Positions 1 through 41,324 of a stretch of 41,324 nucleotides of DNA are shown piece by piece. The translations under genes were made by a program, and so were the position numbers. Origin of the DNA: a virus. Position 1 is the stretch's first letter. Every line of letters starts with the position of its first letter. Where the stretch lies: positions 1 through 41,324 of IMG/VR virus record IMGVR_UViG_3300044621_001214; one strand, 5' to 3'. A model generated the notes under the pieces. The model ran no database searches, had not been told where the DNA came from, and worked only from the letters and a program-made list of their open reading frames with translations.

Positions 1-64
<64 letters not shown>

Positions 65-74
65 GTGTGGTGGA

Positions 75-126
75 TGGGCCGGGTTGGATTTGAACCAACG
101 TAGGCAGAGCCAGCGGATTTACAGTC
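75..126 (-). pseudogene. tRNA-Tyr(GTA) 3' fragment left by integration
   Basis: Minus-strand reading gives the 3' 52 nt of tRNA-Tyr: from the anticodon loop (CTGTAAA) through the variable arm and T arm to the acceptor CCGGCCCA. The 5' 30 nt (acceptor 5' strand, D arm and 5' anticodon stem) are missing and replaced by phage sequence from position 127. The intact gene is regenerated at the other end of the prophage. Confidence 0.88.
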
Positions 127-193
127 AGCTGAATCCAGTTCCACCCGTGCAGAACACTTGCGTGGAATGGCTGCAGGACTGCTTTTGACCCAT

Positions 194-207
194 CTGCACA
201 AGTGGGG
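194..207. promoter_or_regulatory. CTGCA-N4-TGCAG dyad, imperfect, upstream of RNAP
   Basis: CTGCA-CAAG-TGGGG: the left half and the first two bases of the right half match the phage-wide dyad found at 7149, 12310, 26047, 30646 and 38608. The base before CTGCA is T, as in most family members. It lies 44 bp before the RNA polymerase start codon. Confidence 0.4.
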
Positions 208-228
208 TGGAATTGGTGCTGCAAGGTG

Positions 229-240
229 CTGCATCTGCAG
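229..240. promoter_or_regulatory. CTGCA-N2-TGCAG dyad, short spacer, at RNAP start
   Basis: Both half-sites CTGCA and TGCAG are present with a 2-bp instead of a 4-bp spacer. The following ACCTCA also follows the dyad at 26047-26060 (TGCAGACCTCA in both). The ATG chosen for the RNA polymerase starts 11 bp further on, similar to the spacing at other family members. Confidence 0.45.
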
Positions 241-251
241 ACCTCATCCCT

Positions 252-2654
252 ATGCCGTTTGCGTCCACACCGCCTGATCAGCAGCAAAGGCAGAGGGAAA
301 AGCGCGAACGAGACAGGGCGAAATGGGATGCCATCAATGCCCGGGCCAAGCTCAAGGCGCAGGGCAAGGAAAGCATCACCGAATACGGCCGCGCTTTGTT
401 CAAGCAGCACGCCGAGACGGTGACTGTCGCCTTGGGGTTGCTGCTCGAGGAATTACTGGCCAACCCCAACAAACCGGGCCCGCACTTTGCGGCCTGGCCG
501 CTGTTGTTGGGCGTGACCGACAGGGGGCCCAGATCGCTGGCGGCCCTGGCCCTGGGGGTGGTGATCGATCAGATCAGCAACGAGCCCGAGCAGCGCAGCC
601 TGGCCGGCGCGATCGGCAGGACCCTGCAAGAAGAGCTGAAAGCCGGGCGACTTGAGAAGGCCAGCCCTGATTTGCTGCGCCTGATTCGCAAGCGCAAAGG
701 GGCCAGGGCCCTGAGCCAGAAGGCGGTGCTTGAGCAGCTGCAGCTGGACGCCACTGGCTGGACCCATCCCGAAAGGGTGGAGGTTGGCGGCCTGTTGCTG
801 CAGGTGATCCTGGCGAACACCGACCTGATCGAGACCGGCAGCCGCGTGCGCCGCGGCCGGTGCCACCCCACCGTCAGGCCCACCGCAGCAGCGCTTGAGC
901 TGATCAAGGCCAACCCACCACGACCATGGCCGGTCAAGCGGTTGCCAATGCTGGTGCCGCCCCGCCAATGGCAAGGCATGTACGGCGGCGGGCACCTGGA
1001 CAACGATTTGCCCCTGGTGCGCAGCCGCGCCGGGCTGGATCTGAGCCACCTGGATCAGCAGGCCCTGGCGCCGGTGATCAAGGCGGTCAACACCTTGCAG
1101 CGACAACAGCTGCGGGTGGACCGGACGATGGTGGACCTGCAGCGAACGGCCTGGGACCACAACATTCGTGGCCTGTTCCCGCTGCAGCGCGACCCGCTGG
1201 TGGCACCGCCCAGGCCTCAAGAACACGTAGGCCCGGAGCTATTCAAGGCCTGGCAGCGGCAGGTGCTGGCCGCTCAGCACGACCGCTGCGAAGGGGCCAA
1301 GACCCGCAGCCGGATTGAGGAAGCCATCCGTCAGTGCGAGGAGGTGGCAGACATGCCGATCTGGTTTGCGTACTGCGCCGATTTTCGGGGGCGTCTGTAC
1401 AGCAGTAACCGGTATGCCACACACCAGGGCCCCGACTGGGAAAAGGCGGCGATCAACTTTGCCGCCGGTGAGCGCTGCACTGTCGAAGCCTTTGAGTGGT
1501 TGCTCAAGGCGGCGGCCGGCCACTGGGGGATTCGTGGCAGTTGGAAAGCCCGCGAGCAGTGGGGCCGGCAGCACCTGCCTGAAATCGTGGCCGCGGCCCA
1601 GGCCCCACTTGATCGGCTTGAGCTTTGGCGTGATGCCAAGGATCCATGGCAGTTCCTGCAGCTTTGCCAGGCGATTGCTCAACAGATCGAGGACCCCAGC
1701 GCCCCGTGCTCAGTGCCGGTGCGGTTTGACCAAACCTGCAGTGGGATCGGGATTGCTGCGGCCTTGATTCGAGACCGCAAGCTGGCCAGGCTGACCAACC
1801 TGATCGGCAAGACACCCAAGGATCTCTACGGGCACATCGCCGAGCAGTTGCAGCGCCTGTTGCAACTGGACCTCAGCAACGGCAGTGAGACGACGCAGCG
1901 CAGCGCAGCGTTTTGGCTGCGTCAGGACATCGACCGGGGCCTGTGCAAGGGGCCGGTGATGACCACCATCTACGGGGCCCAGTACCACGGGCTAGTTGAT
2001 GGGCTGGTAGCGGTTCTGCAAGAGCGCAACGCTGGCCTGAGCCTGGGCCAATGGGAGTCGGGCTACCTGGCGCCGGCCCGCTACCTGGCGAAGAAGTTCA
2101 GAGGCTTGCTGGCCGTCGAGCTGAAGAGCTGCCTGGCCCTGCAGGGATGGCTGCGCGACGCATCCAGGCTGGTCCTGGCCAAGGGCAAGCCACTGCAATG
2201 GACAAGCCCCATGGCCATGCCAATCAGGCTCGGCGATCGGCTCGAGGCCAGCAGCAAGGTCACGACGCTGACCCAGGGCAATCGCCGGTGGCAGGCATGG
2301 AACGACCGAGCCGAGGAGGGAGAGCTTTCGGCACGCAGCACAAACCGATCCATCACAGCCAACACCATCCATGCCTTTGACGGTGCTTTTTGTCAGATGA
2401 TCATCTCCATGGGTGGGGAGCAGCGGGCGCCACTGCTAACCAATCACGACTGCTTTGCGACAATTCCGGCCAGCGCCGGCTGGCTTCATCACACCCTTCA
2501 CGACCAGCTCAGGGTGCTGTATGCGCCTGACTGGCTTGGGCAGATGCGCCATGAGATCGCAGCCATAGCAGGGGTTAAGGGGATCAAGGCGCCGCCGATT
2601 GTCGGCGACCTGTGCCATGGCGAGATCGGCCAGAACCAGCACTGCTTTTCTTGA
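252..2654 (+). CDS. T7-type single-subunit DNA-directed RNA polymerase
   Basis: Product of about 800 aa, with the palm/fingers motifs of the T7 RNA polymerase family. Motif A is FDQTCSGIG, with the metal-binding Asp near residue 493. Motif B is CKGPVMTTIYG, with Lys ~566 and Tyr ~574 at the same spacing as T7 K631/Y639. Motif C is NHDCFATIP, with the second catalytic Asp ~733. Motif C has Cys where T7 has Ser (HDS). The enzyme would transcribe the phage middle and late genes from phage-specific promoters; candidates are the CTGCA-N4-TGCAG dyads. ATG 252 is preferred because it follows the dyad at 229-240; GTG 207 in the same frame would add 15 residues and overlap it. It is the first gene inside the left end. 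In the excised circle it would follow the integrase arm. Confidence 0.93.
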   Translation: MPFASTPPDQQQRQREKRERDRAKWDAINARAKLKAQGKESITEYGRALFKQHAETVTVALGLLLEELLANPNKPGPHFAAWPLLLGVTDRGPRSLAALALGVVIDQISNEPEQRSLAGAIGRTLQEELKAGRLEKASPDLLRLIRKRKGARALSQKAVLEQLQLDATGWTHPERVEVGGLLLQVILANTDLIETGSRVRRGRCHPTVRPTAAALELIKANPPRPWPVKRLPMLVPPRQWQGMYGGGHLDNDLPLVRSRAGLDLSHLDQQALAPVIKAVNTLQRQQLRVDRTMVDLQRTAWDHNIRGLFPLQRDPLVAPPRPQEHVGPELFKAWQRQVLAAQHDRCEGAKTRSRIEEAIRQCEEVADMPIWFAYCADFRGRLYSSNRYATHQGPDWEKAAINFAAGERCTVEAFEWLLKAAAGHWGIRGSWKAREQWGRQHLPEIVAAAQAPLDRLELWRDAKDPWQFLQLCQAIAQQIEDPSAPCSVPVRFDQTCSGIGIAAALIRDRKLARLTNLIGKTPKDLYGHIAEQLQRLLQLDLSNGSETTQRSAAFWLRQDIDRGLCKGPVMTTIYGAQYHGLVDGLVAVLQERNAGLSLGQWESGYLAPARYLAKKFRGLLAVELKSCLALQGWLRDASRLVLAKGKPLQWTSPMAMPIRLGDRLEASSKVTTLTQGNRRWQAWNDRAEEGELSARSTNRSITANTIHAFDGAFCQMIISMGGEQRAPLLTNHDCFATIPASAGWLHHTLHDQLRVLYAPDWLGQMRHEIAAIAGVKGIKAPPIVGDLCHGEIGQNQHCFS

Positions 2655-2658
2655 TTCG

Positions 2659-2691
2659 CCCCTAGGTGGGTTGCCATCCCATGCCTAGGGG
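2659..2691 (+). terminator. Strong hairpin after the RNAP gene
   Basis: CCCCTAGG pairs with CCTAGGGG (8 bp) and an inner TGGG pairs with CCCA around a 7-nt loop. It starts 5 nt after the RNA polymerase stop codon. No T run follows, so it may be an RNA-processing or stability hairpin rather than an intrinsic terminator. Confidence 0.5.
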
Positions 2692-2727
2692 CCTACTGTC
2701 CGCCTGTTCTCCACATGTGACGCGCAA

Positions 2728-3381
2728 ATGCCGCGGACGATGCTGACTACCCCAGTGGGCGATGCCTATTGGGCGAAATGCTTTGAGCCTGAGGAAGACC
2801 GATTCGATGAAGGGAAGCCCCGCAGCTGGTCAATCAGCTGGTGTGGCGACCAGAACAGCAAGGACGTGCTGGCCCTGATGCAGACCATCGAGGCTGAGTT
2901 CGCCCGCATTCATGGCGAGGGCGCCAAGCCCAGCAAGAACGCCTGGCCCTTCCGCGAGCAGACCGACAAGGACGGCAAGGCCACCGGTCTGCTCGAGTTC
3001 CGGTTCAAGAAGAACGAGACCACCAAGAAGGGCATGACCTTGATGGCCCCGGCCGTCTACGACAGCCACAAGAACCCTTGGCCCGAGGGAGTGCTGATCG
3101 GGAACGGCAGCAAGGTCAAGGTCGCGTTCTCGGCCTGGGGCTGGGAGGACAAGTTCGGCAAGAAGGGCGTGAGCTTGAGCTTTGAGGCGCTGCAGGTCCT
3201 CGACCTGGTGCCTTACGAGCGCAAGGACCCGGGCGATGCCTTCGGGATGGAGAACGGGTATGTGGCCGAAACCCCGGCCGACGCCTTCACCAGCAGCAAA
3301 AGCAATGAGGCCCTGACTCCCAGCCAGCGGCTTGCCCAGCGCGCGGCCACCCCGGCCGACGACGAGGAGATCCCGTTCTGA
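2728..3381 (+). CDS. Single-stranded DNA-binding protein, T7 gp2.5-like
   Basis: 217 aa. The body is mixed basic/acidic with aromatic residues, including a core around residues 85-150 (LEFRFKKNETTKKG, VAFSAWGWEDKFGKKG) as in phage ssDNA-binding proteins. The last residues are DDEEIPF, the acidic tail ending in an aromatic residue by which SSB and gp2.5 proteins recruit partners. It would coat single-stranded DNA during phage replication and recombination. It is the second gene after RNA polymerase, and the next gene overlaps it by one base (TGATG), suggesting translational coupling. ATG 2728 was taken; ATG 2740 is also possible. The family call rests on the tail and context; no OB-fold search was possible. 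Confidence 0.8.
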   Translation: MPRTMLTTPVGDAYWAKCFEPEEDRFDEGKPRSWSISWCGDQNSKDVLALMQTIEAEFARIHGEGAKPSKNAWPFREQTDKDGKATGLLEFRFKKNETTKKGMTLMAPAVYDSHKNPWPEGVLIGNGSKVKVAFSAWGWEDKFGKKGVSLSFEALQVLDLVPYERKDPGDAFGMENGYVAETPADAFTSSKSNEALTPSQRLAQRAATPADDEEIPF

Positions 3382-3740
3382 TGAAGACCGCCGACTTCGA
3401 GTTGAACGTCCCGCTGATGTCCAAGGCCCGCCCCCGTTCCCCCAGGGGAGGCGGCAGGCCCTACATGCCAAAGGCCTACATGGACTGGAAGGCCAACGTC
3501 AGAGCAATCCTTGGCGAGTGGTGGACCATTCCGCCGCTGCCCAAGGTGACGGCCCTGGTGCTGGTGTTCCGCGGTCCGGCCCGAGGCGATTTGGACAACC
3601 TGGCGGGCGCGGTGCTCGACAGCGGCAATGGCCTGATCTGGGCCGACGACCGGGTGGGCGTGCTGCCCACCCTCGCCTTGCGCTGGACGAAAGCAGCCAA
3701 GGCAGAGCAATCCATCTACATGAAGGTGATCTGGGAATGA
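3381..3740 (+). CDS. RusA-like Holliday junction resolvase
   Basis: 119 aa, close to the usual RusA length. The N-terminal KARPR motif (residues 15-19), the central GDLDNLAGAVLD (69-80) and the DD pair (89-90) are the RusA signature; the Asp residues bind the catalytic metal. RusA cleaves four-way junctions, so the product would resolve branched DNA before packaging, a job done in T7 by endonuclease gp3. The Lys that follows DLDN in E. coli RusA (DLDNLLK, K76 from memory) is Gly 76 here, which may affect activity. It overlaps the SSB stop by one base and the next gene by four (ATGA), so it is part of a tight replication/recombination operon. Confidence 0.85.
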   Translation: MKTADFELNVPLMSKARPRSPRGGGRPYMPKAYMDWKANVRAILGEWWTIPPLPKVTALVLVFRGPARGDLDNLAGAVLDSGNGLIWADDRVGVLPTLALRWTKAAKAEQSIYMKVIWE

Positions 3741-4015
3741 GCCAGGACATGGCCGCCCTGCTGACAGAGCGGGGCAAGCGCTACGGCGACTTCTTCACCC
3801 ACGCGGTGATCACGCAAAACCTCAAGGACGAGATCAACGTCTGGGTCGAAAAGAAAAAGCTCGACCTGGCATCTGATCAGCACGAGGCGCTCGAGATGAT
3901 TTGCCACAAGATCGGGCGGATTCTCAATGGCGACCCCGACTACGCCGACAGCTGGCGAGACATCGCTGGCTACGCACTGCTGGTCGCCGATCGGCTTGAG
4001 GGGGTGGTGCGATGA
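3737..4015 (+). CDS. Small phage protein, DUF6378-like
   Basis: 92 aa from ATG 3737, which overlaps the previous stop as ATGA. The sequence (ERGKRYGDF near the N terminus; MICHKIGRILNGDPDYADSWRDIAGYALLVADRL at the C terminus, starting at about residue 54) fits the DUF6378 pattern common in phages: a helical protein with GD...D.W.DIAGY. Biochemical function is not known to me. A longer open frame begins at 3332 but runs through the RusA gene, so the short start was chosen. The context is the replication/recombination operon between SSB and exonuclease. Confidence 0.75.
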   Translation: MSQDMAALLTERGKRYGDFFTHAVITQNLKDEINVWVEKKKLDLASDQHEALEMICHKIGRILNGDPDYADSWRDIAGYALLVADRLEGVVR

Positions 4016-4605
4016 ATTGCCCTCATTGCGGACACGGCAAAAGCCGAGTCACTGAAACCAGGGCAGCGGATGAAGCCGATCGGCGCATCCGCCTGTGCCT
4101 TGGCTGCGCGCGCACTTTTCAAACTCTTGAAAGGGTGTGCGTGTTTGCCGGCAAGGCTGCTGGCTACATCGAAGCAGGCCCGCCAATCCCTGCATTGGCG
4201 GTTGTTCCTGATCCTGTGTCCCGCGTCGAGGCAGAAACCGCGCAAACCGTGCAAAAGCCGGTGTCCCGGTATGTGGCAGCGCTGAACACCGAATCCCTAT
4301 CTGGCATCTCCATGGAGGTGCAAATGCGGTTGGTCGAGTGGTGGAACGTGAGCCGCCGCTCAAAGCACAAGGGCAATGCCACGTGGACCGTGGCGGCGTG
4401 GGAGGCCAGCGTCAAACGGGTCGCTGCCTTGCCTCCATCGCAACAGCTGCTGCTGGCCCAAGCCGGGGTTGAGCACGGCTGGCAAACCCTCAAGCCCGAA
4501 TACATCAAGGACGAGCTGGCTCGGCCAACGGCTGCCGGCCGTCCCATGCCCAAAGACCCCGCGATGCTCGCCGCTCTTGAGCAATGGCCAAGCCAAACCG
4601 CCTGA
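4012..4605 (+). CDS. NrdR-type zinc-ribbon protein with helical C-terminal domain
   Basis: 197 aa. Residues 1-45 form a zinc ribbon with Cys 3, 6, 29 and 32 and the RVTETR...RRIRLCLGCARTFQTLER pattern typical of the NrdR N terminus (also resembling Ogr/Delta zinc fingers). NrdR's ATP-cone does not follow. Instead, residues ~95-170 are helical, with EWW..SRR.KHKG.ATWT and LAQAGVEHGWQTLKPEY, a pattern seen at the C terminus of phage replication/primosome proteins (an ..GW..L.P end). I infer a DNA-binding replication or regulatory protein; the exact role is unknown. It overlaps its upstream neighbour by 4 nt and its downstream neighbour by 22 nt. Confidence 0.72.
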   Translation: MNCPHCGHGKSRVTETRAADEADRRIRLCLGCARTFQTLERVCVFAGKAAGYIEAGPPIPALAVVPDPVSRVEAETAQTVQKPVSRYVAALNTESLSGISMEVQMRLVEWWNVSRRSKHKGNATWTVAAWEASVKRVAALPPSQQLLLAQAGVEHGWQTLKPEYIKDELARPTAAGRPMPKDPAMLAALEQWPSQTA

Positions 4606-5120
4606 CGCCAGAGACGTTTCTGGCCGTGGCCGAAATGATCGCGGCCCAGCTGCGAATCAAAGAGGCCGACCGCTGGAGCCCGCACATCTGCCGGCTCAAG
4701 TTCCACAGCTTCACGTCCGAGTTCCCGGAGATCAGCGAGCCGCAATTCATGTGGGCCGCCGAGCAGTGGATTCAAGGACTCGAGCCCAATTCCTTTAAGC
4801 GCTACCCGACCTGGAAAGAGTTGATGGCCCCGCTTTACCGGACCGAAAACGGGCTGGCCAACAGGAGCTGGGGCTTTCGCCCGGAGCTACCTGGCTTCTG
4901 CCAGCCCACCATTGATCAACTGGCCCTGCTGCCGGGGACGCCCAGCTCTGTCGTGGCGCCGCCGGACCCGCACAACGCTGACGCTTACGTGCCATTCCAG
5001 GCCAGCGATCACCCGCTGCTGCCACCTGCGGCCGACGAAAGCCCAGCGCTGACGCCGGAGAAGTGGGCCGACTACATCAACTGGGTGGCCCAGCAGGAGG
5101 CCCAGATGGCTGATGCGTGA
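4584..5120 (+). CDS. Unknown replication-operon protein
   Basis: 178 aa, family not recognised. Residues ~1-85 are helical and rich in Trp (WSPHICRLKF, FMWAAEQWIQGL, RYPTWKELMAPLY). Residues ~95-150 are Pro-rich, and a short C-terminal helix ends EKWADYINWVAQQEAQMADA. The W..W...L...P...F.YPTW.EL layout recalls small helicase-loader or replisome-organiser proteins of phages, but that is only an impression. Together with the preceding zinc-ribbon gene it takes the place where T7-like phages carry primase-helicase and DNA polymerase. ATG 4584 lies inside the end of the previous gene; the next gene overlaps by one base. Confidence 0.7.
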   Translation: MAKPNRLTPETFLAVAEMIAAQLRIKEADRWSPHICRLKFHSFTSEFPEISEPQFMWAAEQWIQGLEPNSFKRYPTWKELMAPLYRTENGLANRSWGFRPELPGFCQPTIDQLALLPGTPSSVVAPPDPHNADAYVPFQASDHPLLPPAADESPALTPEKWADYINWVAQQEAQMADA

Positions 5121-5320
5121 TGGAACCGCTGATCAGCAAAGGCGAGCTGCGCAGCATCCTTGAGCGCGGCCTGCTCACCGGCAAATGGTCGGTGCTGCAG
5201 TTCAACAAAGGCGGCCCTGATGTGGTGCTGCCAAGCAAAGAGTTTCTTGATCAGCACCCGCAGTTCATGGACATGCAGTTTCGAGATCTGGCGGCATTTA
5301 AGAGGGAGGGGCACCAGTGA
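5120..5320 (+). CDS. Small hypothetical protein
   Basis: 66 aa from ATG 5120 (TGATG overlap with the previous stop; GTG 5117 would add one residue). It begins MEPLISKGELRSILERGLL and contains a KWSVLQFNKGGPDVVLPSKEFL segment with alternating hydrophobic residues. Not recognised. It is one of a chain of very short genes with overlapping start and stop codons between the replication genes and the exonuclease, typical of podovirus middle regions. Confidence 0.65.
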   Translation: MEPLISKGELRSILERGLLTGKWSVLQFNKGGPDVVLPSKEFLDQHPQFMDMQFRDLAAFKREGHQ

Positions 5321-5547
5321 GCTGGGAGGACTACAGCAAAGGTCAAGCGGTCCGCTTTAGGGCTCTTGGCGGATGGATTAAAGGGCACATCGGCGAGGTC
5401 TACGACAACTCGGTTTCGGTTGTCTTCAGCCTTGGCTCAGAAGTCGCCACCACACGTGTTTACGACACCAGGAGCATTAAGCCGTGGACAGCAAAGCCCC
5501 CCAAGAAAGACAAATCGACGTCGAACGATCAGCCCTTGTTCGACTAA
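5317..5547 (+). CDS. Small hypothetical protein, possible SH3-like beta barrel
   Basis: 76 aa from GTG 5317, overlapping the previous stop as GTGA. Residues 8-60 alternate short beta-prone stretches (QAVRFRALGGWIKGHIGEVYDNSVSVVF, then ATTRVYDTRSIKPW) like small SH3-type barrels; this is a fold guess from pattern only. The tail is Lys/Ser-rich and ends DQPLFD. Function unknown. Confidence 0.65.
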   Translation: MSWEDYSKGQAVRFRALGGWIKGHIGEVYDNSVSVVFSLGSEVATTRVYDTRSIKPWTAKPPKKDKSTSNDQPLFD

Positions 5548-5666
5548 TGGAGATGGCCAGGAAGCGCTGCCACGAGGCAGAGGAGGAAGGGGCCAACTAC
5601 GTCTCCACCTGGTGGGGCGGGTACGTCAGGGCCCTGGAAGAGGTGCTCGACATGGAGGGCCAGTGA
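5547..5666 (+). CDS. Very small hypothetical protein
   Basis: 39 aa from ATG 5547, chosen because it overlaps the previous stop as TAATG. An in-frame GTG at 5484 would give 60 aa but a 64-nt overlap. The sequence is one charged helix (MEMARKRCHEAEEEGANY) followed by a Trp-rich segment (STWWGGYVRALEEVL). Not recognised. Confidence 0.5.
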   Translation: MEMARKRCHEAEEEGANYVSTWWGGYVRALEEVLDMEGQ

Positions 5667-5893
5667 TGGGCTGGTCAGAAACAAAGCGGCTGCCAAGCGA
5701 AGGGCCAGAGCCCAACCTGGGCGCCGGCATCAGTCGGCCGCTGCCTACCGAGGCGACCAGGCTTTACCGGCTGTCCGTCAAGCAGCCCGGCAAGCCTGTC
5801 CTGCGGCTGACAATCCCAGCGCCGACAAAGGCAAAAGCCATCAAGTATTGCCAGAACCGCTGGCCTGACTGCACCGTCGAGGTACTTCAATGA
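5666..5893 (+). CDS. Small hypothetical protein
   Basis: 75 aa from ATG 5666 (TGATG overlap). A longer open frame exists from 5366 but it crosses two neighbouring genes. The C-terminal half (TRLYRLSVKQPGKPVLRLTIPAPTKAKAIKYCQNRWPDCTVEVLQ, from about residue 31) has a beta-beta-alpha-beta look with basic residues. Its stop overlaps the next start as ATGA. Function unknown. Confidence 0.62.
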   Translation: MGWSETKRLPSEGPEPNLGAGISRPLPTEATRLYRLSVKQPGKPVLRLTIPAPTKAKAIKYCQNRWPDCTVEVLQ

Positions 5894-6090
5894 AATTGCT
5901 GGACACCCTGACTGAGCTGTATTGGTCGCTTGGCGAATACAGCATTGACGACCGCCGCCGCATGAAGACGGTGGTTTACGAGTTGGCCAAGATCATTCGC
6001 ACCTGGGCGCCAGACCCTGGGCAGGCCCGCATCTGCCACCTGGCTATCAACGAAGTGGCGGATCGGTTGGTCAGGGAGGTGGAGGGGTAA
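5890..6090 (+). CDS. Small helical hypothetical protein
   Basis: 66 aa, mostly helical and amphipathic (MKLLDTLTELYWSLGEYSIDDRRR, VVYELAKIIRTWAP, ICHLAINEVADRLVREV). Not recognised. It is the last member of the overlapping chain that begins with SSB; a 38-bp gap with a perfect hairpin follows. Confidence 0.62.
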   Translation: MKLLDTLTELYWSLGEYSIDDRRRMKTVVYELAKIIRTWAPDPGQARICHLAINEVADRLVREVEG

Positions 6091-6100
6091 GCGTCTCAGC

Positions 6101-6116
6101 TTAGTGAGAACACTAA
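6101..6116. promoter_or_regulatory. Short perfect hairpin between operons
   Basis: TTAGTG-AGAA-CACTAA is a 6-bp perfect inverted repeat with a 4-nt loop, in the gap between the gene ending at 6090 and the next start. It is followed by A-rich rather than T-rich sequence, so it does not look like a plus-strand terminator. An operator or an RNA hairpin is possible. Confidence 0.35.
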
Positions 6117-6137
6117 AACAACCAACCAGTGAAAGCC

Positions 6138-6404
6138 ATGATTGACAACAACACCCAGCGCCTCCTCGAACTCACGGAAAGATTCTTTGAGGCTATTTCT
6201 CTTTGCTGCGATTGGGACACGGGATTTACCGAAAGTGCGGGAGTTGATGAGCTATGCAAGGCCTTGATAGGGCTGGAGCTTATAGAGGGCCAGGGCTGCA
6301 ACTTGCAAGGCCTGCGCAATGCTGGTCTTGATTTAAGACGTCTTGTCATCGAGATTCGCGCGCAGAGGCTGGGTCTCCCAATAGTCAGCTGGAAACACCG
6401 ATGA
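6138..6404 (+). CDS. Small hypothetical protein
   Basis: 88 aa from ATG 6138 (GTG 6129 would add three residues). Predicted all-helical: N-terminal NTQRLLELTERFFEAISLCCDW, then GVDELCKALIGLELIEGQGC and LRRLVIEIRAQRLGLP. Base composition is visibly more AT-rich than the neighbours, which hints at a separate origin. It ends four bases inside the exonuclease gene (ATGA). Not recognised. Confidence 0.6.
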   Translation: MIDNNTQRLLELTERFFEAISLCCDWDTGFTESAGVDELCKALIGLELIEGQGCNLQGLRNAGLDLRRLVIEIRAQRLGLPIVSWKHR

Positions 6405-7141
6405 AAGCCCTCATCGACACCGAGGTCTACCTCTACCGAGCTGCCGCGGCCTGCGAGTTTGAGGCCGAATGGGCACCAGATGACTGGACTTACCTCTGCC
6501 GCCATGGCGATGCGCAGGCTCAGTTCCAGGAGGCGATCAGCGAAATCCGAGACACCCTGCCCGACCACCGGCCAGTGCTGGTGTTCAGCGATCGGGTGTC
6601 CTTCCGCTATGGCGTCTGGCCGCACTACAAGGCCAACCGCAAGAAGTACCGCAAGCCGGCTGGCTACCGGCACTTGATCGAGTGGGTCAGCAAGGTGGCC
6701 CCGGCCCGCGGCTGGGAGGTGGTGCGCCTGCCGGACATCGAGGGAGACGACGTGCTCGGCGTCCTCTATGAGGAGGGCGACGTCATCGTCTCGATCGACA
6801 AAGACATGCTCACCCTGCCGGGCCTGCACCTGCGTGATGGCGAGCTGATGGAAGTGAGCCGACTTGAGGCCGATCGCAACTTCTACACCCAGGTCCTGGT
6901 AGGTGACGCCAGCGACAACTACCCCGGCTGCCCCGGCGTTGGCGCAGTAGGCGCAGCAAAGCTGCTTGCTGGCTGCACTGCAGAGGTGGAGATGTGGCAG
7001 GCCGTGCTTGAGGCCTTTTCCAAAAAGGCCCTTGGCGAACCTCACGCCATCACCCAGGCCAGATGCGCGCGGATACTGCGTGCTGGCGAGTACGACTTGA
7101 CTGCCCAGGCTCCCCTGCTATGGAGTCCGCCGGTAGCCTGA
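6401..7141 (+). CDS. 5'-3' exonuclease of the FEN/T7 gp6 family
   Basis: 246 aa. The flap-endonuclease metal and substrate residues are in order: Asp 6 (LIDTEVY), the arch region with YGVWPHYKANRKKYRKP (70-86), IEGDDVLG (113-120; Glu 114, Asp 116, Asp 117), SIDKDML (131-137; Asp 133, Asp 135) and VGDASDNYPGCPGVG (167-181; Asp 169, Asp 172), which leads into the helix-hairpin-helix. In T7, gp6 removes RNA primers, degrades host DNA and processes concatemers; the same roles are likely here. It is the last gene of the DNA-metabolism block. Its stop lies just before a perfect CTGCA-N4-TGCAG dyad that opens the virion block. Confidence 0.92.
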   Translation: MKALIDTEVYLYRAAAACEFEAEWAPDDWTYLCRHGDAQAQFQEAISEIRDTLPDHRPVLVFSDRVSFRYGVWPHYKANRKKYRKPAGYRHLIEWVSKVAPARGWEVVRLPDIEGDDVLGVLYEEGDVIVSIDKDMLTLPGLHLRDGELMEVSRLEADRNFYTQVLVGDASDNYPGCPGVGAVGAAKLLAGCTAEVEMWQAVLEAFSKKALGEPHAITQARCARILRAGEYDLTAQAPLLWSPPVA

Positions 7142-7148
7142 GGTTGAT

Positions 7149-7162
7149 CTGCACCCCTGCAG
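7149..7162. promoter_or_regulatory. CTGCA-N4-TGCAG dyad (perfect) opening the virion block
   Basis: CTGCA-CCCC-TGCAG, identical in its 14 bp to the copy at 12310-12323. It lies 7 bp after the exonuclease stop codon, at the junction from DNA-metabolism to virion genes, and abuts the GTG start of the next gene. Confidence 0.6.
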
Positions 7163-7347
7163 TGTTACAGCCAATCGTCACCGATGAACTGATTCAGAAG
7201 CTGAAGGGCGTCTTCCCCGATGTCCCCGGCCGGTCGATGTCTCATCGGGACATTGATCACTGGATTGGCCAGCAGGAAGTCATTGGCTACCTGGTGAAGC
7301 TGCTGGAAGAGCAGCAATCGGACCCGCTCAATCTGGAGGACCTCTGA
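7162..7347 (+). CDS. Small hypothetical protein before the gp6.7-like genes
   Basis: 61 aa from GTG 7162. ATG 7120 in the same frame would overlap the exonuclease end and put the dyad inside the gene. The protein (VTDELIQKLKGVFPDVPGRSMSHRDIDHWIGQQEVIGYLVKLLEEQQ, near the N terminus) is acidic and helical. Not recognised. It ends in TGATG overlap with the first of three tandem MCF genes, with a GGAGG ribosome site for that gene inside its last codons. Confidence 0.55.
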   Translation: MLQPIVTDELIQKLKGVFPDVPGRSMSHRDIDHWIGQQEVIGYLVKLLEEQQSDPLNLEDL

Positions 7348-7748
7348 TGTGCTTTGGAGGAGGCGGCAGCCCAGCCGTAATCACGATGCCCGACACCAGG
7401 GCTTACGACCGGCAGGCGCAGCTCCAGATGGATGCCATGCGCCAGACCCAGGAGATGGGCGCCACGATTAAACAGGGCGAGCTCAACAAGGCCCTGGCCG
7501 CCCAGCAGCAGACGCTGACCGAGCTGCGTGACGTGAAGGTTCAACGTGCCAATGACACGGCTGCCAACGCTTCTCGCATGGCTGCCTTGATCGGGGCACC
7601 TCCGCCAGAGCCGACTGCCAAGGCCCCAACGATTGGCTCGGACCGAGAAGCGGTGACCAGGTCAAAGGGCAAGAAGGGCTTGCGGATTGATCGCGCGACG
7701 CCCGCCAGCGACGCAGTCGGCACCGGCCTCAACATCACCACCGCATAG
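7347..7748 (+). CDS. MCF-protein 1, T7 gp6.7/gp7.3-like virion protein
   Basis: 133 aa. It begins MCFGGGG, has a Gln/Ala-rich helical middle (residues ~25-75) and ends with KKGLRIDRATPASDAVGTGLNITTA. The next two genes have the same plan: an MCF start, a coiled-coil-like middle, then a basic L-x-I motif and a G-x-GLNI end. From memory, T7 gp6.7 also starts MCFS and contains RKGLKVERD, and T7 gp7.3 ends in LSVARSSGGGINI; both are small virion proteins ejected into the cell. Position just before the portal gene agrees with that. It has a good GGAGG ribosome site. Confidence 0.72.
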   Translation: MCFGGGGSPAVITMPDTRAYDRQAQLQMDAMRQTQEMGATIKQGELNKALAAQQQTLTELRDVKVQRANDTAANASRMAALIGAPPPEPTAKAPTIGSDREAVTRSKGKKGLRIDRATPASDAVGTGLNITTA

Positions 7749-7750
7749 CC

Positions 7751-8146
7751 ATGTGCTTCTTCTCCCAGCCACAAGCGCCGCAGATCGTTTACCAGGGTCC
7801 GAGCCAAGCGGACATTGATGCCAACAACGCTGCGCTAGAGACCTACCGGCAGCAGTCAACGGCGCAGCAGCAGCAGTTCTCGGCCTCCCTGCAGAAACAA
7901 ATTGACGAGGCCAACGCCATGGCCGAGAAGCAGAGGATGCAGCTCGAGCAAGAGCGCGCCCAGGCGACGGCAGAGATGGCGGCCCAGCAGCAGGCGGCTT
8001 ACGCAGTCATGACTACTGCAGCCGAGCCCCAAGGTGCGCTGACTACTGAGCCCGTCCGGGCCAAGGACAAGACCAAGGGCACGCTCAAGATCGCGCCTGG
8101 CGCGACAGCCATGAGCCAGGGCACTGGCCTCAACATCGGAGTCTGA
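7751..8146 (+). CDS. MCF-protein 2, gp6.7/gp7.3-like paralogue
   Basis: 131 aa. It starts MCFFSQPQAPQIVYQG; residues ~20-85 are a Gln/Glu/Ala-rich coiled coil (QQQQFSASLQKQIDEANAMAEKQ); the end is KGTLKIAPGATAMSQGTGLNIGV, matching the C terminus of MCF-protein 1. The gap to the previous gene is 2 bp. The likely role is a minor virion or ejected protein, by position and by similarity to the T7 proteins named for its paralogue. The Cys at position 2 does not follow a signal peptide, so lipidation is not expected. Confidence 0.7.
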   Translation: MCFFSQPQAPQIVYQGPSQADIDANNAALETYRQQSTAQQQQFSASLQKQIDEANAMAEKQRMQLEQERAQATAEMAAQQQAAYAVMTTAAEPQGALTTEPVRAKDKTKGTLKIAPGATAMSQGTGLNIGV

Positions 8147-8148
8147 TC

Positions 8149-8592
8149 ATGTGTTTTGGCGGTGACGGCGGTGCCTCTCAACGAGCTGCAGCAGAACAGC
8201 AGCGTCTTGATGCTTTGGCCCGTCAAAGGCAGGACGAATTGAACCGGCTCGCGGCTGCGCGAGAAGCCCAGGCAACTGCTCAGCAGGCCGAGATGGCCAA
8301 GCTGCAGCAGGCGCAGCAGGACGCCCAGGCCAACCAGCAGCGCACTGTTGCCGGACTGCAGGCCCAGGGCGACGCACAGCAGAAACAGCTTGCTGGCCAG
8401 AAGCTGGCGACCCAGGCCGCGGCCCAGTCGTTGAGGGTGCTGGCCACCACAAGCGGCCAGAGCTCAGCCCCCACTGCGCAGGCCAGCCGGCCCAAGCAGG
8501 AGGCCCGCGTAAGGGCAACCACTGCAACCAACGATTTGCGCATCGGTTCATCGGGCCGCGGCGCTGGTGTTGGCGTCAACCTCGGAGGCTGA
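8149..8592 (+). CDS. MCF-protein 3, gp6.7/gp7.3-like paralogue
   Basis: 147 aa. It starts MCFGGDGG; residues ~10-100 are a long Gln/Ala coiled coil (EQQRLDALARQRQDELNRL, QAEMAKLQQAQQDAQANQQ); the end is TNDLRIGSSGRGAGVGVNLGG, a diverged form of the LRI...GTGLNI ending of the two preceding genes. It lies 2 bp after its paralogue and 1 bp before the portal start. The N terminus is closest to MCF-protein 1 (MCFGG), consistent with tandem duplication. Confidence 0.7.
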   Translation: MCFGGDGGASQRAAAEQQRLDALARQRQDELNRLAAAREAQATAQQAEMAKLQQAQQDAQANQQRTVAGLQAQGDAQQKQLAGQKLATQAAAQSLRVLATTSGQSSAPTAQASRPKQEARVRATTATNDLRIGSSGRGAGVGVNLGG

Positions 8593-8593
8593 G

Positions 8594-10237
8594 ATGAGCT
8601 GCGCCAAGCGTTACAGGGCCCTTGAGTCCGACCGGAACTATTACCTCGAGAGGGCCCGCACGTCGGCGCGGTTGACCCTGCCATACCTGATTCCACTGAG
8701 CGACGAGCCTTACGCCCACCAGAGCCAGACTTTCCCTCTGCCATGGAATGGCATCGGCGCTCGGGGCGTTCACAACTTGGCAAGCCGGCTGCTGCTGGCC
8801 CTGCTGCCCCCGACTGAAACCTTCTTCCGCTTCACGATCGACGAGATCGAGATGGCCAAGAGCGAGCAGCAGATGGCTGCCGCTGGCGCCAACCCAGAAG
8901 CGCTTGGCAAATCAAAGAGTGAGTTTGACCTGGCCCTGGCCCGGCTCGAGCGCGCAGTGCTGCGCAGCATTGAAACCAGCAACGACCGCGTCGCGGTGCA
9001 CGAGATGCTCTTGCATCTGGTGGTTTCCGGGAACGTGCTGATGTACGTCTCGGATGAGGGGCTCAAGTGTTTCCACCTGAACCGCTATGTTTGCCGGCGC
9101 GACCTGATGGGCAACCCCATCGAGGCGATCGTCTGCGAGCAGCTGTCAGTCGAATCCCTGCCTCAGAACGCGCGCAGGCTGCTCGAGGAACAGGACGGTG
9201 AAGTCGAGGGGATCGTCGATGACGACGCCATGCCCGAGTACGAGCGAAGCGTTCGCATCTACACCCACATCGAATGGGAAGGGAAGAAGGTCAAGTGGTA
9301 TCAGGAAATCAAGGACCAAGAGATTCCTGGCTCACGCGGGACCGCCACCATCAACGAATCCCCGTGGCTGCCCTTGCGCATGTACCGGATCGACGGCCAG
9401 GGCTACTCCCCCGGCTATGTCGAAGCGGCGTGCATTGCTGACCTGCAGACCGCTGAGGCCCTGAGCCAAGCGATTGCCGAGGGCTCACTGGTGTCAGCCC
9501 AGGTGAAGCACCTGGTCAAGCCCAGCGGCATTGCCAACCCCAAGAAGCTGGCCGAGGCCCCCAACGGCGCCTACCTGCCGGGCAATCCTGATGACGTCTT
9601 CACCATCCAAGTGAACAAGGCGGCCGACCTCAACGTGGCGGCCCAGGGCCTGGCCCGGATCGAGGCCCGGCTGGCCCAGGCGTTCATGCTTGCGGATGTG
9701 CGCGACAGCGAGCGCACCACTGCAGAAGAAGTCAGGCTGCAGGCGCTGCAGATCGAGAACTCTCTGGGATCGATCTACGCCATCCTCACGACCGAGTTTC
9801 AGCAGCCCTATGTGGCGCGGAAGCTGGCGATCCTGACCCGCAAAGGCAAGCTGCCCAAACTGCCAGAGGACTTGGTTAAGCCGGTGGTCAGCGTTGGCCT
9901 GGCGGCTGTTGGCCGCGGCAACGATCTGGAGAAAACCGCCCGGTTCATGACCATCCTCCAGCAATCGCTGGGGCCCCAAGGCATTGCCACTTACGTGATG
10001 CCAGCCGAGCTGATTCGCCGGCTGGCTGGTGCGATGGGCATGGACATCATCGGCCTGGTCAAGACCGATGAGCAGCTGGCTGCCGAGCAACAGCAACAGC
10101 AGCAGATGGCCATGGTCCAGCAAGCGATGGCATCCGGCATGGCCGACCCGCAGAAGTTGGCCAATGCCGCAGCCACCACACAGGAGATGGCGGCACCGCC
10201 GCCGCCCCAACCCGAACCCACTGAGCAACCCGCATGA
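8594..10237 (+). CDS. Portal / head-tail connector protein, T7 gp8-like
   Basis: 547 aa, the usual size of T7-like connectors. The N terminus (RYRALESDRNYYLERARTSARLTLPYLIP, from about residue 6), the QTFPLPWNGIGARGVHNLASRLLLALLPPTETFFRF block and the later DVRDSERTTAEEVRLQALQ, with the helical C terminus, are typical of the head-to-tail connecting protein family. It forms the dodecameric ring at one capsid vertex through which DNA is packaged and ejected. ATG 8594 was chosen because it is preceded by GGAGG at 9-nt spacing; an upstream start at 8567 would overlap the previous gene. The C-terminal ~70 residues are Gln/Pro-rich. Its stop overlaps the scaffold start (ATGA). Confidence 0.93.
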   Translation: MSCAKRYRALESDRNYYLERARTSARLTLPYLIPLSDEPYAHQSQTFPLPWNGIGARGVHNLASRLLLALLPPTETFFRFTIDEIEMAKSEQQMAAAGANPEALGKSKSEFDLALARLERAVLRSIETSNDRVAVHEMLLHLVVSGNVLMYVSDEGLKCFHLNRYVCRRDLMGNPIEAIVCEQLSVESLPQNARRLLEEQDGEVEGIVDDDAMPEYERSVRIYTHIEWEGKKVKWYQEIKDQEIPGSRGTATINESPWLPLRMYRIDGQGYSPGYVEAACIADLQTAEALSQAIAEGSLVSAQVKHLVKPSGIANPKKLAEAPNGAYLPGNPDDVFTIQVNKAADLNVAAQGLARIEARLAQAFMLADVRDSERTTAEEVRLQALQIENSLGSIYAILTTEFQQPYVARKLAILTRKGKLPKLPEDLVKPVVSVGLAAVGRGNDLEKTARFMTILQQSLGPQGIATYVMPAELIRRLAGAMGMDIIGLVKTDEQLAAEQQQQQQMAMVQQAMASGMADPQKLANAAATTQEMAAPPPPQPEPTEQPA

Positions 10238-11118
10238 CCACGACCCCAGCCCCTGCGCTGCAAGACATGCTGGCCCCGGGCCAGGAGGACATGATTGATG
10301 GCTTCCTTGAGGAGCTCGAGCAGGAACAGCAGCAACTGTCCTCAGAGCCTGAGCCGCAGGATCAGCAGCTGCTGGCCGGCAAGTTCAAAAGCACCGAGGA
10401 GCTTGAGAAGGCGTACCTCGAAGCCCAAAAGCTGATCAGCCAGCGGGGGCAAAAGGCACCGGAGCCGGAGGAGAGCGAGCCGCAACTTACCCCCGAGCAG
10501 TACACCCCTGAGTTGGGCAAGCAGCTCTATGGCGACACGGTGGCCACCGCCATCGAGGCAGCCGAGATCAACCCGCTGGAGATGGCCGAGAAGGTCTACG
10601 CCGGCCAAGACGTCAGCAGCTATGTCGATGCCCTGGTGGAGAAGGGCGGGCTGCCGCGGCAGGTGGTTGAGACCTATCTGCAGGGCGTGGCTCCTGCCAA
10701 GGCGAACCCTCCGGGAACTCCAGATAGTTCGGCACAGGGCTTGACCGATGCCGATGTATCCGACCTGAAAGCCATGGTCGGTGGGGACCAACAGTTCCAG
10801 CAGCTGAGCCAGTGGGCCGTGGCCAACCTGGACCCCCAGGAGCTGTCCGACTACAACGCTGCAGTGGATAGTGGCAACAAGGCCGCGGCCCGCTTTGCCC
10901 TGAAGCAGCTGCAGGTGCGCGCTGCAGGTGGCGGGGCCCAGGAACCCAAGCTGATTGGCGGTGGCTCGGCGATCAAAGCCGACGTGTTTGAAACCGACCA
11001 GCAGGCCGTGAGCGCTCGCAGTAAGCGAGGAGCAGATGGCAGGTTCCTTTACGAGAGCGACCCGAAGTACCGGCAGTGGTACGACAAAACCCTTTCCAGG
11101 TCGAATGTGTTTCTGTAA
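10234..11118 (+). CDS. Capsid assembly scaffolding protein, T7 gp9-like
   Basis: 294 aa, acidic and helical, with the hallmarks of podovirus scaffolds: an acidic N terminus (FLEELEQEQQQLSSEPEP), the GKFKSTEELEKAYLEAQKLIS motif (residues ~50-69), and a basic, aromatic C terminus (GRFLYESDPKYRQWYDKTLSRSNVF) that contacts the coat protein. It lies between portal and major capsid protein, as in T7, and overlaps the portal stop by 4 nt. It would direct procapsid assembly and leave before DNA packaging. Confidence 0.9.
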   Translation: MTTTPAPALQDMLAPGQEDMIDGFLEELEQEQQQLSSEPEPQDQQLLAGKFKSTEELEKAYLEAQKLISQRGQKAPEPEESEPQLTPEQYTPELGKQLYGDTVATAIEAAEINPLEMAEKVYAGQDVSSYVDALVEKGGLPRQVVETYLQGVAPAKANPPGTPDSSAQGLTDADVSDLKAMVGGDQQFQQLSQWAVANLDPQELSDYNAAVDSGNKAAARFALKQLQVRAAGGGAQEPKLIGGGSAIKADVFETDQQAVSARSKRGADGRFLYESDPKYRQWYDKTLSRSNVFL

Positions 11119-11137
11119 GGTCGGAACAAGAGTTGAT

Positions 11138-11151
11138 CTGCAGGTGTGCAA
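11138..11151. promoter_or_regulatory. CTGCA-N4-TGCAA dyad upstream of the capsid gene
   Basis: CTGCA-GGTG-TGCAA, one mismatch from the dyad consensus, preceded by TTGAT exactly as at 7149 (TTGATCTGCA in both). It lies 19 bp after the scaffold stop and 75 bp before the capsid start. Confidence 0.5.
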
Positions 11152-11162
11152 CTGACTGGGCC

Positions 11163-11174
11163 TCCCTAGGGAGA
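11163..11174. promoter_or_regulatory. CTCCCTAGGGAG palindrome in the capsid leader
   Basis: A 12-bp perfect palindrome centred on CCTAGG, 12 bp after the dyad and 52 bp before the major capsid start. Other intergenic CCTAGG-centred dyads are at 2659, 35178 and 39350, so it may be a protein-binding site or an RNA hairpin in the leader of the most strongly expressed virion gene. Confidence 0.35.
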
Positions 11175-11226
11175 TACCCCGATTCAGCCAAACAATTGGG
11201 CAGAGGCTCATCACCCCCTTAGGCCA

Positions 11227-12234
11227 ATGGCCAACGCTTCTCTCGACCGGATTGGTCAAATCAAAGGCGCAGGTGCAGTTGATGCCCTGTTCCTCAAACT
11301 CGGTATTGCCGAGCTGCTTTCTGCCTTCGACCGCGCCTGCGTTTTCAAAGGCAAAGTCAAAGAGCGGAACATCAGTGGAGGCAAATCTGCTGCGTTCCCC
11401 GTGAGTGGGCGTGCAGATGCGGCCTACCATGTGCCGGGCCAGCCAATACTTGGGGCCACCAATAGCCCCGGCGACCGCAATGAGCAGATCATCAACCTCG
11501 ATGGTCTGATGATTGCGGACCAGGTCATCTATGACCTGGACGAGATGATGAATTACTACGACGTTCGCCAAGACGTCACTCATCAGCTCGGGCAGGCGCT
11601 TGCCCGCGAATGGGATCGCCGTGCAGCTCGCGTGCTTTACGCCGCTGCCAAGACCACCACTGAGCCCCTGTCCAAAGCCGGCAACGCCGGCCGGATTGGC
11701 CAGAGCCAGACCCTCTCGGCTGGCTATGCCGCTGCTACCAGCAACGCCAAAGGCGATGAGCTGGTCTCCAAGCTCAGCGCGCTGAAGGTGGCGATGGCCA
11801 AGAAGGACGTGCCCACCAGCGACCTGCTGTGTGTGGTTGGTCCTGACGAGTACGACGTCCTGCTGGATTCCACCCGCGCTATCAACGCGGACTTCAATGG
11901 AGCCAGCGGCGAGAACGGTTCCTTCGCAAGCGGCCGCGTGCTGCGGGTGAAGGGGATCCCCGTGATCGAGTCGAACCACGTCACCCAGGCTGCCTACACC
12001 AACGGCACCTACGACAAGAACACTGCCTATCAGCAGGATCTGTCGAAGTGCAAGGCAATCGTGTTCCACCGCGATGCCATCGGTGTGCTGACCCTGCGCA
12101 GCCCCAGCCTGCAAGTCACCCCTCAGGGCGGCGACTTCAACATCATGTACCAGGCCAGCCTGATGGTCGCCCGTATGGCGATCGGCATGGGCGTCCTGCG
12201 TGCTGAGTGTGCCGGCGTGATCGAACTGCCCTAA
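11227..12234 (+). CDS. Major capsid protein, T7 gp10-like
   Basis: 335 aa, with the HK97-fold podovirus coat pattern: MANASLDRIGQIKGAGAVDALFLKLGIAELLSAFDRACVF at the N terminus, ISGGKSAAFPVSGRADAAYHVPG in the E-loop region, and DGLMIADQVIYDLDEMMNYYDVR, LLCVVGPDEYDVLLDS and a C-terminal QGGDFNIMYQASLMVARMAIGMGVLRAECAGVI. It builds the icosahedral shell. It stands alone in its transcription unit, with a 108-bp leader containing a CTGCA dyad and a CCTAGG palindrome, and an intrinsic terminator right after. That layout suits high expression, as for T7 gene 10. Confidence 0.95.
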   Translation: MANASLDRIGQIKGAGAVDALFLKLGIAELLSAFDRACVFKGKVKERNISGGKSAAFPVSGRADAAYHVPGQPILGATNSPGDRNEQIINLDGLMIADQVIYDLDEMMNYYDVRQDVTHQLGQALAREWDRRAARVLYAAAKTTTEPLSKAGNAGRIGQSQTLSAGYAAATSNAKGDELVSKLSALKVAMAKKDVPTSDLLCVVGPDEYDVLLDSTRAINADFNGASGENGSFASGRVLRVKGIPVIESNHVTQAAYTNGTYDKNTAYQQDLSKCKAIVFHRDAIGVLTLRSPSLQVTPQGGDFNIMYQASLMVARMAIGMGVLRAECAGVIELP

Positions 12235-12257
12235 GTTCTGCTGGGCGGTTTTCATTG

Positions 12258-12287
12258 AGCCCCCTGCGCGGAACAGGGGGCTTTTTT
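12258..12287 (+). terminator. Rho-independent terminator after the capsid gene
   Basis: AGCCCCCTG pairs with CAGGGGGCT (9 bp) around a 7-nt loop, and the stem runs into TTTTTT. It starts 24 nt after the major capsid stop, the same place as the T7 late terminator after gene 10. Confidence 0.9.
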
Positions 12288-12309
12288 GTGCCTGTCGATA
12301 GCATGAGGA

Positions 12310-12323
12310 CTGCACCCCTGCAG
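12310..12323. promoter_or_regulatory. CTGCA-N4-TGCAG dyad (perfect) before tail tubular A
   Basis: CTGCA-CCCC-TGCAG, with the upstream sequence TAGCATGAGGA closely matching TAGCATGAAGT before the dyad at 26047. It lies between the capsid terminator and the next start codon (7 bp downstream), so it restarts transcription after termination if it is a promoter. Confidence 0.6.
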
Positions 12324-12330
12324 AACTGCG

Positions 12331-12990
12331 ATGGGCCTCGCGAATCAGGCCATCACCCCAGGCCGCACGACGCTGCTGGAAGCGGTGAACATCTGCCTGC
12401 AGAACATCGGCGAGCAGCCGGTCAACAGCCTGGAGAACCAGCAGATCGTTGAAGCAACGATGGCTGAGCGGACCATCCTCGAGTTTCACAAGGAAGGCCA
12501 GACCAGGGGTTGGAGCTGGAACACCGAGCAGGGATACGAGTTCGCCAAAAACAGCGCGACCAGCCAGATCACGGTGCCGGCCAACGTGGTGTCGTTTGCG
12601 CCGGATGCCTACCGCTGGGCCGGCCGATTCCAGCTGCGGGGCCAGCGGGTCTACGACAAGGAGAAGCGGACCTACAACCTTGAGGCCGGCATCACCAGCC
12701 TTGAGGCTGATGTGGTCTGGCTGCTGCCCTGGGATGAGTGCCCCGAGGCTTTCAACCGCTGGGTGACCATCCGCTCGGCGCGGGTGTTCAGCGACCGAGT
12801 GCTGAGCTCTGACTCGATCTTCAAGTACACCGCGCTCGACGAGCAGATGGCTCTGGTGGAGCTGCAGCGGGTCGAGATCGAGCAGGCCCAGCCGAACAGC
12901 CTGACGGGCGGCCCAGGGCTCAGGCCGTTCCCCACCTACTCGCCAGGGCTGGGCCTGCTGGGCCGGAACGAGGGCTATCTGCGTGGCTAA
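12331..12990 (+). CDS. Tail tubular protein A / head-tail adaptor, T7 gp11-like
   Basis: 219 aa. The N terminus (TTLLEAVNICLQNIGEQPVNSLEN, A......TILEFHKEGQTRGWSWNTEQ) matches podovirus tail tubular protein A, which forms the dodecameric adaptor under the portal. ATG 12331 follows the dyad at 12310 by 7 bp. The 3' end overlaps the tail tubular B gene by 8 nt. Length and gene order agree with T7 gene 11. Confidence 0.9.
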   Translation: MGLANQAITPGRTTLLEAVNICLQNIGEQPVNSLENQQIVEATMAERTILEFHKEGQTRGWSWNTEQGYEFAKNSATSQITVPANVVSFAPDAYRWAGRFQLRGQRVYDKEKRTYNLEAGITSLEADVVWLLPWDECPEAFNRWVTIRSARVFSDRVLSSDSIFKYTALDEQMALVELQRVEIEQAQPNSLTGGPGLRPFPTYSPGLGLLGRNEGYLRG

Positions 12991-15487
12991 TCTCGTCAGC
13001 TACACCATCCCCAACCTGATTCAGGGGATCAGCCAGCAGCCGGACGCGCAGCGCGAGCCGAGCCAGGGCGAGGTGCAGATCAACGCGATGAGCTCGCTGG
13101 CCGAGGGCCTGCGCAAGCGCGAGCCGTCGCAGGTGATCGCCAAGGTCAGCAACACCAGCTTTGGCGACGTCTACTTCCACCAGATCCTGCGGGACGCCGG
13201 CGAGAAGTACCTGGTCGTGGTGGGCAAGACCGCGATCAAGGTGTTTGACCTGGACGGCAACGAGAAGACCGTCAGCGCGCCCTACGGGTACAGCTACCTG
13301 TCGTCGGTGGTGAGCGCCAAGAGCGACATCCGCGCTGCCACGATTGCCGACTACACCTTCATCTCCAACACCAAGGCGGTGCCGGCGATGGATGCGTCGC
13401 TGGCGCCGGCGGTGGCCCGGCCATCCACGCACGAGGCCCTGGTGTGGGTGAAGGCTGCCAACTACGGCCAGACCTACAAGGTCAACGTCAACGGCACCTT
13501 GGCAACGGTGCAGACGGCCGTGGCCCCGGTGATCGTCAGTGGCTCGACGACCACTGAGAACCGCATCAGCACAGAGGACATTGCCGAAAGCCTCAAGACC
13601 GCCCTGGCCGGGGTGACTGGGGTGACGATCGTGCGCAAGGGGTCCGTGCTGCACCTCAAGAGCAGCAGCGCGATCACGGTGGCGGCCAACGATGCCAGAG
13701 CCAACGCCGACATCACGGCGATCACCAGCTCGGTGCAGGCGTTCACGGAGCTGCCGACGATTGCGCCCGAGGGCTACCAGGTCGAGGTGGTCGGCGACCC
13801 TGGCAACAAGTTCGATGGCTACTACGTCAAGTTTGTGCCCCGCACCGGTGCGGGGACTTTTGGCGAGGGGGCCTGGCAGGAGACGGTCAGCCCTGGGGTC
13901 GAATACAAGCTGAACGCCGGGACCATGCCGCATCTGCTGGTGCGGCTGCCGAGCGGGAGCTTCTACTTCGGGCCCGCCAACGGCACCACCCAGGGCGGCG
14001 TCGTCATCCCCAGCTGGGGAGAGCGCACCGCCGGCGACTACGACACGGCGCCCGATCCGAGCTTCATCGGCTACCCGATCCAGGACGTCTTCATCTACAA
14101 GAACCGGCTGGGGTTCCTGGCGGACGAGAACGTCATCCTGAGCCGCACGCGGGACTTCTTCGAGTTCTTCCCGGAGACGGTCACGGCGGTGCTCGACACC
14201 GACCCGATCGACCTGACGGCCAGCAACAACCGGGTGTCGGTGCTGCGCTACGCCATCCCCTACCAGGACGAGCTGATCATCTTCAGCGACCAGATCCAGT
14301 TCCGCTTCAACGCGGCCGAGACGGTCCTGACCCCATCGAGCGCCGTGATCACGGTGCTGACGCAGTACGAGATCGACCCCAACTGCCGGCCGATCCCGGT
14401 GCAGGGGACGATCATCTTCTGCCAGGCCAACGGTCAGTGGAGCCAGTTCCGTGAGTTCAGTGTCCGCGGTGCGGGAACTGCGCTCGTCGCCGATGCCTCC
14501 GATCTGACTGGCTACGTCAGCAGCTACATCCCGGCTGAGGTGTTCAAGCTGACGGCCAACGACACCGGCAACAGCTGGTTTGCGGTGTCGAGCAAGAGCG
14601 GCTTTGCCGACCGCATCTACGTCTACAAGTATTTCTACCGGAACACCGGCGGCGGGGCCGAGCGGGCACAGAGCAGCTGGAGCCACTGGCAGCTGACTGG
14701 CGCGGACAAGATCCTCTCGATCCTGTGTGTGCAGGAGGTGATGTATTTGCTGGTCGAGTACGGCAGCCAGGTGTGGCTGGAGAAGATGCGGGTCTCTGAC
14801 CGGCTCAGCGACGTCACCCCCGACCCCTATCCGCTGCTGCTGGACCGCCGCGTCTCCACCACCACGGACACCCCGGCCGCAATCCGGGTGGCGTCAGGCA
14901 CCTACAACGCGACCACCAAGCAGACCACCTGGACTCTGCCCTACACGATTGCTGCGCCAACGCAGGCCTGGTCGGGCTACGGAGCCACCACCAACGGCGG
15001 GGTCCTGCTGGGAACGGCAACCAGCGGCAACACGATCACGGCCAATGGGGATTGGTCAGGCAAGCCGATCTTTTTTGGCGAGCTCTACGACTTCGTCTAC
15101 CGCTTCACGCGGTTCAAGCTCTACAAGGATGTCGGTGGCGGCAAGGCCGCGGCCAACGTCGAGCGCACCCAGGTGCGTCACGCCAAGCTCCGCTACCACG
15201 AGACCTCGTACTTCGAGGCCCGGGTCATGGCTGAGCGCCGTGACATGGCGGTCTACAAGTTCGATGGCACGGTGCTGGGCAGCCGCAACTCGAGCCTGGG
15301 CAGCGCCATGCCAGGCGGCTACGACCCCGAGACGGCCCGGTATTTCGAGGGGGTGTTTCAAATCCCGATCGCCAGCAAGGGCGAGAACTGCATCGTCGAG
15401 CTTCACAACGACACGGTCCATCCATGCAAGTTCAGCACTTGTGAGTGGGTCGGACTTGTGACCAGCCAAGCCAGGAGCCTGCAATGA
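12983..15487 (+). CDS. Tail tubular protein B / nozzle, T7 gp12-like
   Basis: 834 aa from GTG 12983, close to T7 gp12 (about 794 aa). It begins LVSYTIPNLIQGISQQPDAQREPSQGEVQINAMSSLAEGLRKR (from residue 4), the well-conserved start of this family; later motifs include YKNRLGFLADENVILSRTRDFFEFFPETV and DPIDLTASNN. The protein forms the hexameric nozzle of the short tail. The region around residues 150-260 (VNGTLATVQTAVAP... TSSVQAF) looks like an inserted beta domain. It overlaps the next gene by 4 nt (ATGA). Confidence 0.93.
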   Translation: MANLVSYTIPNLIQGISQQPDAQREPSQGEVQINAMSSLAEGLRKREPSQVIAKVSNTSFGDVYFHQILRDAGEKYLVVVGKTAIKVFDLDGNEKTVSAPYGYSYLSSVVSAKSDIRAATIADYTFISNTKAVPAMDASLAPAVARPSTHEALVWVKAANYGQTYKVNVNGTLATVQTAVAPVIVSGSTTTENRISTEDIAESLKTALAGVTGVTIVRKGSVLHLKSSSAITVAANDARANADITAITSSVQAFTELPTIAPEGYQVEVVGDPGNKFDGYYVKFVPRTGAGTFGEGAWQETVSPGVEYKLNAGTMPHLLVRLPSGSFYFGPANGTTQGGVVIPSWGERTAGDYDTAPDPSFIGYPIQDVFIYKNRLGFLADENVILSRTRDFFEFFPETVTAVLDTDPIDLTASNNRVSVLRYAIPYQDELIIFSDQIQFRFNAAETVLTPSSAVITVLTQYEIDPNCRPIPVQGTIIFCQANGQWSQFREFSVRGAGTALVADASDLTGYVSSYIPAEVFKLTANDTGNSWFAVSSKSGFADRIYVYKYFYRNTGGGAERAQSSWSHWQLTGADKILSILCVQEVMYLLVEYGSQVWLEKMRVSDRLSDVTPDPYPLLLDRRVSTTTDTPAAIRVASGTYNATTKQTTWTLPYTIAAPTQAWSGYGATTNGGVLLGTATSGNTITANGDWSGKPIFFGELYDFVYRFTRFKLYKDVGGGKAAANVERTQVRHAKLRYHETSYFEARVMAERRDMAVYKFDGTVLGSRNSSLGSAMPGGYDPETARYFEGVFQIPIASKGENCIVELHNDTVHPCKFSTCEWVGLVTSQARSLQ

Positions 15488-15930
15488 AGTGGTCTGAGCC
15501 CACATCTGCAAGGGTGCAGCACATTGCCACCCACCTGCGCTATCAAGATGAGCTCGAGGTCCTCTACAGCCATGGCCTGGCGGGCAAAGACGCGGTTGAG
15601 AGGAGCTGGAAAAACAGCGCAATCTGTCGTTGCATAGATGGAGATGACGGGAGGCCAGTGGGGATCTGCGGCGTGAATGGCACAGAGATCTGGTTGCTCG
15701 GCACGGACGGGCTTCTGGCAACGCCAAGCCACCGCCGGCAGTTCATTCGCGGCGGGCGCGAGTGGGTCGATGGGTTGCTGGCCGACGGCCACGACTTCTT
15801 GGAGAACTGGGCCCTGGCGTCAAACAGCGCAACCCTGCGATGGCTGACGCACCTCGGCTTTCGGATCGACACCCCTGAGCCAAGGGGCCGCAGCGCCCAG
15901 CTGTTCTGTCACTTCTGGAGGCTGGCCTGA
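15484..15930 (+). CDS. Internal protein gp13-like, GNAT-like fold
   Basis: 148 aa from ATG 15484 (ATGA overlap; an upstream start at 15445 lies inside the tail tubular B gene). GNAT-like features are visible: EIWLLGTDGLLATPSHRRQFIRGGREWVDGLL in the middle, then LENWALASNSATLRWLTHLGFRID, the N...A..WL..LGF signature of acetyltransferases. Proteins with this look occupy the gene 13 position in many T7-like phages, but the acyl acceptor is unknown and it may be purely structural. Its stop shares a base with the next start. Confidence 0.75.
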   Translation: MKWSEPTSARVQHIATHLRYQDELEVLYSHGLAGKDAVERSWKNSAICRCIDGDDGRPVGICGVNGTEIWLLGTDGLLATPSHRRQFIRGGREWVDGLLADGHDFLENWALASNSATLRWLTHLGFRIDTPEPRGRSAQLFCHFWRLA

Positions 15931-16778
15931 TGGTGGTAATCGATCCCATCTCCCTTGCCTTTGGCGCCGCCAACATGGGCATGGGGATTATGGGCGGCAT
16001 GGCCTCTCAGGCCGCGCAGCAACAGGACTACGTCAATCAACGGGCCTTCCAAGACGCGAACAACAAGTTCGCCATCTGGCAGGCCGGTTTTAACGCCAGG
16101 GTCAATGATGCAAATAACCAGTACAAGTACTGGGCGGATACGGTTAATTACAACCAAAGCCTTGCTTACACCAACGCGCTCAGAAATGTTGAGCTTGTAA
16201 AGGCTGCACGACAGGCAGACGTCGTTGGACAAACAAGGGCAGCTGCAGGGTCCAGCTATTTGCTTGATTCTGAAGCGATTAGCCAGCAGTTTGCCGAGGC
16301 CTCGATGCAGGAAGCTGTGGCGATGCAGCAGTATCGCTGGCGAGCTCTGCAATCTCGCGCATCTGTTCAAGCACTCAACCAGGAAGGCCAGAGCGTTGAT
16401 CGCCTTGTCAATGACTATGCAAGGCAGCTCGGCGACTATGAAACGCTGCAGGCCATCAATCAGGGCATTCGTGGTCGGCAGTACTCACGTGAGCAAGCAG
16501 GCCGCGTGGCGCAGTACCTCAGCCAATGGAATAGCCAGCAGTTCTACGAAGAGCAGGGCTACATCGATCCGATTGCGCCCTTCGCGCCGCTGCCCACGCT
16601 GATGCAGCCAGGCGGCCCGACGATGACTGGGTCGCCACCCAGTGCTGCTGCGGGCGCTCTCAACATCGGCACCGCGGTGCTGGGTGGGGTCAACAGCGTC
16701 TTCTCGATGCAGAACACGCTCAACTCTCTCAAGATCCCCAGCAGCAGCTCGGGATCAGGCACACCAAAGGGGGTTTAA
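15930..16778 (+). CDS. Internal virion protein B, T7 gp14-like
   Basis: 282 aa. The N terminus has a Gly/Ala/Met-rich hydrophobic stretch (LAFGAANMGMGIMGGMASQAA), followed by long Asn/Gln/Ala-rich helices (residues ~30-190) and a flexible C terminus with a second small hydrophobic stretch (ALNIGTAVLGGVNSVFS). This layout matches the gp14-type core protein that is ejected and inserts in the outer membrane. It sits between gp13-like and gp15-like genes as in T7. The gene is somewhat more AT-rich than its neighbours. Confidence 0.82.
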   Translation: MVVIDPISLAFGAANMGMGIMGGMASQAAQQQDYVNQRAFQDANNKFAIWQAGFNARVNDANNQYKYWADTVNYNQSLAYTNALRNVELVKAARQADVVGQTRAAAGSSYLLDSEAISQQFAEASMQEAVAMQQYRWRALQSRASVQALNQEGQSVDRLVNDYARQLGDYETLQAINQGIRGRQYSREQAGRVAQYLSQWNSQQFYEEQGYIDPIAPFAPLPTLMQPGGPTMTGSPPSAAAGALNIGTAVLGGVNSVFSMQNTLNSLKIPSSSSGSGTPKGV

Positions 16779-16781
16779 GTC

Positions 16782-19706
16782 ATGGCAGAACGTCTTCCAT
16801 TTGGAGAGGTCCGGCCAGGCGCCAGGCCCATCAATGCCTTTATTCAGCCAGCGCAGTTCAACACGGCTTCTGCGGCACGGCCCGACCAGCTCGGGAATCC
16901 TCAGGGCATTGTCACGCTGCAACAAGCTCGCACGCCAGATGTGCGGGGCTACAACCAGTTTGAGCAAATTGCTGAGGCCCTAGCGCCATTCAGCAAAAAC
17001 CTGTCCTCCTTGATGGAGAGAGGGCTGGTCTCTTACGCCAAAGGCAAGATTGATGAGGGCTACGCCTATCAACTCAAACAGCTAGAAAACGAGAAGGCCA
17101 AGGCGACTCTCAGCCTGCAGGTTCAATCAGAGCAAGGTGCTGCCAACGCTGCTGGAACAATTGCCAGGCTGCAGAAGCTGGATCCCGCGGCAGCTCAATT
17201 GCTCGATGAATCCAACCCGTGGAAATTGATCGGGCGACGTCGGGCTCTGGCTCAGTGGGCTGGCGCGGAAATCGAGAACTCGCTCGAAAACGACCTGACT
17301 ACGAATGCTGGCCTGCTTGGCACGCTCAAGCCGGAGAGCCCCGAGCTCACCAGGCGGCAGGTGCAACTTACCTCCCAGGTGCTGGGCCGTTTCCAGCTCA
17401 GTGGCGATGAGCCGGAGGTGCAGTTTTATGTCACCCCAAGGCTCAATAAAGCCTGGGATTCTTACAGAGAAAAGCAGCGAAAGTTTTACAACGATGCAGT
17501 TGAGGAATCGACTCGCAATAGCACGGTTGCAGCAACGGCTGCAACGGTGGAAGAGATGCTCACCAAGGGCGTCACCATCAACGGTGTCATCTACAAGAAA
17601 GGCTCGCCGGAGTGGATTCAATACGGCGGCGCTGCGCTGACGTATGGCCTGGATCAACAGTTGCGGCTGTTGGCTCCCGATGCCCGCAAGCGAACGGTGC
17701 AGTTTCTGCGTGAGCAGATCATCGGCACCTTTGGCAGCGACCCGGTGGCGGCTTCACTGCTGCAAAACATTCGCGCCGGCGACCCATCAGTTCCCTACGA
17801 GAAGCGTCCCACCTGGGGGGCAATGGCCCCGCTAGAGACGCTTGAGCTTCAGGTTCGTGGCCAGGAGGCAGTTCAGAAGACTCACGACCTCCAGCAAAAG
17901 AGTGTTGAGCAGCAGCTCGATCGGCTTTGGTACGCCGGGCCGGGGGGGCTGGATCCTGCGGACCCGGCTTATCCGTCCGCGGTCCTGAAGTTTCGCAACC
18001 AGGCCCTAGGCATGGGGTACCTCACCCCTGAGGAATACATCTCGAGGCGGGCCAAGGATCAAAGCTCGTTTACCCAGGTTGTTCGCCCTCCTGATCCGTT
18101 TGTGGTGGACGACTTCATCGTGCGGCTCGAGCAGTTGCCGCCAAGCGCGTGGACTGACGACCCCAACGCTTACCAGAACGCGCTGCAGCAGGCCCGGCAG
18201 ATTGCCAGCCAAAACCCCACGCCCGAAGGGCGGCGGGAGGACTACCAACGCATGGTGGCGGCGGCCAATAAAGCGCGTGAGTCGGCCGGTGAGTTCGATA
18301 CAGGCGTGAAAGAGAAGGTCACTGCGGCGGTGTTGCAGGACCTCGACAGCCAGGCCGTGCGCGAGATCAAAAGTCAGCAGAAGGTGAACGGCCGCAGCGG
18401 AGATGCTTTGGCGCAGGTGGTTGCCCAGCAGCTTTCAGGTGGCGCTACAGCCACGGCAGCAATTTCAGCGGCGTACCAGAACACCAAGCTCACCGCTGCC
18501 GCTAACCGGCTTACCAGCCTCTATGAGCGGGAGCTGTCCACGGCCATCCGCAATTGGAAAGCAGAGCACCCTGGCCAAGTGATGAGCCCGGCGGCTCGCA
18601 GCGTGGTGACGAGCGAGGCCGAAGCCGCGGTCCGCAAATCGCCCGAGTGGGCCAAGACGATGACTGACCTCACAGGTCGCAAGCCTGGAGAAGTGGGCCC
18701 GGGCAAGGTCGGGACGGATCCAAAGGCGGCTCGTGGGGTGCCTCAGGCCGGCGCCAAAACGCTCTCCGACGAGACGATCCGCACCTATCAGCAAAGGCCG
18801 GTGATGGATGGCCGGTGGTTGCGCTCAGAGCTTGTGAAGCTGCAGGGCAACAAGCCGGTGAGCCCTGAGCTTTACAACCTGGCCAAGCGGGCCAACACCA
18901 GCACCTTTCGCTATTTGCTCGAGCAGCTTCGGTTCTATCCCGGGCTTGATCCAAGCGGCGACGCAAAACGCTGGCTGCAAGAGAAGGTCAAACAACAGCG
19001 AGCAAACAACACGGTCTCCAGCAATCAGCTGCCCAGCTTCCAGGGCACAGGGATGGGGATGGTGCCTCTTGGCTACAACCCGCTGCGGCCTGGCGGCTGG
19101 CTGATGCGGCTGCTGACTCCCCCAGCCGCGGCCGGCACTCTGCCGCCTGCCTACATGCCCCGAACTGATGGGCAAGCACTGATGCCTATTGGAGGGAGTG
19201 GCATGAACGGCCTTTTGGGATTGATCCGCAGCGGTGAAGGGGGCTGGAACTCCGTCAACCGCGGCATCGCCGGTGACTCGCCTGGCGGCATTGGCAACAT
19301 CACTTCGCGCACAATCGGCTCTCTTGAGCAGATGCAGTCGAAAGGGCAGGTCTTTGCTGTTGGGGCCTACCAATTCACCCCTGGAGTGCTGGCCCGAGCT
19401 CGCCGCGAATCAGGCCTTTCTCCTGACGCACCATTCACGCCTGAGAACCAGAACCGGCTGGCAATGGCGCTGATCGTCGGCAGCAAACGACCGGCGCTGG
19501 CGAAGTACGTCACTGGCAGGGGAAGCGACCTTGACGCGGCCCACTGGGACATTGCCCGCGAGTGGGCTGCGCTGCAGGCGCCAAACGGAAGGGGGGTCTA
19601 CGACGGCGACAAAGGCGGCAACAGGGCAAGCATCCCGGCCAGCCGGGTGAGGGCAATGCTCGAGCAAGCCCGACGCGAATACCTGTCCCGGCAGCAGAGG
19701 AGCTGA
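16782..19706 (+). CDS. Internal virion protein C (gp15-like) with C-terminal lysozyme-like domain
   Basis: 974 aa, longer than T7 gp15 (747 aa). Residues ~1-770 are largely helical, as in core/ejection proteins (FEQIAEALAPFSKNLSSLMERG near the N terminus). From ~808 a separate domain begins: GLIRSGEGGWNSVNRGIAGDSPGG, then VFAVGAYQFTPGVLARARRESGL and FTPENQNRLAMALIVG. The Glu at ~818 in SGEGG, the GAYQ..P motif and NQ.RLA are the pattern of phage lysozyme/transglycosylase domains. In T7 the cell-wall-cleaving domain sits at the N terminus of gp16; here it appears moved to the C terminus of the gp15-like protein. It would open the peptidoglycan during DNA ejection. Confidence 0.8.
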   Translation: MAERLPFGEVRPGARPINAFIQPAQFNTASAARPDQLGNPQGIVTLQQARTPDVRGYNQFEQIAEALAPFSKNLSSLMERGLVSYAKGKIDEGYAYQLKQLENEKAKATLSLQVQSEQGAANAAGTIARLQKLDPAAAQLLDESNPWKLIGRRRALAQWAGAEIENSLENDLTTNAGLLGTLKPESPELTRRQVQLTSQVLGRFQLSGDEPEVQFYVTPRLNKAWDSYREKQRKFYNDAVEESTRNSTVAATAATVEEMLTKGVTINGVIYKKGSPEWIQYGGAALTYGLDQQLRLLAPDARKRTVQFLREQIIGTFGSDPVAASLLQNIRAGDPSVPYEKRPTWGAMAPLETLELQVRGQEAVQKTHDLQQKSVEQQLDRLWYAGPGGLDPADPAYPSAVLKFRNQALGMGYLTPEEYISRRAKDQSSFTQVVRPPDPFVVDDFIVRLEQLPPSAWTDDPNAYQNALQQARQIASQNPTPEGRREDYQRMVAAANKARESAGEFDTGVKEKVTAAVLQDLDSQAVREIKSQQKVNGRSGDALAQVVAQQLSGGATATAAISAAYQNTKLTAAANRLTSLYERELSTAIRNWKAEHPGQVMSPAARSVVTSEAEAAVRKSPEWAKTMTDLTGRKPGEVGPGKVGTDPKAARGVPQAGAKTLSDETIRTYQQRPVMDGRWLRSELVKLQGNKPVSPELYNLAKRANTSTFRYLLEQLRFYPGLDPSGDAKRWLQEKVKQQRANNTVSSNQLPSFQGTGMGMVPLGYNPLRPGGWLMRLLTPPAAAGTLPPAYMPRTDGQALMPIGGSGMNGLLGLIRSGEGGWNSVNRGIAGDSPGGIGNITSRTIGSLEQMQSKGQVFAVGAYQFTPGVLARARRESGLSPDAPFTPENQNRLAMALIVGSKRPALAKYVTGRGSDLDAAHWDIAREWAALQAPNGRGVYDGDKGGNRASIPASRVRAMLEQARREYLSRQQRS

Positions 19707-19709
19707 CCA

Positions 19710-22700
19710 ATGCCCGCTTTCAACCTTGCCCCGATTGACGACGACTCGGCGTTTGATCCGGTGATTCCTGCCGCGCCCTCCCCTGCGCAGGGCGGTGGCG
19801 GCGGAGAAGCTCGGCCGCGCAAACCCGCGACCAGAGCCGAAACCAACCAGCGCATCGAACAGGCCGCTGGACCGTTGAAGCCGTTGGCTCAGTTCATGAA
19901 TGCTCTGGCCTCACCCGATACGAAAGCTGGGCTTGTTGTGGGGCCGATCAATGCGGTCAGCAAACTCGGCAACGCTTTCGGAGATTGGGTGCAGCGCAAA
20001 CCAATTGATACCCGCGACGCATGGAAGATTCCCGATGCGGCAGCCAGGGCGCTCAATCCGTTTCGCATCGGACCAACCTACGGAGAAGTGACCCCGGCCG
20101 ATGAAGCTGGGATGCAACTCGGCGGCGCGATCGGCGGAGAAATTGTCGGCGCAATCACCGGGTCCACAGTGTTGCGACGGCTTGGCCAGGCGGCGCAGGT
20201 CAAGCGCGCCGCTGACGCACTCAAAGCCACCCGAGCGGTCCGCGGCCTGGCGGTGGCCCAACGAGCCAACCCTGTCCTGCGAGCTGGCGTGAGCGTCACC
20301 CAGAAGGTGGGCGAGGCCCTGGTGGGCACCACCATGGCGGCGCCGTTCATCGACATGGATCAGAACCTCGCCAACGTCGGCGATGCGTTTGGACTGAGGC
20401 TGCCGGGCCGGGCAGAAGAAACCGACGACTACCTGACTCGCTTTGGCAAGGGCCTGCTGGTGGAGGGCATCGCCGCACCACTTGGGGTGATCGGTGCCGC
20501 CAGCATGGTTCCGGGCCTACGCAAGATGATGTTCGGCGGGTCCACCTTCCTTGATGACCTGGCTGACGCTGAGCTAGCCCCCTACATGTATCGGGGCACG
20601 GATGCCCCGCAGCTGCCACCGGCAGCCCCTACGCCCCAGCTGCCCAGCGTGCAGATGCAGGCAGCAGCAGACGACAGCCCAATCACACCAGCCCGAATCG
20701 ACGTTCAGACACCAGGCGGCCCTCTACCTGCAGCTGGTGCACCCGATGCTCCTGGCCTGCCTCCGTATCAGCCAGGCGGTGCGCTGGTTCCGACAACCCC
20801 GAACGGCAGCGCGATCGAGCGCTACCTCGACGAGAGCGTTCAGATTCGCCAGGTCGAGGAACAGCGCCAGCGCCTGATGTCGGCCGGGCTGGTTGAGCAA
20901 GGCGAAGCGGGCCAGCTTGCGCTGAAGGTGGACACCGGCAACCCCGAGGCCAGGTTCGAGATCGAGCAGCTGCAGCAGCAGCGCGGCCGATTGGTGGCAC
21001 AGGTAACCGCGGCCGACCCGCAAACCACTGAGCAACTGATGCAGCAGATCGATCAGATCGATCAGCAGGTGGCAGACCTGAACCTTTCCGGCACCACCGA
21101 AAGTTTTCTTGCGCCTCGCGGCAGCCGTCAGGGGGAGCTGAACCTCGACACCAGGCCAGAGATCGACACGTACCTGGCCCAGCTCGACGAGCTCGACGAT
21201 GCCCAGCTGCGTGAGATTCACGCGCGGGTGTGGCGCGAGGCCGGCGAAGCTCGCAACGCCGAAGAAATGGCTATCGCAGAGCAGCGAATTGCCGAGCTGA
21301 ACCAGCGGTTGGCCGACATCGATGCGCGACAAGCAGATGGAACGATTACGCCACGTGGCGCCAAAGGCCAAATCACCCGCGTGCAGCGCGAGCTGCAGAC
21401 TGCACAGCAGCAGCTGCAAACGGTGCAGCAGAGGCTGCAGGCACCAGAAACGCTGGTGGGCCAACAGCTGGAAATGAACCTGCCGCAGCAGCTGGGCCTC
21501 GACCTAGCGCCAGATGTGCAGCTCCCTCCAATTCCCCAGGCCATTCAGCGCGGGACAGAGTTTGGCTACCAGACCCCCAACGACTACCGGACTGCGCTTC
21601 AGGCGTGGCCGCGGGATCTGCTTCGCCGCTTGGCAATGCCGGACTCTTCCCCAGAGGTGGCAGCACTGGTCAAAGCGCGCACTGGCCGGCGTGTGTGGCA
21701 GGCCAAGAAGCAGGACATCATCGATGCCCTTGTGGAGCTCAGTGAACGGCGCGGCAGCTATCTGCCGCCGACCCCTGAGCAGCTGTCCATGCCGTTGACG
21801 ACCAACATGGCCGGCGTCGGCGATGCGCCATTGCTTGATGTCCCCGCTGACCTGAACACGACATCGCCAATGGGGCGGATTGTGGATGCCGATGGCAATG
21901 AGATCACCGTGCCTCTGGCCGAGTACAGGCCACGGGGGATGGATGCTGAGACGCGCGAACGGCTGAAGATGCAGATCTTGCGTCGCGCAATTGACAACGG
22001 CGAAGTGCAAGCACCGGTCACTCCGATCCCGAAGCGGCCGGCTGAACCCGAGTTTTTCAAGCAGCAGAACTTCATCGATGAGCTACTGAGCGACGAAACG
22101 GGCCAGATGGCCCTGATGTTCAACAACGATGCTCTGCCCATCTATAAGGCAAGCGGGAAAAATGCTGATGCGTTGATCGATGAGATGCGTCTTCGCTTCG
22201 AGTACAACCTGCTCGATGCGAAAGCAATGCAAGCGCAGAAGGATGCGCTGATGGCCGCCTACGGGTGGGATGGCCTGAGCTGGGAAGAGAAGAAGCGACT
22301 GGGGCTGATGGGCCGCGGCATGTTCCGAATGTCAGCCGAAGACCTGGCTGCCCCCAGGGACACGTTCCGGCAGCCAACTCCCCAGTACGACCCTGAGCTT
22401 CCGATCACCGGCGAGCGCACTCCCCAGCCGTATCGCGGGGAGGGATCGGACCAGGCCGGGGCAACGCCACAGTTCACTCCAGAACTGCAGCCCAAGCCTG
22501 AGCGGAAGCCGGCGGTCTACGACACCAAGAGTGTGATGGCCAGCATCAACGGCGAGGCCGTTGTTGTCCCGAAAGAGGCCGTGCCTTCTCCGCCCAAAAC
22601 CAAGGGCAAAGGGAAGGCCAAGCCCACCACGGCCGAGGCCAAGGCTGCCCAGCAAGCCCTGGCCGACATCCCCAAGGCGCGAGCTGAGCTCGCCAAGCAG

Positions 22701-22742
22701 CTGGAGGAGCTGCGCAAAAAATCCCAAGGAGGCTCCTGCTGA
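19710..22742 (+). CDS. Large internal virion protein, first part of gp16-like function
   Basis: 1010 aa, family not firmly recognised. Residues ~130-280 contain Gly/Ala-rich hydrophobic stretches (AGMQLGGAIGGEIVGAITGSTVLRRLG; LLVEGIAAPLGVIGAASMVPGL) that could enter a membrane. Residues ~370-600 are coiled coil with many Gln (IEQLQQQRGRLVAQV; QLMQQIDQIDQQVADLNL; RELQTAQQQLQTVQQRLQ). The C terminus is Pro/Lys-rich, ending ELAKQLEELRKKSQGGSC. Position after the gp15-like gene and size suggest an ejected core protein. The next gene starts in TGATG overlap with a strong AAGGAGG site. Confidence 0.7.
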   Translation: MPAFNLAPIDDDSAFDPVIPAAPSPAQGGGGGEARPRKPATRAETNQRIEQAAGPLKPLAQFMNALASPDTKAGLVVGPINAVSKLGNAFGDWVQRKPIDTRDAWKIPDAAARALNPFRIGPTYGEVTPADEAGMQLGGAIGGEIVGAITGSTVLRRLGQAAQVKRAADALKATRAVRGLAVAQRANPVLRAGVSVTQKVGEALVGTTMAAPFIDMDQNLANVGDAFGLRLPGRAEETDDYLTRFGKGLLVEGIAAPLGVIGAASMVPGLRKMMFGGSTFLDDLADAELAPYMYRGTDAPQLPPAAPTPQLPSVQMQAAADDSPITPARIDVQTPGGPLPAAGAPDAPGLPPYQPGGALVPTTPNGSAIERYLDESVQIRQVEEQRQRLMSAGLVEQGEAGQLALKVDTGNPEARFEIEQLQQQRGRLVAQVTAADPQTTEQLMQQIDQIDQQVADLNLSGTTESFLAPRGSRQGELNLDTRPEIDTYLAQLDELDDAQLREIHARVWREAGEARNAEEMAIAEQRIAELNQRLADIDARQADGTITPRGAKGQITRVQRELQTAQQQLQTVQQRLQAPETLVGQQLEMNLPQQLGLDLAPDVQLPPIPQAIQRGTEFGYQTPNDYRTALQAWPRDLLRRLAMPDSSPEVAALVKARTGRRVWQAKKQDIIDALVELSERRGSYLPPTPEQLSMPLTTNMAGVGDAPLLDVPADLNTTSPMGRIVDADGNEITVPLAEYRPRGMDAETRERLKMQILRRAIDNGEVQAPVTPIPKRPAEPEFFKQQNFIDELLSDETGQMALMFNNDALPIYKASGKNADALIDEMRLRFEYNLLDAKAMQAQKDALMAAYGWDGLSWEEKKRLGLMGRGMFRMSAEDLAAPRDTFRQPTPQYDPELPITGERTPQPYRGEGSDQAGATPQFTPELQPKPERKPAVYDTKSVMASINGEAVVVPKEAVPSPPKTKGKGKAKPTTAEAKAAQQALADIPKARAELAKQLEELRKKSQGGSC

Positions 22743-25700
22743 TGGCTGACTGCAACAACCTCGCCCAACAGATCGACGAGATCGAGGCGAAGCTCAAGCA
22801 ACTGGATGACATGGAGGCCGCTGCCAGGGCCATTCTTGACCTGGAAGAGCTGCCTGCTGCTGGCAAGAGCGTGGCCAGGCTGCGCACCTACACCGGCCAG
22901 GAGATCGGCGTCTCCCAAGAAGCCTGGATCAAACAGGCCGAAACGGATCTGATTGCCAAGGGCGACAGAACGGTGAAGGACCTGGTGGAAATGGGGTTCC
23001 GCGACCAGGAGGGGCCTTCAGGATCCAGCGGTCGAATGATCAACTACCGCCAGTACGGGGTGGATTACAGCGAGCTCCCTCCTGAGCTCGAGAACGTCAA
23101 CGCTTTGCTGGAAGTGATGGGCCTGCAGCGGGCCAACACAACCAAGGGCGTGGAGCTCAAGCAGCGCTTCAGCGAGTCTGTGGCGATGCGCAGTTTGATG
23201 CGCATGGCTCAGGAGTTTGGTGGCGATGCCCGCGAGGTGGCAACCGCCTTGGGGCGCCGGCTCAAAGGGATCGACAGGCTGCCGGCATCTGTGGTGCAGG
23301 TGGCCAAGGCTCGCTGGGATTCGGTAAGCCAATACGCCGACAAGCTGGAAGAGGTAGCCAATGCCCTGGAGGTTGGGGCTCTGACAGAAGAACTGCGGCT
23401 TCAGCTGGGCAATGCAGCGCAGTGGGCGCATTTCTTTGAGAACCTCGACAGCGCGGTCCGTCGCCGTTTGGGCCAAGCCTTCCGCGGCCTGCAGTTTGAC
23501 TTCCGCGGCACCGAGATGGATCTGATCGTGCCCGATGCCAACTGGGCACGTCTGACGATGGCCGACATCAAAGGCGAGACCCTGCTTGGCCAGACCCTGG
23601 AACACGTCGAGAAAGGTGACTTCCTGAAGCTGCGGCAATTGGCAGCAGTGGCTCGAACCAACAAGCTCACCCGCACCAACATGAATCAGGGGCGCTTGAT
23701 GTCGCAGATCGCCCTGCTCAACAACTTTCGGCGCAACAACATGCTGCTGTCGCCGGGCACCTGGTTGGCCCGGAACCCGGTAAGCGGGGCGCTGGTGACC
23801 TTTCACCACGGCCTAGAAGACATCTTTGAGGGCGGGCTGCGCGTCGGCGCGATGGAAGGCTTAAAGGCCGCGGCTTTTGCCAACCGCGCCACGCTCGACG
23901 CTTGGCAGATGGCTTGGAAAAACGCCACCACCTACCTGGGGACTGGCAAGGCGCGGATGGGATTGGAGAACGCCATGGAAGTGGCGCCTGATCTGATCGA
24001 GAACGAAAAGCAGCAAATCGTCGATGCCCTCACCACTGGCTTTGCACTGCTGCAAGACCACACCTACTGGCGCAACACGGTGGGAGCTGGCCCGGCGGTC
24101 ACGCTGATGAATGTGCTCAACGCCGCCACCAGCCTGACCCTTGGCAAGTTGGGCGAGCGCTTCCTTGGTTGGGATGGTGGTTATCTGCCGGCTTTCCGGC
24201 TGCTAGGAGCTGGCGACGAGGCAGTCCGGACCATGGCTTACGCATGGAAGGTGAACCACGAGGCTTACCTGCGGGCGGCGCAAGAGGGCGCTGAGACTGT
24301 GGACAGCGCTGGTCGGCGGATGGGTTCCGACTGGATTACTCAGCGTGCCGAACAAATGGCCGAGGGCTCCCTGTTTACCGGCTACATGAGCCAGGAGGAC
24401 CTGGTGAAGTTTCGCCGCGAGCGCGGCATCCCAATGGGCGATGAACTCCCCGATGACGTGCTGCGGTTGCAGGCCTTCAACGACCTGAAGGGCGTGCCAA
24501 GGGCCGACACCGAGCTGGGCGCCATGGGCCTGCAACGAGCGGCCGACGTCACCTTCACCAACACGATCAAGGACCCGATCATTCAGGGCCTCGGTCTGAC
24601 TCGGCAGAACGCGCTGGTGGCATGGCAGCTGCCGTTCTTCAAGAGTCCGCTCAACTCCTTGCTGTGGAGCATCGATCGCACGGTGGTCCCTTCAGTGGTG
24701 AAGGCCCTTGGCGCACAAATGGAAAACGCGGCGCCTGAGGTGCTGGCCCAGGCCAGGGCCCAGGCGATCGTGTCATTGGGCTTCTTTACCGCCGGCAGTG
24801 CCCTGATTGCCAGTGGCGGCTTTGTTGGGGGTGGGCCATCCGACCCCATGGAGTACGACCGCTGGCGAAAGCTCAACACGCCCTACAGCTTCCAGCTCAA
24901 CGGGAAAGTGATCCCGGCAGCCAGGTTCCGGCTTGGCGGGATCGATCCCATCGACATTCTTGGCCTCTACGCCGACATCCAGCAGCTGGTGCTTGAGGAA
25001 GGGATCAGCGAGGGCGACGGCACTAAGGCGCTGCAGGGCCTGGCGACAGCCCTGGCTCGAATGTTCAACAACAAGGCGAGCCTGCTGAACACCACCACGG
25101 TGCTCAATGCCATGACCCAGCCAGACCGCGCTGACATGGCCGACATCCTGGCCACCCAGATGGGCGGGATCATGCCGCTTTCTGGCTTGCTGTCGATGGT
25201 GGCTCGCGCGGGCCGCGATGCTTTGCAGGCCACCGATCGTCGCCGCTTCCTTTCCGCTGACGAAAAGAAGGCGCTGGAGATGGATCCGATCTACATCGAA
25301 CACATCGCGCCGGTGATGGAGTTCCTGCAAAAAGTGGGCGAGAAAGTGGCTCGGCCGATCCCTGGGCTCAACCAGGTGCTTCGGGCTCCCGAGCGCGACG
25401 ACTGGTTGGGCAGTGAAATCAAGCGACCCTTTGGCATCCCGGCCGAAGCAGTGATCCCTTTCATGCCGGTGATCCAACCCCAGGACAGCCTTTACCAGTG
25501 GTTGCTTGATGCAGGGCTGACAACCAAGCCAAGGCCCAACGGCCAGGTGGCACTGCCGAGCCCTGACGGCTCGGGCGACGTCGGTCTCACCATGACGAAT
25601 GAGGAGGAGAAGTTCTACCGGGTGCAGATGCGCAGCATCAAAGCAGAGATTCCGGCAGCGCAGATGCTGGGCCGCGACCCCTACATGCCAATTGACACCT

Positions 25701-26026
25701 TCATCCAGGGCCGCGACATGCGGAGTGCACTGCGGGCGTTGAAAAACAACCCTGGCTACCAAAAGCTGCTGGCGAACGATCCGATGGGACCTGACCAGCG
25801 GGTCAACCCGGCGAAGTTTTCGGTGCGCAAGGAGAGCGAGCTCTACCGCCCCATCCAGGACATCATCGACTACTACGACCGGGCGGCGCTGATTCAACTG
25901 CTGACCAACGAAGACCCAGTGGCGCAGGGCTTTGCCAAGCGCTACGGAGCAATGGTGAAGTACCGCTCAAACCAGCTGCGCACACGGATGGAGGAACTGT
26001 CCGGCCTGGGAGTTGGACGGCAGTAG
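22742..26026 (+). CDS. Large internal virion/ejection protein, gp16-like
   Basis: 1094 aa. Mostly helical; starts with a coiled coil (NNLAQQIDEIEAKLKQLDDMEAAARAIL, from residue 4). The middle has NNFRRNNMLLSPGTWLARNPVSGALVTF, and the second half has ALVAWQLPFFKSPLNSLLWSIDRTVVPS followed by IVSLGFFTAGSALIASGGFVGGG, a hydrophobic stretch. The FF..P.N...... R..P motif before a hydrophobic segment recurs in large phage proteins that cross membranes during ejection. With the preceding 1010-aa protein it appears to share the work of the single 1318-aa gp16 of T7. No peptidase or nuclease motif was seen. A dyad and the tail fibre gene follow. Confidence 0.72.
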   Translation: MADCNNLAQQIDEIEAKLKQLDDMEAAARAILDLEELPAAGKSVARLRTYTGQEIGVSQEAWIKQAETDLIAKGDRTVKDLVEMGFRDQEGPSGSSGRMINYRQYGVDYSELPPELENVNALLEVMGLQRANTTKGVELKQRFSESVAMRSLMRMAQEFGGDAREVATALGRRLKGIDRLPASVVQVAKARWDSVSQYADKLEEVANALEVGALTEELRLQLGNAAQWAHFFENLDSAVRRRLGQAFRGLQFDFRGTEMDLIVPDANWARLTMADIKGETLLGQTLEHVEKGDFLKLRQLAAVARTNKLTRTNMNQGRLMSQIALLNNFRRNNMLLSPGTWLARNPVSGALVTFHHGLEDIFEGGLRVGAMEGLKAAAFANRATLDAWQMAWKNATTYLGTGKARMGLENAMEVAPDLIENEKQQIVDALTTGFALLQDHTYWRNTVGAGPAVTLMNVLNAATSLTLGKLGERFLGWDGGYLPAFRLLGAGDEAVRTMAYAWKVNHEAYLRAAQEGAETVDSAGRRMGSDWITQRAEQMAEGSLFTGYMSQEDLVKFRRERGIPMGDELPDDVLRLQAFNDLKGVPRADTELGAMGLQRAADVTFTNTIKDPIIQGLGLTRQNALVAWQLPFFKSPLNSLLWSIDRTVVPSVVKALGAQMENAAPEVLAQARAQAIVSLGFFTAGSALIASGGFVGGGPSDPMEYDRWRKLNTPYSFQLNGKVIPAARFRLGGIDPIDILGLYADIQQLVLEEGISEGDGTKALQGLATALARMFNNKASLLNTTTVLNAMTQPDRADMADILATQMGGIMPLSGLLSMVARAGRDALQATDRRRFLSADEKKALEMDPIYIEHIAPVMEFLQKVGEKVARPIPGLNQVLRAPERDDWLGSEIKRPFGIPAEAVIPFMPVIQPQDSLYQWLLDAGLTTKPRPNGQVALPSPDGSGDVGLTMTNEEEKFYRVQMRSIKAEIPAAQMLGRDPYMPIDTFIQGRDMRSALRALKNNPGYQKLLANDPMGPDQRVNPAKFSVRKESELYRPIQDIIDYYDRAALIQLLTNEDPVAQGFAKRYGAMVKYRSNQLRTRMEELSGLGVGRQ

Positions 26027-26046
26027 CAGCTCCCTTAGCATGAAGT

Positions 26047-26060
26047 CTGCACCAGTGCAG
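26047..26060. promoter_or_regulatory. CTGCA-N4-TGCAG dyad (perfect) before the tail fibre
   Basis: CTGCA-CCAG-TGCAG within TAGCATGAAGT...ACCTCAC, in the 41-bp gap between the gp16-like stop and the GTG start of the tail fibre, which begins 7 bp after the dyad. The upstream 11 bases match those of the 12310 copy at 9 positions. Confidence 0.6.
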
Positions 26061-26067
26061 ACCTCAC

Positions 26068-27642
26068 GTGCCTCTCTCCTACGCGCAATACGCGGGCAAC
26101 GGGTCCACGACGACCTTCTCGGTCCCGTTCCCCTATCTGCTGAAGGCGCACGTGAAGCTCTACACAGGCTTCAGCATCATCAGCGGCACCTACACCAGCC
26201 TGCTGGTGGATGGCACGGATTACACCTGGACGAGTTCTACACAGGTGCAGTTGTCGGTCGCCCCAGCCAACGGGGTGACGCTGACTGTCCTTAGGGACAC
26301 GCCTGATAGTTCGCAGCTGGTGCCGTGGCAAGACGGCTCGAACCTGATTGCTGAAGATCTCAACATTGCTGACCTGCAGAACCTGTACGTCGTCCAGGAG
26401 CAGCAGGACCGCAACGACGCAGGGATCACGCAGTCAACGGCCGCGGCTGCTGCAGCGACCGCTGCCACCACGGCTGCCAACACTGCAACCAGCACGGCCA
26501 ACGCTGCCACCTCGACAGCAAACACGGCTCTCAGCACAGCCAACACAGCGCTGAGCACGGCCAACACGGCCAGCACCAACGCATCTGCGGCAGTCAGCAC
26601 GGCCAACACGGCCAGCAGCAATGCCTCAGCCGCTGTGACGACCGCCAACGCAGCCAGCGCCACGGCCAACACGGCCAGCACCAACGCCAGCAACGCGGTC
26701 ACTACGGCCAACGCTGCCAGCGCCGCTGCTGCCTCCGCAACGACCACGGCCAACACCGCCGCAAGCAATGCTTCGACAGCGCTGAGCACGGCCAACACGG
26801 CCAGCAGCAATGCCGCTGCAGCGGTCAGCACGGCCAACACCGCCAGCACCAATGCGAGCAACGCGGTTTCAACGGCAAACACGGCCAGCAGCAATGCCTC
26901 AACGGCCCTGAGCACCGCCAACACGGCCGCTTCCAATGCTTCAACGGCGCTCAGCAATTCAACTGCAGCCGTGAGCACGGCAAACAGCGCAGCTGCGGCA
27001 GTTGCGGCCGCAATTTTTTACACACCTGTCATTGATCTTGCAGCTCTTGGCGCTTTGACGCCAGCCAATGGCGATTACTACGAGCTGCAGAACTCAACGG
27101 GGGCAGAAGTCAGCCCATTAATTGTTAGCGTACCTGGCGGTCTTGTCGGCGCTGCCGGCATCACCATGAGGCTGAGGTACGACAGTCCGCCAGGCAAGCA
27201 TGTGTTTCTTGGCTATTACGCCAATGATTCGGAAACTCGCTACGCCAAACTTAGCGATGCTCGGCTTTCAGATGCAAGAACACCAACTGACGGCTCGGTA
27301 ACGAATGCAAAGGTTGCTGCTGGAGCTGCTATTGACCCCAGCAAGATTGCTGGCACTGCAGTTGTCAATGCAGACACAAGGCTTTCAGATGCAAGAACAC
27401 CAACTGACGGCTCGGTAACGAATGCAAAGGTTGCTGCTGGAGCTGCTATTGCAGGTTCCAAGATTGACGCAAACTTTGCAGGCCAGCGCGTTGTTGCTGG
27501 TGTATTTATTGAGAACACTAAAACAGTGTCCTCAAATTACACAATTCCAGCTGGCAGGGGTGTTATGAGCGTAGGGCACATCTCTATTGCTTCTGGCGCC
27601 ACTGTCACTGTCTCCTACACTTCCAACTGGGTGATCCTCTAA
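26068..27642 (+). CDS. Tail fibre protein with T7 gp17-like N-terminal domain
   Basis: 524 aa from GTG 26068. Residues 1-115 (YAQYAGNGSTTTFSVPFPYLLKAHVKLYTG... DGTDYTWTSSTQVQLSVAPANGVTLTVLRDTPD... LIAEDLNIADLQNLYVVQEQQD) match the N-terminal, tail-attaching domain of the T7 fibre. Residues ~130-315 are 14-residue repeats such as AVSTANTASSNASA, i.e. double heptads forming a long trimeric rod. The C terminus has a 39-residue unit repeated twice (RLSDARTPTDGSVTNAKVAAGAAI). No large receptor-binding head follows; that role is likely taken by the DGR target gene, which overlaps the stop codon (TAATG). Confidence 0.92.
   Translation: MPLSYAQYAGNGSTTTFSVPFPYLLKAHVKLYTGFSIISGTYTSLLVDGTDYTWTSSTQVQLSVAPANGVTLTVLRDTPDSSQLVPWQDGSNLIAEDLNIADLQNLYVVQEQQDRNDAGITQSTAAAAAATAATTAANTATSTANAATSTANTALSTANTALSTANTASTNASAAVSTANTASSNASAAVTTANAASATANTASTNASNAVTTANAASAAAASATTTANTAASNASTALSTANTASSNAAAAVSTANTASTNASNAVSTANTASSNASTALSTANTAASNASTALSNSTAAVSTANSAAAAVAAAIFYTPVIDLAALGALTPANGDYYELQNSTGAEVSPLIVSVPGGLVGAAGITMRLRYDSPPGKHVFLGYYANDSETRYAKLSDARLSDARTPTDGSVTNAKVAAGAAIDPSKIAGTAVVNADTRLSDARTPTDGSVTNAKVAAGAAIAGSKIDANFAGQRVVAGVFIENTKTVSSNYTIPAGRGVMSVGHISIASGATVTVSYTSNWVIL
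26450..27010 (+). repeat. 14-residue (42-nt) tandem repeats in the fibre shaft
   Basis: About a dozen degenerate repeats of A-V/L-S-T-A-N-T-A-S-S/T-N-A-S-x. Codon choice differs among units, so the protein period is conserved better than the DNA. Alanine and small polar residues at a 7-residue spacing fit a coiled-coil or beta-helical shaft. Confidence 0.75.
27263..27334 (+). repeat. 72-bp perfect direct repeat, copy 1 (fibre C terminus)
   Basis: Identical to 27380-27451, offset 117 bp (39 codons). It encodes LSDARTPTDGSVTNAKVAAGAAI. Perfect nucleotide identity points to a recent duplication or ongoing copy-number change. Confidence 0.9.
27380..27451 (+). repeat. 72-bp perfect direct repeat, copy 2 (fibre C terminus)
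   Basis: Second copy of the 72-bp unit at 27263-27334, in the same reading frame. Slippage or recombination between the two would add or delete 39 residues without changing frame. Confidence 0.9.
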
Positions 27643-28703
27643 TGCCATACGGTTCTCTTGCGATTGACGCCATTGAAACCAGCACGCAATTCGTGCAGGT
27701 GGATGACTTGCTTCCAAAAAGCGGTGTTTTTTACAACCGCCGTCCTCCATTTCAGCGCGGCTCGTTGTTTTACAAAACCAGCGGCACCGCTCTCAGTGTG
27801 GTTGCAGGCGCTGTTCTGAATGGCTATCGGTACACAGTGGCCACAGCTGTGACGATGCCAAGCCACAGCAACAATGCTGATTACGCCATCTGGCAGCATC
27901 CAACCACCGGTGCACTTGTCGGGGACGCCAGTTTCACCACAGCCCCTGCCGGCGCCAGCGGCGGCTCAATTGTGGGTGGCTACCACTACATCCCCAGTGG
28001 CCGGCCCACAGCTGTCAATAGCGGCAGCCTGACGGGCTCTGCAGAGATCCTGGAGTTCAGCCTGTGGGATCTGACCTGGCGACCGAGCTGCCCGGATCCT
28101 CGGGGAATGGCCTGCATTGAAGGCGGGTTCTGGATCGACCTCTACCTGTGTGGCGCAACCAGCTACGCAGGCAGCACCTTCAGCGCAGTGCCCAGCAGCC
28201 GAATTGGCCTGACGATCGCCGATGGCAGCAGCCCGCCGCTGGTGCCCGCTCAGTTTGGCGGCAATGGCAGCACGGCCTATGGCAATGGCAAGTGGTTCGT
28301 GTTCAGCGAGGTGGCCCGCAGCTTCGGCAAACGGCTGCCGACCTACGACGAATACAGCGCTGCAGCGTTTGGAGGCCCAGAAGCTGGCAGCAGGGGGTCA
28401 GACCCAGGCACTGTGCAATGGGAGAGGGTCAGCAAGTTCGGCCTGGCTCAATCAACGGGGACGTTGTGGGTCTGGGGCCAGGAGACCTGCACTGCTGAAT
28501 CGCCATCCGCTTGGACAACTGGCACAGAGACAGATGGCCGCGGCCAGATCTACGGATCTCAAACCCGCGCCGTCATCCTGGGCGGGGGCTGGGACGCCGC
28601 ATCCTATTCCGGCTCGCGGTGTGCCTACTGGGGCCTCACTCCATGGAGCTCCGGCGTCAGCTTTGGGGCTCGTTTTGCGGCCGGGCACCTGGTACTTGGA
28701 TAG
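27642..28703 (+). CDS. DGR target: variable receptor-binding protein, C-type-lectin/FGE-like fold
   Basis: 353 aa, starting on the stop of the tail fibre (TAATG). The C-terminal ~170 residues carry formylglycine-generating-enzyme-like lectin-fold signatures: FSEVARSFGKRLPTYDEYSAAAFGGPE, GTLWVWGQE, then GRGQIYGSQTRAVILGGGWD...SGSRCAYW...GARFAA. Residues 309-348 are the variable repeat. All 11 Asn codons of the template repeat, plus one Ile, have been changed here (G316, D318, A319, Y322, Y329, G331, L332, S336, G338, V339, S340, F341), while the scaffold residues W317, W330, W335 and GARFAA are unchanged. This is the layout of Mtd-type adhesins: a fixed lectin scaffold with diversified surface loops. 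It is most likely the receptor-binding tip of the fibre. Only six residues follow the VR. Confidence 0.93.
   Translation: MPYGSLAIDAIETSTQFVQVDDLLPKSGVFYNRRPPFQRGSLFYKTSGTALSVVAGAVLNGYRYTVATAVTMPSHSNNADYAIWQHPTTGALVGDASFTTAPAGASGGSIVGGYHYIPSGRPTAVNSGSLTGSAEILEFSLWDLTWRPSCPDPRGMACIEGGFWIDLYLCGATSYAGSTFSAVPSSRIGLTIADGSSPPLVPAQFGGNGSTAYGNGKWFVFSEVARSFGKRLPTYDEYSAAAFGGPEAGSRGSDPGTVQWERVSKFGLAQSTGTLWVWGQETCTAESPSAWTTGTETDGRGQIYGSQTRAVILGGGWDAASYSGSRCAYWGLTPWSSGVSFGARFAAGHLVLG
28567..28683 (+). repeat. DGR variable repeat (VR), 117 bp
   Basis: Aligns without gaps to the template repeat at 29139-29255. Of 117 positions 98 are identical. The 19 differences are all at sites that are adenine in TR (19 of 28 TR adenines replaced: 10 by G, 5 by T, 4 by C). 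The other 89 positions, all non-A in TR, are identical. The last ~21 bp (28663-28683, GGGGCTCGTTTTGCGGCCG and its left neighbours) are invariant and GC-rich, the expected place of the initiation-of-mutagenic-homing sequence. Confidence 0.98.
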
Positions 28704-28705
28704 GA

Positions 28706-28719
28706 GGCGCGACAGCGCC
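28706..28719 (+). promoter_or_regulatory. DGR target-site hairpin (GGCGC-GACA-GCGCC)
   Basis: A 5-bp perfect GC stem with loop GACA, 22 bp after the VR end and 2 bp after the target stop codon. In the Bordetella phage DGR a hairpin/cruciform with a GRNA tetraloop just after the VR increases homing; GACA fits GRNA, though this stem is shorter than the 7-8 bp known there. It also overlaps the AGGAGG ribosome site (28702-28707) of the avd gene, so it could influence that gene's translation. Confidence 0.6.
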
Positions 28720-28727
28720 GACTGCCC

Positions 28728-29123
28728 ATGACCATCAAACGAGCCTCTGCGGACCCCTCCAAGGAGGCTCACGGCCTCTACATGGTCGAGAAGTACGAGC
28801 GGGTCATCGACTACCTCTACCCGCTCGCTCAGACCATTCCACGCAAGCACGGCACCTTTCGAGAGCTGCTGATCAAGCAGCTCTTTTTGGTGGCTGAGCA
28901 CCTTAACGACGCCATCAAGGCAAACCAGCTGAGCCGCTGCTACGTGCTTGACGGCAGCCTGGGGCAGCTGCGGCTGATGCTGCGCTTCATGGTCCACCAC
29001 AAGCGCAAGCTGATGACCGAGCACCAGCTCGAGACCAGCCAGGCTTTGGTGGGCGAAGTGGGCGCCATGCTCGGCAGCTGGATCAAACGGCTGCAGGAAC
29101 AGAAAAAAGGTGCAAAGCTGTAG
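28728..29123 (+). CDS. avd: DGR accessory variability determinant (Avd-type protein)
   Basis: 131 aa, all-helical, basic at the C terminus (WIKRLQEQKKGAKL). The pattern KYERVIDYLYPLAQTIPRKHGTFRELLIKQLFLVAEHLNDAI, then LRLMLRFMVHHKRKL and EVGAMLGSWIKRL, fits the four-helix bundle that assembles as a barrel-shaped pentamer in Avd proteins. Avd binds the reverse transcriptase and TR-containing RNA and is needed for cDNA synthesis. It sits between VR and TR, the standard place. ATG 28728 has an AGGAGG site about 20 nt upstream; the intervening GACA hairpin may bring the two closer. Confidence 0.85.
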   Translation: MTIKRASADPSKEAHGLYMVEKYERVIDYLYPLAQTIPRKHGTFRELLIKQLFLVAEHLNDAIKANQLSRCYVLDGSLGQLRLMLRFMVHHKRKLMTEHQLETSQALVGEVGAMLGSWIKRLQEQKKGAKL

Positions 29124-29410
29124 CCGGTCTTGATGGGAGCGCCGTCATCCTGGGCGGGAACTGGAACAACGCATCCAATTCCGGCTCGCGGTGTGCAAAC
29201 TGGAACAACACTCCATGGAACTCCAACAACAACATTGGGGCTCGTTTTGCGGCCGTGGCAACTACCAAACACCATCCCGCTCTGCTGTTTCTCCGGGGCA
29301 GCAGGCCGGTGCCAACCAGGTGCCAGCCATCAAGTCCAGCTTCGGCAAACTCAGGGCCGAGTGGTGGCAATGGCAGGGAGTAGATCATCGAAACCTGCCG
29401 CTACCTTTTT
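29124..29410 (+). ncRNA. DGR template RNA region: TR plus spacer to the RT
   Basis: Non-coding stretch between avd and the reverse transcriptase. It holds the TR (29139-29255) and a 155-nt spacer that ends at the RT start. In Bordetella phage BPP-1 a comparable spacer of about 140 nt is required, and cDNA priming occurs within it, so this whole segment is likely transcribed as the functional template RNA. A short T run (ccttttt) immediately precedes the RT start codon. Confidence 0.8.
29139..29255 (+). repeat. DGR template repeat (TR), 117 bp
   Basis: Offset of exactly 572 bp from the VR. Read in the VR frame it encodes 11 Asn codons (ten AAC, one AAT) inside a W, G, S and R scaffold. Because AAC mutated at its two adenines can give many residues but no stop codon, this is the classic DGR template design. 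The 28 adenines are concentrated in the Asn codons. The 5' limit is set by the mismatch before GCGCCGTCATCC; the 3' limit by GTGG here versus GGGC in the VR. Confidence 0.98.
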
Positions 29411-30385
29411 ATGGGTAAAAAATACCGCAACCTTTATGAACGCATTTATGCGTGGGACAATCTTTTAACAGCTTACAAAGAGGCGCGCCGCGGCAAGACA
29501 TACAGCAGCTCTTATCTGCGCTTCAAGGAATACGCGTATCCAAACCTGCGCAACCTGCAAAAGCGACTGATTGACGGCAGTTGGCGCCCAGATGCGCAAC
29601 TTGAGTTTCAAATCATCGACCCCAAAAAGCGCACGATTGCCTGCCAAAGCTTTCGCGATCGCGTGCTCCACCACGCGCTGATTCAAGTGGTGGGCCCGAT
29701 TCTTGACTCCGCAATGATGCCACAGGTATTTGCCTGCAGGGTCGGCCTGGGCACGCATAAATGCGTGACGCGGATGCAGCAGCTAATGCGCCAAAATCCA
29801 GACGCATGGCTTTTGCATGTGGACTTCAGCAAGTTTTTCCCAACAATTCCGCAAGACCTGCTATTGGCTCATTTGGGCAAAAAACTTACCTGCCGCCGCA
29901 CGCTGCTTTTAATCAAGCAGGTGTTGTCTGTGCAGCCCGCTGGCGTGCCAATTGGCGCGCTCACCAGCCAGACATTTGCAAATTACTGGGGCGGCAAGCT
30001 AGACCGCTTCATTGCTGCAAACGCTGGTGGTCGCTTTGTCCGCTACATGGACGATGCCGTAGTAATCGTAAACAGCAAATCTGAAGGGCTTGCTTTGCAA
30101 GCAAAGATCTGCGCTTTTGCGGCCGCGGAAATGGGCCAGCGCATTGGCAAATGGAGCCTTGGGCCTGTAGATCGTGGCGTGACATTTTGTGGCTTTCGGA
30201 TCCGGCGCAAGTTCAAACTGATTAAGCGACAATCCATGATCCGGCAAAGGCGAAAGCTGCATTTTCTTCTGACGCATGAAGACCATGCAGGCTGGCGAGC
30301 CTCCCAAATTGCCTGGATGGGGCACTTGCGGCATGCTGATGGTCAGAACGGATTGGCCCATATGGGCCTTGCTTCTCCATGCTGA
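29411..30385 (+). CDS. DGR reverse transcriptase
   Basis: 324 aa, a typical compact DGR RT without maturase or integrase domains. RT motifs in order: R..FRDRVLHHAL (motif 1/2 region, ~75-95), HVDFSKFFPTI with the first catalytic Asp at 138, GVPIGALTSQTFANYWG at 178-194, and RYMDDAVVI with YMDD at 212-215. The I-G-x-x-x-S-Q sequence in the fourth motif is the signature that separates DGR RTs from group II intron and retron RTs. With Avd it copies TR RNA into cDNA while misincorporating at adenines, and the cDNA replaces the VR. Base composition is lower in GC than the virion genes, as if the cassette came from elsewhere. Confidence 0.96.
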   Translation: MGKKYRNLYERIYAWDNLLTAYKEARRGKTYSSSYLRFKEYAYPNLRNLQKRLIDGSWRPDAQLEFQIIDPKKRTIACQSFRDRVLHHALIQVVGPILDSAMMPQVFACRVGLGTHKCVTRMQQLMRQNPDAWLLHVDFSKFFPTIPQDLLLAHLGKKLTCRRTLLLIKQVLSVQPAGVPIGALTSQTFANYWGGKLDRFIAANAGGRFVRYMDDAVVIVNSKSEGLALQAKICAFAAAEMGQRIGKWSLGPVDRGVTFCGFRIRRKFKLIKRQSMIRQRRKLHFLLTHEDHAGWRASQIAWMGHLRHADGQNGLAHMGLASPC

Positions 30386-30633
30386 TCAACACCATTCAGG
30401 ACCTGCAATCGACGCCCGCCACGGCTGAGCGCCGTGCTTTTTTGCAGGCCCTCTACAACGACATGGTCACATTTGACGATGCCATCTATCCCGATGGTTA
30501 CGACAGCGGGCTGAACCCTGGCGACGACGGCTACGTGGCGCCGGCTTTTCGCCAAGAGTGGAACGCCGGCGCTGCCGCCTCCTGGGGTTTTGCTAGCCGT
30601 GAGCAAGTGAAGGCCGCTCTGGACGCAGCCTGA
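30379..30633 (+). CDS. Small hypothetical protein after the RT
   Basis: 84 aa from ATG 30379, overlapping the last 7 nt of the RT gene. Sequence: an acidic N-terminal helix (IQDLQSTPATAERRAFLQALYNDMVTFDDAIYP, from about residue 5), a Gly/Asp-rich centre (DGYDSGLNPGDDGYV) and a C-terminal helix (FASREQVKAALDAA). Not recognised. It could be a small virion protein or a DGR-linked gene, but nothing in it decides this. Confidence 0.6.
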   Translation: MLINTIQDLQSTPATAERRAFLQALYNDMVTFDDAIYPDGYDSGLNPGDDGYVAPAFRQEWNAGAAASWGFASREQVKAALDAA

Positions 30634-30645
30634 GCGGCCGGTAGT

Positions 30646-30659
30646 CTGCAGGGGTGCAG
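30646..30659. promoter_or_regulatory. CTGCA-N4-TGCAG dyad (perfect) before the lysis genes
   Basis: CTGCA-GGGG-TGCAG, 12 bp after the previous stop and 12 bp before the preferred GTG start of the holin candidate. The spacer GGGG is the complement of the CCCC spacer at 7149 and 12310, so this copy reads as the same site in the opposite orientation. Confidence 0.6.
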
Positions 30660-30671
30660 TTATCTGGCCTG

Positions 30672-30851
30672 GTGGATCCAGCATCGGTCATTGCCTTGAT
30701 CGCCCTGGGCGGGTCCGGTGTGGCCGCGCTCTGGAAGATTGCCAACGGTCTGGGTCGCTTTGAGGCCCGAACCAGCACGATTTTGGAGGGCATCAAAGAG
30801 ATGCTGCAGGACCACGAGGAACGTCTCCGCCGCGTTGAGAGGCAGCCTTGA
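30672..30851 (+). CDS. Small membrane protein, holin/spanin candidate
   Basis: 59 aa from GTG 30672 (GTG 30654 would overlap the dyad). One hydrophobic segment (VIALIALGGSGVAALWKIA, residues ~5-24) is followed by a charged coiled coil (FEARTSTILEGIKEMLQDHEERLRRVERQP). The shape is that of small class III-type holins or of anchored spanin-like proteins. It overlaps the next small membrane gene (TGATG). Confidence 0.55.
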   Translation: MDPASVIALIALGGSGVAALWKIANGLGRFEARTSTILEGIKEMLQDHEERLRRVERQP

Positions 30852-31036
30852 TGGATCGCTTTGCCGACTACGTGGCCCTGGCAGTCGCCATTCATGGCGT
30901 TGCGGTCCTGGTGGTCAATCTGACCCCCACTCCCAAGGACAACGAGGCCTTGGATTCATACAGCCGCCTGGCGGTGAAGCTGTACCGGGCGATTGAGATC
31001 CTGGCCGGGATTATCAGCCCACTGGCCAAGAGGTAG
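30851..31036 (+). CDS. Small membrane protein, holin candidate
   Basis: 61 aa. An N-terminal hydrophobic helix (YVALAVAIHGVAVLVVNLT, residues ~7-25), a polar link with TPTPKDNEALDSYS, then an amphipathic second helix (LYRAIEILAGIISPLAKR). Two helices and a basic end fit a small holin. It is adjacent to another one-helix membrane protein and within 1.3 kb of the endolysin, so a lysis role is reasonable but unproven. Confidence 0.55.
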   Translation: MDRFADYVALAVAIHGVAVLVVNLTPTPKDNEALDSYSRLAVKLYRAIEILAGIISPLAKR

Positions 31037-31040
31037 AGCC

Positions 31041-31262
31041 ATGGCCCCCTTCGCCATCTCGCAGGAACTGAAGTTCAGAGAGGAGGCGACGAGGAGGGTG
31101 CTCGAGGAGCTGTTTGAGCTCAGGGACTGGGAGCAGCTGATGGACACGGCGCTGCTGCTGAACCAGCTGTGGCATCAGCAAAGCGCGATCGCCAAGTGGT
31201 TTGCCCATGAGGCCGCTGAAAACCTCAGCGAGGCCTGGGGCATGTCTGCCATGGAGGAGTGA
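31041..31262 (+). CDS. Small conserved-looking phage protein
   Basis: 73 aa from ATG 31041 (an upstream start at 30993 overlaps the holin candidate). Entirely helical and acidic: AISQELKFREEATRRVLEELFELRDWEQLMDTALLLNQLWHQQSAIAKWFAHEAAENL (from about residue 5). No membrane segment. I do not recognise it. Its stop overlaps the next start (TGATG). Confidence 0.6.
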   Translation: MAPFAISQELKFREEATRRVLEELFELRDWEQLMDTALLLNQLWHQQSAIAKWFAHEAAENLSEAWGMSAMEE

Positions 31263-31384
31263 TGGCCAAGCCCAAGCAACAGCAGGCCCTGCCCAAAGAG
31301 CCAGTCCGCAAGCGCACAGCGCAGGGCAACGGCCGCGGCAGCAAGCCCAGCCACGGCCGCAAGCGCAAACGCGGCCAGGGTTAG
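31262..31384 (+). CDS. Very small, highly basic protein
   Basis: 40 aa: MAKPKQQQALPKEPVRKRTAQGN, then GRGSKPSHGRKRKRGQG. More than a quarter of the residues are Lys or Arg, with no hydrophobic core, so it probably binds nucleic acid or is a disordered virion protein. It is the last gene of the long plus-strand run; its stop overlaps the stop of the convergent minus-strand gene by two bases. Confidence 0.5.
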   Translation: MAKPKQQQALPKEPVRKRTAQGNGRGSKPSHGRKRKRGQG

Positions 31385-31662
31385 ATCACGGTCTTGGTCT
31401 GGTAGTTCGGATCGGATGAATCCAAGGCGCTGCTCTGAGGCTCTTCAGGAACCGGCCCTGGGGCCTGCAGCTCTTCCAGCCAGGCATCGAGCATGGCCCT
31501 GCTGGGGGTTCCTGCAGGCAGCCTGAGGGCCTTGCGCACGTCTTTGGGGCAGCGCCGCAACACGCTGGCCCCGTTGCTGTAGACAACAAAGTAAGGGCCG
31601 TTGAAATCGCGGCCAGCCTCAACAGACATCTGACCAGACAGCTGCAACCGCTGACGTTTCAT
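31381..31662 (-). CDS. Small hypothetical protein downstream of the endolysin
   Basis: 93 aa from ATG at 31662. The N terminus is beta-like (QRLQLSGQMSVEAGRDFNGPYFVVYSNGASVLRRCPKDV, from residue 4), then a helix (RAMLDAWLEELQAP) and an acidic Pro/Ser-rich tail. A longer open frame to 31986 runs through the endolysin gene and was rejected. It starts 11 bp after the endolysin stop and is probably cotranscribed with it. Function unknown. Confidence 0.55.
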   Translation of the reverse strand: MKRQRLQLSGQMSVEAGRDFNGPYFVVYSNGASVLRRCPKDVRKALRLPAGTPSRAMLDAWLEELQAPGPVPEEPQSSALDSSDPNYQTKTVI

Positions 31663-31673
31663 GGATGTCAGGT

Positions 31674-32279
31674 TCAGTAATCCCAGCGCACGCGGGGACG
31701 GCCTGGCCTCATGCCGATGTGGATGAAGCCTTTGGGCGCCCCATAACCAAGGCTGTAGGGCCAGTTGACATCGGCCCACCGCTGGAGCTCCGTGACCGAC
31801 ATGCCATCGAGGTAGAAGTCGATCGCGCCTGTGTCGGGCTTGTCGTAGAGGTGCTCGCTTTGCGAAGCGCCGCCCACCTGGGCGTTGATCTTTGGGGGCC
31901 GGTAGCCAGAGGTGATGATCACCGGCCGCTTGAAGTGGTCCCTGGCCTTCTGGGCGAATTGGCACAGCACCAAGGCGGTGTCGCACTGGTGCTGACGGTG
32001 GAACCGCCGCGGCTCTGATTGCAGTGCGGTCTCCCCATAGGTGATGTTGGGGGTGATCTGATGGCTGAATGGCGATGCCGGGGTGAAGACAGCCTGCGGC
32101 TGCGGGCCGTTTTTGAAATCCTGAACCCAGTCAGCGCTTTCAGTCAGCAGGCATGGGTCGGCCTGCTTGATCTGCTGGCCCAGCTTGATGATTGCCTTGA
32201 TCTGGTGCTGTTGAGATTTGAAGTTCTCCCAGAATTGCAGCCATCGTTGATCGGTGAACTGCACCTGATTGACCGGCAT
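31674..32279 (-). CDS. Endolysin candidate: M15-type peptidase (D-Ala-D-Ala carboxypeptidase-like)
   Basis: 201 aa. The C-terminal half has the zinc-peptidase pattern of family M15A: VIITSGYRPPKINAQVGGASQSEHLYDKPDTGAIDF (residues ~120-155), with candidate ligands His 143 and Asp 154, then GKGFIHIGM-type motif GFIHIGMRPGRPRVRW with His 187. Such enzymes cut peptide cross-links of peptidoglycan at lysis. No signal peptide is seen, so it would need a holin; candidates lie on the plus strand at 30672 and 30851. It replaces the T7 amidase gp3.5. It is transcribed divergently from the terminase small subunit with a degenerate dyad in between. Confidence 0.82.
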   Translation of the reverse strand: MPVNQVQFTDQRWLQFWENFKSQQHQIKAIIKLGQQIKQADPCLLTESADWVQDFKNGPQPQAVFTPASPFSHQITPNITYGETALQSEPRRFHRQHQCDTALVLCQFAQKARDHFKRPVIITSGYRPPKINAQVGGASQSEHLYDKPDTGAIDFYLDGMSVTELQRWADVNWPYSLGYGAPKGFIHIGMRPGRPRVRWDY

Positions 32280-32292
32280 GATGGGTTGAACT

Positions 32293-32306
32293 CTGCATCC
32301 ATGTAA
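32293..32306. promoter_or_regulatory. Degenerate CTGCA-N4-TGTAA dyad in a divergent gap
   Basis: CTGCA-TCCA-TGTAA, two mismatches from the consensus, in the 29-bp gap between the divergent endolysin (start 32279) and terminase small subunit (GTG 32309). It would suit control of both directions. Confidence 0.35.
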
Positions 32307-32308
32307 CC

Positions 32309-32602
32309 GTGGCTGACCTGGCCAAGGAACTCGAAGAGCTTCATGCGTCCGTGGTCCGGGCCGTGCGCGAACGAGTGGACCGCGGCGGCTACGACGACGA
32401 AGGCAACCTGAAGCCCACCAGCAACGACGATCTCCGCGTCGCGCTGCAGCTGCTCAAGCAGAACAGCATCACCGCCAACCTGGCGGAAAGTGATACCGCC
32501 AAGCTGCGCTCAAAGATGGCCAGCAAGCTCGATTTCTCAGCCCTCAAGGACAAGGCCAACGTGGTGCCGCTGGTTCGCCCAGACGACACCGCTACCGCTT
32601 GA
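32309..32602 (+). CDS. Terminase small subunit candidate, T7 gp18-like
   Basis: 97 aa from GTG 32309. The pattern LAKELEELHASVVRAVRERVDRGGYDDEGNLKPTSNDDLRVALQLLKQNSITA (from about residue 4), followed by SKLDFSALKDKANVVPL, fits the small DNA-maturase subunits of T7-like cyanophages: an N-terminal helix pair and a short C-terminal part. It would bind the packaging site and recruit the large subunit. It lies on the opposite strand from the large subunit and the two genes overlap tail to tail by 11 bp. Confidence 0.68.
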   Translation: MADLAKELEELHASVVRAVRERVDRGGYDDEGNLKPTSNDDLRVALQLLKQNSITANLAESDTAKLRSKMASKLDFSALKDKANVVPLVRPDDTATA

Positions 32603-34400
32603 CGCCCCCATACGCCCGGCCCTTGACCTGTGGCTTCCAGCCCAAGGCCAACGCATCAATGTTAGATCCGGTCTCGTCAAACCAGGCTTGACGCATCGTG
32701 TCGTCCAGCTCTTCCTGCCGGGCAGCTTTGGCCTTCTCTTGGTCCTGGGCCGCGGCATCGGTGAAGAACTTCACCCCCAGGGCCAGCGCATCGATCCGGT
32801 CGTCGAACGTCAGCGCGCCGCGCTCAACGGTGATGCGGCTGAGCTGATACATCAATGACCGCTGGTGACCCGTCTCCGGGTCCCGCTCGGCATCGTGATA
32901 GTCGCGGCGAATCAGCTCACTGCTGACCACCAGGCGGTGTTGCTGCACCAATGGCGCAAGAGTGTCAACGATCCGCCGCTCTTTCTGCTGGCTGACGCGG
33001 ACCTCTTCGATCGAGACCGGGTGCAGCTTGTTCATGGCCGGCGACAGCAGGGCCGTGAACATGCCGTCGCCCATGTTGCTCTCAGCCACGCAGTAGTTGA
33101 CCTGCCAGCGCTTGGCCCTGGCCGCCAGCATCGACAACACCTCTGGCTCGTAGCCGCGCGTCGTGCCGCCGCTCTCGAGCAGGAAGAAGTTGCCGTTGAG
33201 CTCGGCGATCACCGCCCAGGCCAACTCATCACTGCCGCGGCCCGAGGGGTCGATCGCCAACACGCACCGCCACGTCTCCTCCTGCGGCACCCAGCCGTTT
33301 ACCACCGCTGGACGGTGGTAGTAGCGGTCGGCGCCCAGACCAACGCACAGCATGTCCTGGATGCGCTGCTCAGGCGCCGAGGCCCACACCACCACCTCCG
33401 GCAGCGCTTTGCCGTCCAGGTCCATGACCATCAGGTCACCCAACCGGATTGGGTAGCGGTCCAGGGTGCTCAGCCGGCAGTTCAGCTGGAACTGCAGCTG
33501 CACCGCGGCCCGGGTCATGCGCGTTTCGCGCTTCAGCAGCTCGTGGTGACCAAAGCGCTCAGGGTCAGTCGGCTCCCCTGCCAGGGCAGGGTTGCTCTGC
33601 ACCTGCTCGGCAATCGCAGGGGCCAGGTTGCCCTCGTAGCAATCCCAGTCGTCAGGGTCTGACGGGTCCGGGAACCGCGCCGGCCAGAAGCGAATCGAGT
33701 AGTTCCGCTCGCGCACCAGCCGTAGGTACAGCGAGCTCTCTAGGTGAGGAGTCCCCAGGTACCGGATCTGTCGTGGGAACACCTGCCGCAGACCCCCCTG
33801 GGTGTAATCCCTAGGTGCTGTCGGGTCAAACCCTGGGTCGTCCGGCTTGATGATCGCTTCCAGCTCGGTCACGGCCTGCGCCAGCCGTTCCTGTTTCAGC
33901 GGCGTGATCGAGTTGTTCAGCGTCTCGATGTCGTCCGGCAGCGCCAGGGTGCAGCGCTTGCCCGTCAGCGATGGCGACAGGATCCCCACCGTGCGGACGC
34001 TGGGGCTCTGATCGATCACTGCCGGGCCCACATCAAACGCTTTGATCGACGAGCGCCCGTCCGGCCGCGGCTCCAGGCACCGCAGGATGTCCACGTCCCG
34101 GATGCACCGGGCCATGAATGTCGCCACCTCCTCCGCTTTCTCGGCAGTGGCAGCAGGGATCAGGATCTTCTCGGTGAACGGGTCATGGCGCAGCCGCCAC
34201 AGGGCATAGCCCCCCGATTCAAAGCTCTTCCCCAGCCCCCGATAGGCCGTGGTGATCGAGCGGTCCGGGCCGTTCTCCAACCACTCCGCCACCTCCAGCT
34301 GCCGCAGGGTGGGGGTGTCCGCCAGGTTCAGTTCCCGCAGCAGGTAGCACAGGAAATGCGGGAAGGGCCAAAGCTCAGGCGGCAGCGGCTCCCAATTCAT
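32592..34400 (-). CDS. Terminase large subunit (DNA maturase B), T7 gp19-like
   Basis: 602 aa from ATG at 34400, about the T7 gp19 size. The ATPase has a Walker A-like TTAYRGLGKSF (residues 50-60, Lys 58) and Walker B TLALPDDIE (151-159). The nuclease half has LAIDPSGRGSDELAWAV with an active-site Asp, NYCVAESNMGDGMF, and near the end DDRIDALALGVKFF, as in podovirus terminases. The motor pumps DNA through the portal and cuts concatemers. A start at 34445 would lie inside the upstream hairpin. Its opposite orientation to the virion genes and to the small subunit is unusual for T7-like phages. Confidence 0.93.
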   Translation of the reverse strand: MNWEPLPPELWPFPHFLCYLLRELNLADTPTLRQLEVAEWLENGPDRSITTAYRGLGKSFESGGYALWRLRHDPFTEKILIPAATAEKAEEVATFMARCIRDVDILRCLEPRPDGRSSIKAFDVGPAVIDQSPSVRTVGILSPSLTGKRCTLALPDDIETLNNSITPLKQERLAQAVTELEAIIKPDDPGFDPTAPRDYTQGGLRQVFPRQIRYLGTPHLESSLYLRLVRERNYSIRFWPARFPDPSDPDDWDCYEGNLAPAIAEQVQSNPALAGEPTDPERFGHHELLKRETRMTRAAVQLQFQLNCRLSTLDRYPIRLGDLMVMDLDGKALPEVVVWASAPEQRIQDMLCVGLGADRYYHRPAVVNGWVPQEETWRCVLAIDPSGRGSDELAWAVIAELNGNFFLLESGGTTRGYEPEVLSMLAARAKRWQVNYCVAESNMGDGMFTALLSPAMNKLHPVSIEEVRVSQQKERRIVDTLAPLVQQHRLVVSSELIRRDYHDAERDPETGHQRSLMYQLSRITVERGALTFDDRIDALALGVKFFTDAAAQDQEKAKAARQEELDDTMRQAWFDETGSNIDALALGWKPQVKGRAYGGVKR

Positions 34401-34403
34401 GAA

Positions 34404-34438
34404 GAGAGCCCTCCCACCAAAAAGGAAGGAGGGCTCTC
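34404..34438. promoter_or_regulatory. 11-bp hairpin at the terminase start / module hairpin
   Basis: GAGAGCCCTCC pairs perfectly with GGAGGGCTCTC around a 13-nt loop. On the minus strand it ends 4 nt before the terminase ATG and would mask any ribosome site, suggesting translational control. On the plus strand it is directly followed by CCAACAACCACCACC, the same hairpin-plus-leader arrangement seen before seven right-arm genes. Confidence 0.6.
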
Positions 34439-34454
34439 CCAACAACCACCACCA
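34439..34454 (+). repeat. CCAACAACCACCACC module, eighth copy, no gene after it
   Basis: The 15-nt core is identical to the seven right-arm copies, and the preceding CTCTC matches the copy at 39709. Here no convincing gene follows on the plus strand (the next ATG, 34468, opens only 14 codons), so this may be a relic, a terminator-associated element, or a recombination linker. Confidence 0.6.
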
Positions 34455-34508
34455 GGCGCAAAACCTGATGGCGTGCCTCCCGGCACCACCCGGGTGGGCT
34501 TTGGCACC

Positions 34509-34730
34509 TTAGCCATCCACAAACGCTTCATTCACATCTGTTGTCGCCGGGTCATCGCCCTCGAATTGACCCTTGGTAGTGCGCGCCCGCGTCTTTGTGG
34601 CCGGCTTCGCTGGGGCAACACAGCAAGCTCCAGCAAGCGCAGCTTCAGCTGCCGCCACCACTTCTTCAGGGACATCGCTGCCGTATTGCTGCAAACCGAG
34701 GCGAATCCGCTCGTCGTTGCTCAGATACAT
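34509..34730 (-). CDS. Small acidic phage protein upstream of terminase
   Basis: 73 aa from ATG at 34730: YLSNDERIRLGLQQYGSDVPEEVVAAAEAALAG, then an Ala/Thr-rich link and TKGQFEGDDPATTDVNEAFVDG. The ending GQF.GDDP.T.DVNEAF is a pattern I associate with small phage proteins encoded near packaging or capsid genes, but I cannot name a family. It lies between the winged-helix regulator and terminase on the same strand and is probably cotranscribed with both. Confidence 0.6.
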   Translation of the reverse strand: MYLSNDERIRLGLQQYGSDVPEEVVAAAEAALAGACCVAPAKPATKTRARTTKGQFEGDDPATTDVNEAFVDG

Positions 34731-34763
34731 GGGTGGAGAGCAGATGACAAAAGGCTACCCATT

Positions 34764-35147
34764 TCACGTCTCCTCTTCCAGCGAATCCTCGAACTGTTGC
34801 CACAGATGCCCGCGGCGTCGTGGCCCGCCCACTGATGCCAGGAATGGGTTGATCAGGAAATACGTCTCCCCCGTCCGCCGATCAACAACACGACGGACCA
34901 GGTTCTCTTTCCGCAGCCGGGTGATGGCACTTACCGCCACCGGCAGCTTCACCTGCAACCGCTCGGCGATGTACTTGGTCGTCACATGCGCTCTGCCGCT
35001 GCGCCAGTTGACGTAGTTCATCAGCACCAGGAACACCGCCGCGTCCCTCAGCTCAAGCCGGCGTTCACCCAGCAAAGCAATCGTCGAATCCAGGTCGCGT
35101 TGATGGACCATCACGAAGTTCTCGTCACCGTCTTCCCTAGGCTTCAT
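34764..35147 (-). CDS. Winged-helix DNA-binding protein (RepL-like)
   Basis: 127 aa from ATG at 35147. Helix-turn-helix plus wing: DAAVFLVLMNYVNWRSGRAHVTTKYIAERLQVKLPVAVSAITRLRKENLVRRVVDRRTGETYFLINPFLASVGGPRRRGHLWQQFED (from about residue 35). The HVTTKYIAERLQV...AITRLRKENLV part is the DNA-reading unit, and YFLINP.L.SVGG..RR..LW..F resembles plasmid RepL-type initiators. It is the first gene of the leftward unit (regulator, small protein, terminase). It faces the early genes across a 0.77-kb non-coding region with several dyads, so it may be a lysogeny regulator or a replication initiator acting there. Confidence 0.75.
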   Translation of the reverse strand: MKPREDGDENFVMVHQRDLDSTIALLGERRLELRDAAVFLVLMNYVNWRSGRAHVTTKYIAERLQVKLPVAVSAITRLRKENLVRRVVDRRTGETYFLINPFLASVGGPRRRGHLWQQFEDSLEEET

Positions 35148-35177
35148 GGGTCAGTACCTGCGCTGCTGACGGACCTG

Positions 35178-35202
35178 ACACCTAGGAGTCATTCCTAGGT
35201 GT
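35178..35202. promoter_or_regulatory. ACACCTAGG-N7-CCTAGGTGT inverted repeat
   Basis: A 9-bp perfect inverted repeat with a 7-bp spacer, 31 bp upstream of the winged-helix gene start (minus strand). Size and position suit an operator bound by a dimeric regulator, perhaps that gene's own product. The CCTAGG half recurs in the palindromes at 2659, 11163 and 39350. Confidence 0.55.
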
Positions 35203-35206
35203 GACG

Positions 35207-35239
35207 TTGCCCCCGCTGGATGCGACCCAGTAGGGGCAA
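35207..35239. promoter_or_regulatory. Imperfect long hairpin next to the operator
   Basis: TTGCCCC pairs with GGGGCAA (7 bp) and an inner CTGG pairs with CCAG. It is adjacent to the CCTAGG inverted repeat in the leader of the winged-helix gene. It could be an RNA hairpin in the leftward transcript or a second protein site. Confidence 0.4.
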
Positions 35240-35898
35240 TGGGTCTTGCTTGTCCAAGATTAACCCCTTAGCAACACAGGTGGAGAGCATCCCTTCCCCC
35301 GCAACCCCCTCTCAACACCCCCTCTGATCTCTCTACTGGTCAACTACAGAGATCCAGCACAACACCCGCCCACTGCGACGCCCCAACCCCCTCGCAACCC
35401 CCACCCCAACCCCACTGCCAACTCGCTGCACACTCCCGTTTTTGGGTCGCGTAATTAGGGGGTGCCCCCTTCCGGCGCGCGCGGGCAAGCCCCCCGTACG
35501 GGGTGGCAGCGGCCCTGCAGCAGCCCTGGGGGAGGGTGGGCCTAGTGGTGTGGGCCCTGGGGGCTGAGAGGGGCCCTGCAGGGGCTGCCAGCCCTGGCGC
35601 GGGGTGCAGCTGCAGCCGGTGCCGCAGACCTGGGGCCGGAGGGCCTGCCATGGCTTGCTTTCCAGCGGACAGACAAGCCGCTGCGACCTGGGGCCTGCCT
35701 GCCTGCTGGTGGCGGTGGTGGCTGAGGCCTGCTGGCGGTGGTGAGGGCTGCTGGTCGGGGCCTGCTGGTGGCGGCTGCTGGGCCCTGGGGCTTTATGACG
35801 ATTTGTTACAGAAAGACGACGTCACCCCACCGGCAACATCCCACCAGTGGAGAGAACCTGTAGAACGTGGGAACTGCTCACCACAGATGCAGAGCAGT

Positions 35899-35916
35899 CC
35901 AACAACCACCACCACC
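35899..35916 (+). promoter_or_regulatory. CCAACAACCACCACC leader, copy 1
   Basis: Core plus ACC, ending 5 nt before ATG 35922. A 7-bp hairpin (ACTGCTC...GAGCAGT, about 35875-35898) ends just before it. No Shine-Dalgarno sequence lies between the leader and the start. Confidence 0.7.
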
Positions 35917-35921
35917 GACCA

Positions 35922-36347
35922 ATGACAATCCTGCGAACCGCTGAATCGTTCGGCCATTTCCGGCTGACGGCTGAGGTGATCACCGCTGAGAGCTGCGAGG
36001 CCGGCGACGCTGCAGAGCGTGGCTGGCTCACCAGCTGGGGGACCTTTGCTGATGAGTATTTCGAGAGCTGCTGGGACCTAAGGGACCTGGCTGATCTGCT
36101 GGGCCGTGGTTACAGGCCTGAGGGCGATGGCAGCAAGCTGCCGGAATGGCTGACGTTTGAGGCCAGCAGCGATGACCTGCTGTGCCCTAGCGAGGGCTGG
36201 CGGTTCCTGGCTGATGAGTACGGGCCAGACCGCGATGAGCAGGTGATCGGCGGGTCGATCAACGTGCACCGGCCCGGATGGGTTTCTGACGGGTCCTGGT
36301 CTCGGATTTGCCGGCTGCTGGGGTGGCGGCCGTACCGGTTCGGCTGA
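35922..36347 (+). CDS. Hypothetical early protein
   Basis: 141 aa from ATG 35922, selected because the conserved leader ends 5 nt before it; an open frame from 35847 would translate the leader itself. The protein is acidic and rich in Trp (WLTSWGTFADEYFESCWDLRDLADLLGRGYRP, PEWLTFEASSDDLLCPSEGWRFLADEYGPDRDEQVIGG), ending WSRICRLLGWRPYRFG. Not recognised; small acidic early proteins are often host-takeover or anti-defence factors, but nothing here proves it. It is the first rightward gene of the right arm. Confidence 0.7.
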   Translation: MTILRTAESFGHFRLTAEVITAESCEAGDAAERGWLTSWGTFADEYFESCWDLRDLADLLGRGYRPEGDGSKLPEWLTFEASSDDLLCPSEGWRFLADEYGPDRDEQVIGGSINVHRPGWVSDGSWSRICRLLGWRPYRFG

Positions 36348-36356
36348 GCTCTGCCC

Positions 36357-36387
36357 AGGGCCCTGCCTGCTGCTGCAGGTGGGCCCT
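36357..36387 (+). terminator. Two-tier GC hairpin of the leader module
   Basis: Outer stem AGGGCCC/GGGCCCT (7 bp), 2x1 internal loop, inner stem CCTGC/GCAGG (5 bp), loop TGCT. The hairpin at 37780-37811 has the same architecture with different base pairs, which argues for a conserved RNA structure. It follows the gene ending at 36347. There is no T run, so terminator function is uncertain. Confidence 0.55.
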
Positions 36388-36426
36388 CTGCAGGCCTCTG
36401 ACCTGCCCAACAACCACCACCACCGC
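36380..36426 (+). repeat. 47-bp perfect repeat containing leader copy 2
   Basis: Identical to 37434-37480. It consists of the 3' side of a hairpin, CTGCAGGCCTCTGACCTGC and CCAACAACCACCACCACCGC. The core (36407-36424) ends 7 nt before ATG 36432 of the antirestriction gene. Confidence 0.9.
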
Positions 36427-36431
36427 CAACC

Positions 36432-37406
36432 ATGACCACCACCACCGCAAAGGCCCGCAAAGGTCGCAAGCCGTACGACGGGCCCACCGCTGAAGAAAAG
36501 CTCTGCAGCGCACTTGTTGAGCTGCTGGAGAAAGGCGTTAACCCATGGCGCCGAGACTGGTCGCAGCTGGGCCAGCAGGGCCAACACCGGAACCTGCTGA
36601 CCGGTGCCGCCTACAGGGGCAGCAATCCGGCTGTGCTGGAGATGTGGTCGGCCTGCCGGGGGTTCTCTCTGCCGTTGTGGCTGGGCAGTGCTCAGGCCAA
36701 GGGCGAGGGCTGGTTCCCTCGCAAAGGCAGCAGCGGCTGCTACGTGCTCAGGCCTCAGCTCAACAAGCGGGAACAGCAGGACGAAACCGGCAAGCCGGTT
36801 AAGGGGCCCGATGGCCAGCCGCTGATCAGTGCTTGGGTTTCGTTCAAGCCGGTGTGCGTGTTCAACGTCGCCGACCTGGTGGGCAGCACACCAGAGGCCC
36901 AGCAGGCCCTGGAGGCCCGCATCTCCCAGGCCCTCGGCTCTGTGGTGGTCAGGCCTGAACCAGAACGGCTGGCAGCTGCTGAGGCAGTCCTAGGGGCCTG
37001 GCCGGTGCCCACCACGTGGGCTGGTGATCGGGCTTGTTACAGCCCTGCTGCTGACGCGATCACCATGCCCAGCCGCGCGCAGTTCGCAACGGCTGAAGGC
37101 CTGTATGCGACCTGGGCCCATGAGCAGGCCCATAGCACCGGCCACAGCAGCCGGCTGGGCCGTGATCTGTCTGGCAGCCATGGCAGCGAGGCCTACGCAA
37201 GAGAGGAACTGGTCGCCGAACTGGCCGCCTTTCTGATCTGTAACCGGCTGCAGATCAGCAGCAGCACCGAGAACCACGCCGCCTATCTGGGCTGCTGGGC
37301 CCGGGTGCTCAAGGCAGGCCCGCGGGTCCTGTTCAAGGCCCTGGGCGATGCCAGCAAGGCCACCGCGGCGATCTGCGGCCCAGACGTCACAGAGGACGAC
37401 GCCTGA
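36432..37406 (+). CDS. ArdC-like antirestriction protein / M78-type metallopeptidase
   Basis: 324 aa. The N-terminal ArdC domain (residues ~20-150) shows ALVELLEKGVNPWRRDW, YRGSNPAVLEM, and further on the AWVSFKPVCVFNVADLVG block, which in ArdC binds single-stranded DNA. The C-terminal metallopeptidase-like domain has YSPAADAITMPSRAQFATAEGLYATWAHEQAHSTGHSSRL, with HEQAH at 230-234 as the zinc site, and EELVAELAAFLIC supplying the downstream Glu. ArdC protects incoming DNA from restriction. Its place early in the right arm parallels T7 gene 0.3, whose product also blocks restriction, although the proteins are unrelated. Confidence 0.9.
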   Translation: MTTTTAKARKGRKPYDGPTAEEKLCSALVELLEKGVNPWRRDWSQLGQQGQHRNLLTGAAYRGSNPAVLEMWSACRGFSLPLWLGSAQAKGEGWFPRKGSSGCYVLRPQLNKREQQDETGKPVKGPDGQPLISAWVSFKPVCVFNVADLVGSTPEAQQALEARISQALGSVVVRPEPERLAAAEAVLGAWPVPTTWAGDRACYSPAADAITMPSRAQFATAEGLYATWAHEQAHSTGHSSRLGRDLSGSHGSEAYAREELVAELAAFLICNRLQISSSTENHAAYLGCWARVLKAGPRVLFKALGDASKATAAICGPDVTEDDA

Positions 37407-37424
37407 CCAGCAGACGTCTGCACT

Positions 37425-37440
37425 GGGCCCAGCTGGGCCC
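37425..37440 (+). terminator. GGGCCC-AGCT-GGGCCC palindromic hairpin
   Basis: A 16-bp perfect palindrome after the antirestriction gene, directly joined to the second copy of the 47-bp leader repeat. A 10-bp palindrome CAGACGTCTG (37411-37420) precedes it. It takes the place of the two-tier hairpin found in the other modules. Confidence 0.5.
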
Positions 37441-37480
37441 TCTGCAGGCCTCTGACCTGCCCAACAACCACCACCACCGC
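37434..37480 (+). repeat. 47-bp perfect repeat containing leader copy 3
   Basis: Identical to 36380-36426. The leader core CCAACAACCACCACCACC (37461-37478) ends 7 nt before ATG 37486, the same spacing as in the other copy. Confidence 0.9.
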
Positions 37481-37485
37481 AACCC

Positions 37486-37770
37486 ATGGCCACCACCACC
37501 ACAGAGCAGACCGTGACGATCACCCTCACGCCTGAGCAGGCCTGCACCGTGCACGCCGCCTTGATCGCCGCGGCCACCAAAGCGCGAAACCAGCAGCTGC
37601 ATTTCCTGGGGCTGCATGAGTCCGCCAAGGTTGGGCCCGAAACCAAAGCCCTGGCCTGGCAGACCTACAGGACCTGGGCCAGGCATGAGGACACCTGCGC
37701 GCAGGCCTGTGACCTGCTGCAGCTGGCAGGCCTGCCGCTGTCGTTCTCAGCCTTTAACCGGTTCGGCTGA
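37486..37770 (+). CDS. Hypothetical early protein
   Basis: 94 aa. After a Thr-rich N terminus (ATTTTEQTVTITLTPEQA) it is helical: CTVHAALIAAATKARNQQLHFLGLHESAKVGPETKALAWQTYRTWARHEDTCAQACDLLQLAGLP. The N terminus resembles that of the antirestriction gene product (MTTTT), as if the start regions share an origin. Not recognised. Confidence 0.62.
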   Translation: MATTTTEQTVTITLTPEQACTVHAALIAAATKARNQQLHFLGLHESAKVGPETKALAWQTYRTWARHEDTCAQACDLLQLAGLPLSFSAFNRFG

Positions 37771-37779
37771 CGCCTGCCC

Positions 37780-37811
37780 GGGCACCTCCTGGCGCCTTGC
37801 CAGTGGTGCCC
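37780..37811 (+). terminator. Two-tier GC hairpin of the leader module
   Basis: Outer stem GGGCACC/GGTGCCC (7 bp), 2x1 internal loop (TC/T), inner stem CTGGC/GCCAG (5 bp), 5-nt loop. Same design as 36357-36387 with covarying pairs. CAGGCCTCTGCCTGCC and the leader core follow. Confidence 0.55.
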
Positions 37812-37829
37812 CTTCAGGCCTCTGCCTGC

Positions 37830-37844
37830 CCAACAACCACCACC
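37830..37844 (+). promoter_or_regulatory. CCAACAACCACCACC leader, copy 4
   Basis: The 15-nt core ends 6 nt before ATG 37851. The stretch before it (CAGGCCTCTGCCTGCC) is a slightly diverged version of the 47-bp repeat. Confidence 0.7.
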
Positions 37845-37850
37845 AACACC

Positions 37851-38048
37851 ATGGACCATCTGACGACCTGGGCCCAGCACCACGGCACCGCTGCTGTGGA
37901 GGCGCTGGTCGCTGCCCATCCCAAGGCCAGCGCTGATCACATCCGCCAGCTGGCGAACCGCTGGCACGCAACCGAGAACCTGCCCGCCTGGCTTGCGGTG
38001 GTCACTGACGACGGCGACAGCGCCTGGGCCTTGACGCCTGACGCCTGA
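37851..38048 (+). CDS. Small hypothetical early protein
   Basis: 65 aa from ATG 37851; an upstream in-frame start at 37797 would translate the leader. Sequence: DHLTTWAQHHGTAAVEALVAAHPKASADHIRQLANRWHATENLPAWLAVVTDD (from residue 2). Two or three helices with several His and Trp. The HP.ASADHIRQLANRW part could be a helix-turn-helix-like pair, but the match is weak. Not recognised. Confidence 0.58.
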   Translation: MDHLTTWAQHHGTAAVEALVAAHPKASADHIRQLANRWHATENLPAWLAVVTDDGDSAWALTPDA

Positions 38049-38066
38049 CGCCTGACACCTGGCCAA

Positions 38067-38089
38067 CCAACAACCACCACCACCACCAC
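38067..38089 (+). promoter_or_regulatory. CCAACAACCACCACC leader, copy 5 (extended)
   Basis: Core extended by two more CAC-type units, 14 nt before ATG 38104. It is preceded by a small tandem repeat (CGCCTGACGCCTGACGCCTG and a degenerate unit, about 38036-38058) instead of a hairpin. Confidence 0.65.
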
Positions 38090-38103
38090 GTCCACCTGAA
38101 CCG

Positions 38104-38286
38104 ATGCGCACCACTTTTCTTTCATCCCTGTCGGCCGCGGCCCTGGCTTTCTGGGCCCTGGTGTCAATCGCAGATCAGCCGGTGCCGACGCCACCAGCCG
38201 CGACAGCCGGCACTGCGGTGACTGAGCCAGCCCAGCCGAACAGGCTGCCTGACTACCGGACCATGACTCGGTTCCCAGGCCCGTGA
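38104..38286 (+). CDS. Small secreted or membrane-anchored protein
   Basis: 60 aa. The N terminus is a typical signal or anchor (MRTTFLSSLSAAALAFWALV, basic residue then hydrophobic core to ~22), followed by a Pro/Ala/Thr-rich extracytoplasmic part (PVPTPPAATAGTAVTEPAQPNRLPD). A signal-like AxA site is not clear, so it may remain anchored. Phages express such envelope proteins from prophages for superinfection exclusion, but nothing specific supports this here. Confidence 0.55.
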   Translation: MRTTFLSSLSAAALAFWALVSIADQPVPTPPAATAGTAVTEPAQPNRLPDYRTMTRFPGP

Positions 38287-38361
38287 CCTTTGCCCGGAGG
38301 CCCGTGACACGTCGCCTGGCCTCCCTGCAGAGCTCAGCTCTGCTCACACAGAGGAACCCAC

Positions 38362-38541
38362 ATGGACCACCTCACGATCAGAGAGCGCGTGGCAATCGCC
38401 AAGCGGTCGCCAGCACGCATCTCCATCACCGTCAGTTACCAGCTGCATCAGCAGTTGGTTGACCAATCCATCGACCAGGGCCGCAGCATTTCAAACCTGT
38501 GCGCCTATCTGCTCGAGACGGCCATGCCAGTCGAGCACTGA
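38362..38541 (+). CDS. Ribbon-helix-helix (CopG-like) DNA-binding protein
   Basis: 59 aa from ATG 38362. After a short N-terminal helix the sequence PARISITVSYQLHQQLVDQSIDQGRSISNLCAYLLETAM (from about residue 17) is the standard ribbon-helix-helix: one beta strand (RISITVS), helix A (YQLHQQLVDQSIDQ), G-R-S turn, helix B (SISNLCAYLLETAM). Such dimers bind short inverted repeats, so it is a candidate reader of the phage dyads. A hairpin CAGAGCT-C-AGCTCTG lies 28 bp upstream. It lacks the CCAACAACC leader that its neighbours have. Confidence 0.78.
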   Translation: MDHLTIRERVAIAKRSPARISITVSYQLHQQLVDQSIDQGRSISNLCAYLLETAMPVEH

Positions 38542-38548
38542 CACCACC

Positions 38549-38571
38549 GGGCGGCGCCACTGGTGCCGCCC
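38549..38571 (+). terminator. 10-bp GC hairpin after the RHH gene
   Basis: GGGCGGCGCC pairs with GGTGCCGCCC (one G-T pair) around a 3-nt loop, 7 nt after the RHH stop. TTC and the CCAACAACCACCACC leader follow, so it is the hairpin part of that module. Confidence 0.6.
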
Positions 38572-38574
38572 TTC

Positions 38575-38589
38575 CCAACAACCACCACC
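38575..38589 (+). promoter_or_regulatory. CCAACAACCACCACC leader, copy 6
   Basis: The core abuts ATG 38590 directly with no spacer. Confidence 0.7.
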
Positions 38590-38838
38590 ATGACAAGACT
38601 TAAAGCTCTGCACGGATGCAGAACCATGCCCAACCTCTCCATCTCTGCAGAGGAAGCGGGTCTGCTGGTTGAACTGCTGAGGCCCAGGGCTTGCCTGCTG
38701 GCCGAGCTGCTCGAGGCCCAGGTTCAGGGCTGCCCGGAGGGCGATGACAGCTGGGCCGATACGGCTGACGCCTTGGCGGTGGCCAACACGGCCCTGATCA
38801 AGATCTCCAACGCCCTTGTGGGGCAGGAGGCGGCATGA
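38590..38838 (+). CDS. Small hypothetical early protein
   Basis: 82 aa from ATG 38590, which directly follows the leader. ATG 38626 in the same frame follows the CTGCA dyad by 4 bp and is an alternative (70 aa). The product is helical and acidic: LSISAEEAGLLVELLRPRACLLAELLEAQ, then GDDSWADTADALAVANTALIKISNALV. It overlaps the next start by 4 nt (ATGA). Not recognised. Confidence 0.6.
   Translation: MTRLKALHGCRTMPNLSISAEEAGLLVELLRPRACLLAELLEAQVQGCPEGDDSWADTADALAVANTALIKISNALVGQEAA
38608..38621. promoter_or_regulatory. CTGCA-N4-TGCAG dyad (perfect) in the right arm
   Basis: CTGCA-CGGA-TGCAG, preceded by TTAAAGCT and followed by AACCATG. It is the only perfect dyad of the family in the right arm. 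It lies between two possible start codons of the same gene. Confidence 0.55.
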
Positions 38839-39236
38839 CGACGCCTGTCACCCTTGCCGGCTTCCTGGCGGCCCTCAGGCAACGGAATAGGGCGGTCCCG
38901 ATGCCTGCCGCCGAGGCCCTGCTGTTGATTGCCTCGGGGATCGACAACATCCCTGCGCTGCAGCAGGCCATGCGCGACCCCGAGGGCAAGCCACTGCCGC
39001 CGGCCACGGTCAACCGGCTGATCTCCCTGCTGCGTGGCCGGGCCCGGTACAAGCAGGGTCGCTGGGTCGAAAGCCCGTTCACACTGCTGGACGTGCGACC
39101 GCACCCGCACAGAAGAGGGCTGCAGCTGCAGCTGAGTGATGCGGGGCAACAGCTCATAAGCTCCTGTTTTGGGTCGTACAGTTGTACTAGCAACCTAGGG
39201 GGAGAGCTATCCACGTGCGACGAGAAAAGCCAGTGA
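38835..39236 (+). CDS. Winged-helix-type regulator candidate
   Basis: 133 aa. Residues ~20-110 read as a winged helix: MPAAEALLLIASGIDNIPALQQAMRDPEGKPLPPATVNRLISLLRGRARYKQGRWVESPFTLLDVRPHPHRRGLQLQLSDAGQQLI. The PPATVNRLISLLRG recognition helix and the GLQLQLSDAGQQLI wing ending are like MarR-type proteins, and like its neighbour at 39379. The last ~25 codons overlap a LexA-like box, and the C-terminal residues there (Cys/Ser/Gly) look less protein-like. Confidence 0.66.
   Translation: MTTPVTLAGFLAALRQRNRAVPMPAAEALLLIASGIDNIPALQQAMRDPEGKPLPPATVNRLISLLRGRARYKQGRWVESPFTLLDVRPHPHRRGLQLQLSDAGQQLISSCFGSYSCTSNLGGELSTCDEKSQ
39176..39187. promoter_or_regulatory. LexA-like box (GTAC-AGTT-GTAC)
   Basis: CGTACAGTTGTACT fits the cyanobacterial LexA consensus RGTACNNNDGTWCB except at the first base. 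It lies in the 3' end of the gene ending at 39236, about 190 bp upstream of the next regulator, next to a GTTTTGGGTCG block that also occurs at 35439. It may link prophage control to DNA damage. Confidence 0.4.
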
Positions 39237-39287
39237 CGCTCTACCTTCTCGCATCCCTGGAAATGCCTGCAGGCCAATCACTGCAGT

Positions 39288-39311
39288 GTGTTTCTCTCTA
39301 CGTGGAAACAC
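39288..39311. promoter_or_regulatory. GTGTTTC-N10-GAAACAC inverted repeat
   Basis: A 7-bp perfect inverted repeat with a 10-bp spacer, 67 bp upstream of the winged-helix gene at 39379. Half-site spacing of one and a half turns suits a dimeric winged-helix repressor, perhaps that gene's own product. Confidence 0.45.
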
Positions 39312-39349
39312 TTGGAAGCCGCAAAGCGATCTTTCTCCACCGGTGCCAA

Positions 39350-39361
39350 ACTCCTAGGAGT
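39350..39361. promoter_or_regulatory. ACTCCTAGGAGT palindrome
   Basis: A 12-bp perfect palindrome centred on CCTAGG, 17 bp before ATG 39379. It shares the CCTAGG centre with the dyads at 2659, 11163 and 35178. Confidence 0.4.
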
Positions 39362-39378
39362 CGCCGGCGTTATGGCCC

Positions 39379-39696
39379 ATGGATCTCGATCAGCTGGGGG
39401 TCGCTCTGGCTGCTGCTTCCGTTCTCAGCCCGACGTCCTTCCCTGTCCACCACCTCGAGGTCTTCCTTTTCGTGGCGAGCAAGGGGCACTGCACCTACGA
39501 GGAAATCCAGGAGGAGCTGAACCTGTCCAACAGCACCGTCTCCAGGACTGTCCACTCTCTTGGCTTCATGCACCGCAAGGGCTACGAGGGACTGGGCCTG
39601 TTCAACGTTGACCGCGACCCAAAAGAGGGGCGCCGTTTCCTGGTGTCCCTTTCTGACAAGGGCCAACGGCTCAAGCGCCAGCTCGAGCTGATCTGA
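39379..39696 (+). CDS. MarR-like winged-helix transcription regulator
   Basis: 105 aa. A winged helix spans almost the whole protein: HHLEVFLFVASKGHCTYEEIQEELNLSNSTVSRTVHSLGFMHRKGYEGLGLFNVDRDPKEGRRFLVSLSDKGQRLKRQLEL (from about residue 24). YEEIQEELNLSNSTVSRTVHSLG is the HTH and DPKEGRRFLVSLSDKGQRL the wing, as in MarR proteins. Its promoter region holds two dyads and a LexA-like box. Position next to the integrase suggests a role in the lysis-lysogeny choice or excision control. Confidence 0.82.
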   Translation: MDLDQLGVALAAASVLSPTSFPVHHLEVFLFVASKGHCTYEEIQEELNLSNSTVSRTVHSLGFMHRKGYEGLGLFNVDRDPKEGRRFLVSLSDKGQRLKRQLELI

Positions 39697-39708
39697 GCCC
39701 TCCCTCTC

Positions 39709-39725
39709 CCAACAACCACCACCAC
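39709..39725 (+). promoter_or_regulatory. CCAACAACCACCACC leader, copy 7 (integrase)
   Basis: Core plus AC, 12 nt before ATG 39738. It is preceded by CCCTCCCTCTC and, inside the end of the regulator gene, by the 12-bp palindrome CAGCTCGAGCTG. Confidence 0.7.
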
Positions 39726-39737
39726 AACCCAAAACCC

Positions 39738-40736
39738 ATGGCAGGCTCTGTTCGCAAGGCCTCGGACGGCAGCTGGATTGCTGACGTCTCGATCAATGGC
39801 GTCCGTAAGACGGCCAAGTGCAAGACCCGCGCCGAGGCCCTGGCCCGCAAGCGCGAGTTTCTCGATCTGCTGCTGAAGCGGGAGGCCAAGCAGGTCCACC
39901 GCTCAGTGTTCACCCTGATTGAGGCCCGGGCGCTGTCGCTGCGGATCCGCTGGTCCGGCATGGCCTACGAGCGCACGGCCGCGATCTACAGCCAGGAGGC
40001 CGTCAACTACTTCGGCGCGGCGTTCCCCTGCGAAGAGCTCACAGCCACGCTGGTGGACGAGTGGCGCCAAGCCCTGGCAGCCAAGGGCAACAAGGCCAGC
40101 ACGATCAACAAGAAAGTCGCAGCCATCAGGGCCATGCTCAGCGATGCCCACCTCCATGGGCACCTGGCGGAAGTGCCGCGGATGCCGCGGCAGCTGCGGA
40201 TGCAGAACACCAAGGACCGGGTGTTCAGCCCTGAGGAGGTGGCCGGCTTCTGCAGGGTGTTCCGGGAGCTGGGCGAGCCTGCCGCGGCCGACCTGCTGGT
40301 CTTTCTGCTTGAGACCGCCTGCCGCTGGGGCGAGGCCGAGCGGCTAAAGGGCCAGGACGTGGACTTGGCCAAAGGCCGCGTCACCTTCTGGGCCACCAAG
40401 AACGGCAAGCCACGGTCGGTGCCGCTCACCCGCCGAGCAATCGACGCCCTCAAGACCTACATGCCTGCCGTTCGGGGGCATCGGGTCTGGCCCTACAGCT
40501 ACAACCGCTTCGAGTACCTGTTCGACCGGGCCAAGGACGCCATGGGCCTCGGCGAGGACCGGGCGCTGACCATTCACACCACCCGGCACAGCTGCGCCAC
40601 CCGATTGGCCAGCAAGGGGATCCCCCTGCACCAGCTGATGGCCTTTGGAGGGTGGACGTCCCTGGCATCGGTCCAGAGGTACCTCCACCTGCACACAGAC
40701 GCCTTGGCGGGCTGCGTGCAGGCCCTGGAGGCCTGA
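39738..40736 (+). CDS. int: Tyrosine-type site-specific integrase
   Basis: 332 aa. An N-terminal arm-binding part (MAGSVRKASDGSWIADVSINGVRKTAKCKTRAEALARKREF) is followed by a SAM-like core-binding domain (~58-145) and the catalytic domain. The catalytic set is complete: Arg 196 (ETACRWGEAERL), Lys 221 (ATKNGKPRSVPL), His 280 and Arg 283 (IHTTRHSCATRL), Trp 306 (GGW) and nucleophile Tyr 315 (QRYLHL). It would recombine attP with the tRNA-Tyr gene and lies within 400 bp of attR. Its leader carries the CCAACAACC element, so its expression may follow the same signal as the antirestriction gene. Confidence 0.95.
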   Translation: MAGSVRKASDGSWIADVSINGVRKTAKCKTRAEALARKREFLDLLLKREAKQVHRSVFTLIEARALSLRIRWSGMAYERTAAIYSQEAVNYFGAAFPCEELTATLVDEWRQALAAKGNKASTINKKVAAIRAMLSDAHLHGHLAEVPRMPRQLRMQNTKDRVFSPEEVAGFCRVFRELGEPAAADLLVFLLETACRWGEAERLKGQDVDLAKGRVTFWATKNGKPRSVPLTRRAIDALKTYMPAVRGHRVWPYSYNRFEYLFDRAKDAMGLGEDRALTIHTTRHSCATRLASKGIPLHQLMAFGGWTSLASVQRYLHLHTDALAGCVQALEA

Positions 40737-40738
40737 CC

Positions 40739-40954
40739 ATGGCCACGGTGCTGCTGCTGGCCCAGCTGGCCGGCCCTGCGTGCGGGTGGAACTACGGGGC
40801 TGAGATCACCCCGGAGAACAGCCCCTATGTGGGTTGCGTGGTGCCCAGCAAGACCGACCCAGGGGGCACAAGATTGCGCCTGGAGATGTTCTCGCCTAGC
40901 GGGCTCAGGGCCGAGCCTGCTCGCCCGGATTGGCTGGTTCCTGCGAACCCCTGA
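40739..40954 (+). CDS. Small secreted hypothetical protein
   Basis: 71 aa from ATG 40739, 2 bp after the integrase stop. Signal-peptide-like start (MATVLLLAQLAGPACGWNYGAE; cleavage or lipidation near Cys 15 possible, though LxGPAC is not a clean lipobox). The mature part has Cys and Gly/Pro (ITPENSPYVGCVVPSKTDPGGTRLRLEMFSPSGL). Not recognised. Start upstream at 40652 would overlap the integrase and was rejected. It may be an excision-linked or envelope protein. Confidence 0.55.
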   Translation: MATVLLLAQLAGPACGWNYGAEITPENSPYVGCVVPSKTDPGGTRLRLEMFSPSGLRAEPARPDWLVPANP

Positions 40955-41022
40955 GCCAAGGCGGCGGATTTCTTAATGCTTTCGGGCTGCAATCTAATTT
41001 TCCGGGCCTCCAGCGGAATGCG

Positions 41023-41082
41023 TCCACCGGATCCAAAAGTCTGCGTTTCGACTGCCGCAGTCTGCGGGGTGGCGCAGACCCC
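41023..41082. promoter_or_regulatory. Inverted repeats inside the right end
   Basis: GTCTGCG and CGCAGAC form a 7-bp inverted repeat around GGGTGG (about 41060-41079), and a further GTCTGCG lies at about 41039. Repeated GTCTGCG elements beside attR are candidates for integrase or excisionase arm sites. Confidence 0.35.
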
Positions 41083-41092
41083 TGGAGGGGGT

Positions 41093-41120
41093 CGAGAGCC
41101 TGAGAATGGTTCTCGTTTTT
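41093..41120 (+). terminator. Rho-independent terminator facing attR
   Basis: CGAGAGCC pairs with GGTTCTCG (8 bp, one G-T pair) around a 7-nt loop, followed by TTTTT. It would stop rightward transcripts of the integrase unit just before the oppositely oriented tRNA genes. Confidence 0.85.
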
Positions 41121-41122
41121 GA

Positions 41123-41256
<134 letters not shown>

Positions 41257-41324
41257 CGCCCCCATTAACCACTCGGGCACCGACCCGAACCACACCGCAA
41301 GAACTTACCAGCAGGGGTTCCCCT

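What the first reader, a model, noticed from the sequence alone, without database searches (positions are those of the whole stretch)
27642..30385. Complete diversity-generating retroelement in a T7-like cyanobacterial prophage
Target gene with VR, Avd, TR and RT occur in order within 2.7 kb, directly after the tail fibre. TR (29139-29255) and VR (28567-28683) align without gaps over 117 bp. All 19 mismatches fall on the 28 TR adenines and none on the 89 other positions. The RT has YMDD and the I-G-x-x-x-S-Q motif. Established knowledge: this is the signature of adenine-specific mutagenic retrohoming as in Bordetella phage BPP-1. Inference: the phage diversifies its receptor-binding tip. I know of no T7-like temperate cyanophage described with a DGR, but I could not search.
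Basis: partly seen in the sequence, partly recalled or inferred. Interest (0 to 1): 0.96.

Follow-up and report, generated by a model that had tools for sequence, protein, structure and literature searches.

The report
Self-mutating tail-tip gene in a cyanophage
A virus that lies dormant in the chromosome of a very small cyanobacterium carries the same gene set that lets a known Bordetella phage rewrite the tip of its tail, and near-identical relatives show that this set has been active recently; the machine is a known one, but its home in T7-like viruses of cyanobacteria appears undescribed.

Summary
TR 29139-29255 and VR 28567-28683 align without gaps over 117 bp. All 19 differences lie on the 28 TR adenines, none on the 89 other bases (p about 2e-15). 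The order fibre, Mtd-like target, Avd, TR, RT and a small downstream gene is that of Bordetella phage BPP-1. Target, Avd, RT, TR spacer RNA (Rfam Phage_DGR) and the hairpin behind VR all match BPP-1 parts. The phage is a temperate T7-like cyanophage: 126-bp direct repeats of cyanobacterial tRNA-Thr/tRNA-Tyr lie at its ends, and S-SRP02 is its nearest isolate, without a DGR. In 31 loci (window included) 57% of TR adenines but 1.4% of other bases are changed. Two near-identical genome pairs differ mostly inside VR, only at TR-adenine sites, so the family has been active recently. It is a new member of a known kind in a new setting. New points: S-CBS-type siphoviruses share the cassette, and isolates S-CBS1/S-CBS3 are deletion derivatives. 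A relative 97.7% identical in its virion genes carries an unrelated complete DGR at the same place. Receptor switching is inferred, not shown.

The parts
26068..27642 (+). Tail fibre with T7 gp17 N-terminal (virion-anchoring) domain; translationally coupled to the target gene
   Evidence: PF03906 1.1e-25; overlap of stop and ATG
27642..28703 (+). DGR target: Mtd-like receptor-binding protein; Mtd residues 66-380 matched, N-terminal part of Mtd not matched
   Evidence: PF21916 1e-15; phrog_11262 tail 8.5e-117; PDB 1yu3 2.5e-57
28567..28683 (+). Variable region (VR) in the last codons of the target; 11 AAY-derived codons, no TR codon can mutate to a stop
28706..28719 (+). Hairpin/cruciform GGCGC-GACA-GCGCC, starting 22 nt behind VR just after the stop codon; stem kept by compensatory change (GGCGC/GCGCC in 23, GGCCC/GGGCC in 11 loci)
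   Evidence: role in BPP-1 from PMC3240598
28728..29123 (+). Accessory variability determinant (Avd)
   Evidence: PF22296 1.4e-20; 47% identical to BPP-1 Avd
29139..29255 (+). Template repeat (TR)
29279..29405 (+). TR-spacer RNA, Rfam RF03022 Phage_DGR
   Evidence: 70 bits, gathering 50; BPP-1 104.7 bits
29411..30385 (+). DGR reverse transcriptase (YMDD; IGALTSQ)
   Evidence: median dN/dS 0.073 over 533 pairs of relatives, no stops
30379..30633 (+). Small conserved gene (84 aa), homologue of BPP-1 Bbp4 in the same place; goes with Mtd even where avd-TR-RT is deleted
39738..40736 (+). Tyrosine integrase (temperate life style)
   Evidence: PF00589 5.3e-22
1..126 (.). Left attachment repeat (tRNA-Thr and 3' half of tRNA-Tyr)
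   Evidence: identical to 41131-41256
41131..41256 (.). Right attachment repeat; complete tRNA-Thr (41123-41194) and tRNA-Tyr (41205-41286), both on the minus strand, followed by host DNA

Best explanation
It is a complete BPP-1-type diversity-generating retroelement in an integrated, temperate T7-like phage of a picocyanobacterium (Synechococcus/Cyanobium/Prochlorococcus group). The TR RNA with its Phage_DGR spacer is bound by RT and Avd and copied into cDNA with random bases opposite adenines. The cDNA replaces VR, guided by the shared 3' end of TR/VR and the hairpin behind VR. The result is up to 10^14-10^15 variants of an Mtd-like protein that sits on the tail fibre and touches the host. 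Shown here: anatomy, adenine-only change, recent VR change in near-identical relatives, purifying selection on RT, compensatory change in the hairpin. Inferred: activity of this very copy, biochemical steps (from BPP-1), receptor switching.
For: 19 of 19 VR changes at TR adenines. Target, Avd, RT and spacer RNA match BPP-1 parts in the same order. In 31 loci 469 of 826 TR adenines are changed versus 38 of 2801 other bases. L022/L023: 11,802 bp with 8 substitutions, 4 in the 104 bp of VR held, all at TR-A (p 4e-7 for clustering). L010/L012: 3,006 bp with 12 substitutions, 8 in VR, all at TR-A (p 2e-9). Five loci share one identical TR but have five different VRs. RT median dN/dS 0.073, no stops in any copy checked. 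Hairpin at a fixed distance in 34 of 34 loci with compensatory stems. Prophage ends and integrase.
Against: No reads, culture or biochemistry; activity was seen in relatives, not in this phage itself. No contig with the same TR was found, so its own VR could not be compared. The hairpin stem is 5 bp, shorter than the 7-10 bp reported for phage DGRs (PMC3240598). The Mtd structure model was of low confidence, so the fold rests on sequence similarity to solved Mtd.
Confidence: 0.93

Rival explanations
1. The cassette in this copy is a recently silenced relic: VR was diversified in the past but the prophage no longer does so.
For: Prophages decay. Isolates S-CBS1/S-CBS3 lost avd-TR-RT, and some relatives have eroded TRs (L034, L031, L026).
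Against: All ORFs are intact, RT motifs are kept, 19 of 28 adenine sites are changed with zero change elsewhere, and RTs of the family are under strong purifying selection. A silent TR/VR pair would gather changes at other bases.
Confidence: 0.06
2. VR diversity arises by ordinary recombination among phages that exchange VR segments, not by reverse transcription from TR.
For: The cassette moves between phages.
Against: Recombination would not confine changes to positions that are adenine in the phage's own TR. Near-identical pairs differ at scattered single TR-A sites.
Confidence: 0.02
3. The DGR is active but diversifies something other than host attachment, for example a decoy or a lysogen surface protein.
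For: Function of the target is inferred by homology only; a DGR target in Quimbyvirus lies outside the structural module (PMC8008677).
Against: The target is homologous over most of its length to Mtd, follows and is coupled to a T7-type tail fibre, and belongs to a tail-protein family.
Confidence: 0.04

Closest known systems
Bordetella phage BPP-1 DGR (mtd-avd-TR-brt, bbp4)
   Same: Gene order including the fibre before mtd and the small gene behind brt; Mtd 39%, Avd 47%, RT 38.5% identical; spacer RNA of the same Rfam family; hairpin with a 4-nt loop of the GRNA form behind VR; same layout of AAY codons in TR
   Different: T7-like cyanophage backbone, picocyanobacterial host, Mtd N-terminal part not matched, hairpin stem 5 bp instead of 8
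Cyanosiphoviruses S-CBS1 and S-CBS3 (annotated mtd)
   Same: Mtd 64-72% identical and the small downstream gene; hairpin kept
   Different: avd, TR and most of RT deleted; only the 3' end of RT remains, so the target is frozen; uncultured relatives (L006, L035, L044) have the complete DGR
Synechococcus phage S-SRP02 (freshwater cyanopodovirus, PMC8790148)
   Same: Whole backbone: TerL 91%, MCP 90%, nozzle 86%, integrase 75%, same lack of T7 DNA polymerase
   Different: No Mtd, Avd or RT; a different fibre module at that place
Engineered T7 with gp17-Mtd chimera (LR745708)
   Same: A T7-type fibre bearing an Mtd tip
   Different: Man-made single chimaeric protein without a DGR; here two coupled natural genes plus the DGR

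Membership tests
Diversity-generating retroelement (BPP-1 type) | RT of the DGR kind (IGxxxSQ, YxDD) | tested here: met
   IGALTSQ, YMDD; best structure match BPP-1 bRT 6.7e-70
Diversity-generating retroelement (BPP-1 type) | TR and VR that differ only at TR adenines | tested here: met
   19 of 19 at 28 adenines
Diversity-generating retroelement (BPP-1 type) | Avd between target and TR | tested here: met
   PF22296 1.4e-20; 47% to BPP-1 Avd
Diversity-generating retroelement (BPP-1 type) | Target with C-type-lectin (Mtd) domain, VR at its end | tested here: met
   PDB Mtd 2.5e-57 by sequence; own fold model too weak to use
Diversity-generating retroelement (BPP-1 type) | Hairpin/cruciform behind VR (7-10 bp GC stem, GRNA loop) | tested here: inconclusive
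   Present, fixed at +22 nt, compensatory stems, loop GACA in the window; stem only 5 bp, and 10 of 34 loci have loops outside GRNA (GCCA, GTCA, GTTA)
Diversity-generating retroelement (BPP-1 type) | TR-spacer RNA needed for cDNA synthesis | tested here: met
   RF03022 70 bits
Diversity-generating retroelement (BPP-1 type) | Mutagenic retrohoming shown by experiment | not testable with these tools
   Indirect: VR-only change in near-identical relatives
T7-like phage (Autographiviridae) | Single-subunit RNA polymerase and T7-type virion genes | tested here: met
   PF00940 1.5e-46, PF25675 3.8e-236, PF21703 2.8e-39, PF22530 2.2e-34
T7-like phage (Autographiviridae) | T7-type DNA polymerase | tested here: not met
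   No PF00476 match in the window; S-SRP02, which GenBank files in Autographiviridae, has only a short exonuclease-like protein under the name DNA polymerase I. Hence called T7-like here, not filed in the family
Integrated prophage of a picocyanobacterium | Integrase, attachment repeats at a tRNA gene, host DNA outside | tested here: met
   only about 70 bp of host DNA on one side

The most novel reading that the evidence does not exclude
In temperate S-SRP02-like T7-like cyanophages the tail-tip locus is an exchange site. Whole DGR cassettes are gained, lost and replaced by unrelated DGRs on an otherwise near-identical genome. One BPP-1-type cassette, including a Bbp4-like small protein not so far counted as part of the Mtd system, circulates between podoviruses and siphoviruses of the same hosts.
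Probability: 0.55. Interest if true: 0.62.

Novelty: new member of a known kind. Interest (0 to 1): 0.5.

Why it matters
Picocyanobacteria and their phages dominate many waters, and how phages keep up with receptor change is an open question there. A BPP-1-type DGR with signs of recent activity in temperate T7-like and S-CBS-type cyanophages gives a testable mechanism in cultivable hosts. It also explains why S-CBS1 and S-CBS3 carry an Mtd without an RT, and offers a natural counterpart of the engineered T7-Mtd chimera. The replacement of one DGR by another on a near-identical backbone would point to selection for hypermutability itself at that locus.

Tried and rejected
RT relatives in GTDB genomes: none found (only two peptide patterns were used, so weak evidence of absence). 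Exact TR search in IMG/VR: none. AlphaFold model of the target: mean pLDDT 40, not used. Fold search for the 84-aa gene: no meaningful PDB match although the model is confident, so its role stays open. Papers: terms for DGR with cyanophage, Synechococcus prophage, T7-like/Mtd, Autographiviridae and cyanopodovirus gave no report of a DGR in a T7-like cyanophage, but subscription journals are not held and supplementary tables were not read. Chance and assembly duplication as sources of TR/VR were rejected: adenine-only pattern, repeated in 33 other loci. RT tree: T7-like and siphovirus copies do not form separate clades in the best tree, but support is too weak to count transfers.

Full report
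Observation. TR 29139-29255 and VR 28567-28683 are 117 bp, ungapped, with 19 mismatches, all at the 28 TR adenines (11 to G, 5 to T, 3 to C) and none at the other 89 bases; the chance of that placement is about 2e-15. Outside those borders the similarity stops at once. The 11 AAY codons of TR in the target frame can change to 15 amino acids each, and no codon of TR can become a stop in the window or in any of the relatives; the window's TR allows about 10^14.7 proteins.

The parts. The target (27642-28703) matches Pfam mtd_2nd and, over residues 42-352, the solved Mtd proteins of Bordetella phages (2.5e-57). Avd (28728-29123) matches bAvd. The RT (29411-30385) has YMDD and IGALTSQ and matches the BPP-1 bRT structure at 6.7e-70. 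The stretch between TR and RT is a member of Rfam family RF03022, Bacteriophage DGR RNA (70 bits, cut-off 50); BPP-1 itself scores 104.7. Behind the target's stop codon lies GGCGC-GACA-GCGCC (28706-28719). In 34 loci this hairpin starts exactly 22 nt behind VR; 23 loci have stem GGCGC/GCGCC and 11 GGCCC/GGGCC, a compensatory change on both sides, with loops GACA, GCCA, GGCA, GTCA and GTTA. In BPP-1 such a hairpin is needed for efficient homing, stem structure counts rather than sequence, and phage DGRs were reported with 7-10 bp stems and GRNA loops (PMC3240598). The stem here is shorter (5 bp; 7 bp in L005), and 10 of 34 loops depart from GRNA.

Same order as BPP-1. BPP-1 runs fibre bbp9, mtd, avd (bbp7), TR, brt, bbp4. 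The window runs fibre, target, avd, TR, RT, 84-aa gene. The 84-aa gene lies directly behind RT in nearly all loci that extend that far. A profile of it finds the Bbp4 reading frame as the only significant hit in the first 8 kb of BPP-1 (E 8e-4; pairwise 39.5% over 43 aa). It stays with Mtd in S-CBS1 and S-CBS3, where avd-TR-RT is gone, which points to a role with the Mtd tip and not with the RT (inference). Its fold model is confident but resembles no solved structure.

The phage. Single-subunit RNA polymerase, gp2.5-like protein, RusA, exonuclease, portal, scaffold, capsid, tubes/nozzle, internal proteins, T7-type fibre and terminase make it T7-like, but no DNA polymerase of the T7 kind is present. 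The closest isolate is Synechococcus phage S-SRP02 (TerL 91%, MCP 90%, integrase 75%), which lacks Mtd, Avd and RT. The ends of the window are a 126-bp direct repeat (1-126, 41131-41256) of a tRNA-Thr and the 3' half of a tRNA-Tyr. The right copy continues into the rest of tRNA-Tyr and about 40 bp more, which match Synechococcus/Cyanobium genomes at 95-97% over about 200 bp. With the tyrosine integrase this is an integrated prophage.

Activity. 43 IMG/VR loci encode the RT at 73-86% identity. TR and VR could be read in 33 of them. Over 31 full-length loci (window included, one duplicate left out) 469 of 826 TR adenines (57%) and 38 of 2801 other bases (1.4%) differ; without L034, whose TR is eroded, 24 of 2697 (0.9%). 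Five loci (L003, L010, L012, L015, L017) share one identical TR and have five different VRs. L022 and L023 share 11,802 bp with 8 substitutions, four of them in the 104 bp of VR held and all at TR adenines. L010 and L012 differ at 12 sites in 3,006 bp, eight in VR and all at TR adenines (clustering p 4e-7 and 2e-9). RT genes show median dN/dS 0.073 and no stops. So the family homes in nature now or very recently; for the window's own copy this is inferred from its perfect pattern.

Distribution. The cassette sits in S-SRP02-like phages (window, L037, L013), more distant T7-like phages (L011, L014-L016, L022-L024, L029-L031, L042) and S-CBS-type siphoviruses (L006 98% to S-CBS3 proteins; L044 97-99% to S-CBS1 proteins). 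S-CBS1 and S-CBS3 share one deletion junction: the hairpin GGCGCGACAGCGCC runs straight into the last part of the RT gene, so these isolates are DGR-deletion derivatives with a frozen Mtd. L186, 97.7% identical to the window over 13.7 kb of virion genes and 95.5% over 4 kb behind the cassette, has in its place an unrelated complete DGR: RT 30% identical, own bAvd, 121-bp TR/VR with 22 of 22 differences at TR adenines, an 8-bp hairpin with GACA loop, and no RF03022 match. Among the seventeen contigs found through a virion protein of the window, an RT is present in two, but several are fragments.

Known or new. This is a member of the BPP-1 kind of DGR. No held paper reports a DGR in a T7-like cyanophage, but global surveys (for example PMC8144416) worked from similar metagenomes and may hold such contigs unnamed. 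The new points are the setting, the evidence of recent homing, the sharing across virion types, the loss in isolates, and the exchange of one DGR for another.

Limits. Contigs are metagenome assemblies, so chimaeras cannot be excluded, above all where VR and TR are near-identical repeats (L004, L009) and in the contig with two copies (L011/L013). Receptor binding, virion presence and homing of this copy are untested.

Noticed in passing
L186:15563-18794: On a backbone 97.7% identical to the window (window 12742-26438) the whole fibre-end/Mtd/DGR segment is replaced by an unrelated complete DGR (RT 30% identical, 121-bp TR/VR with 22 of 22 changes at TR adenines, 8-bp hairpin GGGGAGGC-GACA-GCCTCCCC).
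   Followed up: partly
L045:5812-7367 (S-CBS3), L046:5929-7385 (S-CBS1): Isolated cyanosiphoviruses keep Mtd, hairpin and the 84-aa gene but have avd-TR-RT deleted at the same junction, with the RT 3' end left as a remnant; uncultured close relatives L006, L035, L044 are complete.
   Followed up: yes
L034:9731-9847, L031:9729-9845, L026:1685-1801: Template repeats that have themselves lost adenines (18, 8 and 6 of the consensus adenines) in a VR-like way, as if mutagenised cDNA had overwritten TR; in L034 the VR seems older than the present TR. This would exhaust the system.
   Followed up: partly
window 30379-30633: 84-aa gene overlapping the RT end, homologous to BPP-1 Bbp4, conserved with Mtd across the phages of the family; unknown fold and function.
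   Followed up: partly
window 1-41324: T7-like phage without a T7-type DNA polymerase between its attachment repeats; it probably uses host replication.
   Followed up: partly
L011 and L013 (same contig, 58,560 bp): One contig holds two T7-like segments of different divergence that share a 4.2-kb, 99.5% identical stretch with the same DGR and identical VR; tandem prophages or an assembly chimaera.
   Followed up: no
L009:795-2897, L004:6570-6584: L009 has Mtd directly before RT with no room for Avd and TR, and L004 lacks about 60 bp of VR compared with L005; deletion or assembly collapse between VR and TR.
   Followed up: no
window 36432-37406: ArdC-like anti-restriction protein with zincin domain (PF18818, PF08401) in the lysogeny region.
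   Followed up: no
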